The notes beneath the pieces are model-generated. The model saw nothing but the letters and a program-made list of their open reading frames with translations, had not been told where the DNA came from and ran no database searches. From Halovivax gelatinilyticus (GTDB taxonomy: Archaea; Halobacteriota; Halobacteria; Halobacteriales; Natrialbaceae): 64,000 nt of DNA. The stretch is taken from assembly GCF_024300625.1 (NCBI RefSeq), contig NZ_CP101322.1:1253992-1317991 (forward strand). The letters run 5' to 3'. Every line of letters begins with the position of its first letter. Within the stretch, counting starts at the first letter, position 1. The position numbers and the translations under genes are program-made. Of the stretch, positions 1 through 64,000 are shown one piece after another.

Positions 1-63
1 CACGCGTTGCGGCCCTGTGGCTGTCGGGTGGCGTCGGTCGACTGGTGAGTAAGTCGACTGTGA

Positions 64-894
64 TCAGACGGATTGTACGGGCTCGTCACGATCGACCAGC
101 GCGTCGATCGTCGCCCGAACCGTGTCCGCGTCCTCGGGAAACGCTCCGAAGCAGACGGCGTCGCAGTGCGGGTCGACCATCCGTGTCACGTCGACCAGTC
201 TATCGACGTCCGTCCCCGCCGCCGATAGCTGGATCGTCACCGTCGCGTCCAGGTCGGCCAGTCGAGTCGCGAAACCGCGGGCCAACGACTCGACCCAGTA
301 GGGCGTCTCGTAGTCACCACAGAGCGGAACGAGGAACGATTCGACGTGCGGGGAGAGCGCCTCCGGGGTGAGACCGGTCCGCGACCGAAGCGAGCCGGGA
401 TAGGGGTCGGGATACAGCGTGACCGACAGGTCTCCCGAGACGCGTTCGGCGGCCGCCTCGACGAACGCGGTGAGGTGAGCCTCGCGCCACGCCGCTCGCG
501 TCTCGTGTTCGCTCTCTTCGAACCGCTCGTCACAGCGGTCACACCGACAGAACGACTCGCCCGGAAATCCGGCCGTCGTCAGCCTGACGTCGCCGGTCGC
601 ACCGACCGTCGAGATTCGATCGAGGAGGCGGTTCCGGTAGTCGGGATCGGTCGGACAGACCGTTCCCCAGTGGTGGCCCTCCGCGTCGGGCGTCGCCCGC
701 GTTCCCTCCGCGTCGACGGCCGCCCGGTCCGGCGCTCGGCGCACCGTCTCCGTATCGCCCCAGCAGGCGACGACGGCAGTCGTCCCGGTAACCGGGTCCG
801 ATCGACTACCGTCCGCGAAATCGGTGAACGCGTGCGTGAACTCGCCGAGACCCTCGCGAGCGAGGTCGCGGTCTCCCGTGAGAACGCCGTACAT
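64..894 (-). CDS. Conserved haloarchaeal protein with CxCxxC motif, possible TIM-barrel hydrolase
   Basis: A 276-residue acidic protein with no signal peptide or membrane helix. Residues 116-121 form a tight cysteine cluster (CRCDRC) followed by an acidic helix, and strand-like stretches (DVRLTTAGF, LSVTLYPDPYPG, TVTIQLSAAG, CDAVCFGAF) recur at the spacing of a beta/alpha barrel. Similar Cys-rich loops occur in poorly characterised barrel glycosyl-hydrolase-like families, so a hydrolase is possible but unproven. It stands alone, divergent from the PRC-barrel gene. The coding call is sound because the reading frame is long and has haloarchaeal composition; the function is unknown. Confidence 0.7.
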   Translation of the reverse strand: MYGVLTGDRDLAREGLGEFTHAFTDFADGSRSDPVTGTTAVVACWGDTETVRRAPDRAAVDAEGTRATPDAEGHHWGTVCPTDPDYRNRLLDRISTVGATGDVRLTTAGFPGESFCRCDRCDERFEESEHETRAAWREAHLTAFVEAAAERVSGDLSVTLYPDPYPGSLRSRTGLTPEALSPHVESFLVPLCGDYETPYWVESLARGFATRLADLDATVTIQLSAAGTDVDRLVDVTRMVDPHCDAVCFGAFPEDADTVRATIDALVDRDEPVQSV

Positions 895-1151
895 ACCCGA
901 CGTTCAGCTGTCGCGACGAAAGGCGTTGTGGAACCGCCCGCTCGATTCATCCGCCGTACGCTATCGTCGGTCGGTTCGTTCGCTCTGGAATCGTCACCCG
1001 ATTCGAGCGCCGGCGACGTCGGTCGGTTCGGCCGTTTGCAAGCATGCCGATCGAATTGGCCATCGGTCCGAGGTCGAGTCCGCCGGGCAACGGCTGACGT
1101 CCGTCTGACGTCGCCGTGGTGTTTAATAGCTCCTGCCCTGAACGGGTAGCC

Positions 1152-1397
1152 ATGAGCGAGGTACTCGCTGAGAATCTATCGGGGAAGTCGGTGATGGGCG
1201 CCGACGGCACCGAACTCGGATTGCTCTACAACATCACGATGGACCTCTCGTCGGGCCAGCTGTACGACCTGATCGTCGAACCGGACGAAGAACTACCGGC
1301 CCGGTCGGTCGACTTCGACCACGACGAAGCTGGGCGATTCCAGATTCCCGTCTCGCGGGTTCAGGCGGTCAAAGATTACATCGTCGTCGAACGCTGA
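1152..1397 (+). CDS. PRC-barrel domain protein
   Basis: An 81-residue single-domain protein. The pattern of short beta strands (GKSVMGADGTELGLLYNI, QLYDLIVEP, FQIPVSRVQAVKDYIVVE) is that of the PRC barrel, a small fold shared by photosynthetic reaction-centre H subunits and the ribosome-maturation factor RimM. The start at 1152 (MSEVL) fits the family and discards an unconserved upstream extension. It lies 14 nt before the NOB1 gene, so the two are probably co-transcribed, and a role in RNA or ribosome maturation is a reasonable inference from that pairing. Confidence 0.85.
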   Translation: MSEVLAENLSGKSVMGADGTELGLLYNITMDLSSGQLYDLIVEPDEELPARSVDFDHDEAGRFQIPVSRVQAVKDYIVVER

Positions 1398-1411
1398 TAC
1401 GCTACGCTTTT

Positions 1412-1870
1412 ATGTACGTTCTCGACTCGTCCGCGTTCATCCACGACTTTCACACCAGCGAACAGACCGCGACGATCCCGCTCGTCCGCGAGGAACTCAC
1501 CGGCGAGAGCGTCTACCGGTACGACGCCATGGAGGGGTCGGGGATGCACATTCACATCCCGAACGAAGACACCACGGAGACGGTTCACCGGGCCGCTCGC
1601 GAATCGGGCGACGCGGACGTGCTCTCAGAAACCGACGTCAGGCTCGTCTCGACCGCGTTCGAACTCGACGCCACGCTCGTCACCGACGATTACGCGATGC
1701 AAAACGTCGCCGAGAAACTCTCCGTCGACGTCGAGTTCATCGCCCAGGACGGCATCACCGAACAGCGCGACTGGCACTTCCAGTGTCGCGGCTGTGGGCG
1801 CGAATTCGACGAGCAGAAAGATCGGTGTCCGATCTGTGGCTCCGAGTTGTCTCGCAAGAATCCGACCTGA
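1412..1870 (+). CDS. NOB1-type endoribonuclease (PIN domain plus zinc ribbon)
   Basis: A 152-residue archaeal NOB1 homologue. The N-terminal PIN domain opens with the metal-binding Asp5 (YVLDSSAF) and carries further acids, including the TDD at 91-93. The C-terminal zinc ribbon uses C125/C128/C139/C142 (CRGCG and CPICG). In this family the PIN nuclease cleaves the 3' end of pre-16S rRNA (site D) during small-subunit maturation. Length and domain order match archaeal NOB1. It sits directly behind the PRC-barrel gene and converges on the CPBP protease gene 24 nt downstream. Confidence 0.92.
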   Translation: MYVLDSSAFIHDFHTSEQTATIPLVREELTGESVYRYDAMEGSGMHIHIPNEDTTETVHRAARESGDADVLSETDVRLVSTAFELDATLVTDDYAMQNVAEKLSVDVEFIAQDGITEQRDWHFQCRGCGREFDEQKDRCPICGSELSRKNPT

Positions 1871-1894
1871 GCCCCGTCGCGGTCGATCGACGAC

Positions 1895-3061
1895 TCACGC
1901 CGTCATCGCGAGGTACGCCGTGTAGAAGACGTACGCGTTGTAGAGACCGTGGACGAGCGCCGGGACGAGGAGATTGTCCGTGCGTTCGTACAGCGTTCCG
2001 AGCAGGATCGACAGCGAACCCACCACGCCGAGACTGACCAGCGATTGACCGACCGTTCCGCCGGCGTAGGCCGAGGCGTGGACGACGGCGAACGGAACGC
2101 TGGCGACGACGATAGCGCCGGGCCGCGAGAAGTACTCGTAGAGCGACTTCTGGATCACGTTTCGAAAGAGCAGTTCCTCGAACGGCCCGATGACGACGAT
2201 CGAGGCGACGGCGAGGACGAGAAGCAGTTCCGGGGCACCCGCCGCGCGCTCGAAACTGCTGTGGTCTGTTCCCTCAGTGCCGGTCGCCCCGAGCAGGGTA
2301 TTGATCGCGATCGCGGCGGCGACGATCGCGAGGACGCCACCGACGACGTAGCCCAGGTCGCGAACGCTCGGGACGGACAGGTCGATGAACGACCCGTCTC
2401 GGCCGGTCCAGACGAGGACGCCGATCGTGACCGTCCCGATACCGAACACCGTCGCGACCTGGGAGAGCACCGCGACGTCGACGGCCGTCAGTTCTGCTGG
2501 CGATTCCGCAGGTAACACCGGCGTCCCGACCGCGACGAGGACGATCGCCCAGACGTTGATCGCGAGGATGCCGGCCACGCCGACGAGACTGTACTGGGCG
2601 GTCGCGACGAATCGCTCGCGGATCGCCCCGCGGGAGAGACCGACCGCGATCGAGACGCCGAGGGCGAGTGTCGCCCCGGCGCCGAGGACGGCGACGAACA
2701 GCGCGGGGGTGGCCTCGATCGGCGGAACGCCGAATCCACCGTCGAGCCCCTGGTTCAACCCGTACACCGAGAGCAGACCGACGAGGAAGCTCGCCAGGGT
2801 GCTCACCGAGCCCCCGACGCGCGTCGAGACGTGCCGGAAGCGAAGGGCGACCAGACTCAGCAGGGCGACGGCGGCGAGGCCGGTCAACGTGATCGAGAGC
2901 GGATCGGTCGTGCCCGCCCTGACGGGGCCGGTCGCACCGAGGAGCGAGAGCGTTCCGGCGAACAAGGCGAGGGCGACGACGGCGCCGTCCGGATCGTTGC
3001 GGACCGGCTCGACGCCGGAGGGCAGATCGATAGTCGAATCGTCCCCGGCCGCGTCGCTCAT
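1895..3061 (-). CDS. CPBP-family intramembrane metalloprotease
   Basis: A 388-residue polytopic membrane protein with about eight to ten hydrophobic segments. The CPBP (Rce1-like) signature is present: EELLFR at 295-300, FAVVH ending at His328, and a distal HGLYN with His371. These are the Glu/His residues expected to bind metal and activate water in the membrane. Family members process prenylated or bacteriocin-like substrates; the substrate here is unknown. The start at 3061 (MSDAAGDD) was chosen because residues further upstream are low-complexity Arg-rich and unlike a protein N-terminus. Confidence 0.88.
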   Translation of the reverse strand: MSDAAGDDSTIDLPSGVEPVRNDPDGAVVALALFAGTLSLLGATGPVRAGTTDPLSITLTGLAAVALLSLVALRFRHVSTRVGGSVSTLASFLVGLLSVYGLNQGLDGGFGVPPIEATPALFVAVLGAGATLALGVSIAVGLSRGAIRERFVATAQYSLVGVAGILAINVWAIVLVAVGTPVLPAESPAELTAVDVAVLSQVATVFGIGTVTIGVLVWTGRDGSFIDLSVPSVRDLGYVVGGVLAIVAAAIAINTLLGATGTEGTDHSSFERAAGAPELLLVLAVASIVVIGPFEELLFRNVIQKSLYEYFSRPGAIVVASVPFAVVHASAYAGGTVGQSLVSLGVVGSLSILLGTLYERTDNLLVPALVHGLYNAYVFYTAYLAMTA

Positions 3062-3177
3062 AGCTACCGGTTGATCGGGGACGATAATGGGCCTGTGGAT
3101 TCCTCCGGCCGAAATCGTGCGGTGTCGGGTGCGGTATCGGGGGTAGATCGTGCGTGCGAGCGCGAGCCGACGGCGAC

Positions 3178-4488
3178 TCAGCGTTCGACGCGCAGCGTCG
3201 GCTTCGCCGCGACGGCGTCGGCTTCGTCGAACTCCCCGCCGCCGAGCAGCCCGCGAGTCGCCTTCTTCGCCCACTCGACGGCCGGCTGCTCGAACGTGTT
3301 CACGCCGGCCAGTTCGCCGGCCATCACGCACGCGGCTTCGAGCCCGTAGAGCAACCCGCCGAGTTCGAACGCGTCGACCCGCGCGAGTTCGATGCGGACG
3401 GTCGGGCGGCCGGCCGCGGCGAGGCTGGCCTCCGTGGCCCGGAACTCCGCGTCGAGCAGCTCGTCGAGCGAACCGCCCCCGAGGTAGGCGAGGTCATCGA
3501 CGTCGGTCTCGGGAATCGCGAGCGACGGGCGTTCGCGCGGGGTGACGAATGTGACGAGCGTGTTTCTGGGCCCCGCACGGTAGAGCTGGAGCTGCGAGTG
3601 CTGGTCCGTCGCCCCGAGCGCGCGCACCGGCGTCTGACCGAGACCGTCCTTGCCGAGGCTCTCGGCCCAGAGCTGGGCGAACCACTCGGCGGTCGTCTCG
3701 AGCGACTCGGCGTAGGGCATGAAGGCGTTGACGCGCACGCCTCGGTTCGCGAGCGCGTGGGTGACGGCCCCGTAGGCGTAGGCCGGACTCTCGAAGAGCG
3801 AGCCCGACAGCGAGTCGGCTTCGGCGGCCGCACCGTCGACGAGCGCGTCGAGGTCGACGTCGCCGGCCGCCGCGGCGACCAGTCCGACGGCCGAGAGGGC
3901 CGAAAAGCGGCCGGGGACGCCCGCGGGAACGTCCAGCGCGGGCAGGTCGTGGGCCTCGGCGAGGTCTCGGAGCGGTCCCGACGCGCCCGTCGTGACGATC
4001 GTTCGGTCGGTCCAGTCGACGCCGGCGGCCTCGTAGGCGTCGCGGACGACGAGGAAGTTCGCGAGCGTCTCGGCGGTCGTCCCAGACCGCGAGACGACGT
4101 TGATCGCCGTCCGGTCGAGTGCGAGCGCGTCGAGCCGGTCGCGGACCCAGGCCGGATCGACGTTGTCGAGGAAGATGGCGTCGATATCGGGGTCGAGCGC
4201 GTCGACGATCGTCGCCGCCCCGAGCGCGCTGCCGCCGATCCCGATCGTGATCACGGCCTCGAGTTCGCAGCCGTCGACGCGTCTGAGCGGATCGACGGCG
4301 GCCCGAATCGCGTCGGGGTCGGTGCGTTCCGGGAGGTTCAACGCGGCGTACCCGTGTTCGTCGTCTCCTCGGCCGGCCTCGATCCGCTCGTGGGCCGCGG
4401 TGACCCGCTCGTCGAGCCGGTCGAGCGACTCCCGAGAGACGCCGGGCGACGCCACCGACGAGAGCGCGTTGGCGATGTCTACGTCCAT
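3178..4488 (-). CDS. pgi: Glucose-6-phosphate isomerase
   Basis: A 436-residue PGI of the sugar-isomerase (SIS) fold. The phosphate-binding region shows GIGGSALGA and VVSRSGTTAETL, and later segments (GRFSALSAVGL, GKDGLGQTPV, NTFEQPAVEWAKK) match the PGI core, including the Glu and His/Lys regions used in isomerisation. It interconverts glucose-6-phosphate and fructose-6-phosphate in gluconeogenesis and carbohydrate supply. The start at 4488 (MDVDIANAL) is the first one giving a PGI-like N-terminus; upstream codons are unconserved. The divergent neighbour is the DUF5812-like gene. Confidence 0.95.
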   Translation of the reverse strand: MDVDIANALSSVASPGVSRESLDRLDERVTAAHERIEAGRGDDEHGYAALNLPERTDPDAIRAAVDPLRRVDGCELEAVITIGIGGSALGAATIVDALDPDIDAIFLDNVDPAWVRDRLDALALDRTAINVVSRSGTTAETLANFLVVRDAYEAAGVDWTDRTIVTTGASGPLRDLAEAHDLPALDVPAGVPGRFSALSAVGLVAAAAGDVDLDALVDGAAAEADSLSGSLFESPAYAYGAVTHALANRGVRVNAFMPYAESLETTAEWFAQLWAESLGKDGLGQTPVRALGATDQHSQLQLYRAGPRNTLVTFVTPRERPSLAIPETDVDDLAYLGGGSLDELLDAEFRATEASLAAAGRPTVRIELARVDAFELGGLLYGLEAACVMAGELAGVNTFEQPAVEWAKKATRGLLGGGEFDEADAVAAKPTLRVER

Positions 4489-4633
4489 GCCCGAGATGGC
4501 GGGAGCCGGCGTCAAAGGCGTTCCGTCACGCTCCGAACGAGCTCCGCGGGACGAGTATCGCGAGAGTGAGCGACGACACGCCCTCGACGCCGAGTCGAAA
4601 CGGCGAAAGAGCCGGGGCCCCTTCACCCCGCCA

Positions 4634-5116
4634 ATGACCGACGCAGACGCGATCACGAGTACGTTCGTCGTCACCCACGCGGACGAGGCGAGCGCCGTCG
4701 TCCAGAACGTCGAGACGGCGCAGGTCCACACCCTGTCGTCGAACGACGATCTGACGGAAGGCGAGGTCGTCGACGCGACCGTCGTCCCGGAACCGCCGCT
4801 CGAAGTTACCTGGGAACTGCGAGAGATCGACGATCGGCGGACGATCGAAATCGTCGATAGCGACCTCTCACCGACGGTACACACCCGGGAGGTCGCCGAA
4901 GACCAGTCGGTCGGCGACATAGAGACCGTCGAACGCGCCGGACGGGGCGAGATTCACGTCCTGCGCGTCGAACCCGACGCGGTCGAGACGGCCGCCGCCG
5001 AGGTCGTCGAGGATCCGGAGACCGTCGCCCGGGCGGCCCGCCTCGACGCCGTCCGCGTCGAGGTCAGACGCGACGCTGAAGACGGGATACTGAGCGTCCG
5101 ATACCTGCCGGACTGA
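4634..5116 (+). CDS. Conserved haloarchaeal protein, DUF5812-like
   Basis: A 160-residue acidic soluble protein (MTDADAITSTFVVTHADEA at the start). It has an N-terminal beta-rich part that resembles a small barrel (VVDATVVPEPPLEVTWELREI) and a C-terminal alpha/beta part (GEIHVLRVEPDAVETAAAEV). I recall this as the haloarchaea-restricted family DUF5812, often near housekeeping genes, but that is from memory. The function is unknown. The start codon at 4634 lies just after an AT-poor spacer divergent from pgi. Confidence 0.8.
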   Translation: MTDADAITSTFVVTHADEASAVVQNVETAQVHTLSSNDDLTEGEVVDATVVPEPPLEVTWELREIDDRRTIEIVDSDLSPTVHTREVAEDQSVGDIETVERAGRGEIHVLRVEPDAVETAAAEVVEDPETVARAARLDAVRVEVRRDAEDGILSVRYLPD

Positions 5117-5226
5117 GCGACTGGTGGCGTCGGGAGAGGATCGTCTGCGAATCGTCGTTCAGTCACGCGATTCTACCTTCAGTCACGCGATTCTACCCAG
5201 CGGATTCGGGGCCGGACCGGGCGGAC

Positions 5227-5610
5227 TCACGATCCGTCCGGCGCTTCGGTCGCCGTCTCCGAGTGGGCCGGACCGCCCCCACTCTGGACGCGCCAGCTTC
5301 CCAGGACGTCGCAGGCCTCCCGGACGGTATAGTCGATCTCGGTGTCCTCGCCGAAGCGCTCGCCGCCCTCGACGGCCTCGATTTTGAGCGGGACGTCGAG
5401 CGTGTTGCCACAGCAGCCCACGCCGACGAACTCCTCCCAGGCGTCGCCGACCGCGGCGCGGTCGCGCGTCTTCCGGAGAAAGGCCCGAAACGACGGTTTC
5501 TCGACCTGGAACCGACCCCACGAGGAGAGGTCGGCGGGATACGAGACGACGATGCGGGAAGCGACGTCACCGGTCGGACGGTCGGCGGACTGGCGAACGG
5601 TATTCGACAT
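5227..5610 (-). CDS. Conserved haloarchaeal hypothetical protein
   Basis: A 127-residue protein with a central GVGCCGNTLDVPLKIE segment and an N-terminal IVVSYPADLSSWGRFQVEKP. The Cys-Cys pair may bind a metal or be structural. No known domain is recognised. It has no signal peptide or transmembrane segment. The gene is transcribed away from secF and converges on the DUF5812-like gene. The reading frame is real by composition and by its conserved-looking core; no function is proposed. Confidence 0.7.
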   Translation of the reverse strand: MSNTVRQSADRPTGDVASRIVVSYPADLSSWGRFQVEKPSFRAFLRKTRDRAAVGDAWEEFVGVGCCGNTLDVPLKIEAVEGGERFGEDTEIDYTVREACDVLGSWRVQSGGGPAHSETATEAPDGS

Positions 5611-5842
5611 GAAGGCCGTACGTGATCGAGCGATTTAGGCGTGACGCGCACCTCGATGGCAGACCGGTGACGACCGAGGGCCATCGGTCGCAAGAAGTTG
5701 AACGAGGCGCCCCGATTTGATACACTCGCTGGATGCTGTGGATCGACGGGTTCGGACCACGAAGCCGAAGAAATCGTCTCACGGCCGTCGAACACGAAAT
5801 TGAGAAAGTTTACGTGCCGGCCATCGCTAGCCGGGGGTATAG

Positions 5843-6754
5843 ATGGCCCCATTCGAGGTACCGGATCTGGACTATACGGAGTACTCTAATCGCCAGCTCG
5901 TCGCCCTCCCGCTCGGAATGCTCGCGCTGGCGCTGGGGATTCTCGCCGTCACGTTCGTCGCCACGGGTGCGCCGCTCTCGCTCGGCCTCGAGTTCACCGG
6001 CGGTGCGGAACTGACGCTCGACACCGAGGCCGACCGCGAGGAGGTCGAAGCGGCGTTCGACCAGGAGGTGACGTCGATCCAGCCGGTGCAGGGTGAAGAT
6101 CGCTACATCGTGCAGTTCGCCGCCGGCGAACTCCCCGGCTTCGAAGACGATTCCCAGGGCGTGTTACAGGATCTCGTCGAGCAAGCCGAGGCGAACCTCG
6201 AGCCGGCCGACGAAGGTGAGGGGCTCGTCCAGTCCGAGTCGCTGACGTCTGCATCATTCGGGGCCCAGACCCAAACGACCGCGCTGCTGGGAATCGCCGC
6301 GGCGTTCTTCGGGATGAGTATCATCGCCTTCGCGCTCTTTCGGACGTTCGTCCCCTCGGTCGCGATCGTCGTCTCCGCGTTTTCCGACATTATGATTCCG
6401 CTCGCCTTCATGAACCTCGCGAACATCGATCTCACGCTCGGGACCGTCGCCGCGCTGTTAATGTTGATCGGCTACTCCGTCGACTCCGACATCCTGCTCA
6501 ATAACCACGTCCTCCGCCGGAGCGGCGGGTTCTACGAGAGCGTCCACCACGCGACGCGCACCGGTATCACGATGACCGTGACGGCGATGACCGCGATGGC
6601 CGTCATGGCGATCAGCGCCTGGTTCTTCGGCGTCGAGTTGCTGACGAGTATCGGGCTCATCCTCTTCGTCGGGCTGGCAGCCGACCTGATGAACACCTAC
6701 CTGCTCAACTTCAGCCTGCTTCGCTGGTACAAGTTCGAGGGGGTGGCACGATGA
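5843..6754 (+). CDS. secF: Protein-export membrane protein SecF
   Basis: A 303-residue SecF. It has one N-terminal helix (about 20-42), the D1 entry motif LGLEFTGGAEL, an extracytoplasmic domain, and about five C-terminal helices with the SecF signatures SVDSDILLNNHVLR and AMTAMAVMAISAWFF. Together with SecD it forms the RND-like accessory complex of the Sec translocon that uses the ion gradient to help pull exported proteins outward. The downstream secD overlaps by 4 nt (ATGA), so the two are translationally coupled. A TATA-like AAGTTTACG lies near 5807. The secF-before-secD order is usual in archaea. Confidence 0.96.
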   Translation: MAPFEVPDLDYTEYSNRQLVALPLGMLALALGILAVTFVATGAPLSLGLEFTGGAELTLDTEADREEVEAAFDQEVTSIQPVQGEDRYIVQFAAGELPGFEDDSQGVLQDLVEQAEANLEPADEGEGLVQSESLTSASFGAQTQTTALLGIAAAFFGMSIIAFALFRTFVPSVAIVVSAFSDIMIPLAFMNLANIDLTLGTVAALLMLIGYSVDSDILLNNHVLRRSGGFYESVHHATRTGITMTVTAMTAMAVMAISAWFFGVELLTSIGLILFVGLAADLMNTYLLNFSLLRWYKFEGVAR

Positions 6755-8379
6755 GCGCGAAAGCGGCGTTCAAAAAGTGGTGGCGCATCGGCCTGTTGCT
6801 GGTGCTCATCAGCGTCGCGCTCTTCGCGCTGTTCGCGCCGGGCGGCGTGATGGGCGGCGGCGACGACATCGAGGACCTCGAACTCGACGAGAACGACTCG
6901 GTCGAGTCGGGGCCGTCCTGGCACAACCTCGTCTTCGGACTGGGGTTAGACGGCGGCGCCCGGATCAGCGCACCGCCCGTCGGGATGACCGCAGAAGGAC
7001 TCGATCCGACGACCGATTCACCGAGCACCGACCTCAGATCGGCGCTGATCGACGAACTCGGCCTGGCGCCGGAGGACGCCCACGTCCGAACCGACGATCA
7101 GGGCACCTACTCCGCGGAGGTGTTCGACGGCAACGTCACCCACGAGGAGATGGCCGCGGCGTTATCGACCGTCGACGGCGTCGATATCACGGCCGACGAC
7201 GTCGACGACGGCGTCACCGAGGAGACGCGCGCGGAGATGCTCACCGTCATCGAGAGCAAGTTGAACGAGGCGGGGCTGGCCGGCGGCCAGGCGTTCGACA
7301 CCGAGACGCTCGGCGGCCAGCACTTCATCGTCTCGGAAGCGCCCGCGATGGGCACCCAGGAGCTGCGAACGCTCCTCGAAGAACGAGGGACCGTCCGAAT
7401 CGAAGCCCACTACCCGGACCCAGACGGCGACGGCATGACGAACGAGACGGTCCTCGAGCAGCAACACTTCACGAATATTGGACAGGCCGAGTGGAGCGGT
7501 GAACGGAACCAGTACGAAGTGTTGGTTCACGTCGTCGACGAGCGAGCGTCCGAGTACCAGGAGCGGATGAACGAGATCGGGTTCACCAGCGAGGGCGTCG
7601 GCCAGTGCGACCCGCGCTACGGTGACGAGGGGGCCAATCCGGACGAGTGGGAAGATCAGTACTGTCTCGTCACGATCGCCGAGGGTGACGTAATCAGTGC
7701 CCACTCGATGGGAGAGGATCTCGCGCCGGGTATGCAAAGCGGCGAGTGGGCGAACGACCCGACGTTCGTGATGACCTCCCAGGATCGATCGGAAGCGGAA
7801 CTCCTCTCGCTCAACCTCCGCGCCGGGACGCTGACCGCGCCGCTCGACTTCGGGAACGCCCAGGTGTTCAGCGTCGAGCCGGCGCTCGCCGAGCAGTTCA
7901 AGAATTACTCGCTGTTGATCGGCATCCTGGCGATCTTGAGCGTCAGCGGGATGGTCTTCGTGCGCTATCGCGACCCCCGCGTCGCCGCGCCGATGATCCT
8001 CACGGCGATGGCCGAGGTCGTCATCCTGCTCGGCTTCGCCGCCGCCGTCGAGATGCCGCTCGATCTGGCCCACGTCGCCGGCTTCATCGCCGTCGTCGGT
8101 ACCGGGGTGGACGACCTGATCATCATCGCCGACGAGGTGATGAACGAAGGCGACGTCGACCAGCGGCGGGTGTTCGACTCCAGGTTCCGCAAGGCGTTCT
8201 GGATCATCGGCGCCGCCGCGGCGACGACGATCATCGCCATGTCGCCGCTGGCCGTAATGAGCCTGGGCGACCTGCAGGGCTTCGCCATCGTCACCATCCT
8301 GGGCGTGCTCATCGGCGTGTTCATCACCCGACCCGCCTACGGCGACATCCTGCGCAAGCTGATGACCCGCCCGGAATAA
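6751..8379 (+). CDS. secD: Protein-export membrane protein SecD
   Basis: A 542-residue SecD. An N-terminal helix (about 10-30) is followed by GLGLDGGARI, the archaeal form of the SecD D1 motif, a large acidic external domain, and a C-terminal membrane block with VGTGVDDLIIIADEVMNEG and AAATTIIAMSPLAVM. It acts with SecF in the Sec export pathway, which matters here because the window encodes several very large secreted proteases. It starts inside the last codons of secF. The following 390 nt lack a gene until 8769. Confidence 0.96.
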   Translation: MSAKAAFKKWWRIGLLLVLISVALFALFAPGGVMGGGDDIEDLELDENDSVESGPSWHNLVFGLGLDGGARISAPPVGMTAEGLDPTTDSPSTDLRSALIDELGLAPEDAHVRTDDQGTYSAEVFDGNVTHEEMAAALSTVDGVDITADDVDDGVTEETRAEMLTVIESKLNEAGLAGGQAFDTETLGGQHFIVSEAPAMGTQELRTLLEERGTVRIEAHYPDPDGDGMTNETVLEQQHFTNIGQAEWSGERNQYEVLVHVVDERASEYQERMNEIGFTSEGVGQCDPRYGDEGANPDEWEDQYCLVTIAEGDVISAHSMGEDLAPGMQSGEWANDPTFVMTSQDRSEAELLSLNLRAGTLTAPLDFGNAQVFSVEPALAEQFKNYSLLIGILAILSVSGMVFVRYRDPRVAAPMILTAMAEVVILLGFAAAVEMPLDLAHVAGFIAVVGTGVDDLIIIADEVMNEGDVDQRRVFDSRFRKAFWIIGAAAATTIIAMSPLAVMSLGDLQGFAIVTILGVLIGVFITRPAYGDILRKLMTRPE

Positions 8380-8633
8380 GGGCGATCGGCTCGGTCGCAG
8401 GTTCTGACAGCGGTCGTGGATTGGGGAGTTCGTCATATTCGTCGCACCCACCACGTCGATCGAGCGACGAGCTCGAACCGACGAGAGACCAGGGACCGGG
8501 AACGTACGACTCATCGAGCGAAAGTCGTCGCGGACTAACTCGTAGCCAGTTGGCACGAACGAGCGAGATAGTGTGGATTTCTAACCATAGATACGTCTCC
8601 AGATAATTTTCTAAATTTATTTCCTCCCTCAAT

Positions 8634-8644
8634 AGATATAATAC
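8634..8644 (+). promoter_or_regulatory. Putative TATA box for the folded leader and zinc-finger operon
   Basis: GATATAATAC sits in a short AT-rich island (8588-8643) inside GC-rich DNA. An archaeal start site is expected about 25 nt downstream, near 8665, which is just where the folded element begins. Confidence 0.5.
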
Positions 8645-8666
8645 GCTGCGATCCGTCATCTCGCGT

Positions 8667-8759
8667 GGAAGCCACTCGCTCTGGCGTCCCAGAGTCGGCA
8701 GAAATGCCCCGGGTGCCATAACACCCGGGTCGTGGCTTCCGAAACCCGCAGACGGGTTT
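8667..8759 (+). ncRNA. Candidate structured RNA or structured 5' leader
   Basis: Four perfect helices are packed in 93 nt. An outer 9-bp stem (8667-8675 with 8732-8740) encloses two hairpins: 8679-8684/8689-8694 with a 4-nt loop and 8708-8715/8722-8729 (8 bp, 6-nt loop), giving a three-way junction. A fourth 7-bp hairpin with a CAGA loop follows (8742-8748/8753-8759). It ends 9 nt before the ATG at 8769 and begins where a TATA box at 8634-8644 would place the transcript start. It could be a riboswitch-like leader, an independent small RNA, or the palindromic remnant of an IS200/IS605-type end. It matches no RNA family that I recognise. Confidence 0.55.
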
Positions 8760-8768
8760 ACATCAGCC

Positions 8769-9119
8769 ATGACACGCTACAAACCAGACCACCATAAACC
8801 CCGCGCACAGCCCGCATACCTTCGATACACGGTTACTCGAGAGTGTCCCGATTCGAGACTACCCAGTACCGGACAGCCAGTGGCCTACACAGCCACGAGC
8901 CCCACCGAAGACCGCCGCTTCGTCAGCCCGGCCAGTCCGGTCGAGCCCTATCGGTACGGAACCGTCTCGCGGGATCACTACCCGCCGTGTCCGCACTGCA
9001 CCGAGCCGGTGATCACGATTCGGACGCTCGGCCCAGACCAGCACACCGCCGATCCGTGCGGCTGCGAGATCGACGTTCACACGGTCGCCCATTTCCTGCG
9101 AGGGCCCGGCGATGAGTAA
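8769..9119 (+). CDS. Small zinc-finger protein (CPHC...CGC)
   Basis: A 116-residue protein. The N-terminal 75 residues are polar and rich in Pro and Tyr; the C-terminus carries a CPHC pair and, about 20 residues later, a PCGCEI motif, together a likely four-Cys zinc site. The following gene at 9112 overlaps it by 8 nt and encodes a shorter protein with the same finger, so the pair looks like a duplication within one operon. Haloarchaea are known to encode many small CPxC zinc-finger proteins, mostly of unknown regulatory role. The ATG lies immediately behind the folded RNA element. Confidence 0.65.
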   Translation: MTRYKPDHHKPRAQPAYLRYTVTRECPDSRLPSTGQPVAYTATSPTEDRRFVSPASPVEPYRYGTVSRDHYPPCPHCTEPVITIRTLGPDQHTADPCGCEIDVHTVAHFLRGPGDE

Positions 9120-9279
9120 CGCACCGGACCCCGCGGCACCCGACCCCGAAAACTGCCCGTTTCCGCTGTGTCCGTTCTGTGAGACGCCGGTCGTCAGCGT
9201 CACGTCGACGGGGCCACACACCCACTCGGCCAGTCCCTGCGGTTGTGGCCTGACGCTCGCGGACGTCCAGGAGATGTAG
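9112..9279 (+). CDS. 55-residue zinc-finger micro-protein
   Basis: A short gene overlapping the end of the previous one by 8 nt (ATG at 9112 within GATGAGTAA). The product starts MSNAPDPAAPDPENCPF and has CPFC, then an 18-residue spacer rich in Thr/Ser/His and SPCGCGL, i.e. the same four-Cys layout as its upstream neighbour. The two fingers align (CPxC, G.x.H.A.PCGC), which supports both as real. The gene is too short for default length cut-offs and may be missed by gene callers. No function is known. Confidence 0.65.
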   Translation: MSNAPDPAAPDPENCPFPLCPFCETPVVSVTSTGPHTHSASPCGCGLTLADVQEM

Positions 9280-9422
9280 TGGTAGTTGGATGTCGCGCTC
9301 AGCACGGTAGGACCGCTCTCGGATTCGATTGTATCACGAACTCACCTCTTGAGCGGTGGCTCGAACAACTGCGCCGCACCCAAATTCATATATTGTATGA
9401 TCACCCCTAGTCTACCGACGCG

Positions 9423-9749
9423 ATGTCCCGAACCACCGCCACCATCCCCGACGATCTCACCGACCTCATGGAGGGTGCCGTTCGAGCCGGTGTCTTCGAG
9501 AACAAAAGCGACGCGATTCGTCACGTCCTCCGGGAGTACTTTCAGGAGAATCGGGAGGCCCGGATCGCCGCCGCGGTGTCGCTGTACGATGACGGGGATA
9601 TCACGCTCGGAACGGCCGCCCGTCTCGCCGGCCTCAACCGGTTCGAAATGCGCGACATATTGCGCGAGGAAGGGGTAGACCTCCGGTTCGGTCCCGAAGA
9701 TATGGCCGCCGTGCGAGACGAGATCGACGTCGCTCGGAATCTCGAGTGA
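9423..9749 (+). CDS. UPF0175-like antitoxin with ribbon-helix-helix N-terminus
   Basis: A 108-residue protein. The N-terminus (RTTATIPDDLTDLMEGAV, then KSDAIRHVLREYF) is a ribbon-helix-helix DNA-binding domain like those of CopG/VapB antitoxins. The C-terminal half (AVSLYDDGDITLGTAARLAGLNRFEMRDILREEGV) is the UPF0175 helix-turn-helix module. UPF0175 proteins commonly sit before PIN-domain proteins, and here the next start codon overlaps the stop (TGATG at 9747-9751). The partner is truncated, so the antitoxin may now be an orphan. Confidence 0.85.
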   Translation: MSRTTATIPDDLTDLMEGAVRAGVFENKSDAIRHVLREYFQENREARIAAAVSLYDDGDITLGTAARLAGLNRFEMRDILREEGVDLRFGPEDMAAVRDEIDVARNLE

Positions 9750-9963
9750 TGGAGGCGCCACAACGCGCAACGGTTCTCGATACCTCCGTAGTATCTAACT
9801 TCGCGCACGTCGATCACCTCGAACTGATCGCCACGCTACCGCGACCGGTGGTCGTCCCAGCCGTCCGAGACGAACTCGAACGGGGCATCCGGTGATCCGT
9901 CAGGAAATACGCTCCAACGAAGTAATCGAGCACCTGATCGACGGCGATCCAACCGACGAGTAA
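9749..9963 (+). pseudogene. Decayed PIN-domain toxin-like gene
   Basis: The frame starting at 9749 begins ATVLDTSVVSNFAHVDHLELI, a typical PIN start with the first catalytic Asp, but stops at 9893-9895 after only 48 residues; PIN partners of UPF0175 proteins usually have about 150-170. Just past the stop, a shifted frame (from 9892 to the TAA at 9961) reads VIRQEIRSNEVIEHLI, which resembles the C-terminal helix of such toxins. The simplest reading is an internal deletion of about 300 bp with loss of most of the nuclease, including the remaining catalytic acids. Confidence 0.6.
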
Positions 9964-10014
9964 CGCTCGCGGTGTGAGCCAGCTATTTATTCTCGCGGAA
10001 CGTTTGTCGGAACG

Positions 10015-10170
10015 ATGACGTCAGATTCGCCGAAGTGGACGGACCCCGATCCCCACTACTCGACGGAGTGGTCGATCCCCGAGGGGAACGCGCGGCGGTG
10101 GGCCGTCCTCGCGTTTCTGGGATTCTGGGTGGTCCAGTTTCTGGTCCTCTTCCTCGTCTGGCTCTTCTAA
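10015..10170 (+). CDS. 51-residue single-helix membrane protein
   Basis: Starts MTSDSPKWTDPDPHYSTEWS and continues with a basic NARRW stop-transfer boundary and one helix (AVLAFLGFWVVQFLVLFLVW) running to the C-terminus, so the N-terminus probably stays in the cytoplasm. Small proteins with this Trp-rich N-terminus and one helix are widespread in haloarchaea. It precedes convergent truA by 24 nt. The function is unknown, and it is too short for usual cut-offs. Confidence 0.6.
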   Translation: MTSDSPKWTDPDPHYSTEWSIPEGNARRWAVLAFLGFWVVQFLVLFLVWLF

Positions 10171-10194
10171 GACCGTCGGGTGTGGCGTGCCTTG

Positions 10195-11073
10195 TCAACG
10201 AACGCCGTCCCGAAGCTGGCGTGAAACCCGAGTTCCGGTCGCCCGCTCGATCCGCCGTTGCTCGAACACCGTCCGAGCGCTCGCCGCCGCCTCGGCGTCG
10301 ACGTCGAACCCGACGTTCGGATACGTCACGTCCGCGAGTACCAGCGGTTCCGGCGCGGCCGGCGGAACGCCCTCGTGGCCCGGAAGCGGCTCCCGATCGA
10401 GGACGCGATCGATCGTCTCCAGCGACGACTCGCCGCTCCCGACGCGACGGATCAGCGTGACGAGCCGTCGGACGAGCTGGCGGGCGAAGCCGCCGGCGGT
10501 GACCGTCAGTTCGACGAACGGGCCGTCGCGGGCGGCGGCGATCTCGATCGTCCGCTCGGTGTTCGTCTCGTCCGGCGTGAGGTTGTGGTAGTCGTTCGTC
10601 CCCGAGAGGGCTCGACACGCCTCGCGAACGCGCTCGTCGGAAACCGCCGGCCAGTCGGGGTAGGAGTCAGCGACGGTCTCACGCTCTCTCGCCGGCGCAT
10701 AGAGGTGGTAGGTGTAGGTGCGCTCCGTGGCGTCGTGGGTCGCGTGAAAGTCGGTCGGGACGTCGGCGCTCGCCCAGGCCCGAATGTCGGCCGGCAGTTC
10801 GGCGTTCATCGCCCGCGGCGTGAGCCACTCGGGCGCGGAGAAGGCGACGGTCTGGGCGATCGCGGAGACGCCGGCGTCGGTGCGCCCGGCGGCCGCGTAA
10901 CCGCGAGGTCGATCGGGGCGGTCGTCGCCCGGGGTCGCCGTCGCGGGCTCCGGTCGGTACGCACTGAGCGCCCGGAGGGTGTCGAACATGGTGCCCTCGA
11001 CGGTGTCGACGTCGGGCTGACGCTGGAACCCGGCGTACCCGGCGCCGTCGTAGGCGAGACGAAACGCGCGCAT
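10195..11073 (-). CDS. truA: tRNA pseudouridine(38-40) synthase TruA
   Basis: A 292-residue archaeal TruA. The N-terminus MRAFRLAYDGAGYAGFQRQP and the catalytic motif AGRTDAGVSA with Asp66 are diagnostic; RTYTYHLYAP and DYHNLTPDE follow as in the family. It converts uridines 38-40 of the anticodon stem-loop to pseudouridine. A 16-residue acidic insertion around residues 41-57 is a haloarchaeal feature. It is divergent from the sulfatase-superfamily gene at 11183. Confidence 0.93.
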   Translation of the reverse strand: MRAFRLAYDGAGYAGFQRQPDVDTVEGTMFDTLRALSAYRPEPATATPGDDRPDRPRGYAAAGRTDAGVSAIAQTVAFSAPEWLTPRAMNAELPADIRAWASADVPTDFHATHDATERTYTYHLYAPARERETVADSYPDWPAVSDERVREACRALSGTNDYHNLTPDETNTERTIEIAAARDGPFVELTVTAGGFARQLVRRLVTLIRRVGSGESSLETIDRVLDREPLPGHEGVPPAAPEPLVLADVTYPNVGFDVDAEAAASARTVFEQRRIERATGTRVSRQLRDGVR

Positions 11074-11182
11074 CGTCCCTCGCTACCGGGTCGAACGGGT
11101 TAGGCGCGTCGAACCTGCGAGGGCGACGTCTATAATCCCTGCGTACGCCGGGGCCGCGACCTTCCGGGCGAACGCTGCAGCT

Positions 11183-12793
11183 ATGGATACCATGACCGCC
11201 GATGGCGATTCTGCGGACGACGGGCAGAGCCATGATATCGCGTCGGGTCGCACTACCGCGACGACCCGCACGACCGACGCCGATCGATCGGCCTCGACGG
11301 TAGGGACGGCCTACGACGGATCCGGGTCGGCCGCCCCGGACGAACGGCTGAACGTCTGTCTCGTCGTCCTGGACACGGCCCGGGCCGCCGACGTCGACGA
11401 AGAGATTACGCCGACGCTCGCCCGACTCGGCCAGGAGGGGACGCGGTTCGAACGGGCCTTCTCGACCGCGCCGTGGACCGTTCCCTCCCACGCCTCGCTG
11501 TTTACCGGCACCTATCCGAGCGAACACGGCACCCACGGCGCCAATCCCGTCCTCGACGATAGCCTGCGCACGCTCCCAGAGGCGTTCGCCGACGCGGGCT
11601 ACGAGACCGTCGGCGTCTCGAACAACACCTGGATCACCGAGGAGTTCGGGTTCGACCGCGGATTCTCCCAGCTTCGTAGAGGCTGGCAGTACCGCCAGTC
11701 CGAAACGGACATGGGCGGCGTCGTCCGCGGGGAGTGTCTCTCCGAGAAAATCGAAGCGACGCGAGCACGCCTCTTCGAGGGGAATCCGCTGGTGAACCTC
11801 GCGAACGTGATCTACAGCGAGTTCGTGCAACCGGCCGGCGACGACGGCGCCGCCCGCAGCGTCGACTGGATCGGCGACTGGGTGACCGATCGCGATCGCT
11901 CGACCCCGTTCTTCTGTTTTCTGAACCTCATCGAGCCGCACGTCGTGTACGATCCACCTCGCGAGTACGCCGAACGATACCTCCCGCCCGGTGCAACCTA
12001 CGAGTCGGCCGCCGAGATTCGCCAGGACCCGCGGGCGTTCGACTGCGGCGACTACGACCTCACCGACGCGGAGTTCGAACAGCTACGCGGCCTCTACCGC
12101 GGCTCGCTCGCCTACGTCGACGACCAGCTCGCCAGACTCCGACTGTCGCTCGAAGCCGCCGGCGAGTGGGAGCGAACGATCGTCGTCGTCTGTGGCGATC
12201 ACGGCGAGCACGTCGGCGAGCACGGCTTCTTCGGCCACCAGTACAACCTCTACGACACCCTGCTCTCGGTGCCGCTCGTCGTCACCGGCGGGGCGTTCGA
12301 CGGCGGCGAGCACCGCGACGATCTCGTTCAACTGTGTGATCTCCCCGACACGCTCCTCGACGCCACCGGCGTTCGCGACGGCCGGCTCCGGAATCAGAGT
12401 CGGGGTCGCTCGCTTCACCCGGATTCGTCCGCCACTCCGCGCGAGGCCGTCTTCGCCGAGTACGTCACGCCCCAGCCGTCGATCGATCGACTCGAGGCGC
12501 GCTTTGGCGACCTCCCCGAGCGCATCTACACGTACGATCGGCGCCTCCGTTCGGTTCGAACGCCGAACTACAAGTACGTCGAGGGTGACGACGGATTCAG
12601 TCGGCTACACTACCTGCCGACGGATCCGGACGAGTCGCGCAACGTCGTCGACGAAGAGCCGGCGGTCGCCGCCAGGCTCGAACGGCGACTCGAGTCGACG
12701 CTCGGTCCGCTCGCGTCGACGCCACGTGTCGAAGCCGAGGTCTCGATGACCGAGAGCACGAAACAGCGGCTGGCCGATCTCGGCTACCGGTGA
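11183..12793 (+). CDS. Sulfatase/alkaline-phosphatase superfamily hydrolase with Thr nucleophile position
   Basis: A 536-residue protein. The metal-binding Asp64 (VVLDTARAAD) and the later DHGEHVGEHGFFGH loop are those of the superfamily. At the position where true sulfatases carry the formylglycine Cys or Ser (C-x-P-S-R) this protein has TVPSH (99-103), so the attacking residue would be Thr99, as in phosphatase and phosphotransferase relatives. It therefore may act on phosphoesters rather than sulfate esters. The N-terminal 55 residues are disordered and acidic, and there is no signal peptide. A second start at 11192 (MTADG) is possible. Confidence 0.85.
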   Translation: MDTMTADGDSADDGQSHDIASGRTTATTRTTDADRSASTVGTAYDGSGSAAPDERLNVCLVVLDTARAADVDEEITPTLARLGQEGTRFERAFSTAPWTVPSHASLFTGTYPSEHGTHGANPVLDDSLRTLPEAFADAGYETVGVSNNTWITEEFGFDRGFSQLRRGWQYRQSETDMGGVVRGECLSEKIEATRARLFEGNPLVNLANVIYSEFVQPAGDDGAARSVDWIGDWVTDRDRSTPFFCFLNLIEPHVVYDPPREYAERYLPPGATYESAAEIRQDPRAFDCGDYDLTDAEFEQLRGLYRGSLAYVDDQLARLRLSLEAAGEWERTIVVVCGDHGEHVGEHGFFGHQYNLYDTLLSVPLVVTGGAFDGGEHRDDLVQLCDLPDTLLDATGVRDGRLRNQSRGRSLHPDSSATPREAVFAEYVTPQPSIDRLEARFGDLPERIYTYDRRLRSVRTPNYKYVEGDDGFSRLHYLPTDPDESRNVVDEEPAVAARLERRLESTLGPLASTPRVEAEVSMTESTKQRLADLGYR

Positions 12794-12953
12794 CGATCCG
12801 ATCGGTCGGCGCGTACAGACGGTCGTTCGACGCGAGAAATCGGTACGCGACGACGCAGGTTCGTCGGATCAGAACCTGCCGCTCAGCGCTACGTGAAACA
12901 GTGGGCCGGTCGACGAGACCGGTCCGAACCCCTACTCGAGAGAAAGAAGCGAA

Positions 12954-13274
12954 TTAAACGTTGTACTCCACGTGGACTGACGGTGTGCTGGCCGATTCGG
13001 GTGCGGGAGTGCCGTTCCAGTCTGCGAGGTGGACGTTCGCCAGCTCGCCCGAAAAGCGAAGACGAGTGACGCCGACTTCGATCATTCCCTCGGCGGACGA
13101 TCCCGAAACGATCGTCGTATCCGAGACCGGATCGTCGCTCTCGGCCTCGATTTCGCCGTCGACGGTCACTTCGAACGAGGCGGGGACACCTCGTCCAACG
13201 ATCGTCACGAGGTTCGGAAGCGGTTCGTCTGTCTTCGAGTGCACACCGGTTCGTACCGGATTGTCGCGTGCCAT
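12954..13274 (-). CDS. Haloarchaeal hypothetical beta-rich protein
   Basis: A 106-residue protein beginning MARDNPVRTGVHSKTDEPL. The body alternates short strands (LVTIVGRGVPASFEVTVDGEIE, VGVTRLRFSGELANVHLADWNG) in an Ig- or jelly-roll-like pattern. It has no Cys, no signal peptide and no recognised domain. Upstream (13300-13370) is a strongly AT-rich stretch likely to hold its promoter. The frame is credible by composition; the function is unknown. Confidence 0.65.
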   Translation of the reverse strand: MARDNPVRTGVHSKTDEPLPNLVTIVGRGVPASFEVTVDGEIEAESDDPVSDTTIVSGSSAEGMIEVGVTRLRFSGELANVHLADWNGTPAPESASTPSVHVEYNV

Positions 13275-13642
13275 ACCGGGAAACGCGGCGGACCCACCAT
13301 AAGTCTTCTAGTCGAAATCCACAAACGTTCATAAATTGAGTATATTTTCTATGTTTATAATATTCTAAACGCGTGACTATCACGAATTCGTGACCGTATC
13401 GACGACCTACCTGTTTTCGATCGACGCTAAGGACGGATTATTCGATCGACGTCGCGGCCTCGCCGGGTTCGAACGGGTGACGGGGAGGACTGAAACGGCG
13501 TCCCACAGCGCCGATGTGTGACGAACCCACCGGATCGAACGACGGCGACCGATCGAGTCGCAGTTTCGCGGTACGGAGTGCTTATGGCTGGTATGAGAGT
13601 AGTAACAACGTTCCGTCTCGTGGAGTGTCAGTCTGGTTGTCG

Positions 13643-13918
13643 ATGCACGAACTCACCGGGTTTCAACGCGACCTGCTGTACGTGATCGCCGCGGCCGACC
13701 AGCCATCGGGTCAAGAGGTCAAAGCCGAGATCGAGGGCTACTACAGCTCCGACATCAATCACGGCCGACTCTATCCGAATCTCGACACCCTCGTCGATCG
13801 AGGGTTCGTCGAAAAGGGCCAACTCGACCGGCGAACTAACTACTACGATATCACAAGCGAGGGTGAACACCTGATCGAAGAACGACGCGAGTGGGAGTCA
13901 CAGTACGTCGAGTCGTAG
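13643..13918 (+). CDS. PadR-family transcriptional regulator
   Basis: A 91-residue single-domain PadR winged-helix protein. ELTGFQRDLLYVIAAADQP is helix 1, GQEVKAEIEGYYSSDINHGRLYPNLDTLVDRGFVEKG is the recognition helix plus wing, and LDRRTNYYDITSEG is the beta hairpin. This short PadR type is abundant in haloarchaea. The start at 13643 (MHELTGF) fits the family; codons upstream to 13514 are not family-like. No target operon is adjacent, since it converges on hyuB. The ligand and targets are unknown. Confidence 0.9.
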   Translation: MHELTGFQRDLLYVIAAADQPSGQEVKAEIEGYYSSDINHGRLYPNLDTLVDRGFVEKGQLDRRTNYYDITSEGEHLIEERREWESQYVES

Positions 13919-14030
13919 CGATCCGCGTTCGATCCGGCGATGGCCGATACGCCTAGTCGGCATCGACTCCGTGTCGGACAACTCGGCCGAGATTCACTCG
14001 TCGGAGTCGGCGTCGCGACGCGAGTAGTCG

Positions 14031-15791
14031 TTACTCGACGTCGACGCCGTAGATCGATCGCGCACGAGCGGCCGACAGCAGGCCGCGGACGACGTCTCGT
14101 CTGACGGCGTCCGTCGAGCGGTCGGACGGATCCCCGTATCCGCCGCCTCCGGGCGTCCGAATACTGACGACGTCCCCCGGTTCGAGCGTTCGCGTACACT
14201 TCGCCGGCAGCGACGTCGACGAATCGGTTCGAACCAGTGCGTCGGCGCCGGTTTTCCCGTCCTCTCCGCCGACGATTCCGTACGGCGCGTTCCGTCTCCG
14301 GTCAGCGAGGAGGCTGAACGCGGCGCCCGATCGGGCGTCGTCGAGGACGCGAATGTCCCGTCGCAGTCCCACCCCGCCGCGGAACTCGCCGGCGCCACCG
14401 GTGTCCGGCCGGTACTCGTAGCGCTCGACCGAGAGCGGGTACGCCGTTTCGAGCACCTCCGCCGGCGTGTTCATCGTGTTCGACATGTGAACGTGAACCC
14501 CGTCCATCCCGTCGCCGCCCGCGCAGGCACCGAACCCGCCGCCGCCCGTTTCGTAGAACGCGTACGGTTCGTCGGTTCGCGGATCGACGCCCCCGAAGGT
14601 CACGTTGTTCATCGTCCCCTGGCCGGCGGCGAGCGCCCGTTCGGGTGTCGCCGACGCGAGCGCCCCGAGCACCACGTCCGTCACCCGCTGGGAGGTCTCG
14701 AGGTTACCGCCGACGACCGCCGCCGGCGGCTCCGCGTCGACGACCGTTCCGGGTTCGGTTACGATTTCGATGGGACGATAGGCGCCCGCGTTGGCGGGAA
14801 TCTCCGGGTCTGTCACGCATCGAACCGCGTAATAGGTCGCCGAGGCCGTCACCGCGAAGACGGCGTTGACCGGCCCCTCGGTCTGGCGATCCGTCCCGGA
14901 AAAGTCGACCGAGATCGAGTCGCCGTCGATCGCGACCGTCGCCTCGATTCGGACGTCCTCGGTCCCGCGGCCGTCGTCGTCGAGCGCGTCCGCGAACGAG
15001 TAGCGGCCGTCCGGTAGCGCCGCGATCGCCGCCGCCATTCGCCGCTCGGCGTACGCCTGGACGGCGTCGATCGTCGACCGGATCGTCTCCAGCCCGTACT
15101 CGGCGGCGAGTTCCGAGAGGCGCCGTTTACCGGTCTCGTTCGCGGCGTGCTGGGCTCGCAGGTCGCCGCGGCGTTCGTCGGGCGTGCGCACGTTCGAGAG
15201 GATGAACGCCATCGCATCGGGAACGAGGTCGCCACCGTCGTAGAGCTTCACCGGCGGAATCCGCAGGCCCTCCTGGTAGATCTCGGTCGAATCCGCCGCG
15301 ACGCTTCCGGCCTGTGAACCGCCGATGTCGGCGTGGTGGGCCCGGTTGGCGGCGAAGCCGAGGAGTTCCGGTGATTCGCCGTCGGTCGTCGGTTCGCCCG
15401 CCGAATCGCCGTCAGCGACGTATATCGGCGTGACCAGCGTCAGGTCGGGCAGGTGTGCCCCGCCGCGGAACGGGTCGTTTAAGACGACGGCGTCGCCGGG
15501 GGCGAGCGTCTCCGGCGGGTACCGCTCGAGCGCGGCGGCGACCGAAAACGGCATGGCTCCGAGGTGGACCGGCATCGTCTCCGCCTGGCTCACCATCTCG
15601 CCCTCGGCGTCGAAGAGCGCACACGAGCAGTCCTTGCGCTCCGTGATGTTCGGCGAGTAGCCCGTTCGCACCAGATTGGCGTTCATCTCCTCGGCGACCG
15701 CGGCGAACGCGTTGCGCAGGACTTCCAGGGTGACGGGATCGACACCGCCGTCCGAGCCCTCGCCGCCTCCGAGCCCGTCTTCTTCGCTCAC
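14031..15791 (-). CDS. hyuB: Hydantoinase B/oxoprolinase subunit (HyuB)
   Basis: A 586-residue HyuB homologue. Diagnostic stretches are [19 protein letters not shown] near the start, [34 protein letters not shown], and the Gly-rich TGGGGFGA and PGGGGYG near the C-terminus. With HyuA it forms an ATP-dependent amidohydrolase acting on hydantoins, 5-oxoproline or related cyclic amides, or an acetone-carboxylase-like complex. The GTG start at 15791 overlaps the hyuA stop (GTGA), so the pair is translationally coupled. The exact substrate cannot be told from sequence. Confidence 0.9.
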
Positions 15792-17890
15792 GAGGACACC
15801 TCCAGGACGAGCGAGCCGTGCTCGTCGACGGTCGCCGCCCACCCCGGCCTGACGACGACCGTGCTCTCGGTTCCCTCGACGATCGCCGGCCCGTCGACCG
15901 CGGCTCCGGCCGGTAGCCCCGCCCGATCGTACACCGGCGTCTCGCGGAGGGTTCCGTCGAAGTCGACGGATCGCTCTGTGCGGATCGGATCGCCGGCGTC
16001 GGTCGCTGGAGCCGAGAGCGTCGGCGGATCGACCGGTTTGTGAACCCGAACCCTGACGGTGACGAGTTCGATCGGTTCATCGGGCGAGGCGTGGCCGTAT
16101 CGGCGCTCGTGGACCGCGTGAAACCGGTCGGCGGCCGCGTCGAGCGTCTCCGGGGAGAGTTCTTCGTCGGGGAGGTCGACCGCGAGGTCGAACGATTGAC
16201 CGGCGTAGCGGAGGGCGAGCGAGCGTTCGATTCGGAGGGAATCCGGCCCATCCGATTCGTCGCTCTCCGAATCGGAACCCGATTCGTCCAGTTGTGCCAG
16301 CGCCTCGCGTTCCACCTCGGCGAACACGCTCGCGAGCGCGCCGGGATCGACGTCCGCGAGGCGACGAACCATCGACGTGCTCCGGTCGACCACCCGGTCG
16401 CTGACGAGCAGACCGAGCGCTGAGAGGACGCCCGCCGTTCGCGGGACGATCACCCGAGAGACGTCGAGCGATTCGGCGAGCGCCGTCGCGTGGGCCGGAC
16501 CCGCGCCGCCGTAGGCGACGAGGGCGAACCGACGGGGATCGTGTCCGCGCTCGACGGAGACGACGCGAAGGGCGCGCTCCATGTTCGCGTTGGCGACCGC
16601 CAATATTCCCCGGGCGGCCTCCTCGACGTCGAGACCGAGGGGGTCGGCGACGCGTTCGGCCACCGCCGCTTCGATCCGCGCTCGATCGGGAACCGAAGTC
16701 GAACCGGCCCCGGCGTCATCCGACTCACCGCCGAGGAATCGGTCCGGATCGAGCCGGCCACAAAGCACCTGCGCGTCGGTCACCGTCGGTTCCGTCCCGC
16801 CGCGGCCGTAACAGATCGGCCCCGGCCGGGCGCCGGCCGAGCGCGGGCCGACCCGAAGGGAGCCGCCCTCGTCGACCCAGGCGATCGAGCCGCCGCCGGC
16901 CCCGATGGTGTGGACGTCGACCGACGGAACGGAGACCGGGTAGTCGCCGATCTCGAGATCCGTCGCGACCGTCGGCTCGCCGCCGGAGACGAGCGAGACG
17001 TCACAGGAGGTGCCGCCCATGTCCATCGTGATGAGCGCCGACTCGCCGCAAAGTCCACCGACGTGCGCCGCCCCCTGGACGCCCGCGGCCGGGCCGGAGA
17101 GGAGCGTGTTCACCGGCCGCCGTCGCGCGCTGTCGGCGCCGATCGTCCCGCCGTTCGACTGCATGACCCGAAGCGGCGCGTCGATGGCGCGGTCAGAGAT
17201 TCCCGCTTCGAGTCGCCCGAGATATCGATCCATCACGGGTTTGAGCGCCGCGTCGAGCGCGGTCGCGAGCGTCCGCTCGTACTCTCTGATCTCGGGACGG
17301 ACCTCGCTCGACAGCGAGATGGTGACGTCGTCGAGTTCCTCGTCGAGGATCTCCCTAACCCGGCGCTCGTGAGCGTCGTTCTCGAACGAGAACAGAAGCG
17401 AGACGGCGACGCTCTCGACGTCGTAGTCGCGAATTCGTGCAGCGACCGATCGGACGTCAGCCTCACAGAGCGGCGTCCGCACCTGGCCCCGGTCGCCGAG
17501 GCGTTCTTCGACCTCGAACCGTCGCTGGCGGGAGACCACCGGGTCTGGCGGTCGTTCCGTGTAGTCGTAGATGTCGGGGCGGGCCTGTCGACCGATCGCG
17601 AGCGCGTCGCGAAATCCCTCGGTCGTCACCAGCGCCACGTCGGTCCAGTCGCGTTCGAGGACGGCGTTCGTCGCGACGGTCGTCCCGTGGACGAACGCGG
17701 CGACCGCCGACGGGTCGAATCCGACCGCCTCCCGAACGCGTTCGACGCCTCGAAGGACGCCCTCGTCCGGGCTGTCGGGCGTCGACGGCGTCTTCGTGAC
17801 GTGGAGCCGGCCGTTTCTGACCGACACCACGTCGGTGCACGTCCCGCCGACGTCGACGCCGAGTCGCGTTCCCGGCGATGATCGCGTCAT
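15788..17890 (-). CDS. hyuA: Hydantoinase/oxoprolinase subunit A (HyuA)
   Basis: A 700-residue HyuA homologue. It shows the actin/ASKHA-like ATP-binding signatures LGVDVGGTCTDVVSV at the N-terminus and ITMDMGGTSCDVSLV in the centre, plus FVHGTTVATNAVLER and MQSNGGTI. It would supply ATP-dependent activation for the amide-bond hydrolysis carried out with HyuB, which overlaps its 3' end by 4 nt. The start at 17890 (MTRSSPGTRLGVDVGG) places the first motif where it normally lies. The downstream arrangement of sulfatase, hyuA, hyuB on one strand suggests catabolism of an organic N or S compound. Confidence 0.9.
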   Translation of the reverse strand: MTRSSPGTRLGVDVGGTCTDVVSVRNGRLHVTKTPSTPDSPDEGVLRGVERVREAVGFDPSAVAAFVHGTTVATNAVLERDWTDVALVTTEGFRDALAIGRQARPDIYDYTERPPDPVVSRQRRFEVEERLGDRGQVRTPLCEADVRSVAARIRDYDVESVAVSLLFSFENDAHERRVREILDEELDDVTISLSSEVRPEIREYERTLATALDAALKPVMDRYLGRLEAGISDRAIDAPLRVMQSNGGTIGADSARRRPVNTLLSGPAAGVQGAAHVGGLCGESALITMDMGGTSCDVSLVSGGEPTVATDLEIGDYPVSVPSVDVHTIGAGGGSIAWVDEGGSLRVGPRSAGARPGPICYGRGGTEPTVTDAQVLCGRLDPDRFLGGESDDAGAGSTSVPDRARIEAAVAERVADPLGLDVEEAARGILAVANANMERALRVVSVERGHDPRRFALVAYGGAGPAHATALAESLDVSRVIVPRTAGVLSALGLLVSDRVVDRSTSMVRRLADVDPGALASVFAEVEREALAQLDESGSDSESDESDGPDSLRIERSLALRYAGQSFDLAVDLPDEELSPETLDAAADRFHAVHERRYGHASPDEPIELVTVRVRVHKPVDPPTLSAPATDAGDPIRTERSVDFDGTLRETPVYDRAGLPAGAAVDGPAIVEGTESTVVVRPGWAATVDEHGSLVLEVSS

Positions 17891-17982
17891 ACACTCCCTT
17901 GCGGCGTCCGGCTCATAATCGTTGTCGCGTCGGCACGCGAGACAACGCTTCCCATGGCGACCAGGTCCCCGCACCCAATCAG

Positions 17983-18040
17983 ACGCGAACGTCTATCCTC
18001 ACGCGAACGTCCCTTCTCACGCCAACGTTTCCTCTCACGC
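17983..18040. repeat. 18-bp tandem repeat across the sulfatase stop codon
   Basis: Units of 18 bp start at 17983, 18001 and 18019, with a partial unit from 18037. On the minus strand each carries TTCGCGTGA or a one-base variant, which is the end of the sulfatase gene (Phe-Ala-stop), so the 3' end of the gene has been duplicated in tandem with TGA kept in phase. Confidence 0.8.
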
Positions 18041-19477
18041 GAAGGTCTTGGGCACCCATCGGCGGTACGGATCGTCGGTCTCGTCCATCCAGCCGACGAG
18101 GTGGTCGACCAGGTCGCGTCGAACCGCGGCGTAGTCGGGGTGGTCGATCAGGTTGGTGAGTTCGGCCGGATCAGCCCGGAGATCGTAGAGTTCGTTCACG
18201 TCCGGGCCGTTGTAGACGAACTTGTACCGGTCGGTTCGGACCATCCGCTGGGTGTAGAGGCCGAACTCCTCGCCGTAGTACTGGCCGAACGTCGAATCCG
18301 GCCAGGCGTGGGGCCGGCGGCCCGAAAGTAACGGACGGAGGCTCCTGGCGTGAAACGAGTCCGGGACGGCGACGTCGCCGATCTCGCAGAACGTCGGCGC
18401 CAGGTCGTGGAGGTGAACCGGCGCGTCGCAGGTCGAACCGGCCGCGACCTCGCCCGGCCAGCGCACGTGGAGGGGAATGCGATAGGTGTCGTCGTACATT
18501 AGCGGCCCCTTGTTGAACTGTCGGTGGCCGCCGACGAAGTCGCCGTGATCGGCGGTGTGGACGACGACGGTCTCCGCCGCGAGTCCAGAATCGTCGAGCA
18601 CCGAAAGAATCCGATCGATCTGGTCGTCGATCAGCGAGACGAAGCCCCAGTACTTCGCGAGTACCTCCCGCCAGGTCTCGCGGTCGAAGGCGTCGACGCC
18701 GCGGTAGCCCAGAAACGCCTCCTGGACTCGCGGCTTTCCGGCGTACGTCTCGGCGTAGCTCGCCGGCAGCTCGACCTCGTCGGGGTCGTACATCGAGGCG
18801 TAGGGCTCGGGCACGACGTACGGGTGATGGGGCCCGTAGAAGTCCGCCCGGTGGAAGAACGGCACCGAGTCATCACCGCCGGCGGCGTGAGCCTCGATCG
18901 CCTCGATCGTCCGCCGTGCGAGAAAGTACGCCCGGGTCGCCTCGACGTCGACCGGCGTCGTGGCCGCGACGAGCGAGCCCTCCCCGCCGCGGGTGTAGAC
19001 CGCGTCGGAAAATTCGACCTCGCCGAGCGGGATACCGATCTCCTCGTCGCGATACCGCGCGAAGTCCTCGTCGATGTCGTCGTGGTGGACGTCGCTGCCG
19101 CCGAGGTACGAAAAGCCGAAATCCTCGGGCGTCTGGTCGCGTCCGACGTGCCACTTGCCGGTGTATGTCAGGTCGTAGCCGCCTCCCGCGAGTTGCTCGG
19201 AAAACGTCGGCAGGTCCGGGTCGAGGTTCACCCGGAGGGCGTCTTCCTCGTGGCAGTTATTCACCATCCCGTGACCGTGGGGAAACTGTCCCGTCAGCAG
19301 CGACGCGCGCGCACTCGTGCAGATGCTGATCGGCGTGACCGCCCGCGTAAACCGCATCCCGTCGGCGGCGAGTCGGTCGATCGCCGGCGTCTCGACCGGC
19401 GGCCCCGCCGGCGCGCTGACGTCGTATCGCTCCTGGTCGGAAAGCAGTAACAGGACGTTCGGTGGCGAGTCGGCCAT
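18035..19477 (-). CDS. Sulfatase with Cys-type active site
   Basis: A 480-residue sulfatase. Metal ligands are expected at Asp14/Gln15 (LLLLSDQERYD) and in HTADHGDFVGGH. The active-site signature CTSAR (C53-R57), followed by ASLLTGQFP, has the Cys that is oxidised to formylglycine in true sulfatases, although the third position is Ser rather than the usual Pro or Ala. YTGKWHVG and NELYDLRADPAELTNL are typical sulfatase C-terminal features. No signal peptide is visible, so it may be cytoplasmic. The start at 19477 (MADSPPN) is preferred; 19504 is an alternative. Confidence 0.88.
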   Translation of the reverse strand: MADSPPNVLLLLSDQERYDVSAPAGPPVETPAIDRLAADGMRFTRAVTPISICTSARASLLTGQFPHGHGMVNNCHEEDALRVNLDPDLPTFSEQLAGGGYDLTYTGKWHVGRDQTPEDFGFSYLGGSDVHHDDIDEDFARYRDEEIGIPLGEVEFSDAVYTRGGEGSLVAATTPVDVEATRAYFLARRTIEAIEAHAAGGDDSVPFFHRADFYGPHHPYVVPEPYASMYDPDEVELPASYAETYAGKPRVQEAFLGYRGVDAFDRETWREVLAKYWGFVSLIDDQIDRILSVLDDSGLAAETVVVHTADHGDFVGGHRQFNKGPLMYDDTYRIPLHVRWPGEVAAGSTCDAPVHLHDLAPTFCEIGDVAVPDSFHARSLRPLLSGRRPHAWPDSTFGQYYGEEFGLYTQRMVRTDRYKFVYNGPDVNELYDLRADPAELTNLIDHPDYAAVRRDLVDHLVGWMDETDDPYRRWVPKTFA

Positions 19478-19599
19478 CGCCCGGCCTACACCGACGACCG
19501 TCATAATGGTGCGGTGAGCCGCGAGATCCGTCGACGCAGAAAAAATACCCAGGATATCCTGGACGTTGCTACGTGACCTACCGGGACGTACACTGGTCC

Positions 19600-19752
19600 A
19601 TGGCCACCGACTCCGCACACGATCCGCTCTCGATCGACCGGGAAAACGCTCGACTCGCCGCCATCGGCCTCGGCGTCTGGCTCGCGATCACGCTCGCCGC
19701 CGTCGTCCTCCTCTGGGTGTTCGGCCCCTCGGTGAGCGGCCTGTTCATCTAG
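19600..19752 (+). CDS. 50-residue single-helix membrane protein
   Basis: Begins MATDSAHDPLSIDRENARLA and continues with one transmembrane helix (AAIGLGVWLAITLAAVVLLW) and a short tail. The N-terminal DPLSxDRENARLA helix followed by a helix is a recurrent haloarchaeal small-protein design. It is divergent from the sulfatase and has its own spacer. It is too short for ordinary length filters. The function is unknown. Confidence 0.55.
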   Translation: MATDSAHDPLSIDRENARLAAIGLGVWLAITLAAVVLLWVFGPSVSGLFI

Positions 19753-19897
19753 TCGGGCCGGGGCGGCGTCGACCGAATCCGTCGACCGGCGACAACCGTT
19801 ATGAGCCGTCGGTGAGACCACATCGACGACGTAAAATGCGTGTCCCAGTACAGCCAACGACTGACCGAACGGGCGTTCTAATCCGGAGATAGAAACC

Positions 19898-20101
19898 GTG
19901 ACGATCGCCTATTGCGAGGTCTGTGACTGGTCGCGTGAGACCGGTTCGGAGACCAGCCGTGACGACCTGAACCGAGCGATGATCGACCACCACGTCGAGA
20001 CGGGTCACGCCCCGATCGAGACCGACGAACCCTCGGCGTTCGCTCCGAGACGCGCCGCGTCCGACTCCGACGTCGAGACGCCGCTGATCGAACGGGAGTA
20101 A
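19898..20101 (+). CDS. Small Cys-His haloarchaeal protein
   Basis: A 67-residue acidic protein with a GTG start (19898). The N-terminus TIAYCEVCDWSR holds a CxxC pair, and DHHVETGHAPIE further on supplies His residues; together they could form a degenerate C2H2-like zinc site. The C-terminal third is disordered. It converges on hisS. The coding call rests on the CxxC...HxxxxGH pattern, which is common in haloarchaeal small proteins. Confidence 0.6.
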   Translation: MTIAYCEVCDWSRETGSETSRDDLNRAMIDHHVETGHAPIETDEPSAFAPRRAASDSDVETPLIERE

Positions 20102-20143
20102 GGCCAACCAGCCGACCGTCCCCGTGGGCGGCCCCGCGAGGTA

Positions 20144-21454
20144 TCACTCGAAGTCGTCGATCGTCGGCTTCTCGTACTCACCCGGGAACTCGTCGACGGG
20201 CGCGGTGACCTGGTCGCCGCTGTCCATGTCCTTGACCGTCACTTCGTCGTTCGCGAGATCTTGCTCGCCGACGATGACGACCGTCTCGGCGTTGATCGAG
20301 TCGGCGTAGTTCATCTGCGCGCCGAACGAGCGCCCGGCGACGTCCGACTCGACGACGTGGCCCTTCGCGCGCAGTTCCCTGGCGATCCGGGCGGCCGTGG
20401 GCCGGGTGTCGCCCACCTGCAACACGTAGTAGTCGGTCGCGAGTTCCTCGTCGGGCCAGACGCCGGCGCGCTGACACAGCAGCGTGAGCGTCGCGTAGCC
20501 CGGCGCGACGCCGACCGCTGGCGTCGGCTGGCCGCCGAAGGACTCGATGAGGTCGTCGTACCGGCCGCCGCCGAAGATCGACCGCGAGACCTCGCCCGCC
20601 GAGTCGAAGCACTCGAAGACGACGCCCGTGTAGTAGTCGAGCCCGCGGGCCGTCTCCAGCGAGATCGTACAGTACTCGCGGACGCCGAAGTCCTCGGCCG
20701 CCGCGAGGACAGCCTGAAGATTCTCGACGGCGTCGGTGACGTCGGCGGATTCGGTGTGAGCGAGGACCGCCTCCAGGTCGTTTCGCTCGATCAACCCGGC
20801 GAACGACTCGGCCTGGGCGTCGGTCAGTCCCGCACCTTCGAGCAGGCCCAGGTACTCGGTCCGGTCGATCTTGTCCGACTTGTCGACCGCCCGGATCGCC
20901 GCCTCGACGTCGACGTCGGTCCCCGCGTCGGCGGCGTACTCTTCGATCAACCCGCCGAGGACGTCGCGGTGTGAGACGCGAAAGTCGAAGTGCTCGCCCG
21001 TGAGTCCGAGGCCGGTCAGCGCGTCGGCAGCCCACGCGAGGATCTCGGCGTCCGCCTCCGGTTCGGCCGACCCGAAGATGTCGACGTTCGTCTGGTAGAA
21101 CTCGCGCTGGCGACCCTGCTGGACCTGCTCGTAGCGCCAGAACGGACGCGTCGAGAACCACTTGATCGGCTTCGACAGCGCCTGCTGCTTCGCGACGACC
21201 ATCCGCGCGACGGTCGGCGTCAGTTCCGGGACCATCGTCACGTGGCGGCCGCCCTGGTCCTCGAAGGCGTACAGTTCGTCGACGATGTCGTCGCCGCTCT
21301 TGTCCGTCCAGATCTCGGCTCGCTCTAGGGTCGGCGTCGCGATCTCGCGAAAGCCGTACCGCCGGGCCGTCCCCTCCAGCGTATCGATGGCCTCGCGGCG
21401 AGCACCCATCTCCGCGGGATAGAAGTCACGAAAGCCCTTGATTCGGTCGTACAT
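20144..21454 (-). CDS. hisS: Histidyl-tRNA synthetase
   Basis: A 436-residue class II HisRS. The N-terminus MYDRIKGFRDFYPAEM is typical, motif 2 lies in STRPFWRYEQVQQGRQREFYQ, and the histidine-specific ARGLDYYTG and GGGRYDDLIESFGG are present; the C-terminal anticodon-binding domain runs to the end. It charges tRNA-His. The start at 21454 is the family start; an in-frame ATG 39 nt upstream would add an unconserved 13-residue tail. Confidence 0.96.
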   Translation of the reverse strand: MYDRIKGFRDFYPAEMGARREAIDTLEGTARRYGFREIATPTLERAEIWTDKSGDDIVDELYAFEDQGGRHVTMVPELTPTVARMVVAKQQALSKPIKWFSTRPFWRYEQVQQGRQREFYQTNVDIFGSAEPEADAEILAWAADALTGLGLTGEHFDFRVSHRDVLGGLIEEYAADAGTDVDVEAAIRAVDKSDKIDRTEYLGLLEGAGLTDAQAESFAGLIERNDLEAVLAHTESADVTDAVENLQAVLAAAEDFGVREYCTISLETARGLDYYTGVVFECFDSAGEVSRSIFGGGRYDDLIESFGGQPTPAVGVAPGYATLTLLCQRAGVWPDEELATDYYVLQVGDTRPTAARIARELRAKGHVVESDVAGRSFGAQMNYADSINAETVVIVGEQDLANDEVTVKDMDSGDQVTAPVDEFPGEYEKPTIDDFE

Positions 21455-21694
21455 ATTGACCCGTTCGAGCGGCCCGTACTTTGATGTGTCCACTCGGACC
21501 GAGCGGTCAGTCGTTCGCTCGAGTGCACGCTCACGCCGTTCGAGAGGACGATTTCCGAGCCCCGTTGTGACACGGTCACCCGCCAGAGCGGACGTGAAGC
21601 GATACAGCAGTTGTAAATCACCGCCAGGAATTTTCGATCGTTGAAGTGTCGGTTAGTATTGTCGGTTCGACGGATTGGTTCGATTGGCCGATCG

Positions 21695-22777
21695 ATGAGC
21701 ACAGCCCAGAGATTCATTTGGGTCGGCTCCCTCCGGGCGAGCGTGCACTCGACGGGCGAGCAAGACGACTGGGTCGCAGACGTGGCCGAACAGCTCCCGT
21801 TCTCTCCGTTGACGGCGCTCGGGCTGTTTCTGGCTGCCGTCATCGGCTTTCGCATCGTCGCCGAGAACCTTACCTCACGGGCCGTCCTGGAGAGCATCGG
21901 CCCACTGTTCGCGGCGACGGCCGTCGTCTTCGCCGACCGCTACCTCGTCGGCCGGGACGTCGCCGCCCGCGATCGGCTCACCGTCTTCGCCTTCGGACTC
22001 GGCGGCTTTCTCGCGGCCGCACTCGTGACCGCCCTGCACCTCCACGTCCTTCAGATGGACGGCGTCGGCGCGCCGAACCCGCTTTACCTGACGCTACTTT
22101 CGGGGACCGTCGGCGTCGCCGCCGGCAGCGTCGCCGGCTGGTACGAGATCCGCCAGCGCGCCGCCCACCGGGAGGCAAACCGCCAGCGCGAACGCCTCGA
22201 ACAGTTCGCCTCGGTCGTCAGTCACGACCTCAGAAACCCGCTCAACGTCGCCCAGGGGCGACTCGAAGAGGCGTTTCGGACCGGCGACGCAGAACACCTC
22301 CGCTCGGTCGACGCGTGTCTCGATCGAATGGACGACCTCATCGAGGAGACGCTCTCGGTCGCCCGCAGCGGGTCGGAGGTCATCGATCCCGAACCGCTCG
22401 CGCTCGCCGACGTGGCCCTCGACGCCTGGGACCGCGTCGACACGGGCACGGCGATCCTCGACGTCGAAGCCGACCGGCAGCTCGTCGCCGAGGAGTCACG
22501 CCTCCAGACCCTCCTCGAAAACTGCTTTCGCAACGCGATCGAACACGGCGAAGCCGAAACCGTCCGCGTCGGACCGACGCCATCCGGCTTTTACGTCGCC
22601 GACGACGGGGCGGGAGTTCCCGAGTCAGTCCGCGATTCGCTCTTCGAGCAGGGCGTCTCGACGAATCCGGACGGTTCGGGACTCGGGCTAGCCATCGTCG
22701 AAGCCGTCGCGGAAGCCCACGGCTGGGATCCCGCGGTTTCAGAGAGCGAAGACGGCGGCGCCCGGTTCGAGTTTTGA
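21695..22777 (+). CDS. Membrane sensor histidine kinase
   Basis: A 360-residue protein. Three to four hydrophobic helices occupy about residues 35-150; then a linker coiled coil (RQRERLEQFASVV) leads to the HisKA box SHDLRNPLN with phospho-acceptor His177. The ATPase domain shows the N box (LLENCFRNAIEHG), G1 (VADDGAGVP) and G2 (GSGLGLAI). It has no PAS or HAMP domain, so sensing probably occurs through the membrane block. No response regulator is adjacent, which is common for haloarchaeal kinases. The start at 21695 is the first giving a compact N-terminus. Confidence 0.9.
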   Translation: MSTAQRFIWVGSLRASVHSTGEQDDWVADVAEQLPFSPLTALGLFLAAVIGFRIVAENLTSRAVLESIGPLFAATAVVFADRYLVGRDVAARDRLTVFAFGLGGFLAAALVTALHLHVLQMDGVGAPNPLYLTLLSGTVGVAAGSVAGWYEIRQRAAHREANRQRERLEQFASVVSHDLRNPLNVAQGRLEEAFRTGDAEHLRSVDACLDRMDDLIEETLSVARSGSEVIDPEPLALADVALDAWDRVDTGTAILDVEADRQLVAEESRLQTLLENCFRNAIEHGEAETVRVGPTPSGFYVADDGAGVPESVRDSLFEQGVSTNPDGSGLGLAIVEAVAEAHGWDPAVSESEDGGARFEF

Positions 22778-22815
22778 CGTGAGGCGATCGGAAACCCTCG
22801 CTCGCAGAGACCGGC

Positions 22816-23406
22816 TCAGCGCCGACCGGTGACGTGCGTCTGGTCGTGATCGGGAAAGTACTCCGCGACGGCTGCCGGACCGTCTTCGTCGATCAGCTTC
22901 GCCCGTAGCTCGGCTTCGTAGTCGGCGCGGGGAATTTCCTCGCTCGGACCAGCGACCACGTCCAGGGTCGACTCGACCAGCCGATCGACCGCACCGCGGC
23001 CGAATCCCGACAGCGGGGCGACGTAATCGACGTCGTACCGGTCTTCTAAGCTCTGTGCCTGCGCGCGCGAGACGGTCGGAACGCGGTCGTCACGGCGTGT
23101 GCCATCGGCGATGGCGTCGAAGTCGGCCGCGGCGAGCCCCTCGAGTGCGGCGAGGTGGACGTGCTGGATGCCGTTTCGCGGGAAGCCGTCGTCTCGAATG
23201 CGGCTGACGGCCTCCTCGGCGACGCCCTCGTCGAGTTCGACGCGACGGAACGGTAAGTCAAGCTCGGTCGCCGCGTTTTCGGCGTGGCGCCAGTCGTCGG
23301 TGATTCCGAAGTGAGCCGTCGCGAGCGTGACGTCGTAAAAGTCCTCGAGAAGCAACGCCGCGAGCGTCGAGTCCTTGCCACCGCTGTACAGCAATCCGAG
23401 CTGCAT
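22816..23406 (-). CDS. PP-loop ATP pyrophosphatase family protein
   Basis: A 196-residue protein whose first residues ([20 protein letters not shown]) form the PP-loop SGGKDS that binds ATP in N-type pyrophosphatases such as asparagine synthetase, NadE and tRNA thiolation enzymes. There is no zinc finger and no glutaminase part, so the acceptor substrate is unclear. Its start codon overlaps the PDCD5 stop by one base (TAATG), making it the third gene of the S19e-PDCD5 operon; a role in tRNA or translation is an inference from that setting. Confidence 0.85.
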   Translation of the reverse strand: MQLGLLYSGGKDSTLAALLLEDFYDVTLATAHFGITDDWRHAENAATELDLPFRRVELDEGVAEEAVSRIRDDGFPRNGIQHVHLAALEGLAAADFDAIADGTRRDDRVPTVSRAQAQSLEDRYDVDYVAPLSGFGRGAVDRLVESTLDVVAGPSEEIPRADYEAELRAKLIDEDGPAAVAEYFPDHDQTHVTGRR

Positions 23407-23753
23407 TAGCGTCGCGTGATGTCGAATCGCTTCTTCTCGGGTTTGAGCTCACCCAGCAGTTGCTTCATCTTCTGGTCGTCGATCTTGCCCTGAATTCGCC
23501 CGCTTTGAGCCAGCGCCAGGACCTGACGTTCGACCTGCTCGCCGAACTGCGGTTTGCTCATCTTCACCGTGTTGAGACGTTTTCTGGCCTCGTCGGTGAG
23601 ATACTGGCGCAGCAGGGCCTGCTTCTGGGCGTCGGCCTGCTGCTGGGCGGCTTGCTGGGCCTCGGCGGCACCCTCCTGGCCCTCCGCCTGCTCTTTCAGT
23701 TCCTCGAGGCGTTCGCGCCGGAGTTCGTCGAGTTCGTCGTCACCGTTGCTCAT
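23406..23753 (-). CDS. PDCD5-family DNA/protein-binding protein
   Basis: A 115-residue all-helical protein. The N-terminal half is Gln/Glu/Ala rich ([10 protein letters not shown]...[10 protein letters not shown]) and the core [41 protein letters not shown] is the PDCD5 (archaeal TFAR19-like) domain. Archaeal members are small nucleic-acid-binding or chaperone-related proteins, almost always encoded beside ribosomal protein S19e, as here (79 nt downstream of it). It overlaps the next gene by one base. Confidence 0.93.
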
Positions 23754-23831
23754 GCCAGGATGGTTCGGTCGCGCGGGGGAAAATGATTACGGACCGACCG
23801 TGCACCGAAGCGGCCCAGGAAGGGTTTCCGT

Positions 23832-24287
23832 TCAGGCGTAGCGTTCGAGTTCCGGTCGATCGAGATCCTCGAGAACGTTTCCGGCGGTCTCGTCGAGCAG
23901 GCTTCGGCCTTCGGCGGTGATTCGACGGCCCTCGCCTTCTGCGGTCTCGACGTAGCCCTGGTCTTCGAGTTGCTGGAGGATCGTCCGGATGATGTTGCGC
24001 GATCCGTCCGCGCGGCGGTCGGGTGCGACGCGGTAGCGGTTCGATCCAGCCTTGGCGCCGCCGTATTCGGTCGCGAGACGCTCGACGCCGACCGGGCCGG
24101 TGTCGGCCACCTTTCGGAGGAGACTGGCCGCGCGCGTCGTCCAGAAGTCTTCCTGTTCGGGTGGTAGTTCGTTACTGACGCCGCTCTTTGCGAACGCGGC
24201 CCAGTCGGGCTCGTCGAGTTCCGCCGAGAGGTCCGCCGCGAGCGCCTCGATGAGGGCGTCCGCCGGGACGTCGTACATGGTAGCCAT
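23832..24287 (-). CDS. rps19e: Ribosomal protein eS19
   Basis: A 151-residue eS19. MATMYDVPADALIEALAADL, DFWTTRAASLLRKVADTGPVGVERLATEYGG, NIIRTILQQLEDQGYVE and GRRITAEGRSLLD follow the winged-helix fold of the archaeal and eukaryotic protein, a small-subunit head component required for late pre-rRNA processing. The start at 24287 (MATMYDV) matches the family. It is the first gene of the operon with the PDCD5 and PP-loop genes. Confidence 0.95.
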   Translation of the reverse strand: MATMYDVPADALIEALAADLSAELDEPDWAAFAKSGVSNELPPEQEDFWTTRAASLLRKVADTGPVGVERLATEYGGAKAGSNRYRVAPDRRADGSRNIIRTILQQLEDQGYVETAEGEGRRITAEGRSLLDETAGNVLEDLDRPELERYA

Positions 24288-24537
24288 TGGGGTAGCGTAT
24301 CCAACGGCCGCATTTAAGAACATCGGTGTCTCGCCGCCGTGGACATCCGTGTCACGGACAGTCGCCGGCCGAACGCGACGACCGACCGGCGGTCATCGCG
24401 GGTGACAGCGTCCCGTGTCGGAGAGTGGGGTGAAAACGCCGAACTTCGACAGGCCATCGGTGGTTAGCTAGACCAGTGCGTTACGCATATGGCTAGTGGA
24501 AACGTACATTATTCCCGTCGAGAAATACACGAGTGGC

Positions 24538-25839
24538 ATGCATTCACAGACTCGTCGACGGTTTCTCGCTACGACCGGAATCACGTTCGGAGCCATCGGG
24601 AGCGCGACGACGGGGGCGACGACGTCGACGGAACGGTTCGTCGTCGACTCGACCAGCGTCGAGGACAGTTCCAGCGTGGAGGTCATCCACCGGCTCGATC
24701 CGATCGGCGTTAGCGTGGTGAGAGCCAGCGAGAACGCGGTCGATTCGATCGGCGCCGCGTACGCAGCCGACGCCGGTGGAACGTACGACCGGCCGACCGC
24801 ACCCGCGGGTGTAACCGGGGCATCGGCGGACGCGCTCGCCGACTCGGCGTCGCTCTACGACTATCAGTGGGACAAACACTCCCAGCAGATCGAGACGGTC
24901 CACCAGCGCACGCGCGGCGAGGGTACCAGGGTCGCGATAGTCGACAGTGGCGTCGCCGCCGGCCATCCGGATCTCGACGGCGCGGTGAACGCCGAACTCT
25001 CGAAGAATTTTACCGAGGACGACTACGGCGCGCCCGGCCCGTACGCCGGCTCGCACGGTACGCACGTTGCGGGCATCGTCGCCGCCGACGGCGACGTCCT
25101 CGGCTCGGCACCCGAAACGGAACTCGTCGACTGCCGGGTGTTCACGCCGAACGACGAGCGCGGTCTGTTCGCGTTCTTGGGTGACGTACTCGCCGCCGTC
25201 GTCTACAGCGCCGAAATCGGCTGTGAGGCGGCCAATCTCAGCCTCGGGGCCTACCTACCGCGCCAGGAACTCGGCTCGTTCTGGGGGAAGGCGATGAACC
25301 GAACGACGACCTACGCCGCCCAGCAGGGGACCGTGCTCGCCCACGCGGCCGGCAACACGGCGACCGACCTCCAGCACGACGGGCCGTACGTCGACACCAG
25401 CATGGCCGCTCGCGGTCTCTGCGTGAGTTCGACCGGCCCCGTCGCCTTCGAACCCGGCGCAGCGCCCGACGAACCGTTCTACACGCCCGCGTTCTACACG
25501 AATTACGGGACGAACGCGATCGATCTCGCCGCACCGGGCGGCAACGTCACCGAGGACGGCGACGTCTACGACGGCGTACTCAACTGTGTCGCCGACCCCG
25601 AGTTCGACGACGACGGCGAGTACCTCGGCGCGACCTACGGCCACGACTGGTTCCAGGGGACGTCGATGGCCGCCCCACAGGTCGCCAGCGCGGTCGCGCT
25701 GCTGGCGAGCGTCGACGCGCAGGACAACGCCAACCGACGAATGTCGACGCTCCGCCGGGTCGCAGACGTTCCAGCCACCCACGACAAACCGTTCTACGGC
25801 TCGGGCTACCTGGACACGCTCGCCGCGATCGACGACTGA
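24538..25839 (+). CDS. Tat-exported subtilisin-like serine protease (halolysin type)
   Basis: A 433-residue S8 peptidase. The N-terminus MHSQTRRRFLATTGITFGA is a twin-arginine signal, the usual route for folded haloarchaeal proteases. After a propeptide come the catalytic Asp (VAIVDSGVAAGHPD), His (GSHGTHVAGI), oxyanion Asn (HAAGNTATD) and Ser (GTSMAAPQVA). No C-terminal cohesin, dockerin or PKD domain is present, unlike the subtilases at 45.9-57.0 kb. The start at 24538 is chosen because it places the twin-arginine motif at residues 5-7. Confidence 0.93.
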   Translation: MHSQTRRRFLATTGITFGAIGSATTGATTSTERFVVDSTSVEDSSSVEVIHRLDPIGVSVVRASENAVDSIGAAYAADAGGTYDRPTAPAGVTGASADALADSASLYDYQWDKHSQQIETVHQRTRGEGTRVAIVDSGVAAGHPDLDGAVNAELSKNFTEDDYGAPGPYAGSHGTHVAGIVAADGDVLGSAPETELVDCRVFTPNDERGLFAFLGDVLAAVVYSAEIGCEAANLSLGAYLPRQELGSFWGKAMNRTTTYAAQQGTVLAHAAGNTATDLQHDGPYVDTSMAARGLCVSSTGPVAFEPGAAPDEPFYTPAFYTNYGTNAIDLAAPGGNVTEDGDVYDGVLNCVADPEFDDDGEYLGATYGHDWFQGTSMAAPQVASAVALLASVDAQDNANRRMSTLRRVADVPATHDKPFYGSGYLDTLAAIDD

Positions 25840-25937
25840 TCGCGGGCGACAAGCAAGCTTCGACACGATTCACGATACGGAGTCGAGTCGGATCGCGCTT
25901 CGGGTATCTTTTCTCCCGGGCCGTCGAACACACCAGT

Positions 25938-26840
25938 ATGGACGAACGCGCGGCCCTGGAACTCCTGGCCGGTGAACTCGGGCCCGTCGGCGACGACGCG
26001 GCGGTCGTAGACGGCCACGTCCTGACGACGGACATGCTCCACGAGACGACGGACTTTCCGGCCGGAACGACGCGGTACACGGCCGGCTGGCGAGCCGTCG
26101 GGGCCTCGCTGTCGGACGTGGCCGCCATGGGCGCCGAGGCGACGGCCGCCGTGGCAGTCTACGCCGCACAGTCGTTCGACGAACGCGAACTCCTCTCGTT
26201 CGTCCGGGGCGCCCGCGACGTCTGCGAGGCGGTCGGCGCCAGCTACGTCGGCGGTGACCTCGACGAACACCAGGAGTTTACCGTCGTCACGACGGCGCTC
26301 GGCCGGGTTCCCGATTTCGAATCCGCCGATACGACTGCTCGCGGTCCGGTGCTCCGAAGCGGAGCGAACCCGGGCGACTACGTCTGCGTCACCGGGACGC
26401 TCGGACGGAGCGCGGCCGCGCTCGAACGGTTCGACCGGGGCGACGAAGAAGTGGCGAACGAGCTGTTTCGCTTCGATCCGCGGGTCGAAGCCGGCCTCGC
26501 GCTGGCGCCAGACGCGACCGCGATGATGGATTCGAGCGACGGCCTCGCCCGCTCGCTCCACCAGCTCGCTGCGGCCTCCGACTGCGGGTTTTCGATCGAG
26601 GCCGATCGCGTCCCTGTCGCCGAGGAACTCGACGCGGTGACTGACGATCCCGGCGCCGCCCTGGAGACGGCGCTCACCTTCGGCGAAGACTTCGAGCTGG
26701 TCGTTACGATTGCCGAAGACGCACTCGAGACCGCCCGCGAGGCCGTTTCTGTCCCGGTGTCCGTGCTGGGACGGGTCGTCGACTCGGGTATCACGCTCGA
26801 CGGCAAACCGCTTGCAGACGAGGGCTACTCGCACGGGTGA
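25938..26840 (+). CDS. thiL: Thiamine-monophosphate kinase
   Basis: A 300-residue ThiL of the PurM/AIR-synthase fold. GPVGDDAAVVDG and LTTDMLHETTDF hold metal- and ATP-binding acids, GWRAVGASLSDVAAMGA is the family core helix, and YVGGDLDEHQEF, TGTLGRSAAALE and MDSSDGLARSLHQLA complete the signature. It phosphorylates thiamine monophosphate to thiamine pyrophosphate with ATP. It follows the Tat protease gene by about 100 nt and converges on the M50 protease gene. Confidence 0.95.
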   Translation: MDERAALELLAGELGPVGDDAAVVDGHVLTTDMLHETTDFPAGTTRYTAGWRAVGASLSDVAAMGAEATAAVAVYAAQSFDERELLSFVRGARDVCEAVGASYVGGDLDEHQEFTVVTTALGRVPDFESADTTARGPVLRSGANPGDYVCVTGTLGRSAAALERFDRGDEEVANELFRFDPRVEAGLALAPDATAMMDSSDGLARSLHQLAAASDCGFSIEADRVPVAEELDAVTDDPGAALETALTFGEDFELVVTIAEDALETAREAVSVPVSVLGRVVDSGITLDGKPLADEGYSHG

Positions 26841-26870
26841 AACGAGGGATCGTGCGCCCACCGGCGTTCG

Positions 26871-27986
26871 TCAGTCGACGATCTCGAACGGGACGGGGAC
26901 GAAACAGAGAACGCCGAGGCCGAACGTGAGGACGCCGAGTGCGATCCGTCGCCAGCCCAGAGGCGTTTCGACGACCGGATCGACGGGGCCGGCCGCCGCG
27001 ACCAGCGTCGTCAGGACGCCCCAGATGATCCAGACGGAGACGGCCTGCAGCCCGTAGTCGCCGACGAAGTAGAGGTAGCCAGCCAGAGCGAGCAGGGCGC
27101 CGGGAACCAGCACGGCGACGGTTTCCTGCGCCCGACCGAGCATCGACCGGAGGATGTGCCCGCCGTCGAGTTGCCCGACGGGGATGAGGTTCAAGAACGT
27201 GATCAGCATGCCGACCCAGCCCGCGATGACGACCGGGTTGACCATCGTCGTCGGATCGCCCCGGTAGAGCGGCTGTCCGAATGCGGCGGCGAGCCCCTCG
27301 AGCAACAGCGGATAACCGATGTGCAGTTCGACGGCGTCGGCGCTTTCGACGACTTCCTCTGGTGCGTAGACCGGATCGAGGTGGAGTCCGACGATCGTGA
27401 CCAGGACGGTCGCGGCAAGTCCCGCGAGCGGGCCGGCGACGCCGATGTCGAACAGCGCCCTCCGACTCGGCATTCGCCCGTCCATCTTGATGACGGCGCC
27501 GAGGGTCCCGATGAGCGTCGGAACCGGTATGAAGTACGGCAACGAGGCGTCGACCCGGTGATACCGGCTCGCGACGTAGTGGCCCATCTCGTGGACGCCG
27601 AGGACGAACAGCAACGCCACCGCGAACGGCCACGCCTGGAGGCTGGCCGTCGGATTCGAAATCGGATCCAGCTGGTACCAGAAGGCGCCCGCGAAGAGCG
27701 TCGAGAGGACGGTTACCCCGAACAGCAGGAGGTGTTTCCACGGAATTCCGTCGATCCCGATGCGCTGGCGCGTCGCGACGAGGGCGTACTCGTCGTGGTG
27801 TCTGGTCACTTCGAGGTCGTATCCGGCCTCGTGAAACGCCGGCCAGAGTTCTCTGACGACGAGTCCCGGACGTACCCTGGGGTAGCCGACGTAGACGATC
27901 CGGTCGGTCTGACGGTGAATTTCGTCGACGACGAACAGCGACTGAATCGTCGAAAGCGGCGGTCCGTCAGTCGTCGACTCGGACAT
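26871..27986 (-). CDS. Site-2 protease family (M50) intramembrane metalloprotease
   Basis: A 371-residue membrane protein with an 80-residue cytoplasmic N-terminal domain and about seven helices. The zinc site is HEMGH at 132-136, and the second half of the active site is NLIPVGQLDGGH. No PDZ domain is inserted. Family members cut transmembrane substrates to release regulators; the target here is unknown. The start at 27986 (MSESTTDG) is favoured over one 48 nt upstream. Its upstream region contains the 46-bp tandem repeat array. Confidence 0.92.
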   Translation of the reverse strand: MSESTTDGPPLSTIQSLFVVDEIHRQTDRIVYVGYPRVRPGLVVRELWPAFHEAGYDLEVTRHHDEYALVATRQRIGIDGIPWKHLLLFGVTVLSTLFAGAFWYQLDPISNPTASLQAWPFAVALLFVLGVHEMGHYVASRYHRVDASLPYFIPVPTLIGTLGAVIKMDGRMPSRRALFDIGVAGPLAGLAATVLVTIVGLHLDPVYAPEEVVESADAVELHIGYPLLLEGLAAAFGQPLYRGDPTTMVNPVVIAGWVGMLITFLNLIPVGQLDGGHILRSMLGRAQETVAVLVPGALLALAGYLYFVGDYGLQAVSVWIIWGVLTTLVAAAGPVDPVVETPLGWRRIALGVLTFGLGVLCFVPVPFEIVD

Positions 27987-28110
27987 TGACGGACCTATCC
28001 CGTCGTCCCGTATAAATCGACGGTTGACTCTCATCGAAATCGGTGGAAAGAAGCGACCCGTCGGTCGAAGACGACGTCACTCCTCTCCGGTAGTGCAGGT
28101 AGCACTCGTA

Positions 28111-28455
28111 GGCAGTACAGGTACCCCTAATCGGGCGGTACAGCCACGTCTTATCAGGCAGTACAGGTACCCCTAATCGGGCGGTACAGCCACGTCTTAT
28201 CAGGCAGTACAGGTACCCCTAATCGGGCGGTACAGCCACGTCTTATCAGGCAGTACAGGTACCCCTAATCGGGCGGTACAGCCACGTCTTATCAGGCAGT
28301 ACAGGTACCCCTAATCGGGCGGTACAGCCACGTCTTATCAGGCAGTACAGGTACCCCTAATCGGGCGGTACAGCCACGTCTTATCAGGCAGTACAGGTAC
28401 CCCTAATCGGGCGGTACAGCCACGTCTTATCAGGCAGTACAGTCACCTCTCATCG
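28111..28455. repeat. Tandem array: 46-bp unit made of two diverged 23-mers
   Basis: Seven essentially identical 46-bp units begin at 28112, 28158, 28204, 28250, 28296, 28342 and 28388, followed by a diverged half unit to 28455 and preceded by one degenerate half unit (28089-28110). Each unit splits into two related 23-mers beginning GGCAGTACAGGTACC and GGCGGTACAGCCACG, so the array is about fifteen 23-mers with a two-unit higher-order period. All reading frames are closed. There are no unique spacers. Confidence 0.97.
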
Positions 28456-28536
28456 GGCAGTGGCCGAAAAACCGAAGTTGCAGGGTGATCGGGCGGGGAC
28501 CCGTCGTTCGCGGGGCGGTTCGGATAACGGGCCGGC

Positions 28537-28782
28537 TTACGCGGCCTCGACGCGCCAGGTCGTCGCGCTCGTGTACGACCACTTCTCGACTTTGAGGTCG
28601 TCAGCGGACTCGGAGAGGCGAACCATGAGCGCGCCGATCTCTTTCGGGGAGAGGCCGACGTCGTCGGCGATGAACTTCCCTTTGAAGTACATCTCGCCGT
28701 CAGCTGCGCGTTCGTGTAAGTACTGCTTGAGGCGGCGTTTCTTGGTATCCGTGGAGGGTGATGCAGTCGTGCTCATCGACAT
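28537..28782 (-). CDS. Small winged-helix-like protein (DUF7123-type)
   Basis: An 81-residue protein. KKRRLKQYLHERAADGEMYFKGKFIADDVGLSPKEIGALMVRLSE is a helix-turn-helix, followed by a beta hairpin (VEKWSYTSATTWRVEA) that would form the wing. I recall this as a haloarchaeal family of unknown function (DUF7123) present in nearly all genomes. The N-terminal 15 residues are Ser/Thr rich. A TATA box at 28807-28816 places the transcript start almost at the ATG (leaderless). The stop is 82 nt before the tandem repeat array. Confidence 0.85.
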   Translation of the reverse strand: MSMSTTASPSTDTKKRRLKQYLHERAADGEMYFKGKFIADDVGLSPKEIGALMVRLSESADDLKVEKWSYTSATTWRVEAA

Positions 28783-28806
28783 CTAAGTGCCAGTGGCCGA
28801 AACCTG

Positions 28807-28816
28807 TTATAAAGGC
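28807..28816 (-). promoter_or_regulatory. TATA box for the DUF7123-type gene
   Basis: On the minus strand CCTTTATAAC lies about 25-34 nt before the ATG at 28782, the spacing of a leaderless haloarchaeal transcript. Confidence 0.55.
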
Positions 28817-29141
28817 AGGTTACTTCGTGGCGTTTCGATTGCTTTCAGCGACAGCGTCGGTAATGTGGCCATTCACCGCGTGAAATCGAATTTTCAAAAA
28901 AACCTTAGAAGGCGTTAGACATTTTAGATCGTTCCCTAACATATTATTTCTACCCGATAGTTGCGGATTATATCGCGGTAAGAAAAAGTCAAATAAAGCA
29001 GGTATTTCACGATGCAGTGACGGACAGAACGAAAGAAACGGCCGGCCACCCGCGGGGAGCGCCGGCTTGGACCTCACCGATCAAATCGAGCGGTACACCG
29101 GATGGCGCCGTCGACAGGGCTCGACGCGCCGATTTGGCCGG
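28817..29141. other. AT-rich intergenic region without a gene
   Basis: About 325 nt between the DUF7123-type gene and moaE. The stretch 28880-29000 is far richer in A/T than its surroundings, with several A runs. No reading frame, repeat or RNA fold worth naming was seen. Confidence 0.6.
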
Positions 29142-29978
29142 TCAGGACCGGTCGTGTACCCAGAACTCGTCGTCTACCGTCACTTCCTTCTTGAAGAGCG
29201 GAACTTCGTCTTTCAACCGGTTGATGCCGTCTTCGACCGCGCGAAACGCCCCATCGCGGTGGCCGGCGAGCACGACCACGAAGACGATGTCCTCACCGTT
29301 TCGGACGACGCCCGTCCGGTGGTGGAGGGCGACCGCGTGAACGTCCTCGCGAGCTTCGAGGTCCGTCCGAATCGCGGCCATGCGCTCGTCGGCGACGCCC
29401 TCGTACGACTCGAACTCGAGGTACTCGGTGGGCGCGTCGTCCGGTCCGTCTTTCTCGCGCACGCGCCCGGTGAACGTCGCAACCGCACCCGCGAGTTCGG
29501 CCTCCGGGCGGGCCGTGACCCGGTCGACGAGCGACTGGAGCGTCACGTGGGCCTCGCTCGCCGAAACCCGCTCGAACACGTCCTCGACGTCCACCTCCGT
29601 GGGCTTCTCGACGGTTGCGATCACCGACTCGTCCGGCTCCGCCTCCTGGGCCGAACCGACAGCGACCGTCGGAAACCGAAGCGAATCGACGCCAACGACC
29701 ACGGCGTACGCACACGTCGTCGCGAGCGTGTCGAGCGTCTCGATCACCGACAACCCCGTTCCGGTCGCCGCCCAGTCGCCGTCCGCACCGAGTTCGTACG
29801 TGACGTCCCCGCCGCTCGGAACGCGATCCGGCACCGACGCCGTCCCGTCCGCGATCGTCGCATCGTAGTGGACCACGCCGACGCGCCCCTCCCGGCCGAG
29901 GCGGTCGACGAGTCGGTCGACCGTCCCCGCGAGGGCGTCCTCGGACGCGCCGCAGTCCGTTATCGCCAGCACGTGCAT
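29142..29978 (-). CDS. moaE: Fused MobB-like/MoaE molybdopterin synthase large subunit
   Basis: A 278-residue two-part protein. The C-terminal ~140 residues are MoaE: GAVATFTGRVREKDG, LEFESYEGVADERM, ALHHRTGVVRNGEDIVFVVVLAGHRDGAFRAVEDGINRLKDEVPLFKKE with the catalytic Lys region. The N-terminal half (MHVLAITDCGASEDALAGTVDRLVDRL...) resembles MobB but the P-loop is degraded, so GTP binding is doubtful. With MoaD it converts precursor Z to molybdopterin. The fusion is standard in haloarchaea; no other molybdenum cofactor gene is nearby. Confidence 0.93.
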   Translation of the reverse strand: MHVLAITDCGASEDALAGTVDRLVDRLGREGRVGVVHYDATIADGTASVPDRVPSGGDVTYELGADGDWAATGTGLSVIETLDTLATTCAYAVVVGVDSLRFPTVAVGSAQEAEPDESVIATVEKPTEVDVEDVFERVSASEAHVTLQSLVDRVTARPEAELAGAVATFTGRVREKDGPDDAPTEYLEFESYEGVADERMAAIRTDLEAREDVHAVALHHRTGVVRNGEDIVFVVVLAGHRDGAFRAVEDGINRLKDEVPLFKKEVTVDDEFWVHDRS

Positions 29979-30554
29979 ACGTAGCCGTTCGTTCGCTCCG
30001 AGTTAGTAGCTGTCGGAGACGAGGATCCGAGCGAGAATCCTCGAGATGCGAACGGAGACCGCAGGGTGTCGAGAGCGAGTCGGTCCCGAACGCCTCTAAC
30101 CGAACGACCAGACGGCCGTCTCCGAGGAGACTCCGCGTCCGGATCGACGTCGAACGCGACGGCGTGACGCTCTCGATCGAGATATCGGACACGCTGTCGA
30201 TCGAATCAGTCGTCGAGCGTCGCGAGTGCTGAGCGATGGTGACGACTGGCTCACGTTCGTCGAGCGTCGTCGGCCGTGCTGAGACGTCGACTCGATCACC
30301 GGCCAACGGACGATAGGCAACTTCCCTGGGCGGGTCGGTGCAATACTGCCGGATCCGTTCTGCGTTCGTCTTCTGAGCGTGTGATTCCGGGTCACTTCGT
30401 TCCCCGCTCACAACAACGTGGCTCTTCGCGTTCTTCGAGCCACGCACTTCACGGCTCCCGCCGGTCACCGTTCAGTCATCGGCGGACTCTCGCTGCGCTC
30501 GAGTCCGCCCACTTGACAACCCTTAAGATTCCAACCGGGCTACCTCGCCACAGC
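29979..30554. other. 575-nt intergenic region with two inverted repeats
   Basis: No convincing gene lies between moaE and pyrH. Frames on both strands read through parts of it but look like low-quality shadows. Perfect inverted repeats occur at 30418-30443 (7-bp arms) and 30481-30509 (9-bp arms, 11-nt loop), the latter just before the pyrH promoter. Confidence 0.5.
30521..30532 (+). promoter_or_regulatory. pyrH promoter TATA element
   Basis: CCTTAAGATT lies about 28-34 nt before the pyrH ATG at 30555, which fits a leaderless transcript. The perfect 9-bp inverted repeat 30481-30509 sits directly upstream. Confidence 0.5.
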
Positions 30555-31280
30555 ATGAAAGTAGTCGTCTCCATCGGTGGCAGCGTGCTACTGCCGGAAC
30601 CCGGCTCAGAGCGGGTCTCAGCACACGCCGCCGTCGTCGAGGACCTCGTCGCCGAGGGCTGTCGCGTCGGCTGCGTCGTCGGGGGCGGCGGCGTCGCCCG
30701 CGAGTACATCGGGGCCGCGCGCGATCTCGGGGCGAACGAGATCGAACTGGACCAGATCGGCATCGACGTCACCCGCCTCAACGCCCGGCTGTTGATCGCC
30801 GCGCTGAGCGAGGAGTCGGTGACGGCACCGGCCCACGATTACGAGGGAGCGGGCGAGGCGCTGCGCCGCGGGAACCTGGCCGTGATGGGCGGCGTCGCGC
30901 CGGCCCAGACGACCGACGCTGTGAGCGCCGCCCTCGCCGAGTACGTCGACGCGGACCTGCTCGTCTACGCGACAAGCGTCCCCGGCGTCTACAGCGACGA
31001 TCCGAACGAGACCGACGACGCCACCCGGTTCGAGGAACTCTCGGCCACGGACCTCGTCGACGTCATCGCCGACCTCGAGATGACCGCGGGCGCGTCGGCG
31101 CCGGTCGACTTACTCGCCGCGAAAATCATCCAGCGCTCGGGGATGCGGACGATCGTCATCGACGGCACCGACCCGGATCGAATCGCCCGGGCCGTCCGCT
31201 CGGGATCGCACGAGGGAACCGACGTAATCCCGACGGGCGTCGGCGAAGAGCCGACGTACTGGGCGGCCGACGACCGATGA
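30555..31280 (+). CDS. pyrH: UMP kinase
   Basis: A 241-residue archaeal UMP kinase of the amino-acid-kinase fold. MKVVVSIGGSVLLPE and CVVGGGGVAREYIGAARDLGANEIELDQIGIDVTRLNARLL form the phosphate- and nucleotide-binding core, and ATSVPGVYSDDP and TAGASAPVDLLAAKIIQRSGMRTIVIDG follow as in the family. It makes UDP from UMP. The lysS start overlaps its stop (ATGA at 31277-31280), so pyrH-lysS are coupled, an arrangement I recall as conserved in haloarchaea. Confidence 0.95.
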   Translation: MKVVVSIGGSVLLPEPGSERVSAHAAVVEDLVAEGCRVGCVVGGGGVAREYIGAARDLGANEIELDQIGIDVTRLNARLLIAALSEESVTAPAHDYEGAGEALRRGNLAVMGGVAPAQTTDAVSAALAEYVDADLLVYATSVPGVYSDDPNETDDATRFEELSATDLVDVIADLEMTAGASAPVDLLAAKIIQRSGMRTIVIDGTDPDRIARAVRSGSHEGTDVIPTGVGEEPTYWAADDR

Positions 31281-33010
31281 GCGCCGACGACTCGACCCGC
31301 GACACGCCGTCTGAAAGCCCGTACACGCTCCAGAACGAGGGAGACGATGACGGCGACGGCGAACACTACGCGTTCTGGGCCGACGAAGTGGCAGACCGGG
31401 TCGAAGCGCGCATCGACGCACAGCTCGAACGCGGCGAACGCGACCCGGACGATTCGATCGTGATCAAAGGCGGCATCTCGCCGTCGGGCGTTCCCCACCT
31501 CGGCAACGTCAACGAAATTATGCGCGGCTACTACGTCGCCGAAGTCCTCCGCGATCGCGGCCACGACGTCAGGCAGGTGTTCACCGCCGACGACCGCGAC
31601 CCGCTCAGAAAGTTACCACGGACGCTCTGTGATCTGGAGGGCAATCTGGTCGACCTCGGCGACGTCGACGCTGGCGCGCTGGGGCGGAACCTGGGTGCAC
31701 CCTACACGGCCATTCCCGACCCCTTCGGCTGCTGTGACTCATACGGCGCACACTTCGCGACGATCATCCAGCAGAGTGCCGACGCGGTCGACGTTCCGAT
31801 CGACCTGCTCTCGAACACGGACCTCTACGAGGACGGCGCGTTCGACGACGTCACCCGATTCGTTCTCGAACACCGCGAGCGAGCCCGCGAAGTCCTCTCG
31901 ACCTACCAGGACAAAGTCGACGCCGACGGCGAGTACGTTCCGTTCAACCCGATCTGTGCGGACTGCGGAAAGATCACCGAAACAGTGACAGCCGTCGATC
32001 TCGACGCCGAGCCCGCCACCGTCGAGTACACCTGTACCGACATGGACGCCGGCGAGCGGACGATCGACGGCTGCGGTCACGAGGGAACCGCGACGATCCG
32101 CGAGGGGAAACTTCCCTGGCGGTTCGAGTGGCCCGGCCAGTGGCAGCTCCTCGGCGTCGACTTCGAACCGTTCGGCAAGGACCACGCCGAAGGCTCCTGG
32201 CCGAGCGGTGAGGACGTCGCGAAAAACGTCCTCGAAATCGAGCCGCCGGTGCCGATGGTCTACGAGTGGTTCACGCTCGACGGCGAGCCGTTCTCCTCGT
32301 CGGCGGGCAACGTCATCCTCGTCTCCGACGTCTTAGAGCTGATCGAACCCGAAGTCCTCCGGTACTTCTTCGCGAAGGACCCAAGCCGGGCCCGAGACTT
32401 CAGCGTCGAGCGTCTGGACCTGCTCGTCGACGAGTTCGACCGATTCGAACGCGTCTACTTCGGCGAGGTCGACGCTCCCGAGTCCGAGCGACGATTCGCC
32501 GAACGGGTCTATCCGCTCGTCGTTGGAGAACCGCGCGCGGGCCGAATACGGCTCCCCTACACCTTCGCGGCCGTCCTCGGGATGACCGACGAGCCGTCGA
32601 TTCGCGAGGAGATCGCCCGCACTGAGGGTCACATTCCTGACGACGCGCCCGACTGGGCGGTCGAAGGGGCGCTGGCACGCGTCGAGCGGGCGCAAGCGTG
32701 GGCCCGACGGACCGAAAACGAGTTCGACTACGAACTCGCCAGAAGCGCCGTCCCGGATCACGACTTCGATGCTGCGACCGAAGCCGCCCTCGACGAACTG
32801 GCCGCGTTCGTCGACGCGGGTGTCGACGACCCGGACGACCTCCAGGGAGAGATCTACGAGACGGCGAAGCGTCACGACGTCCCGGTCGGAGACTTCTTCG
32901 CCGCCGGATATCGACTCTTCTTCGACGACGAACAGGGGCCGAAGCTCGGACAGTTTCTGGCGAAACTCGATCGCGAGTTCGTGGTAGATCGGCTCCGGCG
33001 CGAGCGATAA
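31277..33010 (+). CDS. lysS: Class I lysyl-tRNA synthetase
   Basis: A 577-residue class I LysRS, the archaeal type unrelated to the class II enzyme. The HIGH-like motif is HLGN (74-77) in GGISPSGVPHLGNVNE, and the KMSKS-equivalent is FSSSAGNVI. A zinc-binding Cys cluster (ICADCGKITE and a later Cys) sits in the middle. The C-terminal helical bundle binds the anticodon. It overlaps pyrH by 4 nt and is followed after 80 nt by an M50 protease gene on the same strand. Confidence 0.96.
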   Translation: MSADDSTRDTPSESPYTLQNEGDDDGDGEHYAFWADEVADRVEARIDAQLERGERDPDDSIVIKGGISPSGVPHLGNVNEIMRGYYVAEVLRDRGHDVRQVFTADDRDPLRKLPRTLCDLEGNLVDLGDVDAGALGRNLGAPYTAIPDPFGCCDSYGAHFATIIQQSADAVDVPIDLLSNTDLYEDGAFDDVTRFVLEHRERAREVLSTYQDKVDADGEYVPFNPICADCGKITETVTAVDLDAEPATVEYTCTDMDAGERTIDGCGHEGTATIREGKLPWRFEWPGQWQLLGVDFEPFGKDHAEGSWPSGEDVAKNVLEIEPPVPMVYEWFTLDGEPFSSSAGNVILVSDVLELIEPEVLRYFFAKDPSRARDFSVERLDLLVDEFDRFERVYFGEVDAPESERRFAERVYPLVVGEPRAGRIRLPYTFAAVLGMTDEPSIREEIARTEGHIPDDAPDWAVEGALARVERAQAWARRTENEFDYELARSAVPDHDFDAATEAALDELAAFVDAGVDDPDDLQGEIYETAKRHDVPVGDFFAAGYRLFFDDEQGPKLGQFLAKLDREFVVDRLRRER

Positions 33011-33090
33011 TCGCCGCCGGACCCGAACATTGGACGATCTCGAAGCGCCAGACACAAATCACTCGGCACCCTCAGACCGGACGACGACTA

Positions 33091-34899
33091 ATGGGTACTC
33101 CCCTCCTCTCCGTCCCGGAACTCTTCGGGTCGACGCTTCTGACCTGGACACTGATCGGTCTCGGCCTCTACTGGGCCGGGTTGATCGTGCTTCGCAGGCT
33201 CGCCCTCCTTCCCGACTGGGTCGGGGTCCAGGGCCCGATGGTGACGATGCACACCACCCGCGGGCGGGAATTTCTCGACTGGCTTTCTGGACCCAAGCGG
33301 TTCTGGCGGGCCTGGGCGAACTTCGGCATCGGTATCTCGCTCGTCGTGATGGTCGCGATGTTCATCTTCTTACTCGGTGCCGCGATCAGTTCGATCGTCG
33401 CCCCACAGCCGACGGACATCCAGCAACCACAGAACGTCCTCGTCATTCCCGGCGTGAACGACTTCCTCCCGTTATCCGCCGCGCCGGGGATCGTCATCGG
33501 CCTCTTCGTCGGACTCGTCGTTCACGAGGGCGGCCACGGGCTGCTCTGTCGCGTCGAGGATATCGACATCGAATCGATGGGCGTCGCGATGGTCGCCATC
33601 CTGCCGATCGGCGCGTTCGTCCAGCCGGACGAAGAGAGCAGCCGTGACGCCAGTCGCGGCGGCCAGACGCGGATGTTCGCGGCGGGGGTGACGAACAACT
33701 TCGTCGTCACCATCGTCGGGTTCGCGCTGCTCTTCTGGCTCGTCGGAAGCGCGATCGCGGTCGCGCCGGGTGCCGCCGTCGGCGGCGTCGTCGCGGGATC
33801 GCCGGCCGAAGAAGCCGGGATCGGAGAAAACGACCGCATCACCCACCTCGACGGCGAACCGATCGAGGACAACGATCACTTCGCCGACGTCCTCGACGCA
33901 AACGACGCGGGAACGATCACGGTCACGATCGACGGCGAACGAGAGGTCCCGGTCGATCGAGCGCCGATCGTCGTCTCCGCTCTCGACGGCGGGCCTGCTG
34001 GCCTCGAGTTGAGAGATCGAATTCTCGAAGTCGACGGCGAGTCCGTCTCGACCGGCTCGCAGGTTACAGACGCCGTCGGCGACGACGAGCGCGTGACGCT
34101 CGCCGTCGAGGCGACCGACGGAACGGTCAGCGAACACGAGGACGTCCCGATCGGCGCATCCGTACAGGTACTGGAAGGGAGCGCTCTCGAGTCAGCCGGC
34201 GCGCCGGTCGACTCCTTTTTCGTCGTGACGGTGGCAGACGGAGAGCGCACCCACGACGGCGCCACCCTTTCGGCCGTCCTCGCGGATCGCGCCGGTGAAA
34301 CGATCACGCTCGAAGGGTACGTCGACGACGAGCGCGTCTCCTACGAGGTGACCGCCGATCCCGACGCGACGCAGTTCGACGCGGCCGTCCACAGCGGCGT
34401 CACAGCGATGGAGATCAACGACCTCGGCGTCCAACTCTACCCCGCCGAGGCGTTTCACAGTTTGCTCGGCGGGAGCGGCGATCAGCCGTTTGGTTCCGTC
34501 GCCGACACGTTCTTCGGACAGATCCTGTTCGCACTCCTCTTGCCGATCATCGGACTGCTCGGCCTGCAATTTAACTTCGCCGGGTTCGCCGGCGGCATCG
34601 AGAATTTTTACGAGGTGCAAGGTCTCTTGAGCCCGCTCGGCGAGCCGCTCGTGTTTGCACTTGCGAACGTGCTGTTCTGGACGGCCTGGATCAACCTGAA
34701 CCTCGGGTTTTTCAACTGCATTCCGGCGTTCCCGCTCGACGGCGGTCACATCCTCCGGACCTCGACGGAGGCGATCATCTCGCGGATCCCGGGCGTCGAG
34801 GCGACGCGTCGTCGGGTCCGGGTGGTCACGACGCTCGTCGGCGTGACGATGCTCGCTAGCTTCATCCTGATGGTCTTCGGCCCGACGGTGCTGGCCTGA
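33091..34899 (+). CDS. Site-2 protease (M50) with PDZ domains
   Basis: A 602-residue polytopic protease. HEGGH at 145-149 is the zinc site and NCIPAFPLDGGH near residue 550 completes it. Between them lie one or two PDZ modules: AGSPAEEAGIGENDRITHLDGEPI is a clear PDZ carboxylate-binding start, and a second segment begins at LDGGPAGLELRDRILEVDGESV. Helices flank both active-site halves. Such proteases perform regulated intramembrane cleavage after site-1 trimming of substrates. It may be co-transcribed with pyrH-lysS. The start at 33091 (MGTPLLSV) is the first with a family-like N-terminus. Confidence 0.94.
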   Translation: MGTPLLSVPELFGSTLLTWTLIGLGLYWAGLIVLRRLALLPDWVGVQGPMVTMHTTRGREFLDWLSGPKRFWRAWANFGIGISLVVMVAMFIFLLGAAISSIVAPQPTDIQQPQNVLVIPGVNDFLPLSAAPGIVIGLFVGLVVHEGGHGLLCRVEDIDIESMGVAMVAILPIGAFVQPDEESSRDASRGGQTRMFAAGVTNNFVVTIVGFALLFWLVGSAIAVAPGAAVGGVVAGSPAEEAGIGENDRITHLDGEPIEDNDHFADVLDANDAGTITVTIDGEREVPVDRAPIVVSALDGGPAGLELRDRILEVDGESVSTGSQVTDAVGDDERVTLAVEATDGTVSEHEDVPIGASVQVLEGSALESAGAPVDSFFVVTVADGERTHDGATLSAVLADRAGETITLEGYVDDERVSYEVTADPDATQFDAAVHSGVTAMEINDLGVQLYPAEAFHSLLGGSGDQPFGSVADTFFGQILFALLLPIIGLLGLQFNFAGFAGGIENFYEVQGLLSPLGEPLVFALANVLFWTAWINLNLGFFNCIPAFPLDGGHILRTSTEAIISRIPGVEATRRRVRVVTTLVGVTMLASFILMVFGPTVLA

Positions 34900-34953
34900 G
34901 ACTGCGGGCCACAGTCCAGTTAGATCGTTCGTCAGCGTCCGTCTCGATTCGCC

Positions 34954-35478
34954 CTACGAATCGTTCTCGACGCCGTGACGTTCGTAGAATTCGTCGGGCG
35001 TGTCGTCGATGCGCTCGAAGTCGGTCTCGAAGTAGTGTTCGTGGTGACGGGCGACCTGTTCGACGATCCACTCGCTGAACGCTTCGTTAAAGTGCCACTC
35101 GCCGTCGACTTCGGGAACCTGAAACCGATCGTCGGTCGAGATTGCCGCGAAGACGTGGTAGAATCCGAGGATGACGTCGCCGAAATCGCGGCCCTTCTCG
35201 GCGCCGGATTCGCGGCGCGATTCGAGTTCGTCTTGCCCATCGTCGGTGAGTTCGAAGTACTTGCGATCCGGTTCGTCCGCTCGCTCGATTCGCTCGGCCC
35301 ACCCTTTCTCCTCAAACTTATAGAGGATCGGATACACCGACCCGTAAGATGGTTCCCAGTGACCACCGCTTATGTCCTTGATCTCCTTTAGAATCTCGTA
35401 CCCGTACCGCGGTTTCTCTTCGAGTAGCTCGAGTACGAGATAGGCGATGAGCCCCTTCGGTGGTCCACTTTTCCGCAT
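34954..35478 (-). CDS. PadR-family transcriptional regulator with C-terminal domain
   Basis: A 174-residue PadR protein. The N-terminal winged helix (GLIAYLVLELLEEKPRYGYEILKEI then GSVYPILYKFEEKGWAERI and DRKYFELTDDG) is followed by an ~80-residue helical domain (DVILGFYHVFAAISTDD..., RHHEHYFETDFERI) that probably mediates dimerisation or ligand sensing. It is divergent from the pitA gene, 182 nt away, so control of that heme-protein gene is a possible inference. A TATA-like motif lies at 35488-35496. Confidence 0.92.
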   Translation of the reverse strand: MRKSGPPKGLIAYLVLELLEEKPRYGYEILKEIKDISGGHWEPSYGSVYPILYKFEEKGWAERIERADEPDRKYFELTDDGQDELESRRESGAEKGRDFGDVILGFYHVFAAISTDDRFQVPEVDGEWHFNEAFSEWIVEQVARHHEHYFETDFERIDDTPDEFYERHGVENDS

Positions 35479-35660
35479 ACGCGTAACGATATAAACGGAC
35501 GTTGGTAAAGGGTTTCGGTACCACCCACGTTCGGCCGATACCCGAGTCTACCCGTCGCGTTTCGAGCGCCGATCCGGGTCAACGAATGCCGCTCGACGAC
35601 GGCGATGATCGCCTCGCACCGAAACCGGTCTTTCTTGACGACGCCACGCGAACCTCGAGT

Positions 35661-37253
35661 ATGGACCGACGTGAGCCACCGGAGACGGCCGAAGGCTGGT
35701 ACGTGTTACACGACGTTCGCTCGATCGACTGGGACGCCTGGCGCGAGGCGCCGAGTAGCCGACGCGAACGGGCGATCGAGACGGGGATCGAGTATCTCAC
35801 CGCGGCCGAGCGCGTCGACGACGCAGACGACGGGGCGTCGACGACCGTCTCCTTGCTCGGACACGAGGGCGACCTGCTCGTCGTCCACCTCCGCCCGACG
35901 ATCGACGACCTGGACGCGCTGAGTCGCCGCTTCGAGCGAACCGAGTTCGCCGCGTTCACCGAGCGAACGGACTCGTACCTCTCGGTGACCGAAGCGTCCG
36001 GCTACGGCGGCGCTCGCGGATACTTCGAGGACGACGGCGAGGTGGACGCCGGGATGAAGCGCTACATCGAGTCCCGACTCTACCCGGACATTCCAGACGC
36101 CGACTACGTCAGCTTCTACCCGATGGACAAGCGCCGCGACCCCGAGTACAACTGGTACGACCTCCCCTTCGACGAGCGCGCCGAGTATATGTCGGGCCAC
36201 GGCGAGATCGGCAAGTCCTACGCCGGACGGGTCTCACAGATCATCTCCGGGAGCGTCGGCTTCGACGACCACGAGTGGGGCGTCACGCTGTTCGCCGACG
36301 ACCCGGTCGACATCAAGGACCTGATCTACGAGATGCGATTCGATCCCTCCAGCTCGCGATTCGCCGACTTCGGGCGATTCCTGTTCGGTCGACGATTCGA
36401 TCCCGCGAACCTGGGCGCATTTCTCGCCGGCGAGTCGCTGACGGGCGATGGGGGACACCACGGCGAGGGTGGACATCCACACGGAGCGGGCGGTCACCAC
36501 GGTTCGAGCGACCATCCGCACGGCAGTGCCGACAGTCACTCGCACGGAGCGGGCAGCCACCACGGCGGCTCCGGTCACGGCGATGGGGCGGCGACCGGCG
36601 ACGGGGACGAGGTGCGAAGCGAACTCTCCGATCTCGGCGTGTACGCCGGGAAACCCCACGGCGAAGACGTCCACGCCGTCGTCCTCTACTCGGCGGCTGA
36701 TCCGGGCGAGCTGTTCGAGGAAGTCGACGGCCTGCGGACGAACTTCGATCACTACGATACGCACGTCAAGACGGCCGTCTACCGGCCGAGCGAGACGCAA
36801 AGCGGCTCGGAATCGCGAACGGGTGCAGACCGTGAGCCGAGCGACGTCTCCGACGACGCCGAAGCCGCCGTCGTCAGCCTGTGGGAAACCGAGAGCGCCG
36901 CGGAGACGGCGGCCGGCTTTCTCGCCGAACTTCCCGACGTCGTCCGTCAAGCCGGAGACGACGAGGACGACTCCTGGGGCACGATGGGCATGTTCTACAC
37001 CGTAAAGTCGGACCACCGATCCGACTTCGTTGCCACATTCGCCGAGGTTGGCGATGTCCTGGAGGGAATGGACGGCCACCGAAAGACCGACCTGCTCGAA
37101 AACCGCGAGAACGAAAACGACATGTTCATCGCCAGTCGCTGGGACACACGCGAAGACGCGATGGCGTTCTTCAGAAGCGACGCGTTCGCCGACACCGTCG
37201 AGTACGGCCGCGACGTCCTTGCCGAACGGCCGCGACACGTGTTTCTGGCGTAA
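35661..37253 (+). CDS. pitA: PitA: chlorite-dismutase-like/ABM fusion heme protein
   Basis: A 530-residue two-domain protein. Residues 1-245 are chlorite-dismutase/ChdC-like: GWYVLHDVRSIDWDAW, VSFYPMDKRRDPEYNWYDLPFDERAEYMSGHGEIG with the likely proximal heme ligand His180, and VTLFADDPVDIKDLIYEMRFD. Residues 263-307 are a linker with about 16 His in Gly/Ser/Asp repeats. The C-terminus (about 330-530) is an antibiotic-biosynthesis-monooxygenase-like ferredoxin fold. This fusion is typical of haloarchaea (PitA) and is linked to heme b formation by coproheme decarboxylation. The start at 35661 is preferred over 35586. Confidence 0.93.
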   Translation: MDRREPPETAEGWYVLHDVRSIDWDAWREAPSSRRERAIETGIEYLTAAERVDDADDGASTTVSLLGHEGDLLVVHLRPTIDDLDALSRRFERTEFAAFTERTDSYLSVTEASGYGGARGYFEDDGEVDAGMKRYIESRLYPDIPDADYVSFYPMDKRRDPEYNWYDLPFDERAEYMSGHGEIGKSYAGRVSQIISGSVGFDDHEWGVTLFADDPVDIKDLIYEMRFDPSSSRFADFGRFLFGRRFDPANLGAFLAGESLTGDGGHHGEGGHPHGAGGHHGSSDHPHGSADSHSHGAGSHHGGSGHGDGAATGDGDEVRSELSDLGVYAGKPHGEDVHAVVLYSAADPGELFEEVDGLRTNFDHYDTHVKTAVYRPSETQSGSESRTGADREPSDVSDDAEAAVVSLWETESAAETAAGFLAELPDVVRQAGDDEDDSWGTMGMFYTVKSDHRSDFVATFAEVGDVLEGMDGHRKTDLLENRENENDMFIASRWDTREDAMAFFRSDAFADTVEYGRDVLAERPRHVFLA

Positions 37254-37258
37254 GTCGG

Positions 37259-37441
37259 TCAAAGGGCGCCGTCGTCCGGTTCGTAGAAGAAGTAGCCGGC
37301 GATACCAGCTAGCCCGAACGCGAGGGTGAGGTACGGCCAGTTTCCTTTCTCACGGCCGGTCTGTTGGGCGTGGACCGTCACGAAGATGGCGAATCCGACG
37401 TGAGCGGTGAGCGTCGCGAGCAGAAACGTCTCTAACTCCAT
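37259..37441 (-). CDS. 60-residue membrane protein with two helices
   Basis: Begins MELETFLLATLTAHVGFAI and has two hydrophobic segments (LLATLTAHVGFAIFVTVHA and YLTLAFGLAGIAGYFF) separated by a basic QQTGREKGNW loop, ending with an acidic tail. The start at 37441 gives a compact helix-first protein. It converges with pitA, whose stop is 3 nt away. Small two-helix proteins of this type are frequent in haloarchaea; the function is unknown. Confidence 0.7.
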   Translation of the reverse strand: MELETFLLATLTAHVGFAIFVTVHAQQTGREKGNWPYLTLAFGLAGIAGYFFYEPDDGAL

Positions 37442-37470
37442 GTTCGTCGGTGAAACTGTGTGCGGACTCG

Positions 37471-38031
37471 TCAAAGCGGTTTCGACTCGCGGTCACCCGA
37501 GAGCGCCGCATTCGCCTCTTCTATCCACCACTCGAGGGATTTGTACGTCTCGGGCCAGCTCGTCAGCAATCGGTCGTCCGCTCGCCTCAGTTCCGACGGC
37601 GTCCAGAACCGAGCGTCTACGATTTCGTGATCTCCACCGGGGGTTCCCGAGACGGACGAGGCGTCGACGGCGTAACAGAGGTACGTCTTCGACATCGTCT
37701 CGAACTTCGCGAACGTTCGTGCGTCGAACAGCACGAGGTCGTCCGGATCGACGACGAGCGTCGCCTCCTCGCGAAGCTCCCTCGCACCCGCGACGTCCGG
37801 GTCCTCACCCACTTCGACGAGTCCACCGGGCGTCCCCCAGAGATCGAGTTTCGGCGCGTCTACCTTCACGAGTAACATCGACTCGTCGTCGACGACGGCC
37901 AGTCGCGCCGTCGGTATCGGGTGGTGAGAGACCGGCTCGTCGCAGTCCGGATAGTGAAATCTGGCCGGCGGGTCGATCGGCGTGAGGGCGACGCCGCACC
38001 GAGGGCAGTGATCGGGTGGTTCCCTGACCAT
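37471..38031 (-). CDS. NUDIX hydrolase with N-terminal zinc ribbon
   Basis: A 186-residue protein. The first 35 residues (CPRCGVALTPID...HYPDCDEP) form a zinc ribbon as in NADH-pyrophosphatase-like Nudix enzymes. The Nudix box begins at GGLVEVGE and ends in RELREEATLV, with the metal-binding REL-x-EE acids intact. It would hydrolyse a nucleoside diphosphate linked to another moiety; the substrate is unknown. The C-terminal DHEIVDARFWTPSELRR matches the family. Confidence in the family is high. Confidence 0.92.
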   Translation of the reverse strand: MVREPPDHCPRCGVALTPIDPPARFHYPDCDEPVSHHPIPTARLAVVDDESMLLVKVDAPKLDLWGTPGGLVEVGEDPDVAGARELREEATLVVDPDDLVLFDARTFAKFETMSKTYLCYAVDASSVSGTPGGDHEIVDARFWTPSELRRADDRLLTSWPETYKSLEWWIEEANAALSGDRESKPL

Positions 38032-38158
38032 GTGAGCGCGTACGAGCGCCGAGTAAAAACGGTCTGTGCCGGGTACCCGAGCGGGCGCCGGTGCGAGACC
38101 GGTGACGGCATCAGCGGCCCGGTGATGGTCGGATCGTCCGACGTCGATCGGCTCCCGA

Positions 38159-38743
38159 TTACTCCTGATCGCGTCCCAGCGTGTGGAACTCCGCGTTGGG
38201 GCGCATGTCGGCGAACATCGCCATCCGGTTCGAGAGGTTGAAGAGCGCCGTCACGGCGCCGACATCCCAGATTGCTTCCTCGGAGAAGCCGACCTCGTCG
38301 AGTCGATCGAGGTCCTCGCGGGTGACCGACGCGGGTCGCTCGGTGAGCGCCACGGCGATGTCGAGCATCGTTCGGTGTCGATCGCTGATATCCGCCGTCC
38401 GGTAATTCGCGACCAGCTGGTCTGCCAGCAGGGGATCCTCGGCGTAAATTCTGACGAGCGCGCCGTGGGCGACGTTGCAGTAGTAACAGTGGTTGACGCC
38501 GGAGACGGCGACGATGATCATCTCGATCTCTTCGCGCGTGAGCGCGGCGTCGTCGACGATCGCGTCGTAGTAGTCGAAGAAGGCCCGAAAGTGCGACGGC
38601 TTGTACGCGAAGCCGGCGAAGACGTTCGGCGTGAAGCCGGCGCGCTCGGTTTCCTCGTCGATTCGATCCTGCAGGTCCGCGGGGAGCGCGTCGAACTCCG
38701 GGACCGGAAAGCGTTCCATCGCGTCGTCGTCCAGTTCGGCCAT
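38159..38743 (-). CDS. AhpD-like/carboxymuconolactone-decarboxylase family peroxidase-related protein
   Basis: A 194-residue helical protein with the AhpD redox motif in NHCYYCNVAHGALVR, where a CxxC pair is followed by His. EEIEMIIVAVSGVNHC and DLDRLDEVGFSEEAIWDVGAVTALFNLSNRMA are typical of the peroxidase-related subgroup. It would reduce peroxides with thiol donors. No partner peroxiredoxin is adjacent. The N-terminus (MAELDDDAMERFPVPEFDALP) looks complete. Confidence 0.9.
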   Translation of the reverse strand: MAELDDDAMERFPVPEFDALPADLQDRIDEETERAGFTPNVFAGFAYKPSHFRAFFDYYDAIVDDAALTREEIEMIIVAVSGVNHCYYCNVAHGALVRIYAEDPLLADQLVANYRTADISDRHRTMLDIAVALTERPASVTREDLDRLDEVGFSEEAIWDVGAVTALFNLSNRMAMFADMRPNAEFHTLGRDQE

Positions 38744-38858
38744 GCGATACGTCCGTTCGGCGGGCCCTTAACGATGTCTCGTCTGCCGACTGAGCCGAAT
38801 CGTCAGGCGGGTCGGCGAATCGTCACCGTCGTCCGTATCCGATACCGAAAATAAGCGA

Positions 38859-39023
38859 TTACTCCGTCCGATCGACATCGACCTGTTCTTTCAACGCTTC
38901 CAGGCCGTCCGCATCTGCGAGCTCTTCGAGGCGCTCTCTGAAGTGGCGCTCGCAGAGACCGACCGTCAGGCCGCCGGATTCGGCGGCGAAGGCGGCCGGT
39001 CGATCGCAGTAGTGACAGTGCAT
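38859..39023 (-). CDS. 54-residue zinc-finger protein (DUF6757-like)
   Basis: A very short gene starting MHCHYCDRPAAFAAESGG, followed by LTVGLCERHFRERLEELADA. The CHYC pair and the later CERH pair make a plausible treble-clef zinc site. I recall this family (DUF6757) as conserved across haloarchaea. It lies between the AhpD-like and PHP genes on the same strand and is too short for ordinary length filters. The function is unknown. Confidence 0.75.
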   Translation of the reverse strand: MHCHYCDRPAAFAAESGGLTVGLCERHFRERLEELADADGLEALKEQVDVDRTE

Positions 39024-39078
39024 ACCCGGGGTAGGGACCGGTGCCGTTTGAACCCACCGCTCGGTACCGACGCTGGCG

Positions 39079-39903
39079 CTACCAGTGGGACGGAGCGAGG
39101 CGGTCGTAGGTCTCCCGATCCAGCCCGGCGATACCGACCCGGTCGCCGTGAGCGTCGCTTCCGCCAGTCACACGCAGTTCGCCGTCTTCGATCGCCCGCT
39201 CGACGAGAGTGCGGTCTGTCTCCCGATCGTACGGATACTCGCGTTCGACCGCGTCGAGGCCGCCCGCGACGGCGAGGTCGAGAGCCGCGCGAGGGTCGCG
39301 ATAGCGCAATGGGTGCGCCAGCGAGACGAGGTCGCAAGCGCGCGTTAGGAGGTCGCGACCGCGTTCGAACGAAGGGACGTCACGGGGGACGTAACACGGT
39401 CCGTCGTCGCCGATCAGTTCGTCGAACGCGTCCTGATACGAGAGGGGCGTCCCGGGGTGGGCGTCGATCGCCCGGGCGACGTGAGGGCGACCGAACCCGG
39501 CGTCGACCGTGACGTCCAGATCGACGTCGAGGTGGGTCTCGACGCGCTCGACGATCTGTCGCCCTCGGTCGCGTCGGTTCGCCTGAATTCGCTCGGTCGC
39601 GTCCAGTAACGCGTCCGTACGGCGGACCCCGTAGCCGAGCAGGTCGAGTCGCTCGCCGTCGTCGGGTTCGACCCTGAGCTCGATGCCGGCGACGACCGTC
39701 ACCGGTTCGCCGCGATCGTCGATTCGGCTCAGGTCGAACGGCGGACACCGGTCGTGATCGGTGATCGCGACGACGGCGACGCCCGCCGAGCGGGCCGCAT
39801 CGGCGACGGCGTCCGGATCGAGCGAGCCGTCAGATCGCGTGGTGTGGACGTGCAGATCGGCGTACGGTGGAGTCACGTCCGGGCAGACGGCGGATCGTTC
39901 CAT
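39079..39903 (-). CDS. PHP-domain metal-dependent phosphoesterase
   Basis: A 274-residue PHP protein. The metal-binding motifs are DLHVHTTRSDGSLDP (HxH), AITDHDRC, AGIELRVE, and a distal SDAHGDRVG; H residues around SLAHPLRYRDP complete the trinuclear site. Stand-alone PHP proteins of this length hydrolyse phosphoesters such as histidinol phosphate, AMP-like or oligonucleotide substrates; which one applies here is unknown. The gene is downstream of its own short spacer and ends 56 nt before the DUF6757-like start. Confidence 0.9.
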   Translation of the reverse strand: MERSAVCPDVTPPYADLHVHTTRSDGSLDPDAVADAARSAGVAVVAITDHDRCPPFDLSRIDDRGEPVTVVAGIELRVEPDDGERLDLLGYGVRRTDALLDATERIQANRRDRGRQIVERVETHLDVDLDVTVDAGFGRPHVARAIDAHPGTPLSYQDAFDELIGDDGPCYVPRDVPSFERGRDLLTRACDLVSLAHPLRYRDPRAALDLAVAGGLDAVEREYPYDRETDRTLVERAIEDGELRVTGGSDAHGDRVGIAGLDRETYDRLAPSHW

Positions 39904-39984
39904 AGGTGTTGCCCCGAGTCGGTCGGGTCGCCCACGCTACGTATGCGCTCGATACGACCGACCGGAGAACTCTGTCATGGACAA

Positions 39985-39996
39985 TAATTAAGTTTG
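39985..39996 (+). promoter_or_regulatory. TATA element for the DUF5789-like gene
   Basis: TAATTAAGTTT is centred about 30 nt before the ATG at 40020 in otherwise GC-rich DNA, consistent with a leaderless transcript. Confidence 0.5.
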
Positions 39997-40019
39997 GGTG
40001 CGCGGTGGGTTCGGTCGCG

Positions 40020-40307
40020 ATGCACCTGAGTGCCACCACGTCGTTCACCGAGAGCCTCGACTACCCAGCGACGACGGCGGAGTTGATCTCGTCCTGCGGG
40101 GAGCAGCCGATCGAATTGCCGAACGGGACGGAGACGGTCGGGGACGTGCTCGAACGCGTCTCGCAGGAGACCTACGAGACGCCGGACGAGTTAGCACTCA
40201 TCCTCCAGAGTGCGCTCAGTCGGAAAGCGATCGGGCGATTCGGCTACAGCGACCGAGATCCGTCCCCTCCAGGGAGCGTCTACAAGCCCCCGGAACTCTC
40301 GTTCTAA
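40020..40307 (+). CDS. Small conserved haloarchaeal protein (DUF5789-like)
   Basis: A 95-residue acidic protein. SLDYPATTAELISSCGEQPIELPNGTETVGDVLERV is the core of a haloarchaeal family (DUF5789 by recall) that often contains this short Ser-Cys-Gly segment; QETYETPDELALILQSAL follows as a helix and the tail is Pro-rich. The fold resembles a small winged helix. No function is known. A TATA element precedes the ATG at leaderless spacing. Confidence 0.82.
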   Translation: MHLSATTSFTESLDYPATTAELISSCGEQPIELPNGTETVGDVLERVSQETYETPDELALILQSALSRKAIGRFGYSDRDPSPPGSVYKPPELSF

Positions 40308-40396
40308 CGGAGTACCCGCACCGATTCGACCCACCCGGTGCGTGTCGGTGAGACCGCAGGTCGGTCGATTATGGCCGCCGGCGTGCTAGGGACAGT

Positions 40397-40603
40397 ATGG
40401 TCCCGTCAATCGGGTTCGAGGTTCCGTTCGTGATCCTGCTCGTCGGCCTGGTCGTCCTCATCGTCGGGCTCACACTGAGCGGATTGAACGTCGTTTCCAT
40501 CGCCGGAATGCTGATCGGGCTCGTCGCGATCATCGTGCTGTTAGTGGCCGTTCGTGGGACGTCAGAACCGTACGCCGACACGTCGGGCGAAGCGCCCCGG
40601 TGA
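40397..40603 (+). CDS. 68-residue membrane protein with two helices
   Basis: Two hydrophobic helices (PFVILLVGLVVLIVGLTLSG and VVSIAGMLIGLVAIIVLLVAV) separated by LNV, then a short polar tail with SEPYADTSGEAPR. The compact hairpin and start at 40397 look like a genuine micro-protein. It converges on the DUF5784-like gene 11 nt away. The function is unknown. Confidence 0.7.
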   Translation: MVPSIGFEVPFVILLVGLVVLIVGLTLSGLNVVSIAGMLIGLVAIIVLLVAVRGTSEPYADTSGEAPR

Positions 40604-40614
40604 CCATCCGGGTC

Positions 40615-41622
40615 TCAGCTGACGAACTCGACGACGTCGGCGAGACCGAGCGGGACGCGCCCCTTCCGGTAGCCCTCGACGTGACCCGACGGTCGCACCC
40701 GGTAGACCACCGCTGGCCGGTGTCGCACGTCCGGACGCTCGCCGCGGACGGCCCGCCAGGCGTCGTCGGGAAACGACGAGCAGTCGACGAAGAGGACGGC
40801 GCCGCCGCCGTGTTCGGCGAGTTGACCGTCGGTCTTCGTCTGCGCCGTATCCCTGACGGCCGCGATGGGGCCCGACGCCGCCCGGGTCGACGGCGCCTGG
40901 GGCCGGGTCACCTCGACGAGAACGTTCGTCCCGTCGTCTTCCGCCCGGAAGTCGAGCGAGTGGCCGGTCGTGACCTCGATCTCCGGCGTCACGTCGTAGC
41001 CAGCCCGTCGCAAGACGTCCGCGGCGATGAATTCGGCCATCGCGGCGCTCATCCGAACGGTGTCGACGACCTCGCTCGTTCCGAGTTTTCCCGACATCGT
41101 GTGTCGGTACGGATCGAGCGTGCCCGGCCGAAGGAGTCGCTCGTAGAACGTCACCGCCTCGTCACGGCCGGCGTCGGGGAAGCCTCCCGCGTGATCGCGA
41201 AAGAACGAACGCGTCGACTCCCGACCGTCCTTGGACATGAACACGGGTAAGAAGAACCACGAGAGGTGCGGGTAGTCGGCGAGCCAGGGATCTTCCTCGT
41301 ACAAGGTATCCAGCAACTCCCGCTGGGCCCAGCGGGAGACGTGGTAGGGCACCTCCCGCCAGCCGTACTTATCGGTCCGCCAGAGCGCTTTGGGCGTCTC
41401 GGTATTACCCATCCAGTAGGCCTCGGAGTCGCCTCTGGCGAAGAGGGCGACGTCACCGTTTACCATCTCGAACCGGTGGGTGTTCCAGCCGCCGCCCACC
41501 TCGAATCTCGGTTCGACCGCCGTCGCCCCGATGTTTCGATCCAGCGAGGCGTAGATCTGACGGTCGACTCGCCCGTCGCTCCAGCCCTCGGTCGAATGTC
41601 GGAATCGGAGGGGGCGCGCCAC
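40615..41622 (-). CDS. Conserved haloarchaeal protein, DUF5784-like
   Basis: A 335-residue soluble protein starting at a GTG (41622; ARPLRFRHSTEGW). Recognisable blocks include YWMGNTETPKALWRTDKYGWREVPY, DPWLADYPHLSWFFLPVFMSKDGR, and GYDVTPEIEVTTGHSLDFRAEDDGTNVLVEVTRP. The last block resembles a PD-(D/E)xK nuclease core (D...ExT), so a nuclease-like fold is possible but not shown. I recall the whole protein as DUF5784. There are extra in-frame codons upstream but none family-like. Confidence 0.83.
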   Translation of the reverse strand: MARPLRFRHSTEGWSDGRVDRQIYASLDRNIGATAVEPRFEVGGGWNTHRFEMVNGDVALFARGDSEAYWMGNTETPKALWRTDKYGWREVPYHVSRWAQRELLDTLYEEDPWLADYPHLSWFFLPVFMSKDGRESTRSFFRDHAGGFPDAGRDEAVTFYERLLRPGTLDPYRHTMSGKLGTSEVVDTVRMSAAMAEFIAADVLRRAGYDVTPEIEVTTGHSLDFRAEDDGTNVLVEVTRPQAPSTRAASGPIAAVRDTAQTKTDGQLAEHGGGAVLFVDCSSFPDDAWRAVRGERPDVRHRPAVVYRVRPSGHVEGYRKGRVPLGLADVVEFVS

Positions 41623-41804
41623 GTGGGTTCGTAGGCACGTTGGCGTTGATACGTTTTCGCCTTCGAGATTCGGCCTGCCAACCGGCGACGACGAGTGGAG
41701 AACCCGACAGCAGCGCGCCGGTAGCGGTTTCGTACAGCCGACGAGCGGGTGTGAACGACCGTTACATTGATATCTGCACACTTCCTACGGTGTGTATACT
41801 TACC

Positions 41805-41978
41805 ATGTCAATGGGTGCCTATGACGAAGCAGAGCACGAGCGCCGAGAGAAGCAAGCGTCGACCGTCGACGCCGACTTCGACGACGAGCGAACGATTTAC
41901 CACGGACAGGTCGAGTACGACTCCGGCGACTCGACGGAGGCTCTCCTGAACCAGTTCCAGAAGATAAAATCGAACTGA
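41805..41978 (+). CDS. 57-residue haloarchaeal protein (DUF5786-like)
   Basis: Starts MSMGAYDEAEHERREKQAS and continues with VDADFDDERTIYHGQVEYDSGDSTEALLNQF, ending in a basic QKIKSN. The MGAYDEdEHERRE opening is a highly conserved signature in haloarchaea (DUF5786 by recall). It is very acidic and probably unfolded or a partner-binding peptide. A short inverted repeat CACAC...GTGTG (41777-41794) overlaps the likely promoter and could be an operator. Confidence 0.83.
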   Translation: MSMGAYDEAEHERREKQASTVDADFDDERTIYHGQVEYDSGDSTEALLNQFQKIKSN

Positions 41979-42057
41979 CGGATTTTTTCGCACACGACGG
42001 AGCCGACGGACGACTACCGGCGGTTCGACACACCCGACGAGCGACCGCGCCGTCGCG

Positions 42058-42987
42058 TTACTCGTCGTCGACCGACTCCCATCCCGGCGTCTCCGGTGCG
42101 CCGCGGTCGACCTCGACCGACTCCGCCATCGCCGGATCGGCCACTCGCGATCGATCGGCCCCGGTCGTCTCGGCGAGGCGCCCCCACTCGTCGATCGAGT
42201 CGCCGACCCACGACGACGCGCGCGTCGTTCGCTCGAAGGCGTCTTCATAGTGGTGCTCGGAGGTAGCGAGCGTTCCGGGACTCGAGGCGGCCGCGACGGC
42301 GACGAACTCGGCCCGGTCCGCTCGCGTCGTCGCTCCGTCGGCGATCCGGTCGACGGCGTCGGCGATCGCGTCGGGATCGGGGTGACAGAACACCTTCCCG
42401 CCGATCGCCTGCGGACCGAGTAAGAGTCGGTCGCCGGAGTCGTCCACGTCGGTCAGCTCGGCCGACAGGAGTCGACGCTCGCCCGTCGCCGCCTCGACGC
42501 GCTCGCACTCGGTCTCCTGGCCGAGCGCGACGTTGTGTTTCGGGTAGGCGTCGCACTCGGCGGGGTAGAGCTCGTCCCCGTAGATCCGACACTGGAGCGT
42601 CTCCGGGTCGAGAAACGCACACGTCGGTAGCCAGGTCGCCTCCTCGCGGCCGAACGGAGCGACCGGCTTCGACGGCTTTCGAAGACCGACGAAGAAGGCC
42701 GGCCGTCCGGCGACGGCGGCGACTCGGTGAGCACCCACCTCGACGTGCGGGTCGTCGACGCCGGCGCGCCAGAGCCGCGGCGTCAGCGCGTCGCCGTAGC
42801 CCGCGTCGACGAAGGCTCGAACCTCGTCGCGTTCGAGCGGAACGAGATTGTACGCTCCGTCGAGCGATGGATAGGGGCTTCGTCCGGATTCGTCTCGCCC
42901 GTCGCGCTGGTCTGTGCGGTCACCACGGTCGACTAGCGGCCGCCAGTCGAGACAACAGCCCGCACAGCCTCGACACCGAAGGTTCAC
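42058..42987 (-). CDS. YkgJ-family cysteine-cluster protein
   Basis: A 309-residue protein with a GTG start (42987). The N-terminal NLRCRGCAGCC supplies four Cys within eight residues, and a second group comes later in CAFLDPETLQCRIYGDELYPAECDAYP; together they form the YkgJ/UPF0153 metal- or Fe-S-binding core. The C-terminal 110 residues are a haloarchaeal extension rich in Asp and Ala. The biochemical function of the family is not established. No neighbour suggests a pathway. Confidence 0.88.
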   Translation of the reverse strand: MNLRCRGCAGCCLDWRPLVDRGDRTDQRDGRDESGRSPYPSLDGAYNLVPLERDEVRAFVDAGYGDALTPRLWRAGVDDPHVEVGAHRVAAVAGRPAFFVGLRKPSKPVAPFGREEATWLPTCAFLDPETLQCRIYGDELYPAECDAYPKHNVALGQETECERVEAATGERRLLSAELTDVDDSGDRLLLGPQAIGGKVFCHPDPDAIADAVDRIADGATTRADRAEFVAVAAASSPGTLATSEHHYEDAFERTTRASSWVGDSIDEWGRLAETTGADRSRVADPAMAESVEVDRGAPETPGWESVDDE

Positions 42988-43079
42988 GACCGACGCGTAC
43001 GGGCGTCGAAACCAAAACCTTCTCGCCGCGTGGCGGCTGCTGGGCCAACGGCTTTCCATCCCGACCGGCACTCGTCGCC

Positions 43080-43346
43080 ATGAGCAAGACTAGCTGTGAC
43101 GGCTTCGGACGGCGGATCGTCCCGGCCGGCTCGATCGTCAACGTCTGGTCGTTCGACGAACGGCGAGCGACCGAAGGTGACGGCCTGATCTTAGAACTCA
43201 CCGATGAGACGACTCACGAACTCTGTTACCCGTGCATCGAATTGCTACCGGACGATCCGACCGAAACCGACGTCGAGACACTCCGTAAACGCGATCTCGA
43301 ACACGCAAACCGGCCGGTCGAGGACGATCCGACAGTGTCCGAGTAA
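43080..43346 (+). CDS. Haloarchaeal hypothetical protein
   Basis: An 88-residue acidic protein starting at 43080 (MSKTSCDGFGRRIVPAGSIVNVW). A beta-rich first half (SIVNVWSFDERRATEGDGLILELTDETTHELCYPCIELLP) contains a CYPC pair that could bind metal; the second half is disordered. It is divergent from the YkgJ gene. The family is unrecognised, but composition and the conserved-looking core support a real gene. Confidence 0.65.
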   Translation: MSKTSCDGFGRRIVPAGSIVNVWSFDERRATEGDGLILELTDETTHELCYPCIELLPDDPTETDVETLRKRDLEHANRPVEDDPTVSE

Positions 43347-43547
43347 GACGGGTTCACGGAGTCGGCGTCACAGTCGCCGACTCGTGACTCGAGTCGCCAC
43401 GTCGCGCGAATGGGTACGTGACAGGGGTAGCGTGTGCACGTCGGATGAGAGTTGAACACGCCAAGACGTTCACCCTCGCTTCGCTCGGGCGCTGCGACTC
43501 GTCTGCTCAAATCCAGTTACCGCTTCCCTCGCTAGCGCTCGGAAAAG
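43347..43547. other. Intergenic region downstream of the tRNA-like gene
   Basis: About 200 nt without a convincing gene. On the minus strand it follows the tRNA-like gene and begins with a pyrimidine-rich CTTTTCC run that could serve as its terminator. Confidence 0.4.
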
Positions 43548-43635
43548 CGGAAGGGGTGGGATTTGAACGCCACGCGGCCGGATGGCCGCCACGTGCCAGA
43601 GGCGCCGTGGTGCTCTGCCGCTGAGCGACCCTTCC
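43548..43635 (-). tRNA. tRNA-like gene with abnormal anticodon loop (possible pseudo-tRNA)
   Basis: On the minus strand GGAAGGG (5') pairs perfectly with CCCTTCC (3'), the D arm is GCTC-AGCGGCA-GAGC, and the T loop is a canonical TTCAAAT. The anticodon stem CCACG/CGTGG closes a 12-nt loop instead of 7, a 6-bp hairpin (GCGGCC-ATCC-GGCCGC) occupies the variable region as in class II tRNAs, and the T stem has a bulged C. Total length is 88 nt. The acceptor identity cannot be read. It may be a tRNA with an odd fold or short insertion, or a decayed copy. A T-rich run follows the 3' end. Confidence 0.6.
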
Positions 43636-43847
43636 GTACTCACATTCGTTGGCCGGACCGGTATTCGTAATCGGCCGACTACCGCCGACGACGCATTCAG
43701 AGAACGAGGGTAGCAGTCAGTTTCTCGTCCGAAAGATCCGGTTTATTCACCGATTCGCATCGATCCGTCGGATTCGTGGCCCGCCGACTGTCACGTCGCG
43801 CGGTCAGTCGTCACCTTTAGGACACCGCCGCCCGCTCAGAACGAACA

Positions 43848-45659
43848 GTGCAACCAGCGCGGATCTTCGACGCCTTTCCCGCTCCGAGCTACCGCGGGAA
43901 CCAGGAACGAGCCCTCCAGGACATCCGAGACGCGTTCGCCGCCGACAACGACGTCGTCTTCGTGCGCGCGCCGACCGGCAGCGGCAAGTCGCTGCTGGCC
44001 AGAGCCATCGCCGGCTGCGCCCGAACGGTCGACGAAGCCGACCCGAGCGAGGCCGCCGGCGCCTACTACACCACGCCGCAGGTCTCCCAGCTCGACGACG
44101 TCGCCGACGACGCCCTCCTCGCGGACCTGAACATCATCCGCGGGAAGTCGAACTACAGCTGCATCCTCCCGGGCGAGGAGCAAACGCCGGTGAACCAGGC
44201 CCCCTGCGTGCGAGAACGGGGCTACGACTGCGACGTCAAACACCGCTGTCCGTACTTCTCGGATCGAGCCATCGCCTCGAACCGGGAAATCGCCGCGATG
44301 ACGCTCGCGTACTTCATGCAAACCGCCGGCAGCGAGGTGTTCAGAAAACGAGACGTCGTCGTGATCGACGAGGCACACGGCCTGGCCGAGTGGGCCGAGA
44401 TGTACGCGACGATCCACCTCGGCCCGCGAACGATCCCCTTCTGGGACGAGCTTCGCGTCCCCGACCTCGAAGCCGCAGACGACGATCCACTCGAACGGGC
44501 CGCCCGCTACGCCGAGAACCTCTCCGGCGTCTGCACCCGACGCAAAGACGAGCTGCTCGCTCAAGAGACGTTCACCCCGGCCGACGTCCGCGAGCGAGAC
44601 CGGCTTCAGGAACTCATCGGCGAACTCGACTGGTTCGTCTCGGACTACCGCGATCCGGGGAGTCCGACGACCTGGCTCGTCGACCAGCAACCCCTCGAAA
44701 CCGACGACGAACAGACCGGCGGCCCGGTGACGATCAAACCGATGAATCCGGAGCGATACCTCGCTCACACCGTCTGGGACCGGGGAAACAAGTTCGCGCT
44801 CCTCTCGGCGACCATCCTCAACAAGGAGGCCTTCTGCCACCAGATCGGCCTCAACCCGGCCGACGTCGCCCTCGTCGACGTCGGTCACACGTTCCCGGTC
44901 GAGAACAGACCGCTGTACGACGTCACGCAGGGGAAGATGACGTTCGAGCACCGCGAAGAGACATTGCCGAAGATCGCGCGAACCATCGTTCGCATCATGG
45001 CCGCCCACCCCGACGAGAAGGGGATCGTCCACGCACACTCCTACGACATTCAGCAGCGACTGGGCTCGCTACTCGCGGATTTCGGCGTCGAGACTCGCAT
45101 CCGAAGTCACGACCGCGACGATCGAGACGCCGCCCTCGAGCGGTGGAAAACGAGTGGCGACCCAGACGTCTTCCTCTCGGTGAAGATGGAAGAAGCGCTC
45201 GACTTAAAGGGCGACCTCGCCCGCTGGCAGGTCATCTGTAAAGCCCCGTTTCTCAACACGAGCGACTCGCGCGTCGCCCACCGCCTGGCCGACGGACAGT
45301 GGGCCTGGTACTACCGGGCGACCCTCCGGACGGTCATGCAGGCCTGCGGCCGAGTGGTGCGAGCGCCGGACGACTACGGTGCGACCTACCTCGCCGATTC
45401 GAGCCTGCTCGATTGCTTCGAGCGCGCCCGATCGGACATGCCCGACTGGTTCGCCACTCAGGTCGACCGGATGTCGGTCCCCGACCTCCCCACGTTCGAC
45501 CCGGCGGCCGCCCGCGGCGAATCCGCCGTGACCACGCCGACCGAACGGTCCGAGAGAGACGCGAGTGAGTCAACCGACCACGCGAACACCACGCGCACTC
45601 GGCCGTCCCGTCGGTCGAAATCGAGCCCGCTCGCGGACGTCTGGGACACCGACGGCTAG
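43848..45659 (+). CDS. XPD/DinG-type Fe-S DNA helicase
   Basis: A 603-residue superfamily 2 helicase with a GTG start. Walker A is APTGSGKS (41-48), the DEAH box lies at 174-177, and four Cys between them (C105, C120, C128, C134) are positioned like the iron-sulfur cluster of XPD, FancJ and DinG. The C-terminal motor domain shows GIVHAHSYDIQQ and VMQACGRVVRAPDDYG (motif VI). It would unwind 5'-tailed DNA in repair. The last 100 residues are disordered and end before the micro-protein on the opposite strand. It stands alone. Confidence 0.92.
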   Translation: MQPARIFDAFPAPSYRGNQERALQDIRDAFAADNDVVFVRAPTGSGKSLLARAIAGCARTVDEADPSEAAGAYYTTPQVSQLDDVADDALLADLNIIRGKSNYSCILPGEEQTPVNQAPCVRERGYDCDVKHRCPYFSDRAIASNREIAAMTLAYFMQTAGSEVFRKRDVVVIDEAHGLAEWAEMYATIHLGPRTIPFWDELRVPDLEAADDDPLERAARYAENLSGVCTRRKDELLAQETFTPADVRERDRLQELIGELDWFVSDYRDPGSPTTWLVDQQPLETDDEQTGGPVTIKPMNPERYLAHTVWDRGNKFALLSATILNKEAFCHQIGLNPADVALVDVGHTFPVENRPLYDVTQGKMTFEHREETLPKIARTIVRIMAAHPDEKGIVHAHSYDIQQRLGSLLADFGVETRIRSHDRDDRDAALERWKTSGDPDVFLSVKMEEALDLKGDLARWQVICKAPFLNTSDSRVAHRLADGQWAWYYRATLRTVMQACGRVVRAPDDYGATYLADSSLLDCFERARSDMPDWFATQVDRMSVPDLPTFDPAAARGESAVTTPTERSERDASESTDHANTTRTRPSRRSKSSPLADVWDTDG

Positions 45660-45726
45660 ACGAACGACCGGTTACCGGGTTCGAAAAGTTCCACCTCGCT
45701 TCGCCCGAAGCGTCACACGTGCGATC

Positions 45727-45813
45727 CTAAAAGACGGACATCGCACCCCAGGCAATCATCGAAGATACCATGAGAAACGCAAACAGTATCGCGATGATCT
45801 GGTTCATGTTCAT
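45727..45813 (-). CDS. 28-residue membrane micro-protein
   Basis: A minimal gene: MNMNQIIAILFAFLMVSSM, then IAWGAMSVF and TAG. It is one hydrophobic helix with a polar N-terminus. I recall similar N-Q-x-I-x-x-L-F-A-F-L-M-V peptides in other haloarchaea, which supports it, but it is far too short for statistical support on its own. It lies in the gap between the helicase and the first dockerin subtilase. The function is unknown. Confidence 0.5.
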   Translation of the reverse strand: MNMNQIIAILFAFLMVSSMIAWGAMSVF

Positions 45814-45942
45814 ACGTTACGTCTCACGCCGAACCGCTATTAATCTCACGACCACGCGACCCGTCGTGGCTTGCCACGATCCTACCGGAGGACACGAGCA
45901 CGGTCGCGGGGCGCTAGTCGGATTCAGACCGCCAATCGCTGA

Positions 45943-48900
45943 TCAGCCAGCGATGGCGGACACGTCGTGAGCACCGACGATCGTCTGGAGGATCAGGGTG
46001 ACGTCGGCAGGCGTGATGACACCGTCGCCGTTCATGTCGGCACACTCCTCGTAGAAGTCGTCGGTCGGCTCCATACCGACGATGTACTGCTGGGTGAGCG
46101 TCGCGTCGAAGGCCGTGATATCTCCGTCTGCGTTGACGTCGCCGGGTTCACACGGATGAGAACCGACCATTCCCGCAGCTGTCTCGACCGGGAGGTGGCC
46201 CTCGGCGTCGTTGATCGCCGTGTTTTCGTCGTCGAATGCGAGTTCGGTCTCGTCACCAGCCTCGCCGACGTGTTCGAACGAAATTCCCGCGAGCGTCGGC
46301 GCCTCGGTGTCGTGAGCCTGTGCCTGTGCGAGCGAGAGCGTCCCCTCGTCGTTGTCGATCGAGGTGACCGGGTCCTCGAAGTCGACGCCGGAGACCGACT
46401 CGACCTGGACGACGTCCGGATCGAACGCGATTTCGGCCTCGTAGCCGGCGACGGCTGCGCCGACGTCGATGTCGACGGCGGCGACCTCGCCGGGGAACAC
46501 CCGGTCCGAACCGATCGAGATGGTCGCCACCGGCTCGGCGGGATCGTCGTCGGAGAGGTACTGAACGCTGTTGGCGAGGATTGCGTCCGCGGCCTCGGTG
46601 TAGTCACCGTCACCGGCCCACGACGTGTAGCCAAGTCCCGACGCCAGGATCGTCGCGCTCTCATCGTCGATCGCAAACGCGTCGCCGGAGAGGCCATCAC
46701 CGTCGCCGATCGACGCGAGGACGTCGAACGTCGTCCCCTCGAACCAGGTGTGGTCGGCAAAGTCGCCCGTGTGGATCTCGACTTCCTCGCCAGCGTCACC
46801 GACGCCGTCGAAGATCGCGTGATCGGCTTCGAGTTCGTAGTAGACCGGAACCGGTCCGAAGTCGTCCTGGAAGGTCTCGGCCGGCTCACCCGTTACCTCC
46901 GAGTGGACCGGAATGCCGTTGCTGTCATCTCCCCACTGGTCAAGGTAGATCACACCGACCTCGTCACTACTCGTCGCGTCGATGAACGCCTCCGCCTCAT
47001 CGGGATCGAGGTGCTGGACGACGATCGCTTCGTACGTGTCTGGTGCATCGCTCGCGGTGATGACGTCGACGGCGTACTCGAGTGAAAGCGCCTCCGAGAG
47101 CGCCTCGGCGACGTCGTCACCGTGCGCGCCGAGATCGTCGAGGACACCGACGCGAGTGAGTTCCTCGAGGATGATCGTCGGTCCGGTCTCGACCGTCGTT
47201 TCGTCACCGAGGCCGGAAAGAGTGTGCTCCAGCCCGAGTTCGCCAGCGGTGCCGTCTGTCGTTTCCACGGCGATGTCGAGTTCGTCGGTCACCGGCTCGT
47301 CGAACGTCACCGTCTCGCCAAACTCGACGGCAGTTCCATCGACGGAAAGCGAGGCGTTCGCCGCGTCGTACTCGCCGACGAGATCGACCGCGATCGACTC
47401 CAGGTTGGCGACGGCGAGCGTCGTCGTGATCGTCTCACCGCCTTCGATTCGATTCGGTTGATCGGCGACGACTGCGCCATCGAGGACGCGGTCGAGCGCG
47501 AAGTCCGCGGTGACGACGTGATCGTCGTCCTCGATCGTCACCGTCGTCTCGGCGCTTTCGTGACCGAACGCCTCGACGGTCACGTCGTGGGTCCCGGGTA
47601 GCTGAGTGAGTTCGTACGTTCCATCCGCGTCGGTGACCGTGGTGTACTGCTCGTCGACGGTGACGAGCGCACCCTCGACCGGTTCGCCGGCGTCGTCGGT
47701 TACCGTGCCCTCGATTCCGGCGTTCGTATTCGCGAACGCGGTCGCGGTGTAGACATCGATGATCCCGTGGCCGTAGCGGGTGTCGACGCCGTTTATGGCG
47801 TCCTGTGCCTCAGATTCGTCCCAGAAGTCCGGCTTCCAGGCCGTCTCCGTTAGCAACGCCTGGACGGCGTAGGGGTCGAGTTCGTCGCTCGCAGCTCCCA
47901 TGATGGCGGCCGCCGCCCCGCTTTTGTGTGGAGCCGACATCGAGGTTCCGCTCACCTCACAGTACTCGACGTCGCCACACATCGAACCGCCAACCGCGTT
48001 CGCGCTGAAGACGTCGTGGCCCGGAGCGGCGATGTCCGGGGTGATGTACTGTTCCGGCCAGTCGGCTGGTGCCGCGTCACCGAAGACGGCCTCGGTATCG
48101 ATCAACATCCCACCCGAGAAGTCAGTCACCGCCAACTCTTCGCTCGTCGCGCCACTGGCGATCGAATCGTAAACCGCCCCGGGCGAGCCCGCGGTTCCCT
48201 CGCCGCTGTTTCCGATCGAGGCGACGACGAGCGTTCCGGCGGTCATCGAATTTCGAATCGGCTCGACGTACTGGCCCGTGATCGGTCCGCCGAGACTCAT
48301 GCTGAGGACATCCGAATCGGTCTCGACGGCCCACTCGAACGAGTCGAGGATTGCCTGTCCGTCACAGCTGTCGACCTGACAGACGCGTGCATTCGCCAGT
48401 TCCGCGTCCGGTGCAACGCCGATTGCGATGCCGGACTCGTTCGAGCCGGCGATCGTTCCACTGACGTGGGTGCCGTGGCCGTGATTGTCGACCGGCTCGT
48501 CCGCGTCGCCGACAAGATCGACCCAGCCGTCCTCAGCGGCGAGTTCGATATCGGGGTGTGAGTCGTCGACGCCGGTGTCCGCGACCACCACGCGGATGCC
48601 GTCGCCCGTCGCGTCGAACGCGTCCCACGCGTCCGGAGCGGCGATCTGGTCGAGTCCGTAGGTTACGTTCTCCGTCTCGGTCGCTTCGGTCGCCGACACC
48701 GGTTCCGGCGGTTCGAACTGGTGGTTCTCGTGGAGTCGTTCGACGCCGTCGATCCGAGCGAGCGCTTCGAGTTCGATCCGGTCGAGATCGGCCGTGATCA
48801 TAACGGCGTTCGTAATCCACCAGGTCCGCTCGACGGTCACGCCGTCTATCCCCTCGAGTCGGTCGAGGACGGGCGCTTGCGTCTGGCTCGCGTGAGTCTG

Positions 48901-49164
48901 TAAGCTGTCGATCACCGACTCACGATCGCCGTCTATCGCATGCGTCGGGTCCGACAGACGGAGCATAATTTCCGTCTCACCGCTCTCTCGATACAGCGAA
49001 TCGTCGATCTCGACCGCCGGTTGGGCCGTCTGCTGTTCCAGCGTCGGGTCAACCGCCGGTTGGTCCGACAGGTCGGTGCCAGCCGCAACCGCTGGCGTCA
49101 CGATCAAAATCGTGAGGACCAGGGCGAAAAGAACCGCCAGAAGTTGCTTCGTTCGTGTATTCAT
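45943..49164 (-). CDS. Secreted subtilase with ThuA-like, cohesin and dockerin domains (protease A)
   Basis: A 1073-residue secreted protein. Residues 1-28 are a Sec signal; 50-150 resemble an I9-type propeptide. The S8 domain (170-480) has Asp196, His230, Asn319 and Ser408 in intact motifs (ADTGVDD, NHGHGTHVSG, SIGNSGEG, SGTSMSAPH). A carboxypeptidase-regulatory-like beta domain follows (483-556), then a linker, a flavodoxin/ThuA-like domain (about 671-870), a cohesin-like module (880-1000) and a dockerin with two Ca loops (1009-1020, 1043-1054), bracketed by C1005 and C1041. A GGAAGGT precedes the ATG. It likely acts outside the cell, docked to a scaffold. The calls from 670 on rest on motifs. 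Confidence 0.93.
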   Translation of the reverse strand: MNTRTKQLLAVLFALVLTILIVTPAVAAGTDLSDQPAVDPTLEQQTAQPAVEIDDSLYRESGETEIMLRLSDPTHAIDGDRESVIDSLQTHASQTQAPVLDRLEGIDGVTVERTWWITNAVMITADLDRIELEALARIDGVERLHENHQFEPPEPVSATEATETENVTYGLDQIAAPDAWDAFDATGDGIRVVVADTGVDDSHPDIELAAEDGWVDLVGDADEPVDNHGHGTHVSGTIAGSNESGIAIGVAPDAELANARVCQVDSCDGQAILDSFEWAVETDSDVLSMSLGGPITGQYVEPIRNSMTAGTLVVASIGNSGEGTAGSPGAVYDSIASGATSEELAVTDFSGGMLIDTEAVFGDAAPADWPEQYITPDIAAPGHDVFSANAVGGSMCGDVEYCEVSGTSMSAPHKSGAAAAIMGAASDELDPYAVQALLTETAWKPDFWDESEAQDAINGVDTRYGHGIIDVYTATAFANTNAGIEGTVTDDAGEPVEGALVTVDEQYTTVTDADGTYELTQLPGTHDVTVEAFGHESAETTVTIEDDDHVVTADFALDRVLDGAVVADQPNRIEGGETITTTLAVANLESIAVDLVGEYDAANASLSVDGTAVEFGETVTFDEPVTDELDIAVETTDGTAGELGLEHTLSGLGDETTVETGPTIILEELTRVGVLDDLGAHGDDVAEALSEALSLEYAVDVITASDAPDTYEAIVVQHLDPDEAEAFIDATSSDEVGVIYLDQWGDDSNGIPVHSEVTGEPAETFQDDFGPVPVYYELEADHAIFDGVGDAGEEVEIHTGDFADHTWFEGTTFDVLASIGDGDGLSGDAFAIDDESATILASGLGYTSWAGDGDYTEAADAILANSVQYLSDDDPAEPVATISIGSDRVFPGEVAAVDIDVGAAVAGYEAEIAFDPDVVQVESVSGVDFEDPVTSIDNDEGTLSLAQAQAHDTEAPTLAGISFEHVGEAGDETELAFDDENTAINDAEGHLPVETAAGMVGSHPCEPGDVNADGDITAFDATLTQQYIVGMEPTDDFYEECADMNGDGVITPADVTLILQTIVGAHDVSAIAG

Positions 49165-49460
49165 CAGTTACCTTCCGATTCGTTGGATGCTGTTACTTCC
49201 ATGACTATCACGTACGCATGATATTTTCGAGAAGGTACATAAAATTACCCATGGTTGCACAATATGAATGTTTTGTTTAATCACCCCCATCGGTAGTGAG
49301 AGATTAGAATTCTGCATTATAGCGACCCTATCCTTCATTTTATTCGAGTGGGTCGGCCGCCCAGGGTACATTACTTCAAGATTTGTCACAAATATTGAGA
49401 TTTGTCCAGCTGAGCGTCAAGACCGTGAAAACAGTGACGACTGAAACCCGCCCCGGGAAG

Positions 49461-49736
49461 TTACCGTAGAACTCTACTACCCGCGAACAGCCCCGCACCG
49501 AGCAATGCGACGATGCCGGCAAATATAACGATGCCACCGGAGCCGTCGCTCAACCCAGACGTTGCGAGGTCTGGGGCGGAGTCATCGTCGTCGGATTGGT
49601 CGGCTGGTTCGTCGTCACTGTAACTCTCGACGCCGGTGGTGCCTGGGTCATCGGACTCGACGATTTCTAGGGTCTCGACGAGCGTTCCATCGACGGAGAG
49701 GTCGACCTGACCGACCTCGTCAAACGCGTAGGAGAC
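49461..49736 (-). other. In-frame continuation of the four-cohesin scaffold beyond a TAG
   Basis: After the TAG at 49739-49737 the same frame stays open for 91 codons to a TAA at 49461. It reads VSYAFDEVGQVDLSVDG, then an acidic Asp/Ser linker, and ends with a transmembrane helix (IVIFAGIVALLGAGLFAG) and RVLR. The first part aligns with residues 379-405 of the second scaffold, and the last with its membrane anchor. So this looks like the genuine C-terminus, cut off by a Ser-to-stop change or rescued by readthrough. Confidence 0.75.
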
Positions 49737-51674
49737 CTAGACCGTCGTCGATTCACCGCTCGAAAGCGTGACGTACTCGGTCGCAATGGATTCGACACCC
49801 GTCTCGACCGCGAGTTTGTGGACACCGTCGCCGTCACCGACGTTCGATAGTTCAACGTGTATTTCGACGGGCTCACCGACCGTTGCAGTGGTCGTAGAGA
49901 GATCGACGCTATCGACGGAAAACACCGCCTCCCCACTGACAGTCGGTGGTGGGAGCGAGATGCCGTCTGAATCGGAGACACGTTCCACGCCGATACTCGT
50001 TCCTTCCAGGTCAACCGGTACGTTGCTCGATTCATCGTTCACGCTCGTCTCCTCTGCGACGAATTTCAGGTCGGATTCACCCGTTGTGAGTACCTCGAAC
50101 TGGATCTCCGCCAGCGTCGGTGCGTCCTCACCAGTCGCTTGGGACTGCGTGAAAAAGACCGTGCCTTCGTCGTTGTCGACGTTGACGACCGGGTCGCCGA
50201 AGTCCACACCGACCACTTCGTCGACTGCGACGATTTCGGGGTCGAACGTTAGCTTCGCTTGGTAGCCCGCCGCGTTCTCGACCGTCGTCTCCAGTTCGAC
50301 GCCGATCGCATCACCGTCCTGCTCACCGGCAATCAGCGAAAGGACGTCATCAGTCGGTTCGTCGTCAGCCTCGACCGAGATCGACGTTCCTTCCAGATCG
50401 ACCGGAATGTCCTCCGGTGGCACCGAGCCATCGTTCACGCTCGTCTCCTCGGCGTCGAATTCCAGGTCGGTTTCACCCGTTTCGAGTACCTCGAACTGGA
50501 TCTCAGCTACCGTCGGTGCGTCGATTCCAGTTGCCTGTGACTGCGTGAAAAAGACCGTGCCTTCGTCGTTGTCGACGTTGACGACTGGGTCCCCGAAGTC
50601 GACACCGACCACTTCGTCGACTGCAACGATTTCGGGGTCGAACGTCACTTCTGCGCCGTAGCCCGCGACGTCATCCGCGTTCGTCTCGATCGTTACACCG
50701 ATCGCATCACCGTCTTGCTCGCCGGCGATCAGTGAGAGCACGTCATCAGTCGGTTCGTCGTCAGCCTCGACCGAGATCGACGTTCCTTCCAGATCGACCG
50801 GAATGTCTTCCGGTGGCACCGAGCCGTTGTTCACGCTCGTTTCGTCCGCAACGAACTCGATATCAGTCTCGCCCGTTTCGAGCACCTCGAACTGGATTTC
50901 AGCCAGCGTCGGCGCATCCTCACCCGTCGCCTGTGACTGGGTGAAAAAGACCGTGCCTTCGTCGTTGTCGACGTTGACGACCGGATCACCGAAGTCGACA
51001 CCGACGACCTCTTCGACCGCGACGATTTCGGGGTCGAACGTTACTTCGGCGCCGTATCCTGCGACGTCGTCGGCGTTCGTTTCCAGCTCGACGCCGATCG
51101 AATCGCCGTCTTGCTCGCCGGCGACCAGCGAGAGCACGTCCTCGGTCGGTTCGTCGTCAAACTCGAGCGTCGTTCCCGAGTGCGCGTCGATCTGGATGTC
51201 TTCCGGAGGAACGGAGCCGTCGTTGATCGACGTCTCATCCGGCACGAACTCGATGTCCGTCTCTGTCGCTTCGAGGACGTTGAATTCGATCTGTGCGAAA
51301 CGGGTCGGCGCGTCTTCGCCGGTCGCCTGCGACTGCGTGAAGTACACCCAGCCTTCCTCATTGTTTACGTTGACGACCGGATCGCCGAAGTCCTCACCGA
51401 CGATGTCGTCCACTTCGAGGACATCGGGATCGAACGTAACGTTCGCGCCGTAGCCGGCAACGTCGTCAGCGTTCGTATAGACGTCCACGATAGCCGATTC
51501 ATCTCCGACTTCGCTGGGTGAGAGCCCAACGTACGTATGCTGTACATCGCTTGCGGTCGACTGTGTCTCGTACGGGGACATCGTGTTATCCCCGCTAGCG
51601 ACCGGGGCGAAAACGGCCCCGACCATCAACACGGCCAGCACGACCGCGATCAGTTGACTTCTGTTCAGTATCAT
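49737..51674 (-). CDS. Four-cohesin surface scaffold protein, ends at in-frame TAG (scaffold A)
   Basis: A 645-residue protein: signal peptide (1-28, MILNRSQLIAVVLAVLMVG), four cohesin-like modules at about 47-172, 181-302, 314-434 and 446-565, then a CARDB-like domain that begins near 585 and is cut by the TAG. Each module carries GYGAEVTFDPEIV, DFGDPVVNVDNDEGTVFFTQSQATG and an acidic tail. Modules 2 and 3 are nearly identical. Cohesins bind dockerins, and both neighbouring subtilases end in dockerins, so this is the likely scaffold. Without the continuation at 49461-49736 it has no membrane anchor. The start at 51674 is chosen because it opens with the signal peptide. Confidence 0.9.
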   Translation of the reverse strand: MILNRSQLIAVVLAVLMVGAVFAPVASGDNTMSPYETQSTASDVQHTYVGLSPSEVGDESAIVDVYTNADDVAGYGANVTFDPDVLEVDDIVGEDFGDPVVNVNNEEGWVYFTQSQATGEDAPTRFAQIEFNVLEATETDIEFVPDETSINDGSVPPEDIQIDAHSGTTLEFDDEPTEDVLSLVAGEQDGDSIGVELETNADDVAGYGAEVTFDPEIVAVEEVVGVDFGDPVVNVDNDEGTVFFTQSQATGEDAPTLAEIQFEVLETGETDIEFVADETSVNNGSVPPEDIPVDLEGTSISVEADDEPTDDVLSLIAGEQDGDAIGVTIETNADDVAGYGAEVTFDPEIVAVDEVVGVDFGDPVVNVDNDEGTVFFTQSQATGIDAPTVAEIQFEVLETGETDLEFDAEETSVNDGSVPPEDIPVDLEGTSISVEADDEPTDDVLSLIAGEQDGDAIGVELETTVENAAGYQAKLTFDPEIVAVDEVVGVDFGDPVVNVDNDEGTVFFTQSQATGEDAPTLAEIQFEVLTTGESDLKFVAEETSVNDESSNVPVDLEGTSIGVERVSDSDGISLPPPTVSGEAVFSVDSVDLSTTTATVGEPVEIHVELSNVGDGDGVHKLAVETGVESIATEYVTLSSGESTTV

Positions 51675-52118
51675 GGCATAGTATGCCACCGATGATGGTG
51701 ACTCATTGTATGGACTATCACCGCCCATAATAGTCTTTTCCATGGTACTTATAATTGTAATTATTTGGGTTGGGGCGATCAATTCACTAATAGATTGTCG
51801 GTTTAAAGCCCTGGCGGGCAGTATCGGCCGTATCCAGGCAAATGACCAGGATAGAACGGTCGTCGAGTCAGTTCTGTCCGTTGGATTATCCTCACCAGTG
51901 CCAACGGACGATCGTCGAACGACTCGGCTCGGTCACGAACGTCAGTGACAGTTTCGAGTAGGCACTGGATAGTTTCTGACGACGAGCCGATGATAGGCCA
52001 GAAGCCCACTACCTGACGAATCGCCCGCAAGAATAGACACGCGGTTGTGCTCTCGGCTTCGGACAGAATTGGCCGATATCACTCCCACTCGAAAACAGCT
52101 CAAAGCCGAACAACGGTG
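51675..52118. other. Intergenic region between the two scaffold genes
   Basis: About 440 nt. The first 110 nt are AT-rich and hold the scaffold A promoter (GACTATTATGGG on the minus strand at 51722-51735). A 75-codon minus-strand frame at 51803-52030 has no recognisable family. Nothing else is supported. Confidence 0.55.
51722..51735 (-). promoter_or_regulatory. Promoter element of scaffold A
   Basis: The minus strand reads GACTATTATGGGCG about 50-60 nt before the ATG at 51674. The same TATTA(N)GGG core occurs before the scaffold B and protease B genes. Confidence 0.4.
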
Positions 52119-53531
52119 TCAGTAACGCCGAACGGCGAACACTGCCATCGTCACGAACGCGATGAGGGCCACACCGACGCCGAACCCGGCGAGTCCGTCA
52201 CTCGCCCCATCGTCGCTGGCGTCAGTTCCGTCGTCCGCAGGGTCTGTCCCGTCAGACTCGTCGTCAGAACCGACTCCGTCATCGGTGTCGGCCTCGTCGT
52301 CCGTATCCGACGTAGACTCGCTCACGTCGACCGTTCCGACGGGCTCGTCGTTGACGAATAACTCGTAGGCGCCGGCTTCGGTGAACGTATAGGTGATCGA
52401 GACCGTCTCGGAATCGTCCCCGGAAAGGAGGACACTTTCGGTGACGAGTGAATTCCCATCGGCCTGTAACGTGAGTTCGTAATTGCCGGCCTGTTCGCCG
52501 ACGTTCGTCACGTCGACGGTAACCTCGATCGAGTCACCAACGACGACGGCAGACGACGACAGGTCGACGACCTCGAACTCGAATTCGGCCGGATCAGGCT
52601 CCGGCGGCGGTGGTGGAAGGCCGCCGCCTCCGTCGTCCGCTTCTTCCTCCACGTCGAGAGTCGTTCCGACGAACTCGACCAGCACGTTGCTCGATTCGTC
52701 GTTCACACCCGTCTCGTCGGCGTCGAAGGCCAGGTCGGTTTCACCGGAGTCGTGAGTCGAAAACTGGATCTCGGCGAAGGTTGGTCGGTCTTCACCAGTC
52801 GCCTGCGACTGCGTGAAAAACACCGTTCCCTCGTCGTTGTCGACGTTGACGACCGGGTCGTCGAAGTCGATGCCGACGACGTCCTCTACGGTAACGACGT
52901 CCGGATCGTAGGTGACGAACGCCTGATAGCCGGCTGCATTCTCGACGGTCGTTTCGAGCGTGACCCCAATCTCGGTTCCGTCCTGTTCGCCGGCAACGAG
53001 CGAAAGCGTGTCGTCGTTCGGTTGCTCGTCTTCGAGTTCGACGGTAATCTCGGTTCCGTCGAGATCGACGTCGATGTCTTCGGGTGGAACCGCTCCATCG
53101 TTGAGAGTCGTGTCGTCCTCGAGGAACGACAGTTCCGAGTCACCGCTCGCCAGAACGGTGAACTCGAACTCGACCAGGGTCGGATTAGCGTCACCGACGG
53201 CCTGAGACTGCGTAACGAAGACCCAGCCGTTCCGGTTGTCGATATTCGTAACTGGATCTCCGAAGTCGACCCCGGAAACGTTCTCCTCGTCGATCGCGAG
53301 GATATCCGGGTCGAACGTTACGTTCGCGCCGTAGCCAGCGACGTCGTCCGCATCAGCTTCGAGCGTGACGGCGATGGTCTCACCCTCCTGCTCGTCGGCG
53401 ACGAGTGAGAGGAGCCCCTCCTCGTCGGACGAGTCGCTCACCGAATCGGCGCTCGCCGCTGTCGCACCACCCAGCGGAACAAGTAGTATTCCGGCCAATA
53501 CAACGGTCAGAACGACGGCAATGAGTCGCAT
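52119..53531 (-). CDS. Two-cohesin membrane-anchored scaffold protein (scaffold B)
   Basis: A 470-residue protein: signal peptide (1-27), cohesin-like modules at about 40-165 and 175-295, a Pro-rich hinge (GGGGLPPPPPEPDP), a CARDB-like beta domain (315-403), an acidic Asp/Ser/Thr linker, and a C-terminal helix (LAGFGVGVALIAFVTMAVFAV) ending RRY. The layout is that of a surface scaffold held in the membrane and projecting through the S-layer. Its CARDB region aligns with scaffold A and shows what the amber codon there replaces (Ser378, TCG). The start at 53531 follows a GGGGGAAA ribosome-binding-like run. Confidence 0.92.
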   Translation of the reverse strand: MRLIAVVLTVVLAGILLVPLGGATAASADSVSDSSDEEGLLSLVADEQEGETIAVTLEADADDVAGYGANVTFDPDILAIDEENVSGVDFGDPVTNIDNRNGWVFVTQSQAVGDANPTLVEFEFTVLASGDSELSFLEDDTTLNDGAVPPEDIDVDLDGTEITVELEDEQPNDDTLSLVAGEQDGTEIGVTLETTVENAAGYQAFVTYDPDVVTVEDVVGIDFDDPVVNVDNDEGTVFFTQSQATGEDRPTFAEIQFSTHDSGETDLAFDADETGVNDESSNVLVEFVGTTLDVEEEADDGGGGLPPPPPEPDPAEFEFEVVDLSSSAVVVGDSIEVTVDVTNVGEQAGNYELTLQADGNSLVTESVLLSGDDSETVSITYTFTEAGAYELFVNDEPVGTVDVSESTSDTDDEADTDDGVGSDDESDGTDPADDGTDASDDGASDGLAGFGVGVALIAFVTMAVFAVRRY

Positions 53532-53580
53532 TGATTTCCCCCGGGGAAGTAGTTGTGACACTGTTAATTCACACATCATT

Positions 53581-53606
53581 GTATATATAACTTGCCCGTA
53601 ATATAC
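53581..53606 (-). promoter_or_regulatory. Promoter of scaffold B
   Basis: On the minus strand GTATATTACGGGCAAG is followed by GTTATATATAC, the latter about 50 nt before the ATG at 53531. The TATTACGGG core is shared with the other genes of the cluster. Confidence 0.45.
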
Positions 53607-53823
53607 TTTATCATTTTGTTTGGCTAGGGGAATGAATTATGAAGAGCGCGGAGATTCGGCAGCATCACGTATCTTTCATTTTGTGTTCAGAGAACGATGT
53701 TACGCCTCCAGTCATGGTTTATGTAGTTTCAGAGAACGCAACACCGGTGACTCCCGGTACAATTCGATTGTACGAAAAATGAAGAATAGGCCAGAACCGT
53801 CGGTAGGCTGTCCGAGCGTCGGA

Positions 53824-56800
53824 TCAGGCCCAGATACCGACGATGATCTGGTGGATCGCCGTCACGTCCGCTGGTGTGATCTCGCCATCTCCCGTCAGGT
53901 CACCGCACGCTGGGTTGACGAAGCCTTCGGGGTCGAGGCCGGCAATGTACTGCTGGGTCAACGTTGCGTCGAGTGAGTTCACTTCGCCGTCGCCGTTGAC
54001 GTCACCCGGAAGCGCACAGTCCGTTCCGACTTGCAGCGATCCCGCGAGGTACTCCGCCGGCTCGACGACGCTCTCTTCGTCGTTAAGCTGCGTGTTCTCC
54101 TCGACGAAGAAAAGATCGGTCGAGTCGCCGTCCTCGCCGACAGCCTCGAACGAGAGTTCAGCCAGCGTCGGTGCGTCGACGCCGCTCGCCTGACTCATCG
54201 CCAGTCCGAGTACGCCGTCGTCATCGTCGTTGACGACCGGGTCGTTCAGGTCGACGCCCTCTGCGCCGACGAACTCGAAGACGTCCGCGTCGTAGTGGAT
54301 TTCGGCCTGGTAGCCAGCGATGTTCGCCAGGTCCGTATCGAGTTCGACCGTCGCAACATCGCCTTCGGCTGCACTCGCCTCACCGAGACGGACGAAGCCT
54401 TCCGCCGGCTCGTCCTCAGCGTCGACCGTCACCGCTGCCGTATCGCTGTCGTCTTCGCTGCTGACCGTGAGGTCGCCGCTACCGGCGTCACCGGCCTGCG
54501 TGTTCCACGTGAGAGAAATCTCGGTCGAATCGCCGAGATCGAGCGAGACCGCTTCGGAGTCGACGACCGCGCCGTCGAAGTCCGCGAGTTCGATCGTCTG
54601 CTCGACGACGTCAGCCGCGAGCGGGTCGTCGGGTTCCTCGACGTGTTCGACTTCGACGTCGACGACGAGGTCCTCACCTTCGGTCACCGGGGAGTTGGTC
54701 TCGAGGATCGAAACCTCGAACTCACCGTCTTCCGGCGGCTCGGGTTCGCCATCAACGAGGTACTCGATCGAGTTTACCAGCACCGCGACCGACTCGTCGG
54801 TCACGTCGCTGGCGCTGACGTACTCGCTCAGACCTGACGAGGCCGCGAGTACCGTCGCACTCGAATCGTCGACCGCCAGTCCGCTACCGACCGACGTGCC
54901 GTCGACCGTCACGCCCGCGATCACGTCGAACGACGTGCCCGTCATCCACGCGTGATCGGCGTACTGATCCGTGTGGATCGGGATCTCGTCGCCGAGACCG
55001 TCGACGATCTCGTGTGACTGCTCGACGCTGTAGTACGGACCGTCCGCACCCTGCGAGAAGTCCTCGTCCACGCCGTCGACGTCGTTGCTGACGCTGGCGA
55101 ACTGCGTCACGCCGTTTGCGTCACCCGCCGACTCTTCGTACATGTCCAGGTAGATGACGCCCACGTCGTCGCCGCTCGTCGCGTCCACGAAGTCACCGAC
55201 GTTCGAACTGTCGATGGTCTGGACGACGAAGACGTCGTGCTCGGCGTCGAGTGCTTCGGATGACGAAAGCGTCTCGACGAAGACATCCTCACCGGTCGCA
55301 TCGTCGAGCAGACTCGCGACGTTGCCCGCGTAAGAGCCGTCGCCGATCACGCCGACTGCGGCGAACTCTTCGAGTTCGGCGAGCGAGAAGTCCGCCGTCA
55401 CCGTCTCGCCCTCGCCGACGCTCACGGTCTGACTGTCCGACTCGTAGCCGAACGCCTCGGCGGTCACGTCGTACGTGTCAGCGAGGACGCTCAGTTCGTA
55501 GTTACCGTTCGCGTCCGTCTCGTCGCTCGAACTGCCCGCCGAGACGGTCGCGCCTTCGATCGCCGCACCAGTATCGTCGGTCACCGTTCCCTGGATGATT
55601 CCGGGGTCGGCGCCGACCGCTGCCACGGCCGCGTGCAGGTCGACGATACCGGTCCCGTAGCGCGAATCGCGCTCGGTGTCGGGGTTGTAGTGCATCGCGC
55701 TGTTCGGGTCCCAGAAGTCCGGCTTCCAGGCCGTATCCATCATAATATCCTGGACGTCCCAGGGGTCTAGCGCATCGTTCGTCGAGAGGATCGCCGTTGC
55801 CACGCCTGCTTTGTGTGGCGAGGACATCGACGTGCCCGACATCTGCTGGTAGCCGCCACCAGGCTGGGCACTCACAACGGCCGCTCCGGGAGCCGCGACG
55901 TCAGGCGTGATGAACGAGCCGGCCGGCCAGTGGCTCATCCAGTTACCGCCGAAGTCGCCTTCCTGTAGGAGCGTACCGCCGGAGAAGCTGGTCACCTGCA
56001 GGTTTTCGTTGGTCGCACCGCTTGCGATCGAGTCGTACGGCGCACCGGGCGAACCTGACGTTCCCTCACCGTCGTTGCCGATGGAGGAAACGACGAGCGT
56101 ACCGGCGTCCATCGAATTGTAGACGACGTCGACGTACGAGCCGGTGATAGGTCCGCCAAGACTCAGGTTAATTACGTCGGAGTCGGTGTCGACGGCGAAC
56201 TGGAACGACTCCATAATCGCGGCGCCCTGACATCCGGATCCAGTACACACTCGAACGTTCGCGAGTTCGGCGTCAGGAGCGACACCGATCGCCGTTCCGG
56301 AATCGGCACCGCCGGCAATCGTGCCGCTCACGTGCGTTCCGTGTCCGTGGTTGTCGACTGGCGTCGACGAACCGCCGACCGGATCGGACCAGCCGTCTTC
56401 GGCGGCGAGTTCGATGTCCGGGTGATCGGCGTCGACGCCGGTATCGGCAACGACGACGCGGACGTTCTCCCCGGTCGCACCGAAGTCGCCCCAGGCTTCT
56501 GGGACGTTGATCTGCTCGAGCCCGTACGTGTAGCTCTGCTGTGGATCGACGTCGTTTTCGACGTCGACCGGCTCGGGCGCGTCGACGGTGAGGTGTGGCT
56601 CGATCGATTCGATGCCGTCGATCTCCGCGAGTTCCTCTACGCTCACTCGGTCGAGGTCCGCCGTCACGTGAATCGAGTTTCGGATCCAGAACGTGTCCTC
56701 GACGTCGACCGCGTCGTATCGGTCGAGTTCGCTTATGACCGGCTCCTGAGCCAGATCAGCTTGCGTCTTGAGCGCATCGATCACTGCATCCGAATCCCCC

Positions 56801-57027
56801 TGTCGATCGGTCTCTGCGATGTCAGGGAGGAACAAGAACAGTTCCGTTTCGCCGGTTTCGTCGTAGAGCGATTCGTCGATATCCGTCGTCACTGCGTCGC
56901 CGGATGCTGACTGTACCGATGTCGTGGTGAGATCGTCACCCGACGCCATCCCGATCGGGGCGAATACCGCACCCGTCATCAGAATAGCCAGCGTTACCGC
57001 GAGCAGTTGTTTATGTGCTGACTTCAT
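53824..57027 (-). CDS. Secreted subtilase with ThuA-like, CARDB-like, cohesin and dockerin domains (protease B)
   Basis: A 1067-residue paralogue of protease A. Signal peptide 1-29; propeptide-like 50-150; S8 domain with Asp195, His229, Asn318 and Ser400 (ADTGVDADHPD, NHGHGTHVSG, SIGNDGEG, SGTSMSSPH); carboxypeptidase-regulatory-like domain 477-549; ThuA-like domain 557-760; an extra CARDB-like domain (770-870) absent from protease A; cohesin-like module 877-1000; dockerin loops 1009-1020 and 1043-1054 with C1004 and C1041 outside them. A TATA box CTTATATTAGGG lies at 57072-57083. It is probably secreted by Sec and fixed at the cell surface by dockerin binding. All catalytic residues are present, so it should be active. 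Confidence 0.93.
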   Translation of the reverse strand: MKSAHKQLLAVTLAILMTGAVFAPIGMASGDDLTTTSVQSASGDAVTTDIDESLYDETGETELFLFLPDIAETDRQGDSDAVIDALKTQADLAQEPVISELDRYDAVDVEDTFWIRNSIHVTADLDRVSVEELAEIDGIESIEPHLTVDAPEPVDVENDVDPQQSYTYGLEQINVPEAWGDFGATGENVRVVVADTGVDADHPDIELAAEDGWSDPVGGSSTPVDNHGHGTHVSGTIAGGADSGTAIGVAPDAELANVRVCTGSGCQGAAIMESFQFAVDTDSDVINLSLGGPITGSYVDVVYNSMDAGTLVVSSIGNDGEGTSGSPGAPYDSIASGATNENLQVTSFSGGTLLQEGDFGGNWMSHWPAGSFITPDVAAPGAAVVSAQPGGGYQQMSGTSMSSPHKAGVATAILSTNDALDPWDVQDIMMDTAWKPDFWDPNSAMHYNPDTERDSRYGTGIVDLHAAVAAVGADPGIIQGTVTDDTGAAIEGATVSAGSSSDETDANGNYELSVLADTYDVTAEAFGYESDSQTVSVGEGETVTADFSLAELEEFAAVGVIGDGSYAGNVASLLDDATGEDVFVETLSSSEALDAEHDVFVVQTIDSSNVGDFVDATSGDDVGVIYLDMYEESAGDANGVTQFASVSNDVDGVDEDFSQGADGPYYSVEQSHEIVDGLGDEIPIHTDQYADHAWMTGTSFDVIAGVTVDGTSVGSGLAVDDSSATVLAASSGLSEYVSASDVTDESVAVLVNSIEYLVDGEPEPPEDGEFEVSILETNSPVTEGEDLVVDVEVEHVEEPDDPLAADVVEQTIELADFDGAVVDSEAVSLDLGDSTEISLTWNTQAGDAGSGDLTVSSEDDSDTAAVTVDAEDEPAEGFVRLGEASAAEGDVATVELDTDLANIAGYQAEIHYDADVFEFVGAEGVDLNDPVVNDDDDGVLGLAMSQASGVDAPTLAELSFEAVGEDGDSTDLFFVEENTQLNDEESVVEPAEYLAGSLQVGTDCALPGDVNGDGEVNSLDATLTQQYIAGLDPEGFVNPACGDLTGDGEITPADVTAIHQIIVGIWA

Positions 57028-57071
57028 TGTTGTAGCTATATCTCAAGCCCATTTACTCAATGTGAAGTTGT

Positions 57072-57083
57072 CCCTAATATAAG
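57072..57083 (-). promoter_or_regulatory. Promoter of protease B
   Basis: CTTATATTAGGG on the minus strand, about 45-56 nt before the ATG at 57027, predicts a leader of roughly 20 nt. It is embedded in an AT-rich stretch (57030-57110). Confidence 0.5.
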
Positions 57084-57325
57084 TTTTTACAGTATTTTGA
57101 GACTAGTATTTTACCAGCTCGCCCGGGTAATATTTCGTGGTAGACCCTCACACCGCACACCCCGGCCGGGAAGGACCAATCCACTCGCTCCCCACTATCG
57201 AGCTGGTCGTGACGAGCCGAACGTAACCATCAACTTACTTACAGAAAAATATTCGAGCGAACGTAGAGGACTACCCCCACTCGCACGGACAGTAGCCAGC
57301 CGACGACCGTGGCGAGTAGCGCAGG

Positions 57326-58534
57326 TCACTCGATCCGAGCGTCGACGACGACGTGAACGACGCCGGCGCTATGCGTCTTCACGCGCCTGCGTGCGTCCAC
57401 TGTGAACGTCTTTCCAGCGTCCTCGATGGCTCGGTCGAGTCGGTCGAGCGGACCTTCCCACAGCGCGTCTTCGTGGACGGCCTCGTGATAGTGGACGGTT
57501 CCCCCGGGAACGACCGCCTCTAGGGCCGCCGGGAGGTAGGTAGCGGCCGTCTGTTCTCGCCACTCCGCGTGCTGACTCTCGACGTCGCGGCCCTCATCGG
57601 CATCGATGCCGTAATACCCCATGACGACGCGGTCGGCGTCGACGGTCCTCGCAACGTCCCGACAGTCGGCGTTGTACGCCGCGATGCGATCCGTCACGTC
57701 GTTTCTGACCGCGTTCTCGAGCAAGTATCGAAAGGCGGTCGGATTCGCCTCGGTCGCCGTCACGTGTGCGCCGGCCCGAGCCATCGGAAGCGTGAAATAG
57801 CCGATTCCGGCGAACATATCGAAGACCCGCTCGGCGGCGTCTAACCCGCCTTCGCCGGCCGAATCCGCGGTGGCTGACACCTCACCGGAATCCGAAACAG
57901 GATCCAAATCGGCATTCGCCGATCCAGAAACGACCCGACCCATTCGGACGCGTTCGGCCTGATTTCCTGGCGAAAACATGACCGCTGCGGGATCGAGTCC
58001 GTACGCCGTGCCGTGTTCGACATGGACCGTCTCCGTCTCTCGCTCGCCAGCAAGGTGGCGCGTTCGTGGCTCCCGGAAGGGGCCGCCGATTCCCTCGTCG
58101 GCCAGCACGGTCTCGGCGTCGCCGTGGAGTTCCAAAAGCGCCTCAGCGACCGCCCCCTCGTCCGGGCAATCGGACGGAATCGTGACGAGGACGACCGACC
58201 CGATCACGGCCCACGAGCCGGGTGCCCGCGCCCGTTCCGCCTCGCTCCATCCCCGTTCGGCGAGCATCGCGTCGAGATTCGTCGGCCGAAACGTCGGCTC
58301 GACCTGCCGAACGACGCGGTCGATCCGGGTCTCTGCGGGCGGCTCCGTCACCGGAAGCGCCGTTCGCTCGTCGTCGAACGACCGCACCGCCCGCCGATCG
58401 TCGTAGATCCCTTCCGCGCGAAGCGATTCGATCGCAATCTCCGTGCGAGCCTTCGGAACGACGGCCGCGAGTGGGTTTTCGCCGGTTGACTCCGACGGAT
58501 CGATATCGGCGTCCGAATCCGTATTCTTACTCAT
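57326..58534 (-). CDS. taw2: Class I tRNA methyltransferase-fold enzyme, Taw2-like
   Basis: A 402-residue COG2520-type protein. VMFSPGNQAERVRMG and DMFAGIGYFTLPMARAGAHVTATEANPTA are the SAM-binding core shared by Trm5 and TYW2/Taw2. At the motif IV position the sequence is VMGYYG rather than the NLP typical of Trm5 methyltransferases, which points to Taw2, the enzyme that moves an aminocarboxypropyl group from SAM to the wyosine base at position 37 of tRNA-Phe. The start overlaps the nmd3 stop by 8 nt, so they are co-transcribed. A Trm5 role is the alternative. Confidence 0.85.
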   Translation of the reverse strand: MSKNTDSDADIDPSESTGENPLAAVVPKARTEIAIESLRAEGIYDDRRAVRSFDDERTALPVTEPPAETRIDRVVRQVEPTFRPTNLDAMLAERGWSEAERARAPGSWAVIGSVVLVTIPSDCPDEGAVAEALLELHGDAETVLADEGIGGPFREPRTRHLAGERETETVHVEHGTAYGLDPAAVMFSPGNQAERVRMGRVVSGSANADLDPVSDSGEVSATADSAGEGGLDAAERVFDMFAGIGYFTLPMARAGAHVTATEANPTAFRYLLENAVRNDVTDRIAAYNADCRDVARTVDADRVVMGYYGIDADEGRDVESQHAEWREQTAATYLPAALEAVVPGGTVHYHEAVHEDALWEGPLDRLDRAIEDAGKTFTVDARRRVKTHSAGVVHVVVDARIE

Positions 58535-59657
58535 CGCTCTCTTCAGGCGGCAGGACGTGCAGGCCGGCGCGACTCTTCAGTACGGGTACCGTCTCGGCCT
58601 CCGGATCGACGTACGCCGGCCGGGCGATCGTCTTCGCCTCGTACGTCTCGGGGTCTAGCACCTGGATCGAGTGTTCGTCTTCGACTGTGACCACCGTCGT
58701 CTCCTCCCCGTCGTCGCGCGTCCCCAGCCGCCGGGCCTCGGGTGCGATCCCTTCCTCGTACGACGCCTCGTATCGCTCGCCGGTCCGCAGCCGAACGCCC
58801 TTGAGGTTGCCGCGGGCGCTTCTGACGAGGACCGGACCATCGTCGTCGTCAGCGAGGTCGATCACCTCGCCCGGGACGTACGGCGGGAGCCTGACCGCGA
58901 AGGTGACGCGGTACACTTCGTTTCCGTCCTCGTCTTCCGTAACGAGCGTCTCCGAGTCGGAAACGGTGCCACCGAACTCTTCTCTGACCTTGTTCGCGAC
59001 TTTCTTGCCGATTTTGGTGGTCGAGAGCTTGATGTTCAACCCGTCGTCGACCTCGCCCATCTCGGTGACGAACGCGTTTCGATCGCCGGTGGCCTCCATC
59101 TCCGCGACGACCGCGTTCGCGATCTCCTTCGTCCGGTCGATCTCCGTCGCCGTCGGCGTTCGGTCCGCGGCGCGAAGCTGGACGATGCTCGCGTAGTAGT
59201 TGCCCGCGATTCGACCGCACCGCGTGCAGGTGCCCCGGCCGATCGTCACGGGGACGACGACCGTCTCGTCGACCGGTTCGTCCCTGACCAGTCCGGTGAA
59301 CAGACAGTGCATTCGGATCGTGTTCTGATCGACGTGCTCCGGGTCGACCTGCCAGGCGACGTCGTCGACGTCGACGTGGACCGAAAGCGCCTCCGTGACG
59401 GCGTCGATCGCGACGTCGGTGTAATCGTCGGCGTCGATGTCGACCCACCGGTTTCCGCGTCTAACCGCGCCACATCGCGCGCACACGAGCACCTCAAGCG
59501 TGTCGGGGGCGTCGACGAACTCGAAGTCGTCGAAGTAACACGACTGACAGAGGTCGACCGACGCCGACGGCCGAAGCGGATCGGCTGCCGATTCCTCGGG
59601 CGGCCGATCCGGAACCGGGTCCCCACACCGAGGACAGAACGCGCGTGATTCGCTCAT
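58527..59657 (-). CDS. nmd3: NMD3-family 50S ribosome-associated protein
   Basis: A 376-residue archaeal NMD3 homologue. Four CxxC pairs (CPRCGDP, CQSCY, CARCGAV and CTRCGRI) form two zinc-binding treble clefs in the first 160 residues; the next domains show GDRNAFVTEMGEVDDGLNIKLSTTKIGKKVANKVREEFGG and a C-terminal OB-like barrel. In eukaryotes NMD3 is the 60S export adaptor; in archaea it is presumed to assist large-subunit maturation. It is the first gene of a two-gene operon with the Taw2-like enzyme. Confidence 0.93.
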   Translation of the reverse strand: MSESRAFCPRCGDPVPDRPPEESAADPLRPSASVDLCQSCYFDDFEFVDAPDTLEVLVCARCGAVRRGNRWVDIDADDYTDVAIDAVTEALSVHVDVDDVAWQVDPEHVDQNTIRMHCLFTGLVRDEPVDETVVVPVTIGRGTCTRCGRIAGNYYASIVQLRAADRTPTATEIDRTKEIANAVVAEMEATGDRNAFVTEMGEVDDGLNIKLSTTKIGKKVANKVREEFGGTVSDSETLVTEDEDGNEVYRVTFAVRLPPYVPGEVIDLADDDDGPVLVRSARGNLKGVRLRTGERYEASYEEGIAPEARRLGTRDDGEETTVVTVEDEHSIQVLDPETYEAKTIARPAYVDPEAETVPVLKSRAGLHVLPPEESDE

Positions 59658-59965
59658 TACGCGCCGTTAGGCGTGTATTCGGATAAACGACGCGTTTGAG
59701 GAGTCCGCGTCCGAACGCCGTGGGCACCGGTCCGACCGAACTACGTCAACCACACCCGGAGAGACGTCGAACGACCCCGCGTGAATCTCAGTATCGTGTG
59801 AATTGAATAGTCACAGCCGGCAGTTCGAGAGCGCGTCAGACGTCATACAGTCGAGTGGTTTCCACTCGAAATGAAGGGGTTGCCTGCCGGGTCAATCCCA
59901 CCGGAAATCGAAGCCAGCGGGGACACACCGCGACTTTATTCTGCCGACGGGCGTAGTATCCGGGT
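59658..59965. other. Intergenic region with an 8-bp perfect hairpin
   Basis: About 310 nt between divergent nmd3 and htpX. A perfect inverted repeat TCGAGTGG-TTT-CCACTCGA occupies 59851-59869, about 70 nt before the htpX TATA box. It could be an operator or a terminator-like structure. No gene is visible. Confidence 0.5.
59933..59941 (+). promoter_or_regulatory. htpX TATA box
   Basis: ACTTTATTC is centred about 29 nt before the htpX ATG at 59966, predicting a leaderless or nearly leaderless transcript. Confidence 0.5.
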
Positions 59966-60853
59966 ATGGAATGGACGCCGGACTGGGGACTGCGAGCCCG
60001 GATGGTGCTGACGATGTTCTTACTGTTCGTCCTATACATCGTCTTCGCCGGGTTGATCACCGCCTACACCGGTGGCGGCCTACTCATCTTCGCGATGCTC
60101 TTCGGCGGGTTCTCGGTCGTCCAGTACTACTTCAGCGACACGCTCACCCTGAAGAGCATGGGGGCGAAGACGGTCTCGGCCGACGAGTATCCGCAGCTAC
60201 ACCGGTCGATCGAACGACTCTCCCAGCAGGCCGACCTCCCGAAGCCGACCGTCGCCGTCGTCGACGAGGACGTCCCGAACGCCTTCGCGACCGGGCGCAA
60301 CCAGTCGAACGCCGCCGTCGCCGTGACGACCGGCCTGCTCCGCACGCTCGACCGTGACGAGTTAGACGGCGTCCTGGCGCACGAACTCGCCCACGTGAAA
60401 AATCGCGACATGATGGTGATGACGTTCGCCTCGCTGCTGGCGACGATCGCCTTTATGTTCGTTCGCTGGGGCGCCTTTTTCGGCGGCGGACGCGGTCGCG
60501 GCGGCGGTCGTGGTGGCGGCGGTATCATGGTCGCCATCCTCATCTCGCTCGTCGTCTGGATCATCAGCTACATCCTCATGCGTGCGCTCTCGCGCTACCG
60601 CGAATACTCGGCCGACCGCGGCGCGGCCGCGATCACCGGCAATCCCGGGGCGCTGGCCTCCGCGCTCATCTCGATCTCCGACGGCGTCGACAAGATACCC
60701 GACCGCGACCTGCGAGACGAAGCCGAGATGAACGCCTTCTTCATCATCCCGTTGAAGTCGGGCGTCGTCGGCAAACTGTTCGCGACCCACCCGCCGACGG
60801 AGAAACGCATCGAACAGCTCCGCCAGCTCGAACGCGAGATGGAGACGGTGTAG
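59966..60853 (+). CDS. htpX: HtpX-like membrane zinc metalloprotease
   Basis: A 295-residue M48 protease. Two N-terminal helices (about 12-58), the zinc motif HELAH (139-143) with VKNRD, and a later Glu region (YREYSADRGAAAITGNP) supplying the third ligand are intact; two further helices flank a Gly/Arg-rich loop (GGGRGRGGGRGGGG). It would degrade damaged membrane proteins as part of envelope stress control. The next gene is pspAB, a common partner. The start at 59966 is the family start. Confidence 0.95.
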   Translation: MEWTPDWGLRARMVLTMFLLFVLYIVFAGLITAYTGGGLLIFAMLFGGFSVVQYYFSDTLTLKSMGAKTVSADEYPQLHRSIERLSQQADLPKPTVAVVDEDVPNAFATGRNQSNAAVAVTTGLLRTLDRDELDGVLAHELAHVKNRDMMVMTFASLLATIAFMFVRWGAFFGGGRGRGGGRGGGGIMVAILISLVVWIISYILMRALSRYREYSADRGAAAITGNPGALASALISISDGVDKIPDRDLRDEAEMNAFFIIPLKSGVVGKLFATHPPTEKRIEQLRQLEREMETV

Positions 60854-60958
60854 CTTGACTTCGGCGAAATTTCCCGTGAACAGTCGGACGTACACGCCAC
60901 CGCTCGGGTAGCAACGGTTTCGCGTACGCTTTTGTCGACCCGACTCCCACGTGGACGT

Positions 60959-61591
60959 ATGGGACTGCTCGACGGATTGCGCGCCGCGCTCGGGTTACGC
61001 GCGGAAGCCGATGCGCGCCGAGACGCCGACCCGGAGGATCTCTTCGGTATGAGCACCGCCTACCTGACGATGCACGCCGAACTCGGGTACGAGTCGACTG
61101 GCGAGGGCGCGCTCTGTTTCTCCGGCGTCGACGCCAGCGGCTTTCACGACACCATCGACGAGGTCGAGGCCATCCTCGAAGCCGGTCGCGAGGAGACGGG
61201 AACTGACTTCGCGGTGACCGACGATTCGCACGGCTACCAGTGGGTCGTCCTCGAAGACGACGACCCCGAGGACCTGGTGACGAGCATGCACTTCGCCGCG
61301 GACACCTTCGTCGAGAACGGCTACGGCTCGCGGCTGCTGGCGGCGGTCTTCGGCTACGAGAAGCGAGCGCGACAGAGCGGTCGCGGCGGCGATGACGGTC
61401 GCGCCTACTGGATCTACTCCTTCCGACGCGGCGCGTTCTACCCGTTCGCGCCCCGCCCCGGCCGCGAACGCGATTCGAGCGCGGAGTTCAAGCTCGAATC
61501 CGTGCTCGACGGCGAACTCCAGATCGAATCGGAGACGGAGTACTGGTACCCCCTCTGGCCGAGTTCGGACGGCAGACATCCCTGGGAGTAA
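60959..61591 (+). CDS. pspAB: PspA-associated protein PspAB
   Basis: A 210-residue soluble protein. MGLLDGLRAALGLRAEADARRDADPEDLFGMSTAYLTMHAELGYES is the PspAB start; DSHGYQWVVLEDDDPEDLVTSMHFAADTFVENGYGSRLLAAVF and GAFYPFAPRPGRERDSSAEFKLESVLDGEL follow. In archaea and actinobacteria this family is linked to PspA envelope-stress proteins and sits next to htpX, as here. There is no pspA in the window. The start at 60959 is preferred to one 27 nt upstream. Confidence 0.88.
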   Translation: MGLLDGLRAALGLRAEADARRDADPEDLFGMSTAYLTMHAELGYESTGEGALCFSGVDASGFHDTIDEVEAILEAGREETGTDFAVTDDSHGYQWVVLEDDDPEDLVTSMHFAADTFVENGYGSRLLAAVFGYEKRARQSGRGGDDGRAYWIYSFRRGAFYPFAPRPGRERDSSAEFKLESVLDGELQIESETEYWYPLWPSSDGRHPWE

Positions 61592-61745
61592 GAGACTGAT
61601 CATACGTTCGCTCATCGAGTCCGCTCTGGTTCGATTGCGCGCTCGTTCTCGTGACTTCCCTTCCTCCTACGTAAACCGTCGGAATCGATCGACGTCAGTC
61701 GTCCGTCATCCGGCACTTTCACTTTCACTTCCCTGTTAACGAGGG

Positions 61746-61752
61746 TTTATAC
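61746..61752 (+). promoter_or_regulatory. radA TATA box
   Basis: TTTATAC, 24-30 nt before the radA ATG at 61776, gives a leaderless transcript typical of haloarchaeal radA. Confidence 0.6.
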
Positions 61753-61775
61753 CCGGTCCGGGAAAAGCGGTGTGT

Positions 61776-62807
61776 ATGGCAGACGTAGACCTCGAAACCC
61801 TGCCGGGCGTCGGCCCGGCCACGGCGGACAAGCTTACAGACGCGGGCTTTGACTCCTATCAGAGTCTGGCGGTCGCCTCGCCCTCCGAACTCTCGAACAC
61901 GGCGGACGTCGGCGAGTCGACCGCCGCGGACATCGTCAACGCCGCCCGCGACGCGGCGGACGTCGGCGGCTTCGAGACCGGCTCAGCCGTCCTCGAACGG
62001 CGCAACAAGATCGGCAAACTCACCTGGCACGTCGACGAGGTGGACGACCTCCTCGGCGGCGGCATCGAGACCCAGTCGATTACCGAGGTGTACGGCGAGT
62101 TCGGCTCCGGGAAGTCTCAGGTCACCCACCAGATGGCCGTCAACGTCCAGCTTCCGCAGGAAGTCGGCGGCCTCCACGGCAGCGCGATGTTCATCGACTC
62201 CGAGGACACCTTCCGACCCGAGCGGATCGACGACATGGTTCGCGGACTGCCCGACGAGGCCATCGACGCCGCGCTCGAAGACCGCGAGATCGAAGGATCG
62301 GCCGACGACGAGGAAGCCGTCGACGAACTCGTCGAGTCCATCTTAGAGAAGATCCACGTCGCGAAGGCGTTCAACTCCAACCACCAGATGCTGCTCGCCG
62401 AGAAGGCGAAAGAACTCGCCAGCGACCTCGAAGACACCGAGTACCCCATCCGGCTGCTCTGCGTCGACTCGCTGACCGCCCACTTCCGCGCGGAGTACGT
62501 CGGCCGTGGCGAACTCGCGCCCCGCCAGCAGAAGTTAAACAAGCACCTCCACGACATCGACAAGGTCGGCAACCTCTACAACGCAGCCGTCATCGTCACC
62601 AACCAGGTCGCCTCGAACCCCGACTCGTTCTTCGGCGACCCGACCCAGCCGATCGGCGGCAACATCCTCGGCCACAAGTCCACCTTCCGCATCTACCTCC
62701 GGAAGTCCAAGGGCACGAAGCGGATCGTCCGCCTCGTCGACGCGCCTAACCTCGCCGACGGCGAGGCCGTCATGCGCGTCGAGGACGAGGGACTCGTTCC
62801 GGAATAA
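61776..62807 (+). CDS. radA: DNA repair and recombination protein RadA
   Basis: A 343-residue archaeal recombinase. The N-terminal helix-hairpin-helix ([17 protein letters not shown]) is followed by the RecA core: Walker A GEFGSGKS at 107-114, Walker B in LLCVDSLTA, and L2-type DNA-binding regions ([25 protein letters not shown]). It forms filaments on ssDNA and carries out strand exchange in homologous recombination. No intein is present, unlike some haloarchaeal relatives. The ATG at 61776 (MADVD) is preferred to a GTG 6 nt earlier because it fits the TATA spacing. Confidence 0.97.
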
Positions 62808-62828
62808 CAGCGAACTTTTTCCGCGGCG

Positions 62829-62901
62829 GGTTCGCCGAAGGCGAACCGCTTGCGCAAAAACTTCGATGAAAAAGCGCCGCGAGCGCTGACGGCGCTCGCG
62901 G
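62829..62901. terminator. Two perfect inverted repeats downstream of radA
   Basis: GGTTCGCC-GAA-GGCGAACC (62829-62847) and CCGCGAGCGC-TGACG-GCGCTCGCGG (62877-62901) are perfect hairpins, separated by an A-rich stretch and beginning 21 nt after the radA stop. They may end the radA transcript; archaeal termination usually depends on T runs, so a protein-binding role is possible. Confidence 0.4.
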
Positions 62902-63083
62902 ATGCATCATCTGGACGCTACCGCAACCGCTGCACCGTTTCCAATCGTCGACAGGCTATTTTCAAACTCTACTAGATATTCACAGAGATGAAACGTCCTA
63001 TAACGTGGCGGTGATTAGCGTGGATTCGACAGCCAACACGGTACCGGGCCCGTTTCCACGAGCGTCCAGTCTTTGGAGTTAAA

Positions 63084-63488
63084 TTAGTCGGTCTCGGCCA
63101 CCAGTTCAGCGAGTGCGTCCTGACGCCGCTCCACGACGGCCTCGATTCGGTCTTTCTTGTCCTCGGGGTCTTCTAATCCGTCGAGCCAGCGGCAGTCGGC
63201 GTAGAACGCGACGAGAGCGGTGATTTCGTCGTCGGAGAGCCGACCGAGGCCGTCACCGACCGCTGCGTAGATTACCGGGTTCTCGACCCGTTCGGTGACG
63301 GATTCGTACTGGCCGTCGTCGATCATCTCGTCGAGATAGCTGTACGTCCGAACTTCGGCAGCCAGCGCACCACGGAGGCGGTCGGTCCGATCCTGTTCGC
63401 GCTTCCAGTAGAGGAGTCCGGAGCCAGCAGCGGTCGTGATCGACCCGACGACGCCCCCGAGGACGAACCCGAGTGCGGTCTCGAGCAT
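63084..63488 (-). CDS. Membrane-anchored hypothetical protein
   Basis: A 134-residue protein. The first 25 residues (MLETALGFVLGGVVGSITTAAGSG) form a transmembrane anchor; the rest is a charged helical domain (LLYWKREQDRTDRLRGALAAEVRTYSYLDEMIDD..., LSDDEITALVAFYADCRWLDGLEDPEDKKDRIEAVVERRQ) likely to be a cytoplasmic coiled coil. The start at 63488 places the helix at the N-terminus; in-frame codons further upstream lack protein character. The family is unrecognised. It is flanked by gene-poor DNA on both sides. Confidence 0.7.
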   Translation of the reverse strand: MLETALGFVLGGVVGSITTAAGSGLLYWKREQDRTDRLRGALAAEVRTYSYLDEMIDDGQYESVTERVENPVIYAAVGDGLGRLSDDEITALVAFYADCRWLDGLEDPEDKKDRIEAVVERRQDALAELVAETD

Positions 63489-63926
63489 ACGCACCTTGAG
63501 GTGATTTCGACGGGTAGAACTGGGGCTTGCAGCGGTAGCACAGCAGGCGAGTTTCGGATTTGTTGCAAGCCGCCCAGACAATCACGGACGGTCTGATTCC
63601 CGACAACGTAGACGATAGACACGAGTGTTATTCCGGATCACTGGCATCGGTAAACCAAAGGTGGTGAGAGGGTTTGGGAATCGTGATGATCTGAAACGTG
63701 TGAAAGAACCAGAGAGTGAAACGGATAATGACTCGGGCGCATTCTACACGATAGCCGTCAGCCGCCGCCAGTACGAGCAACGATCGCAGCCGTTCAATTG
63801 GGCGAGGACCTATCGGTACTCGCCGGCCACACGGTCTGAAGCCGCGATCATGGGGCGCTCGGGAGAATTGCGCAAACGGCCCTCAGCCTGCACGATCGGT
63901 GTGCTGGCGGGCGTCCCGCCGATCGC
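63489..63926. other. Gene-poor terminal region
   Basis: About 440 nt with no convincing gene, repeat or RNA fold on either strand. The composition is less GC-rich than the neighbouring coding DNA around 63650-63750. Confidence 0.4.
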
Positions 63927-64000
63927 TCAGCTGACCCTCGCGGCCTCGGCGCACTCCACGCCAAGTTCGGGAAACGCCGCGAGCAGTTCCCGGCACGTGT
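63927..64000 (-). CDS. Possible 3' end of a gene cut by the window edge
   Basis: The minus strand from the window end reads TCRELLAAFPELGVECAEAA, then RVS and a TGA at 63927. The amphipathic helix-like sequence looks protein-coding, but only 24 codons are present, so this is a weak call with no family assignment. Confidence 0.3.
   Translation of the reverse strand, partial: TCRELLAAFPELGVECAEAARVS

Follow-up and report, generated by a model that had tools for sequence, protein, structure and literature searches.

A large family of structured 5' leader RNAs precedes zinc-finger microprotein genes in haloarchaea and may act through start-codon pairing

RESULTS AND DISCUSSION

A folded element that directly precedes two small zinc-finger open reading frames (ORFs) was analyzed in a 64,000-nucleotide stretch of Halovivax gelatinilyticus DNA (NZ_CP101322.1, positions 1,253,992 to 1,317,991), referred to here as the window. 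This element is apparently a member of a large and so far undescribed haloarchaeal family of structured 5' leader RNAs, and the odds are slightly better than even (about 0.55) that it is a cis-acting, riboswitch-like translational leader in which the start codon can be hidden by an alternative pairing. No earlier description of the family was found in a literature search confined to mostly open-access papers, and Rfam gave no family at the gathering threshold in the window, with a chance-level match alone at a relaxed threshold; the leader was therefore not assigned to a known RNA family.

Architecture of the leader and its promoter

A first-pass annotation of the window, made from the letters of the DNA only, had described an outer 9-bp stem, two perfect hairpins, and a further 7-bp hairpin, all of which were recovered in place (Table 1), as was their overall span of 93 nt (8667-8759), ending 9 nt short of the ATG at 8769. 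The outer stem, P1, encloses P3 and P4 and sometimes P2; P5 comes next and the start codon after P5. The three-way junction proposed at the same time needed revision for the window copy, which has a four-way junction owing to an extra hairpin (P3) that had been missed, but it does hold for most copies, which are three-way and lack P2. The base C8708 is the first base of P4 and may be claimed by either P3 or P4. An additional hairpin, P6, lies within ORF1 codons 7 to 12 in most Natrialbaceae copies, and the window copy belongs to a subclass without it. The predicted energy of the leader was -55.5 kcal/mol, compared to -33.7 ± 3.6 kcal/mol for 200 dinucleotide shuffles (z = -6.0), none of which equaled it, in agreement with the earlier remark that such helices are rare in random DNA. 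For the whole stretch first reported (8630-8769), the z value of the fold was -5.4.

TABLE 1 Coordinates of the leader, its helices, and the adjoining promoter and ORFs in the window
Feature	Position	Strand	Remarks
Promoter element CAATAGATATAATA (family consensus CCAGTARNTATAW)	8630-8643	+	TATA box 8637-8643; same spacing to P1 in 168/197 distinct copies
Structured leader, predicted transcription start (8667) through start codon	8667-8771	+	Fold z = -6.0; covariance-model match, 101 bits
Outer stem P1, 9 bp, GGAAGCCAC / GTGGCTTCC	8667-8675 / 8732-8740	+	Sequence pairing
P1 5' strand (strand A), GGAAGCCAC	8667-8675	+	Partner of 8732-8740; P1 positions 6, 8, and 9 show compensatory changes
P2 hairpin CTCTGG/CCAGAG	8679-8694	+	Perfect; optional and variable; missing from most copies
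P3 hairpin GGCA-GAAA-UGCC	8697-8708	+	GAAA loop; whole-pair swaps keep pairing among 189 nonredundant leaders
P4 hairpin CCCGGGTG/CACCCGGG	8708-8729	+	Perfect; GGGTG/CACCC core invariant; loop 8716-8721 hypervariable
P1 3' strand (strand B), CGTGGCTTCC	8731-8740	+	Pairs with A; alternatively, 8731-8737 with 8765-8771
P5 hairpin AAACCCG/CGGGTTT, 7 bp	8742-8759	+	Would cap the alternative start-codon hairpin; P5 in 153/176 leaders
Strand C, AGCCATG	8765-8771	+	Start codon and the bases before it; can pair with strand B
ORF1, 116 aa	8769-9119	+	N terminus MTRYKPDHHKPRAQPAY conserved; C-terminal CPxC/PCGC zinc-finger motif
ORF2, 55-aa CPxC...PCGC zinc-ribbon microprotein	9112-9279	+	Overlaps the end of ORF1; ORF2 family dN/dS, 0.22

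The TATA box begins 30 nt upstream of the first G of P1, and the leader starts 27 to 30 nt past the box. A TATA-to-start distance of approximately 30 nt is near the usual archaeal value, and the predicted transcript would therefore begin with P1, such that the first base of P1 (8667) is the probable transcription start, as the first-pass annotation had proposed. When upstream sequences were compared, the motif CCAGTARNTATAW was present 36 nt upstream of P1 in 168 of 197 distinct copies. In one family of copies (f17; L331 and L332), a dyad such as GTACTACATAGTAC was located between a TATA-like box and P1 and resembles a repressor operator.

Family size and distribution

Sixteen matches within the same genome were returned by blastn, and a covariance model trained on 15 of them raised the count to 25 copies in H. 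gelatinilyticus, with 32, 23, 28, and 29 copies in four congeners (23 to 32 per genome in the genus). The model also found the leader in 48 of 119 relatives and, among 392 genomes drawn from the order, in 78, and matches were present on ten haloarchaeal plasmids; exact matches to the core were found in Halovivax, Halopiger, Natrinema, Natrialba, Halostagnicola, Natronobiforma, Natronorubrum, and Natronoglomus. Outside the Natrialbaceae, the scores were weak (E values of 1e-9 to 1e-3, from a shortened calibration), as scores drop with distance for a model trained on copies from its own genome, and these other-family matches are assigned on anatomy: most share the arrangement of the leader and stand directly before a start codon. 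Pattern and blastn searches of viral contigs and phages gave no match, and a viral or phage origin was accordingly set aside.

Conservation and covariation of the stems

Covariation analysis, which had been named as a check on the first description, revealed compensatory changes in P1, P3, P4, P5, and P6. With an alignment of 39 diverse leaders that was not fitted to the model, RNAalifold recovered P1 and P4 unaided. In these two stems, 96.9% of cells were paired, and both-sided changes were seen in 21 cells, compared to 2.9 in shuffles and at most 8 in slid controls of the same alignment. All six P3 pairs were formed in 75% of 189 nonredundant leaders, compared to 23% when the 3' strands were shuffled, and whole pairs were swapped between copies (GGGGCA/TGCCCC, GGGACA/TGTCCC, GGGTAC/GTACCC, and GGACAT/ATGTCC). 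For P5, a helix of at least 4 bp near the segment start was present in 153 of 176 leaders, versus 48% in shuffles, with many compensated forms. Since the shuffle tests are inflated by sequence relatedness, the slid controls and the other-family copies are the safer evidence. An H-type pseudoknot (CGCA/TGCG) around P3 showed a modest excess that is confounded by the same relatedness (56 helices of at least 4 bp versus 37.5 ± 5 in shuffles).

The conserved RNA structure extends past the start codon into the coding region. In P6, an exchange of A-U and G-C at positions 22 and 35 changes Arg8/Leu12 jointly to Gly8/Pro12, so that one base-pair exchange alters two amino acids; two shuffle measures for P6 were at chance and three were not, and every slid control was far lower. 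The strand of the functional RNA can also be read from changes in P1: at positions 6 and 7, one-sided changes of C to U opposite G occurred in 19 cells, and because these give G-U wobbles on the plus strand but would leave A-C mismatches on its complement, the plus strand is the functional one.

Zinc-finger ORFs downstream of the leader

ORF1, usually followed by a zinc-finger ORF2, was found downstream of the leader in nearly all of 100 loci. ORF1 is 116 aa long in the window and commonly 35 to 50 aa elsewhere, with a variable tail and a conserved N terminus (for example, MIAYILPGYKRPARQ and MIAYTLPRQKGLARS). In most cases, the end of ORF1 meets the start of ORF2, an ATGA overlap being present at 70 of 125 ORF1 ends, and the ribbon of ORF2 is of the CPxC...PCGC or CYRC...CPDC type. 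The openness of the ORF1 tail by itself was not above chance, and the case for translation is therefore made by the ATGA overlaps, the dN/dS values, and the conserved N terminus, from which we infer that ORF1 is translated. Synonymous changes were fewer in ORF1 codons 1 to 18 (0.118) than in the ORF1 tail or ORF2 (0.22 to 0.27), as expected for codons that also form RNA structure.

Searches of Pfam, PDB, PHROGs, and NCBIfam with ORF2 returned weak or chance-level matches only, and assignment to a known family was dropped. Like the haloarchaeal zinc-finger microproteins HVO_0758 (PMC10716476) and the HVO_2142 family, ORF2 is very small and carries paired CPxC-type motifs; however, HVO_0758 is leaderless (PMC10716476), and ORF2 matches the HVO_2142 family only weakly (best E value, 0.008). 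The leader family gives access to a group of zinc-finger microproteins most of which lack annotation. In other families, a different Cys-rich ORF follows the leader, such as a SWIM-like finger (Pfam E value of 0.001, just under the cut-off), which indicates that the tie of the leader to zinc-finger-like genes outlasts replacement of the protein. Several Halopiger copies are exceptions that have no recognizable ORF2. Five loci of Halopiger djelfimassiliensis (L059, L084, L106, L108, and L125) and one of Natrinema pallidum (L122) have near-identical leaders and the ORF1 start MIAYPLPRHKRLARHSV without a recognizable zinc-finger ORF2, and they are perhaps a separate subfamily that has recently spread or is decaying. 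At L134 and related Halostagnicola loci, ORF2 resembles a HalOD1 output domain (E value of 1.7e-5, just under the Pfam cut-off) and not a zinc ribbon.

Predicted alternative pairing at the start codon

The bases of the start region (GAAGCCAUG in many copies and AGCCAUG in the window) repeat strand A of P1 and could pair with strand B (CGUGGCUUCC). A B:C helix of at least 6 bp could be formed in 183 of 226 leaders, compared to 16% when the pre-AUG bases were shuffled, and when B and C were taken from different families, 6 bp was reached in only 14 to 20%. All 22 other-family copies tested, and most of those from Natrialbaceae, retain a start region that is complementary to B, with B:C amounting to only 5 to 6 bp in many copies of the window's own genus. 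Strand C follows changes in A and B in f17 (B, GGTCTTC; C, GAAGACC), where the helix stops just short of the AUG, in L325 (B, CGTGTCT; C, AGACATG), and in L275, a flank-defined ortholog of L248 (A, GGAAACC; B, GGTTTCC; C, AAACC), the triple covariation of A, B, and C representing few independent events. Forcing B:C carried a median predicted cost of 7.1 kcal/mol (6.9 kcal/mol for the window copy and 0 for L131 and L325), and in the predicted forced state P3 and P4 remained intact, with P5 as a cap. From the B:C pairing, its covariation, its predicted cost, and the preservation of P3 and P4, we infer a leader with two states, one open (A:B) and one closed (B:C).

In the proposed mechanism, the RNA would start at the first base of P1 and act in cis on its own mRNA. 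By default, P1 (A:B) would close the junction with P3 and P4 and leave the start codon free, such that ORF1 would be translated and, via coupling at the overlapping start (ATGA in most copies), the zinc-finger ORF2 as well. In the alternative state, strand B would leave A and pair with C, and the resulting P5-capped hairpin would hide the translation start. A signal favoring one state would set all copies together, and candidates for it include the encoded zinc-finger proteins, zinc or another metal, and salt. Both the switching and the direction of control are putative features of this model. The clear preference for P1 in most copies speaks against a switch; since P1 is favored and would also form first during transcription, something must actively open it.

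The same preference for the P1 state, strong in many copies, together with an AUG that is predicted to be unpaired between P5 and P6, would suit a passive leader, the fold of which merely stabilizes the mRNA or aids ribosome entry at a start that lacks a Shine-Dalgarno sequence. A leader of that kind would have no need of the complementarity between B and the start region that is so widely kept, and we regard it as unlikely.

Many zinc ribbons bind nucleic acid, and the association of the leader with zinc-finger genes persists from family to family even where the protein type differs. Both points would be in keeping with a protein-binding operator like those of ribosomal-protein leaders, in which the zinc-ribbon protein or another factor binds the RNA and represses or protects the mRNA, the start-region GAAGCC being a second binding site rather than a partner of P1 strand B. 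This explanation appears doubtful, in that C tracks changes of the P1 strands in several lineages, which pairing explains directly, and in that ORF2 matches no known RNA-binding family and no candidate binding protein was identified. Ribosomal-protein leaders, including the halobacterial S15 leader (PMC7247131), are likewise structured archaeal 5' leaders attached to one gene class, with possible feedback by the product, but the genes that follow the present family encode small zinc-finger or Cys-rich microproteins and not ribosomal proteins.

The reading as a riboswitch-like leader, already suggested by the first-pass annotation, gains support from the compensatory stem changes, from homologs that are transcription units, and from the plausible alternative pairing of the start codon. 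A conserved structured core is present in the 5' untranslated region (P1, P3, and P4, with compensatory changes). AUG masking controls translation in Haloferax (PMC8241225), and that study, from 2021, names just one archaeal riboswitch as experimentally determined, the fluoride riboswitch. Like translational riboswitches (the fluoride riboswitch of Thermococcus kodakarensis and synthetic theophylline-dependent AUG masking in Haloferax volcanii [PMC8241225]), the family combines a shared folded core with a predicted alternative strand pairing and a start codon that would be hidden in one state. In contrast to them, it precedes zinc-finger microprotein genes at up to 32 sites per genome, its structure runs into the coding region, and a short upstream ORF is coupled to the main gene. 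As a more tentative possibility, the family may constitute a new archaeal riboswitch class. One core, amplified to approximately 30 loci per genome, would respond to a shared signal (possibly zinc) and adjust translation of the whole complement of zinc-finger microproteins by exchanging the P1 5' strand for the start codon, each of these genes being coupled to a leader-peptide ORF. Hardly any natural RNA switches have been documented in archaea, and the family would offer hundreds of natural examples, as well as a directly testable start-codon switching mechanism in organisms that do not strictly need a Shine-Dalgarno sequence.

Genomic setting and spread of the copies

The window copy is located on the 3.70-Mb chromosome, in an islet between secD (which ends at 8379) and truA that contains the structured element, the two small zinc-finger ORFs, and a ribbon-helix-helix/UPF0175 gene. 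The islet (8380 to approximately 10000, from secD to a small membrane gene before truA) has no counterpart at the same place in four congeners, where secD, the small membrane gene, and truA follow one another with no leader copy. The absence of the window copy from this place indicates that leader copies are gained and lost. Within the islet, at 9423-9895, the UPF0175/ribbon-helix-helix gene is followed by an ORF with a PIN-type toxin-like start (MEAPQRATVLDTSVVSNF) that stops after 49 aa, and the two are perhaps a decayed toxin-antitoxin pair.

Multiple, dispersed copies and the absence of the window copy at the same place in the congeners are features that a transposon end or miniature inverted-repeat transposable element (MITE) would also show, and a degenerate IS200/IS605 or MITE end had been put forward as the alternative for this locus. 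The homologs are indeed multicopy but prove to be transcription units, each with coupled ORFs and a promoter at a fixed place, and not transposon ends. Similarity between paralogs runs from the promoter to near the stop of ORF2, with no shared ends beyond, so that what is repeated is the entire transcription unit of promoter, leader, ORF1, and ORF2. The flanking genes are ordinary and varied: among 95 flanking ORFs were two DDE transposases and one Cas12f-like protein, no enrichment, and neither a transposase link nor element ends emerged from these ORFs and the paralog comparison. The family thus resembles IS200/IS605 ends and MITEs in being multicopy with hairpins but differs from them in showing no transposase association among the flanking ORFs and no shared ends and in having a promoter, coupled genes, and compensatory evolution, by which even divergent copies retain the fold. 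On these grounds, we consider a mobile-element origin scarcely credible. The simplest account of the spread would be duplication and recombination of whole transcription units. In one congener, two copies (L198 and L200; G001:C1, about 2400251 and 2401394) lie 1.1 kb apart and differ in their P4 loops; a 1957-nt identical blastn match between them reflects overlapping loci and is alone no proof of a perfect tandem duplication.

The hypervariable P4 loop

A compact and very stable fold with its own promoter, in many copies that differ in the P4 loop, might be expected of a processed small RNA that acts in trans and to which the downstream ORFs are incidental. This is very improbable, however, as conservation does not stop at the start codon but reaches into P6 and ORF1, purifying selection acts on the ORFs, and the variable loop has no complementarity to its own mRNA or flanks, the only targets tested.

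The loop itself (6 to 7 nt) showed a mean divergence of 0.34 between close orthologs, compared to 0.07 to 0.09 for the rest of the leader; across all copies, it thus evolves approximately four times faster than the remaining leader. The idea that the loop guides the RNA to its own mRNA or to the flanks was rejected, complementarity not being in excess. In 6 of 44 differing pairs, the loop resembled its own reverse complement (1.0 expected; 0 of 500 shuffles), and between orthologs it is sometimes inverted in place, as in L206 (GACCTAG) versus L248 (CTAGGTC). Conversion between paralogs may be involved where the loop has been replaced as a block. Small inversions associated with palindromes have been described in the chloroplast trnH-psbA spacer (PMC2903610), and the variability of the P4 loop is likely to reflect loop flipping together with a lack of constraint.

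Follow-up and report, generated by a model that had tools for sequence, protein, structure and literature searches.

The window analysed here, a 64,000-nucleotide stretch of Halovivax gelatinilyticus DNA, carries an island of four genes in a row on the minus strand. Two secreted subtilases, S1 (45943..49164; 1073 aa) and S2 (53824..57027; 1067 aa), flank two cohesin proteins: C4, a four-cohesin scaffoldin (49737..51674), and C2, a two-cohesin scaffold or anchor (52119..53531). The coordinates and layout given in the initial annotation were confirmed, as were its counts of four cohesin-like modules in C4 and two in C2. Both boundaries of the island are conserved, with a DEAD_2/Helicase_C_2 helicase gene on the plus strand to the left (43848..45659), and TRM5/TYW2 methyltransferase and NMD3-family genes on the minus strand to the right (57326..59657). 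Further along the window, a tRNA-Ala called by ARAGORN at 61901 sits within a RadA-like gene and was rejected as a false positive. All features described below lie on the minus strand.

The subtilases share one domain order, which in S2 runs from a signal peptide and propeptide through the S8 domain, a CarboxypepD_reg domain, a linker and a cohesin to a C-terminal dockerin. The S8 domain spans residues 187-467 in S1 (47764..48606; PF00082 E=9.1e-44) and residues 186-460 in S2 (55648..56472; PF00082 E=6.9e-43), and the sequence motifs of the catalytic D/H/S triad are intact in both. The dockerins, at 45991..46146 in S1 (PF00404 E=6.8e-11) and 53848..54009 in S2 (PF00404 E=4.1e-11), each contain the duplicated Ca loop-helix motif of dockerin type I. 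With the S8 and Dockerin_1 scores over the Pfam cut-offs in both proteins, the identification of two subtilases with C-terminal dockerins stands. Four loops could be read, DVNADGDITAFD and DMNGDGVITPAD in S1 and DVNGDGEVNSLD and DLTGDGEITPAD in S2. Thus there are two per dockerin as originally described, but one of the four is DxTxDG, so that DxNxDG does not hold throughout.

Directly upstream of the dockerin, each subtilase also bears a cohesin that the initial annotation had missed. In S1 it covers residues 878-1002 (46159..46533) and was found both by PF00963 and by a profile built from the window's own modules; in the cohesin tree, it clusters with cohesins of helicase-adjacent subtilases in congeners. 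In S2 it covers residues 876-994 (54046..54402), with a PF00963 score of 24.4 bits (cut-off 24.1) and additional identification by AF2 and Foldseek. For the cohesin-dockerin tail of S2, AF2 gave a model with high pLDDT and a pTM of 0.72, in which the mutual placement of the two modules is of low confidence, and for this reason we did not use it for or against docking in cis.

The four cohesins of C4 lie at 51156..51539, 50760..51140, 50364..50744 and 49962..50348. The first and fourth were detected by PF00963 and the own-module profile, the third by the own-module profile, and the second by an AF2 model (pLDDT 97, pTM 0.89) whose best Foldseek matches are all cohesins. Translation of C4 probably starts at the ATG at 51674 rather than the TTG at 51782, and the resulting MILNRSQLIAV N-terminus is common to the 8- and 14-cohesin orthologues described below. 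The gene ends at an in-frame TAG (49737-49739) within a CARDB-like domain, and the homologous frame runs on to a TAA at 49461. This remaining segment (49461..49736), which went unnoticed before, encodes the rest of the CARDB-like part, an acidic linker and a transmembrane stretch with no PGF motif; the stop codon cuts C4 off from its membrane tail. Codon-position composition is normal in the body of the gene.

C2, which likely starts at the ATG at 53531, has cohesins at 53031..53420 and 52629..53015, each found by PF00963 and the own-module profile, followed by a CARDB domain (52326..52568; PF07705 E=5.1e-6) and a PGF-CTERM-like sorting/transmembrane tail (52125..52202). The tail has LAGF in place of PGF and scores slightly below the TIGR04126 cut-off (22.5 against 24.5 bits). 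The genome also encodes an archaeosortase A (290.9 bits), and together these features predict that C2 is likely anchored at the surface. For the surface location first proposed for the assembly, anchoring is thus likely in the case of C2 and broken by the stop codon in the case of C4.

The modules have about 16% sequence identity to solved cohesins. PF00963 gives eight matches in the genome, seven in the cluster and a weak eighth elsewhere; three modules exceed the cut-off and the others fall just short of it. The own-module profile finds exactly eight matches in the genome, all within the cluster. Orthologous modules score well over the PF00963 cut-off, with up to 66 bits for two modules together and 167 bits for a set of eight. 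The predicted scaffold module (pLDDT 97) adopts the nine-stranded jelly-roll cohesin fold, matching solved cohesins with a Foldseek probability of 1.00 and a TMq of about 0.8, and its best matches are cellulosomal, Archaeoglobus fulgidus and Clostridium perfringens cohesins. The initial annotation had raised the prospect of unrelated beta sandwiches; the modules are predicted to be cohesins instead. It is highly improbable that they act just as generic beta-sandwich spacers, with dockerins that do no more than cap the C-terminus in a Ca-stabilised form or clamp the protein intramolecularly. Such a reading might be suggested by window cohesin scores close to the Pfam cut-off and by the few residues that part enzyme cohesin from dockerin, but Foldseek favours cohesins specifically over generic Ig folds, conserved polar residues occur on strands 3 and 6, and the genes for cohesins and dockerins both occur together and expand together.

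A T-x-S motif on strand 6 (T68 and S70) is invariant in all 55 anchor and scaffold cohesins compared and mostly replaced in the enzyme cohesins, 38 of whose 40 rows fall in one clade of the tree, apart from the anchor cohesins. Strand 6 with this motif is the expected dockerin-binding face, and we regard it as a candidate. Comparing conservation of the whole 8-3-6-5 face with that of the other sheet gives a weak signal (p=0.026), and the class-specific T-x-S signal is far clearer.

Two congeners have the same locus in expanded form. Their orthologous scaffoldins contain 8 and 14 cohesins and retain PGF tails, and the islands encode 5 and 8 docked S8 proteases, respectively. With ORFs in this GC-rich DNA selected by means of an acidity filter, non-enzyme cohesins and dockerin genes at the orthologous locus number 6 and 2 in the window, 11 and 6 in congener G030, and at least 19 and 10 in congener G031. 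Two further congeners (G032 and G029) lack the island and have a clean empty site. All docked enzyme domains that could be identified across the three islands are S8 proteases, and Pfam found neither a CBM nor a non-S8 enzyme domain in the cluster proteins of the window and the two congeners, in agreement with the original view that proteases rather than cellulases are the cargo. The assembly is not self-contained in the strict sense claimed at the outset: the gene for a third, previously overlooked dockerin protein (beta-propeller/CARDB; 2413 aa) lies 0.25 Mb from the cluster. The six scaffold cohesins of the genome outnumber its dockerin proteins, two local and one elsewhere, which counts against the complex proposed below.

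The full island layout was found in the two congeners, and other Halobacteria usually have a unit of two genes, one encoding a subtilase-cohesin-dockerin protein and the other a single-cohesin membrane anchor. In the other haloarchaeal loci compared, 39 of 41 dockerin genes adjoin a gene for a single-cohesin protein, which in nearly all cases ends in a membrane tail, a count that is partly biased because the loci were found via their cohesins and several represent one genome fetched twice. Among 391 Halobacteria, dockerins are present in 59 of the 60 genomes bearing this cohesin family and in 113 of the 331 without it (Fisher p=4e-23, uncorrected for phylogeny); the latter figure means that such a complex should not be assumed wherever a dockerin occurs.

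We propose that the cluster quite probably encodes an extracellular complex of several proteases at the cell surface, which cohesin-dockerin pairing would hold together. The basis is the observed domains, predicted folds, intact active-site motifs, synteny, co-occurrence and co-expansion, to which the conserved candidate face adds support, and from it we infer cohesin-dockerin binding, anchoring, a direction of evolution and a physiological role. S1 and S2 would be exported through their signal peptides, and their Ca-binding C-terminal dockerins would dock with cohesins on the non-catalytic C4 and C2. The PGF-CTERM-like tail of C2 would keep that protein on the cell surface, while C4, tail-less as encoded, could gather up to four proteases and be either released or held indirectly. 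Proteolysis would thereby be concentrated at the cell surface, allowing the cell to take up the peptides instead of losing them. The arrangement most likely originated in the two-gene unit of subtilase-cohesin-dockerin and single-cohesin anchor still common in Halobacteria, which tandem duplication of cohesins and enzymes most likely expanded in this genus.

The protease assembly originally put forward is thus supported, but its simple scheme of cohesins on scaffolds and dockerins on enzymes is incomplete, because the enzymes bear cohesins too. These might join proteases to one another, the dockerin of one binding the cohesin of the next in scaffoldin-free chains or networks. Such linking, which would be compatible with the surface complex as an addition to it, is in our judgement unlikely. 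A cohesin lies beside the dockerin in nearly every dockerin subtilase of the class, and there is a precedent in the enzyme-borne cohesins of C. perfringens (2jh2, 2w1n and 2vo8 among the Foldseek matches), which interact with dockerins. However, the enzyme cohesins form their own clade without the invariant T-x-S face of the anchors, and several enzymes of the congeners carry a dockerin but lack a cohesin. The sequence differences suggest that the enzyme cohesins bind something else, or act structurally as the X module does next to type II dockerins. A further possibility, which we also consider unlikely, is a dedicated archaeal protease equivalent of the cellulosome with two cohesin classes acting jointly, anchor and scaffold cohesins with T-x-S fixing the enzymes and enzyme-borne cohesins, with another face, recruiting more dockerin proteins into surface chains or branched arrays.

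It is also rather improbable that the system serves tethering only, a surface cohesin holding a single protease through its dockerin, and that it is decaying in the window organism, with a truncated scaffoldin and a LAGF tail as signs. Outside the genus the layout is indeed one enzyme per anchor, the stop codon and missing PGF motif of C4 look like decay, and the whole island is absent from two congeners. Against this, both subtilase triads and the Ca loops of both dockerins are kept, and the body of C4 has not lost its normal codon-position composition. Moreover, one-to-one tethering hardly explains orthologues with 8 and 14 cohesins, PGF tails and 5 and 8 docked proteases.

The multi-protease complex resembles the clostridial cellulosome (CipA) in its multi-cohesin non-catalytic scaffoldin, dockerin-bearing secreted enzymes, cohesin and dockerin folds and, by inference here, surface attachment. 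It differs in that its cargo is S8 proteases instead of glycoside hydrolases, no carbohydrate-binding module is seen, anchoring is predicted to be archaeal and PGF-CTERM-like, and the enzymes bear cohesins too. The noncellulosomal A. fulgidus cohesin 2xdh, among the Foldseek matches, shares the fold as an archaeal example; neither protease cargo nor a scaffoldin with several cohesins is known to us from there. The C. perfringens structures are likewise non-cellulosomal cohesins on secreted enzymes, but those enzymes are glycosidases and lack a tandem scaffoldin. Candidatus Stygibacter (Cloacimonadota) has a tandem-cohesin scaffoldin and dockerins on an S8 and a C25 peptidase, but this MAG-based system is bacterial, mixes peptidase and glycosidase cargo and has CBM domains in its scaffoldin (PMC8542988). 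Scaffoldin-like proteins with up to 5 cohesins occur in ANME archaea, where the dockerin partners are commonly ABC-transporter binding proteins (PMC9012536), as against 4, 8 and 14 cohesins and an all-protease enzyme set at a single locus here. A Halobacterium subtilisin with dockerin repeats (NP_280653) is likewise a haloarchaeal S8 protease with a dockerin, but neither a cohesin partner nor a cluster was reported for it in a 2008 survey (PMC2605481).

Archaeal cohesins and dockerins have been termed enigmatic, and archaea have been described as having no large multi-cohesin scaffoldins (Peer et al. 2009, cited in PMC9012536). We found no description of a haloarchaeal cohesin/dockerin protease system in the literature searched, and 8 and 14 cohesins per scaffoldin exceed the archaeal counts given there. 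The locus might be a source of protease assemblies and of cohesin-dockerin pairs that are stable in salt, and the role of archaeal cohesins is now directly testable on two modules of fewer than 130 residues each. It provides a concrete case in archaea, in which orthologous scaffoldins have 4, 8 or 14 cohesins and the enzymes form a coherent subtilase set, and a plausible evolutionary route by which a tether of two genes became a scaffold for many enzymes.

All four minus-strand genes of the cluster (45943-57027) lie where the initial annotation had placed them. Pfam assigns the outer proteins, S1 (45943-49164) and S2 (53824-57027), a subtilase domain, a CarboxypepD_reg domain and a C-terminal type I dockerin, as expected of two dockerin-ended proteases, but the cohesin directly before each dockerin had been overlooked. 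The inner proteins, C4 (49737-51674) and C2 (52119-53531), do contain the four and two modules first counted; these are mutually alignable, and S1 and S2 each carry one further module that aligns with them. Genome-wide, a cohesin-family profile finds eight modules, all inside the cluster, and three dockerins score over the cut-off, two in the cluster and one ~0.25 Mb away. This third dockerin (G000:C1:1561030-1561194) ends a 2413-aa protein with CARDB repeats and a beta-propeller (L048 6010-13251), and comparable propeller-dockerin proteins of 2000-2600 aa occur in the congener G031 (L076, L077, L058); such proteins may be partners of the scaffold that bind substrate or surface and have no catalytic role. 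Among the 15 S8 matches in the genome, another subtilase in the window (24496-25839, plus strand, 107 bits) has no dockerin. An ARAGORN call inside a RadA-like gene, a 92-base tRNA-Ala(CGC) at 61901-61992 on the minus strand, is probably false because Rfam shows no tRNA there.

The modules are cohesins. Those of the window score near the PF00963 cut-off, and orthologous congener modules reach as much as 66 bits for a pair and 167 bits for eight. When the AlphaFold2 model of the second C4 cohesin (pLDDT 97, pTM 0.89) was compared with the PDB using Foldseek, the best 50 matches listed were cohesins throughout, some inside larger cohesin-containing chains, with query TM-scores of up to ~0.8; they include the Archaeoglobus fulgidus cohesin 2xdh and Clostridium perfringens enzyme cohesins. 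The fold that emerged is thus a cohesin and not the unrelated sandwich that the initial annotation had named as refuting its reading. The modeled S2 tail likewise comprises a cohesin and dockerin helices.

A tree of 95 modules splits enzyme-borne cohesins from the anchor/scaffold cohesins of non-enzyme proteins, with 38 of 40 enzyme-borne modules in one clade (97/89). In solved cohesin-dockerin complexes of type I cohesins, the dockerin is bound by the sheet of strands 8-3-6-5. Strand 6 holds the most telling class difference, with T68 and S70 in 55/55 anchor/scaffold modules versus A or S at each position in enzyme-borne cohesins; strand 3 is also class-distinct (N33 and T/S35 versus varied residues). 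From these sequences, we infer that the subtilase dockerins dock on anchor/scaffold cohesins and that enzyme-borne cohesins would have a different partner or a structural role. An alignment including the dockerins of the window's genus and most of those of Haloarchaeobius shows, for most sequences of the genus, a single cysteine ahead of each Ca loop (xC..PGDV, xCxDL), a feature absent from Natrialba-type dockerins; the paired cysteines could form a disulfide clasp joining both halves.

Locus comparison shows that, in the three genomes of the genus that have the island, it is flanked by a DEAD_2-type helicase on one side and a TRM5/TYW2-NMD3 gene pair on the other; in congeners G032 and G029 these flanks directly adjoin, with no genes between. 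The G030 island encodes a scaffoldin of 1258 aa with eight cohesins, together with three proteins that each have one cohesin and are PGF-CTERM-like; of its six dockerin proteins, five are S8 proteases. That of G031 encodes a scaffoldin of 2087 aa with 14 cohesins, a protein with three cohesins and anchors with one each; eight of its ten dockerin proteins are S8 proteases. Both scaffoldins share the starting MILNRSQLIAV signal with C4, which we take, on sequence grounds, as their orthologue. Several other genera in the family have, in the same neighborhood, only one subtilase-cohesin-dockerin protein and one cohesin anchor. Two cohesin-dockerin proteins of congeners (L044 8306-10132; L046 15998-17479) begin with ~290 residues lacking a Pfam match, possibly a new cargo domain of the complex.

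Relatives of the anchor/scaffold cohesin profile occur in 60 of 391 Halobacteria genomes, among which only the three congeners exceed five such cohesins. Dockerins co-occur with them, Pfam finding these in 59/60 cohesin-bearing genomes versus 113/331 others (Fisher p=4e-23, counting genomes as independent and ignoring relatedness). Outside the genus, 39 of the 41 dockerin genes in fetched loci adjoin a same-strand single-cohesin gene, a proportion biased upward because the loci were located via cohesins and several represent one genome drawn from two collections; nearly all of these neighbors end in a membrane tail. In other haloarchaea, dockerin proteins of 432 and 657 aa adjoin a cohesin protein with a PGF-type tail (L090 4356-7288; L091 3386-6675), and tethering of this kind may therefore extend to further cargo. 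Many Halobacteria genomes (e.g., G066 and G008) have up to 15 dockerin matches and no cohesin of the window's family, leaving these dockerins as orphans without a recognized partner. Cohesins are also numerous in other archaea of the phylum, where no open frame among the matches listed has more than three.

The cluster would work like a cellulosome, but because its predicted cargo consists of proteases, with no glycoside hydrolase and no CBM, we do not class it as one. Multi-cohesin scaffoldins were described as absent from archaea in a 2009 report, as cited in PMC9012536, and up to five cohesins have since been seen in ANME archaea (PMC9012536). S8 and C25 peptidases are among the dockerin partners of a bacterial scaffoldin from Cloacimonadota (PMC8542988), and for Halobacterium a subtilisin with a dockerin was reported in 2008 (PMC2605481). 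Our searches of the open-access literature gave no account of a protease scaffoldin system in haloarchaea.

In the likeliest mechanism, the exported subtilases would take up calcium and, once loaded, dock on C2 and C4 to give protease clusters bound to the cell. The components, their predicted folds, the comparison of loci and the co-occurrence are direct results of the analysis, whereas the binding, its stoichiometry, the surface location and a use in peptide harvesting are putative. The C-terminus of C2 is a PGF-CTERM-like tail (22.5 bits versus a cut-off of 24.5), and the genome encodes archaeosortase A (290.9 bits). The motif of the C2 tail is LAGF, and AGF also occurs in a relative of the same family (L073). 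C4 ends at a TAG (49737-49739) inside a CARDB-like domain; beyond this codon the composition still resembles coding sequence, and the frame stays open through a transmembrane stretch as far as a TAA at 49461. The TAG reflects either a genuine nonsense mutation of recent origin or an error in the sequence; in the former case, the four-cohesin scaffoldin would be released rather than anchored.

Follow-up and report, generated by a model that had tools for sequence, protein, structure and literature searches.

In cellulosomal scaffoldins, cohesins are repeated along a secreted protein found beside dockerin-bearing enzymes, and anchored and unanchored forms may coexist. Protein extensions that are regulated at a stop codon occur in viruses and eukaryotes. 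For archaea, the recoding events that have been demonstrated are, in the available text of one account, Sec decoding, Pyl decoding, and a single -1 frameshift (PMC8211752). ArtA substrates, as outlined in the accessible portion of another report, have a PGF motif, a hydrophobic domain, and a basic end (PMC7157517), and dockerin-bearing glycosidases are noted in natronoarchaea in the available part of a third (PMC10963439). A search of the open-licence literature on archaeal cohesin, dockerin, and cellulosome found no description of the protease cluster considered here.

In Halovivax gelatinilyticus, the window (the whole 64,000-nucleotide stretch of DNA that was analysed) carries on its minus strand, between 45943 and 57027, two dockerin-bearing subtilases with cohesin modules, clustered with two cohesin scaffolds. 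The S8 subtilase at 45943..49164 has a carboxypeptidase-regulatory domain, a module recognised as cohesin-like from its sequence, and a dockerin, and the one at 53824..57027 has a carboxypeptidase-regulatory domain, a cohesin, and a dockerin; Dockerin_1 was identified in both of these scaffold neighbours. Scaffold B (52119..53579, minus strand) is an intact paralogue of the gene under study, scaffold A, with two cohesins, a CARDB domain, and a PGF-CTERM-like tail. Larger clusters of the same kind are present in two congeneric genomes, G002 and G003. In G003, a 2087-aa scaffold (L076:11162-17425) has 14 cohesin motifs and a PGF-CTERM end, and a 195-aa cohesin-dockerin fragment lying just 3′ of a full subtilase gene (L077:15586-16173) looks like the remnant of a tandem duplication. 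The cluster could encode an extracellular protease complex of haloarchaea that is assembled by pairing cohesins with dockerins, and this setting is more unusual than the stop codon discussed below.

Scaffold A occupies a minus-strand frame (51674-49461) of 737 codons plus a final stop, in which the sole internal stop is a TAG at codon 646 (49737..49739) that is followed by 91 open codons with no second stop or frameshift. Sequence and translation thus agree with the first-pass annotation, which had described this interruption at 49739-49737 and the open frame beyond it. In support of the start at 51674, the best homologues from the two congeneric genomes have the identical N-terminus MILNRSQLIAV. 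As terminated (49740..51674), the product has 645 aa, in which a hydrophobic signal segment at the N-terminus is followed by four cohesin modules and then by the beginning of a CARDB domain. The four modules, each with an AGY motif (residues 73, 205, 337, and 469), share 58-90% pairwise identity. Pfam cohesin was detected in all six compared scaffolds at E ≤ 0.1, with a score for scaffold A (21.3 bits) that lies under the Pfam cut-off of 24.1. If the TAG terminates translation, the remaining 28 CARDB codons (49653..49736) are untranslated, as is the stretch at 49461..49652, which encodes an acidic linker and a hydrophobic membrane segment that ends in VLR, without a PGF motif, before the final stop. 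Signal segment aside, nothing in the truncated product is as hydrophobic as a membrane segment, its 19-residue Kyte-Doolittle means peaking at 1.20 vs 2.32 in the tail past the TAG. Reinitiation downstream was discarded as a source of a separate tail product: no in-frame ATG or GTG was seen past the TAG, and a single TTG near the membrane segment would yield no signal peptide. The tetranucleotide CTAG is rare in the window, with 26 copies seen vs approximately 60 expected from trinucleotides; two copies, at 49667 and 49737, lie 70 bases apart, and one of them holds the scaffold A TAG.

The stop falls within a domain. In a construct containing the fourth cohesin, the CARDB domain, and the tail, Pfam CARDB matches residues 149-221 and the stop lies at 206, so similarity crosses it. 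A structure of this construct was predicted with the TAG read as Glu and with six sequences, giving a mean pLDDT of 74.7 and a pTM of 0.42, at which the relative placing of domains is unreliable. The model shows one cohesin-like and one Ig-like predicted domain, and when it was used to search the PDB, cohesins led the matches, with the Archaeoglobus fulgidus cohesin among the first 50. The stop is placed inside a predicted strand (202-210 of the construct), with two further predicted strands (215-221 and 224-232) beyond it, so that a product ending there would have only an incomplete CARDB domain.

The length of the open frame past the stop was discarded as evidence, given that in-frame extensions of at least 91 codons follow 17 of 40 ORFs, scaffold A included, in rough gene calls from this GC-rich window. 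Homology and composition are more informative. The 91-aa tail aligned to four intact relatives with scores of 109, 118, 85, and 92, none of which was reached in 1000 shuffles; with a fifth relative the score was 41, and 29 of 1000 shuffles scored as high. The five wrong frames of the same tail scored only 13-43. Its codon-usage score, 0.43, lies between the 5% point (0.23) and the median (0.55) of true genes in the window, compared to about -0.5 for the 3′ intergenic stretch, and the drop in GC content from 0.605 to 0.439 is located at the end of the tail, not at the TAG. Homology, gene-like codon usage, and GC content together indicate that translation of the tail either continues or ended only recently in evolutionary terms. 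The presence of an in-frame TAG followed by a homologous open tail is confirmed, as is the earlier statement that this tail matches the C-terminal end of scaffold B, with its CARDB part and membrane segment; the match extends to the four congeneric scaffolds.

The comparison set consisted of scaffold B and four scaffolds from G002 and G003, each of these genomes supplying its best match and one smaller scaffold. The best matches over residues 1-564 of scaffold A were the 2087-aa G003 scaffold and a 1258-aa G002 scaffold. All five genes have a sense codon at the position aligned to the TAG. Opposite the stop stand Glu, Glu, Ser, Thr, and Gln, with Glu in both of the best two homologues, and in four of the five codons a single base change would give TAG. 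The Ser previously reported opposite the stop in scaffold B is correct, being residue 394 when counted from the first ATG and 378 from the second, but it comes from a paralogue. Scaffolds of this kind were found in three of the five genus genomes examined (the source genome, G002, and G003) and in neither G001 nor G004. A family-level search recovered such a scaffold in 3 of 125 genomes at E ≤ 1e-40, and an order-level search gave matches in 5 of 392 genomes at E ≤ 1e-25, none closer than G002 and G003. No closer relative appeared in a first genome-contig scan or in viral contigs, and the seven loci returned by a second genome-contig scan were all distant. Among the genomes examined, the stop is confined to the source genome, as judged from the aligned sequences.

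Relaxed selection on the tail is not established. Speaking against it, the CARDB part of the tail has 15 identities in 28 positions with the best homologue, vs 24 in 63 for the part upstream of the stop. When branch lengths were compared up- and downstream of the stop on a fixed tree, with significance assessed by permutation, the scaffold A branch lengthened from 0.47 to 1.22 (p = 0.073). The branch of intact scaffold B lengthened nearly alike, from 0.29 to 0.76 (p = 0.090), and because this gene is uninterrupted, scaffold A does not stand out in the test; the other four sequences gave p values of 0.66-0.89 for downstream lengthening. For the scaffold A tail, the branch lengths thus give no more than a hint of relaxed selection.

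The membrane tail itself differs from those of most relatives. Where PGF is expected, scaffold A has GGI, and its tail gave no PGF-CTERM match at E ≤ 10, a threshold at which 29 matches were found in the source genome. The PGF-CTERM cut-off was passed by scaffold B and by three of the four relatives' tails; the tail of the smaller G002 scaffold scored 12.4 bits, below the cut-off, yet contains IPGF. The PGF motif is carried by four of the five comparison tails, and ArtA was found in all five genus genomes. Since the scaffold A tail lacks PGF, a form made by readthrough would have, at best, a plain membrane tail, and would not qualify as a standard substrate of archaeosortase. The missing motif suits a tail released from selection but is no proof of it. 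Cohesin proteins of Haloarchaeobius likewise have plain membrane tails without PGF, and for this reason its absence need not mean decay. In two Haloarchaeobius loci (L129:3574-7470 and L135:3202-7443), such a gene, with a single cohesin and a plain membrane tail without PGF, comes directly after a long open frame that has cohesin and dockerin motifs.

How the TAG is best explained depends on whether the base is real and on whether the codon terminates. The strain is represented by a single genome and the base is known from the assembly alone, so that a sequencing or assembly error might hide a full-length anchored scaffold. The homologues of scaffold A are intact, completeness is 95.5% for the source genome vs 99% for four congeners, and an ABC transporter gene is split by a frameshift (L138:96-1000; G000:C1:2824300-2825300), which may be a pseudogene or an indel error. 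However, the assembly is one contig of 3.70 Mb, and internal stops were found in none of 122 above-cut-off domain matches elsewhere (73 ABC_tran, 16 MFS_1, and 33 HATPase_c), a count that leaves out one below-cut-off MFS match with an internal TAA and one below-cut-off ABC match. Apparently split MFS genes were considered as a sign of poor assembly and discarded once their reading frames were inspected. We regard an error at this base as unlikely, and as less likely than a real change. Genome-wide decoding of TAG as an amino acid, via pyrrolysine or a suppressor tRNA, is extremely improbable. The open tail would fit such decoding, and the tRNA inventory is incomplete, with two matches of 103-106 nt (L054 and L060), probably intron-bearing, left untyped by ARAGORN and no Asn tRNA typed. 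Conversely, the source genome had no PylRS match to TIGR02367 (one of 14 control genomes scored over the cut-off), no CUA tRNA was present among the 39 typed of its 41 tRNA matches, and none of 38 candidates from a pattern search was CUA. With neither PylRS nor a CUA tRNA found, pyrrolysine or suppressor decoding was rejected. TAG is also the stop codon of 8 of the 40 genes roughly called in the window, scaffold A and the called genes at 43848-45659 and 59966-60853 among them.

The other proposal, that leaky or programmed readthrough yields a minority anchored form beside the released one, draws on the same features of the tail, which is in frame and coding-like, with an intact hydrophobic segment and with CARDB similarity that carries on past the stop; maintained readthrough would likewise yield a tail free of second stops and frameshifts and with normal codon usage. 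It is at odds with the sense codons in all five homologues, with the failure to find a suppressor tRNA or PylRS in the source genome, with the missing PGF, and with the recoding types given as demonstrated in archaea in the available text of PMC8211752, outside of which it would fall. RNA around the stop was not stabler than shuffled sequences in four segments of 60-100 nt (z = -0.29, -0.05, 0.97, and 2.00), a weak criterion for readthrough, as archaeal stimulatory signals have no established form. Readthrough giving released and anchored forms from one gene, as suggested in the first-pass annotation, showed none of the signatures tested, the protein that it yields would have no PGF signal for anchoring, and programmed readthrough of this TAG is not supported. 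We consider a minority anchored form produced in this way improbable, and it is highly improbable that the haloarchaeon uses leaky UAG termination as a canonical-amino-acid switch, independent of pyrrolysine, between released and membrane-held protease scaffold. If readthrough were nonetheless shown, archaea would gain a rare example of dual targeting that involves neither pyrrolysine nor selenocysteine.

Overall, the TAG is likely to be a genuine nonsense change, specific to this lineage and probably young, whose four-cohesin product would be either released or unstable, with scaffold B still intact. Among the three origins first put forward, the nonsense change is the one that is well supported, by the lack of a stop in the five homologues, the coding-like tail, and the use of TAG to end called genes; assembly error is unlikely given the 122 stop-free matches, though an ABC gene carries a frameshift. 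That the tail has kept an open frame and gene-like codon usage suggests that the change is young. The ancestral gene would have encoded a Sec-secreted, membrane-anchored four-cohesin scaffold before a nonsense change struck it in this lineage. Ribosomes would now terminate at codon 646, and the product would retain the signal segment and four cohesins. Its CARDB domain would be short of the last two strands and of part of another, and the acidic linker and the only C-terminal membrane segment would be gone as well. If stable, the truncated protein may be released together with any dockerin-bearing subtilases bound to it, and scaffold B would stay as the anchored scaffold. If the stop is real, this strain has a cohesin scaffold that lost its anchor by natural mutation, and it could help to show whether the subtilase complexes of haloarchaea act on the cell surface or free in the medium. 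As it stands, the case is one of an ordinary nonsense change within an unusual and little-described gene cluster.

Comparison with known systems places the locus as follows. The redefinition of UAG as pyrrolysine in methanogens, as presented in the available text of PMC8211752, also involves an in-frame UAG within an archaeal gene. Here, by contrast, no PylRS or CUA tRNA was found, and scaffold A is no methylamine methyltransferase. Archaeosortase-dependent (PGF-CTERM) surface proteins are resembled by scaffold B and three of the four congeneric homologues, which bear a scoring PGF-CTERM tail, and not by scaffold A, whose tail has neither the motif nor a match to the model. Like cellulosomal scaffoldins, scaffolds A and B present repeated cohesins on secreted proteins encoded next to dockerin-bearing enzymes; unlike them, they are haloarchaeal, their putative partners are subtilases rather than cellulases, and their cohesin-dockerin pairing is putative. 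With nonsense-truncated surface-protein genes of prokaryotes, scaffold A shares one stop in a homologous frame, an intact, coding-like downstream part, and intact homologues in relatives, but its stop lies near the C-terminus, and a secreted, possibly working four-cohesin product remains.
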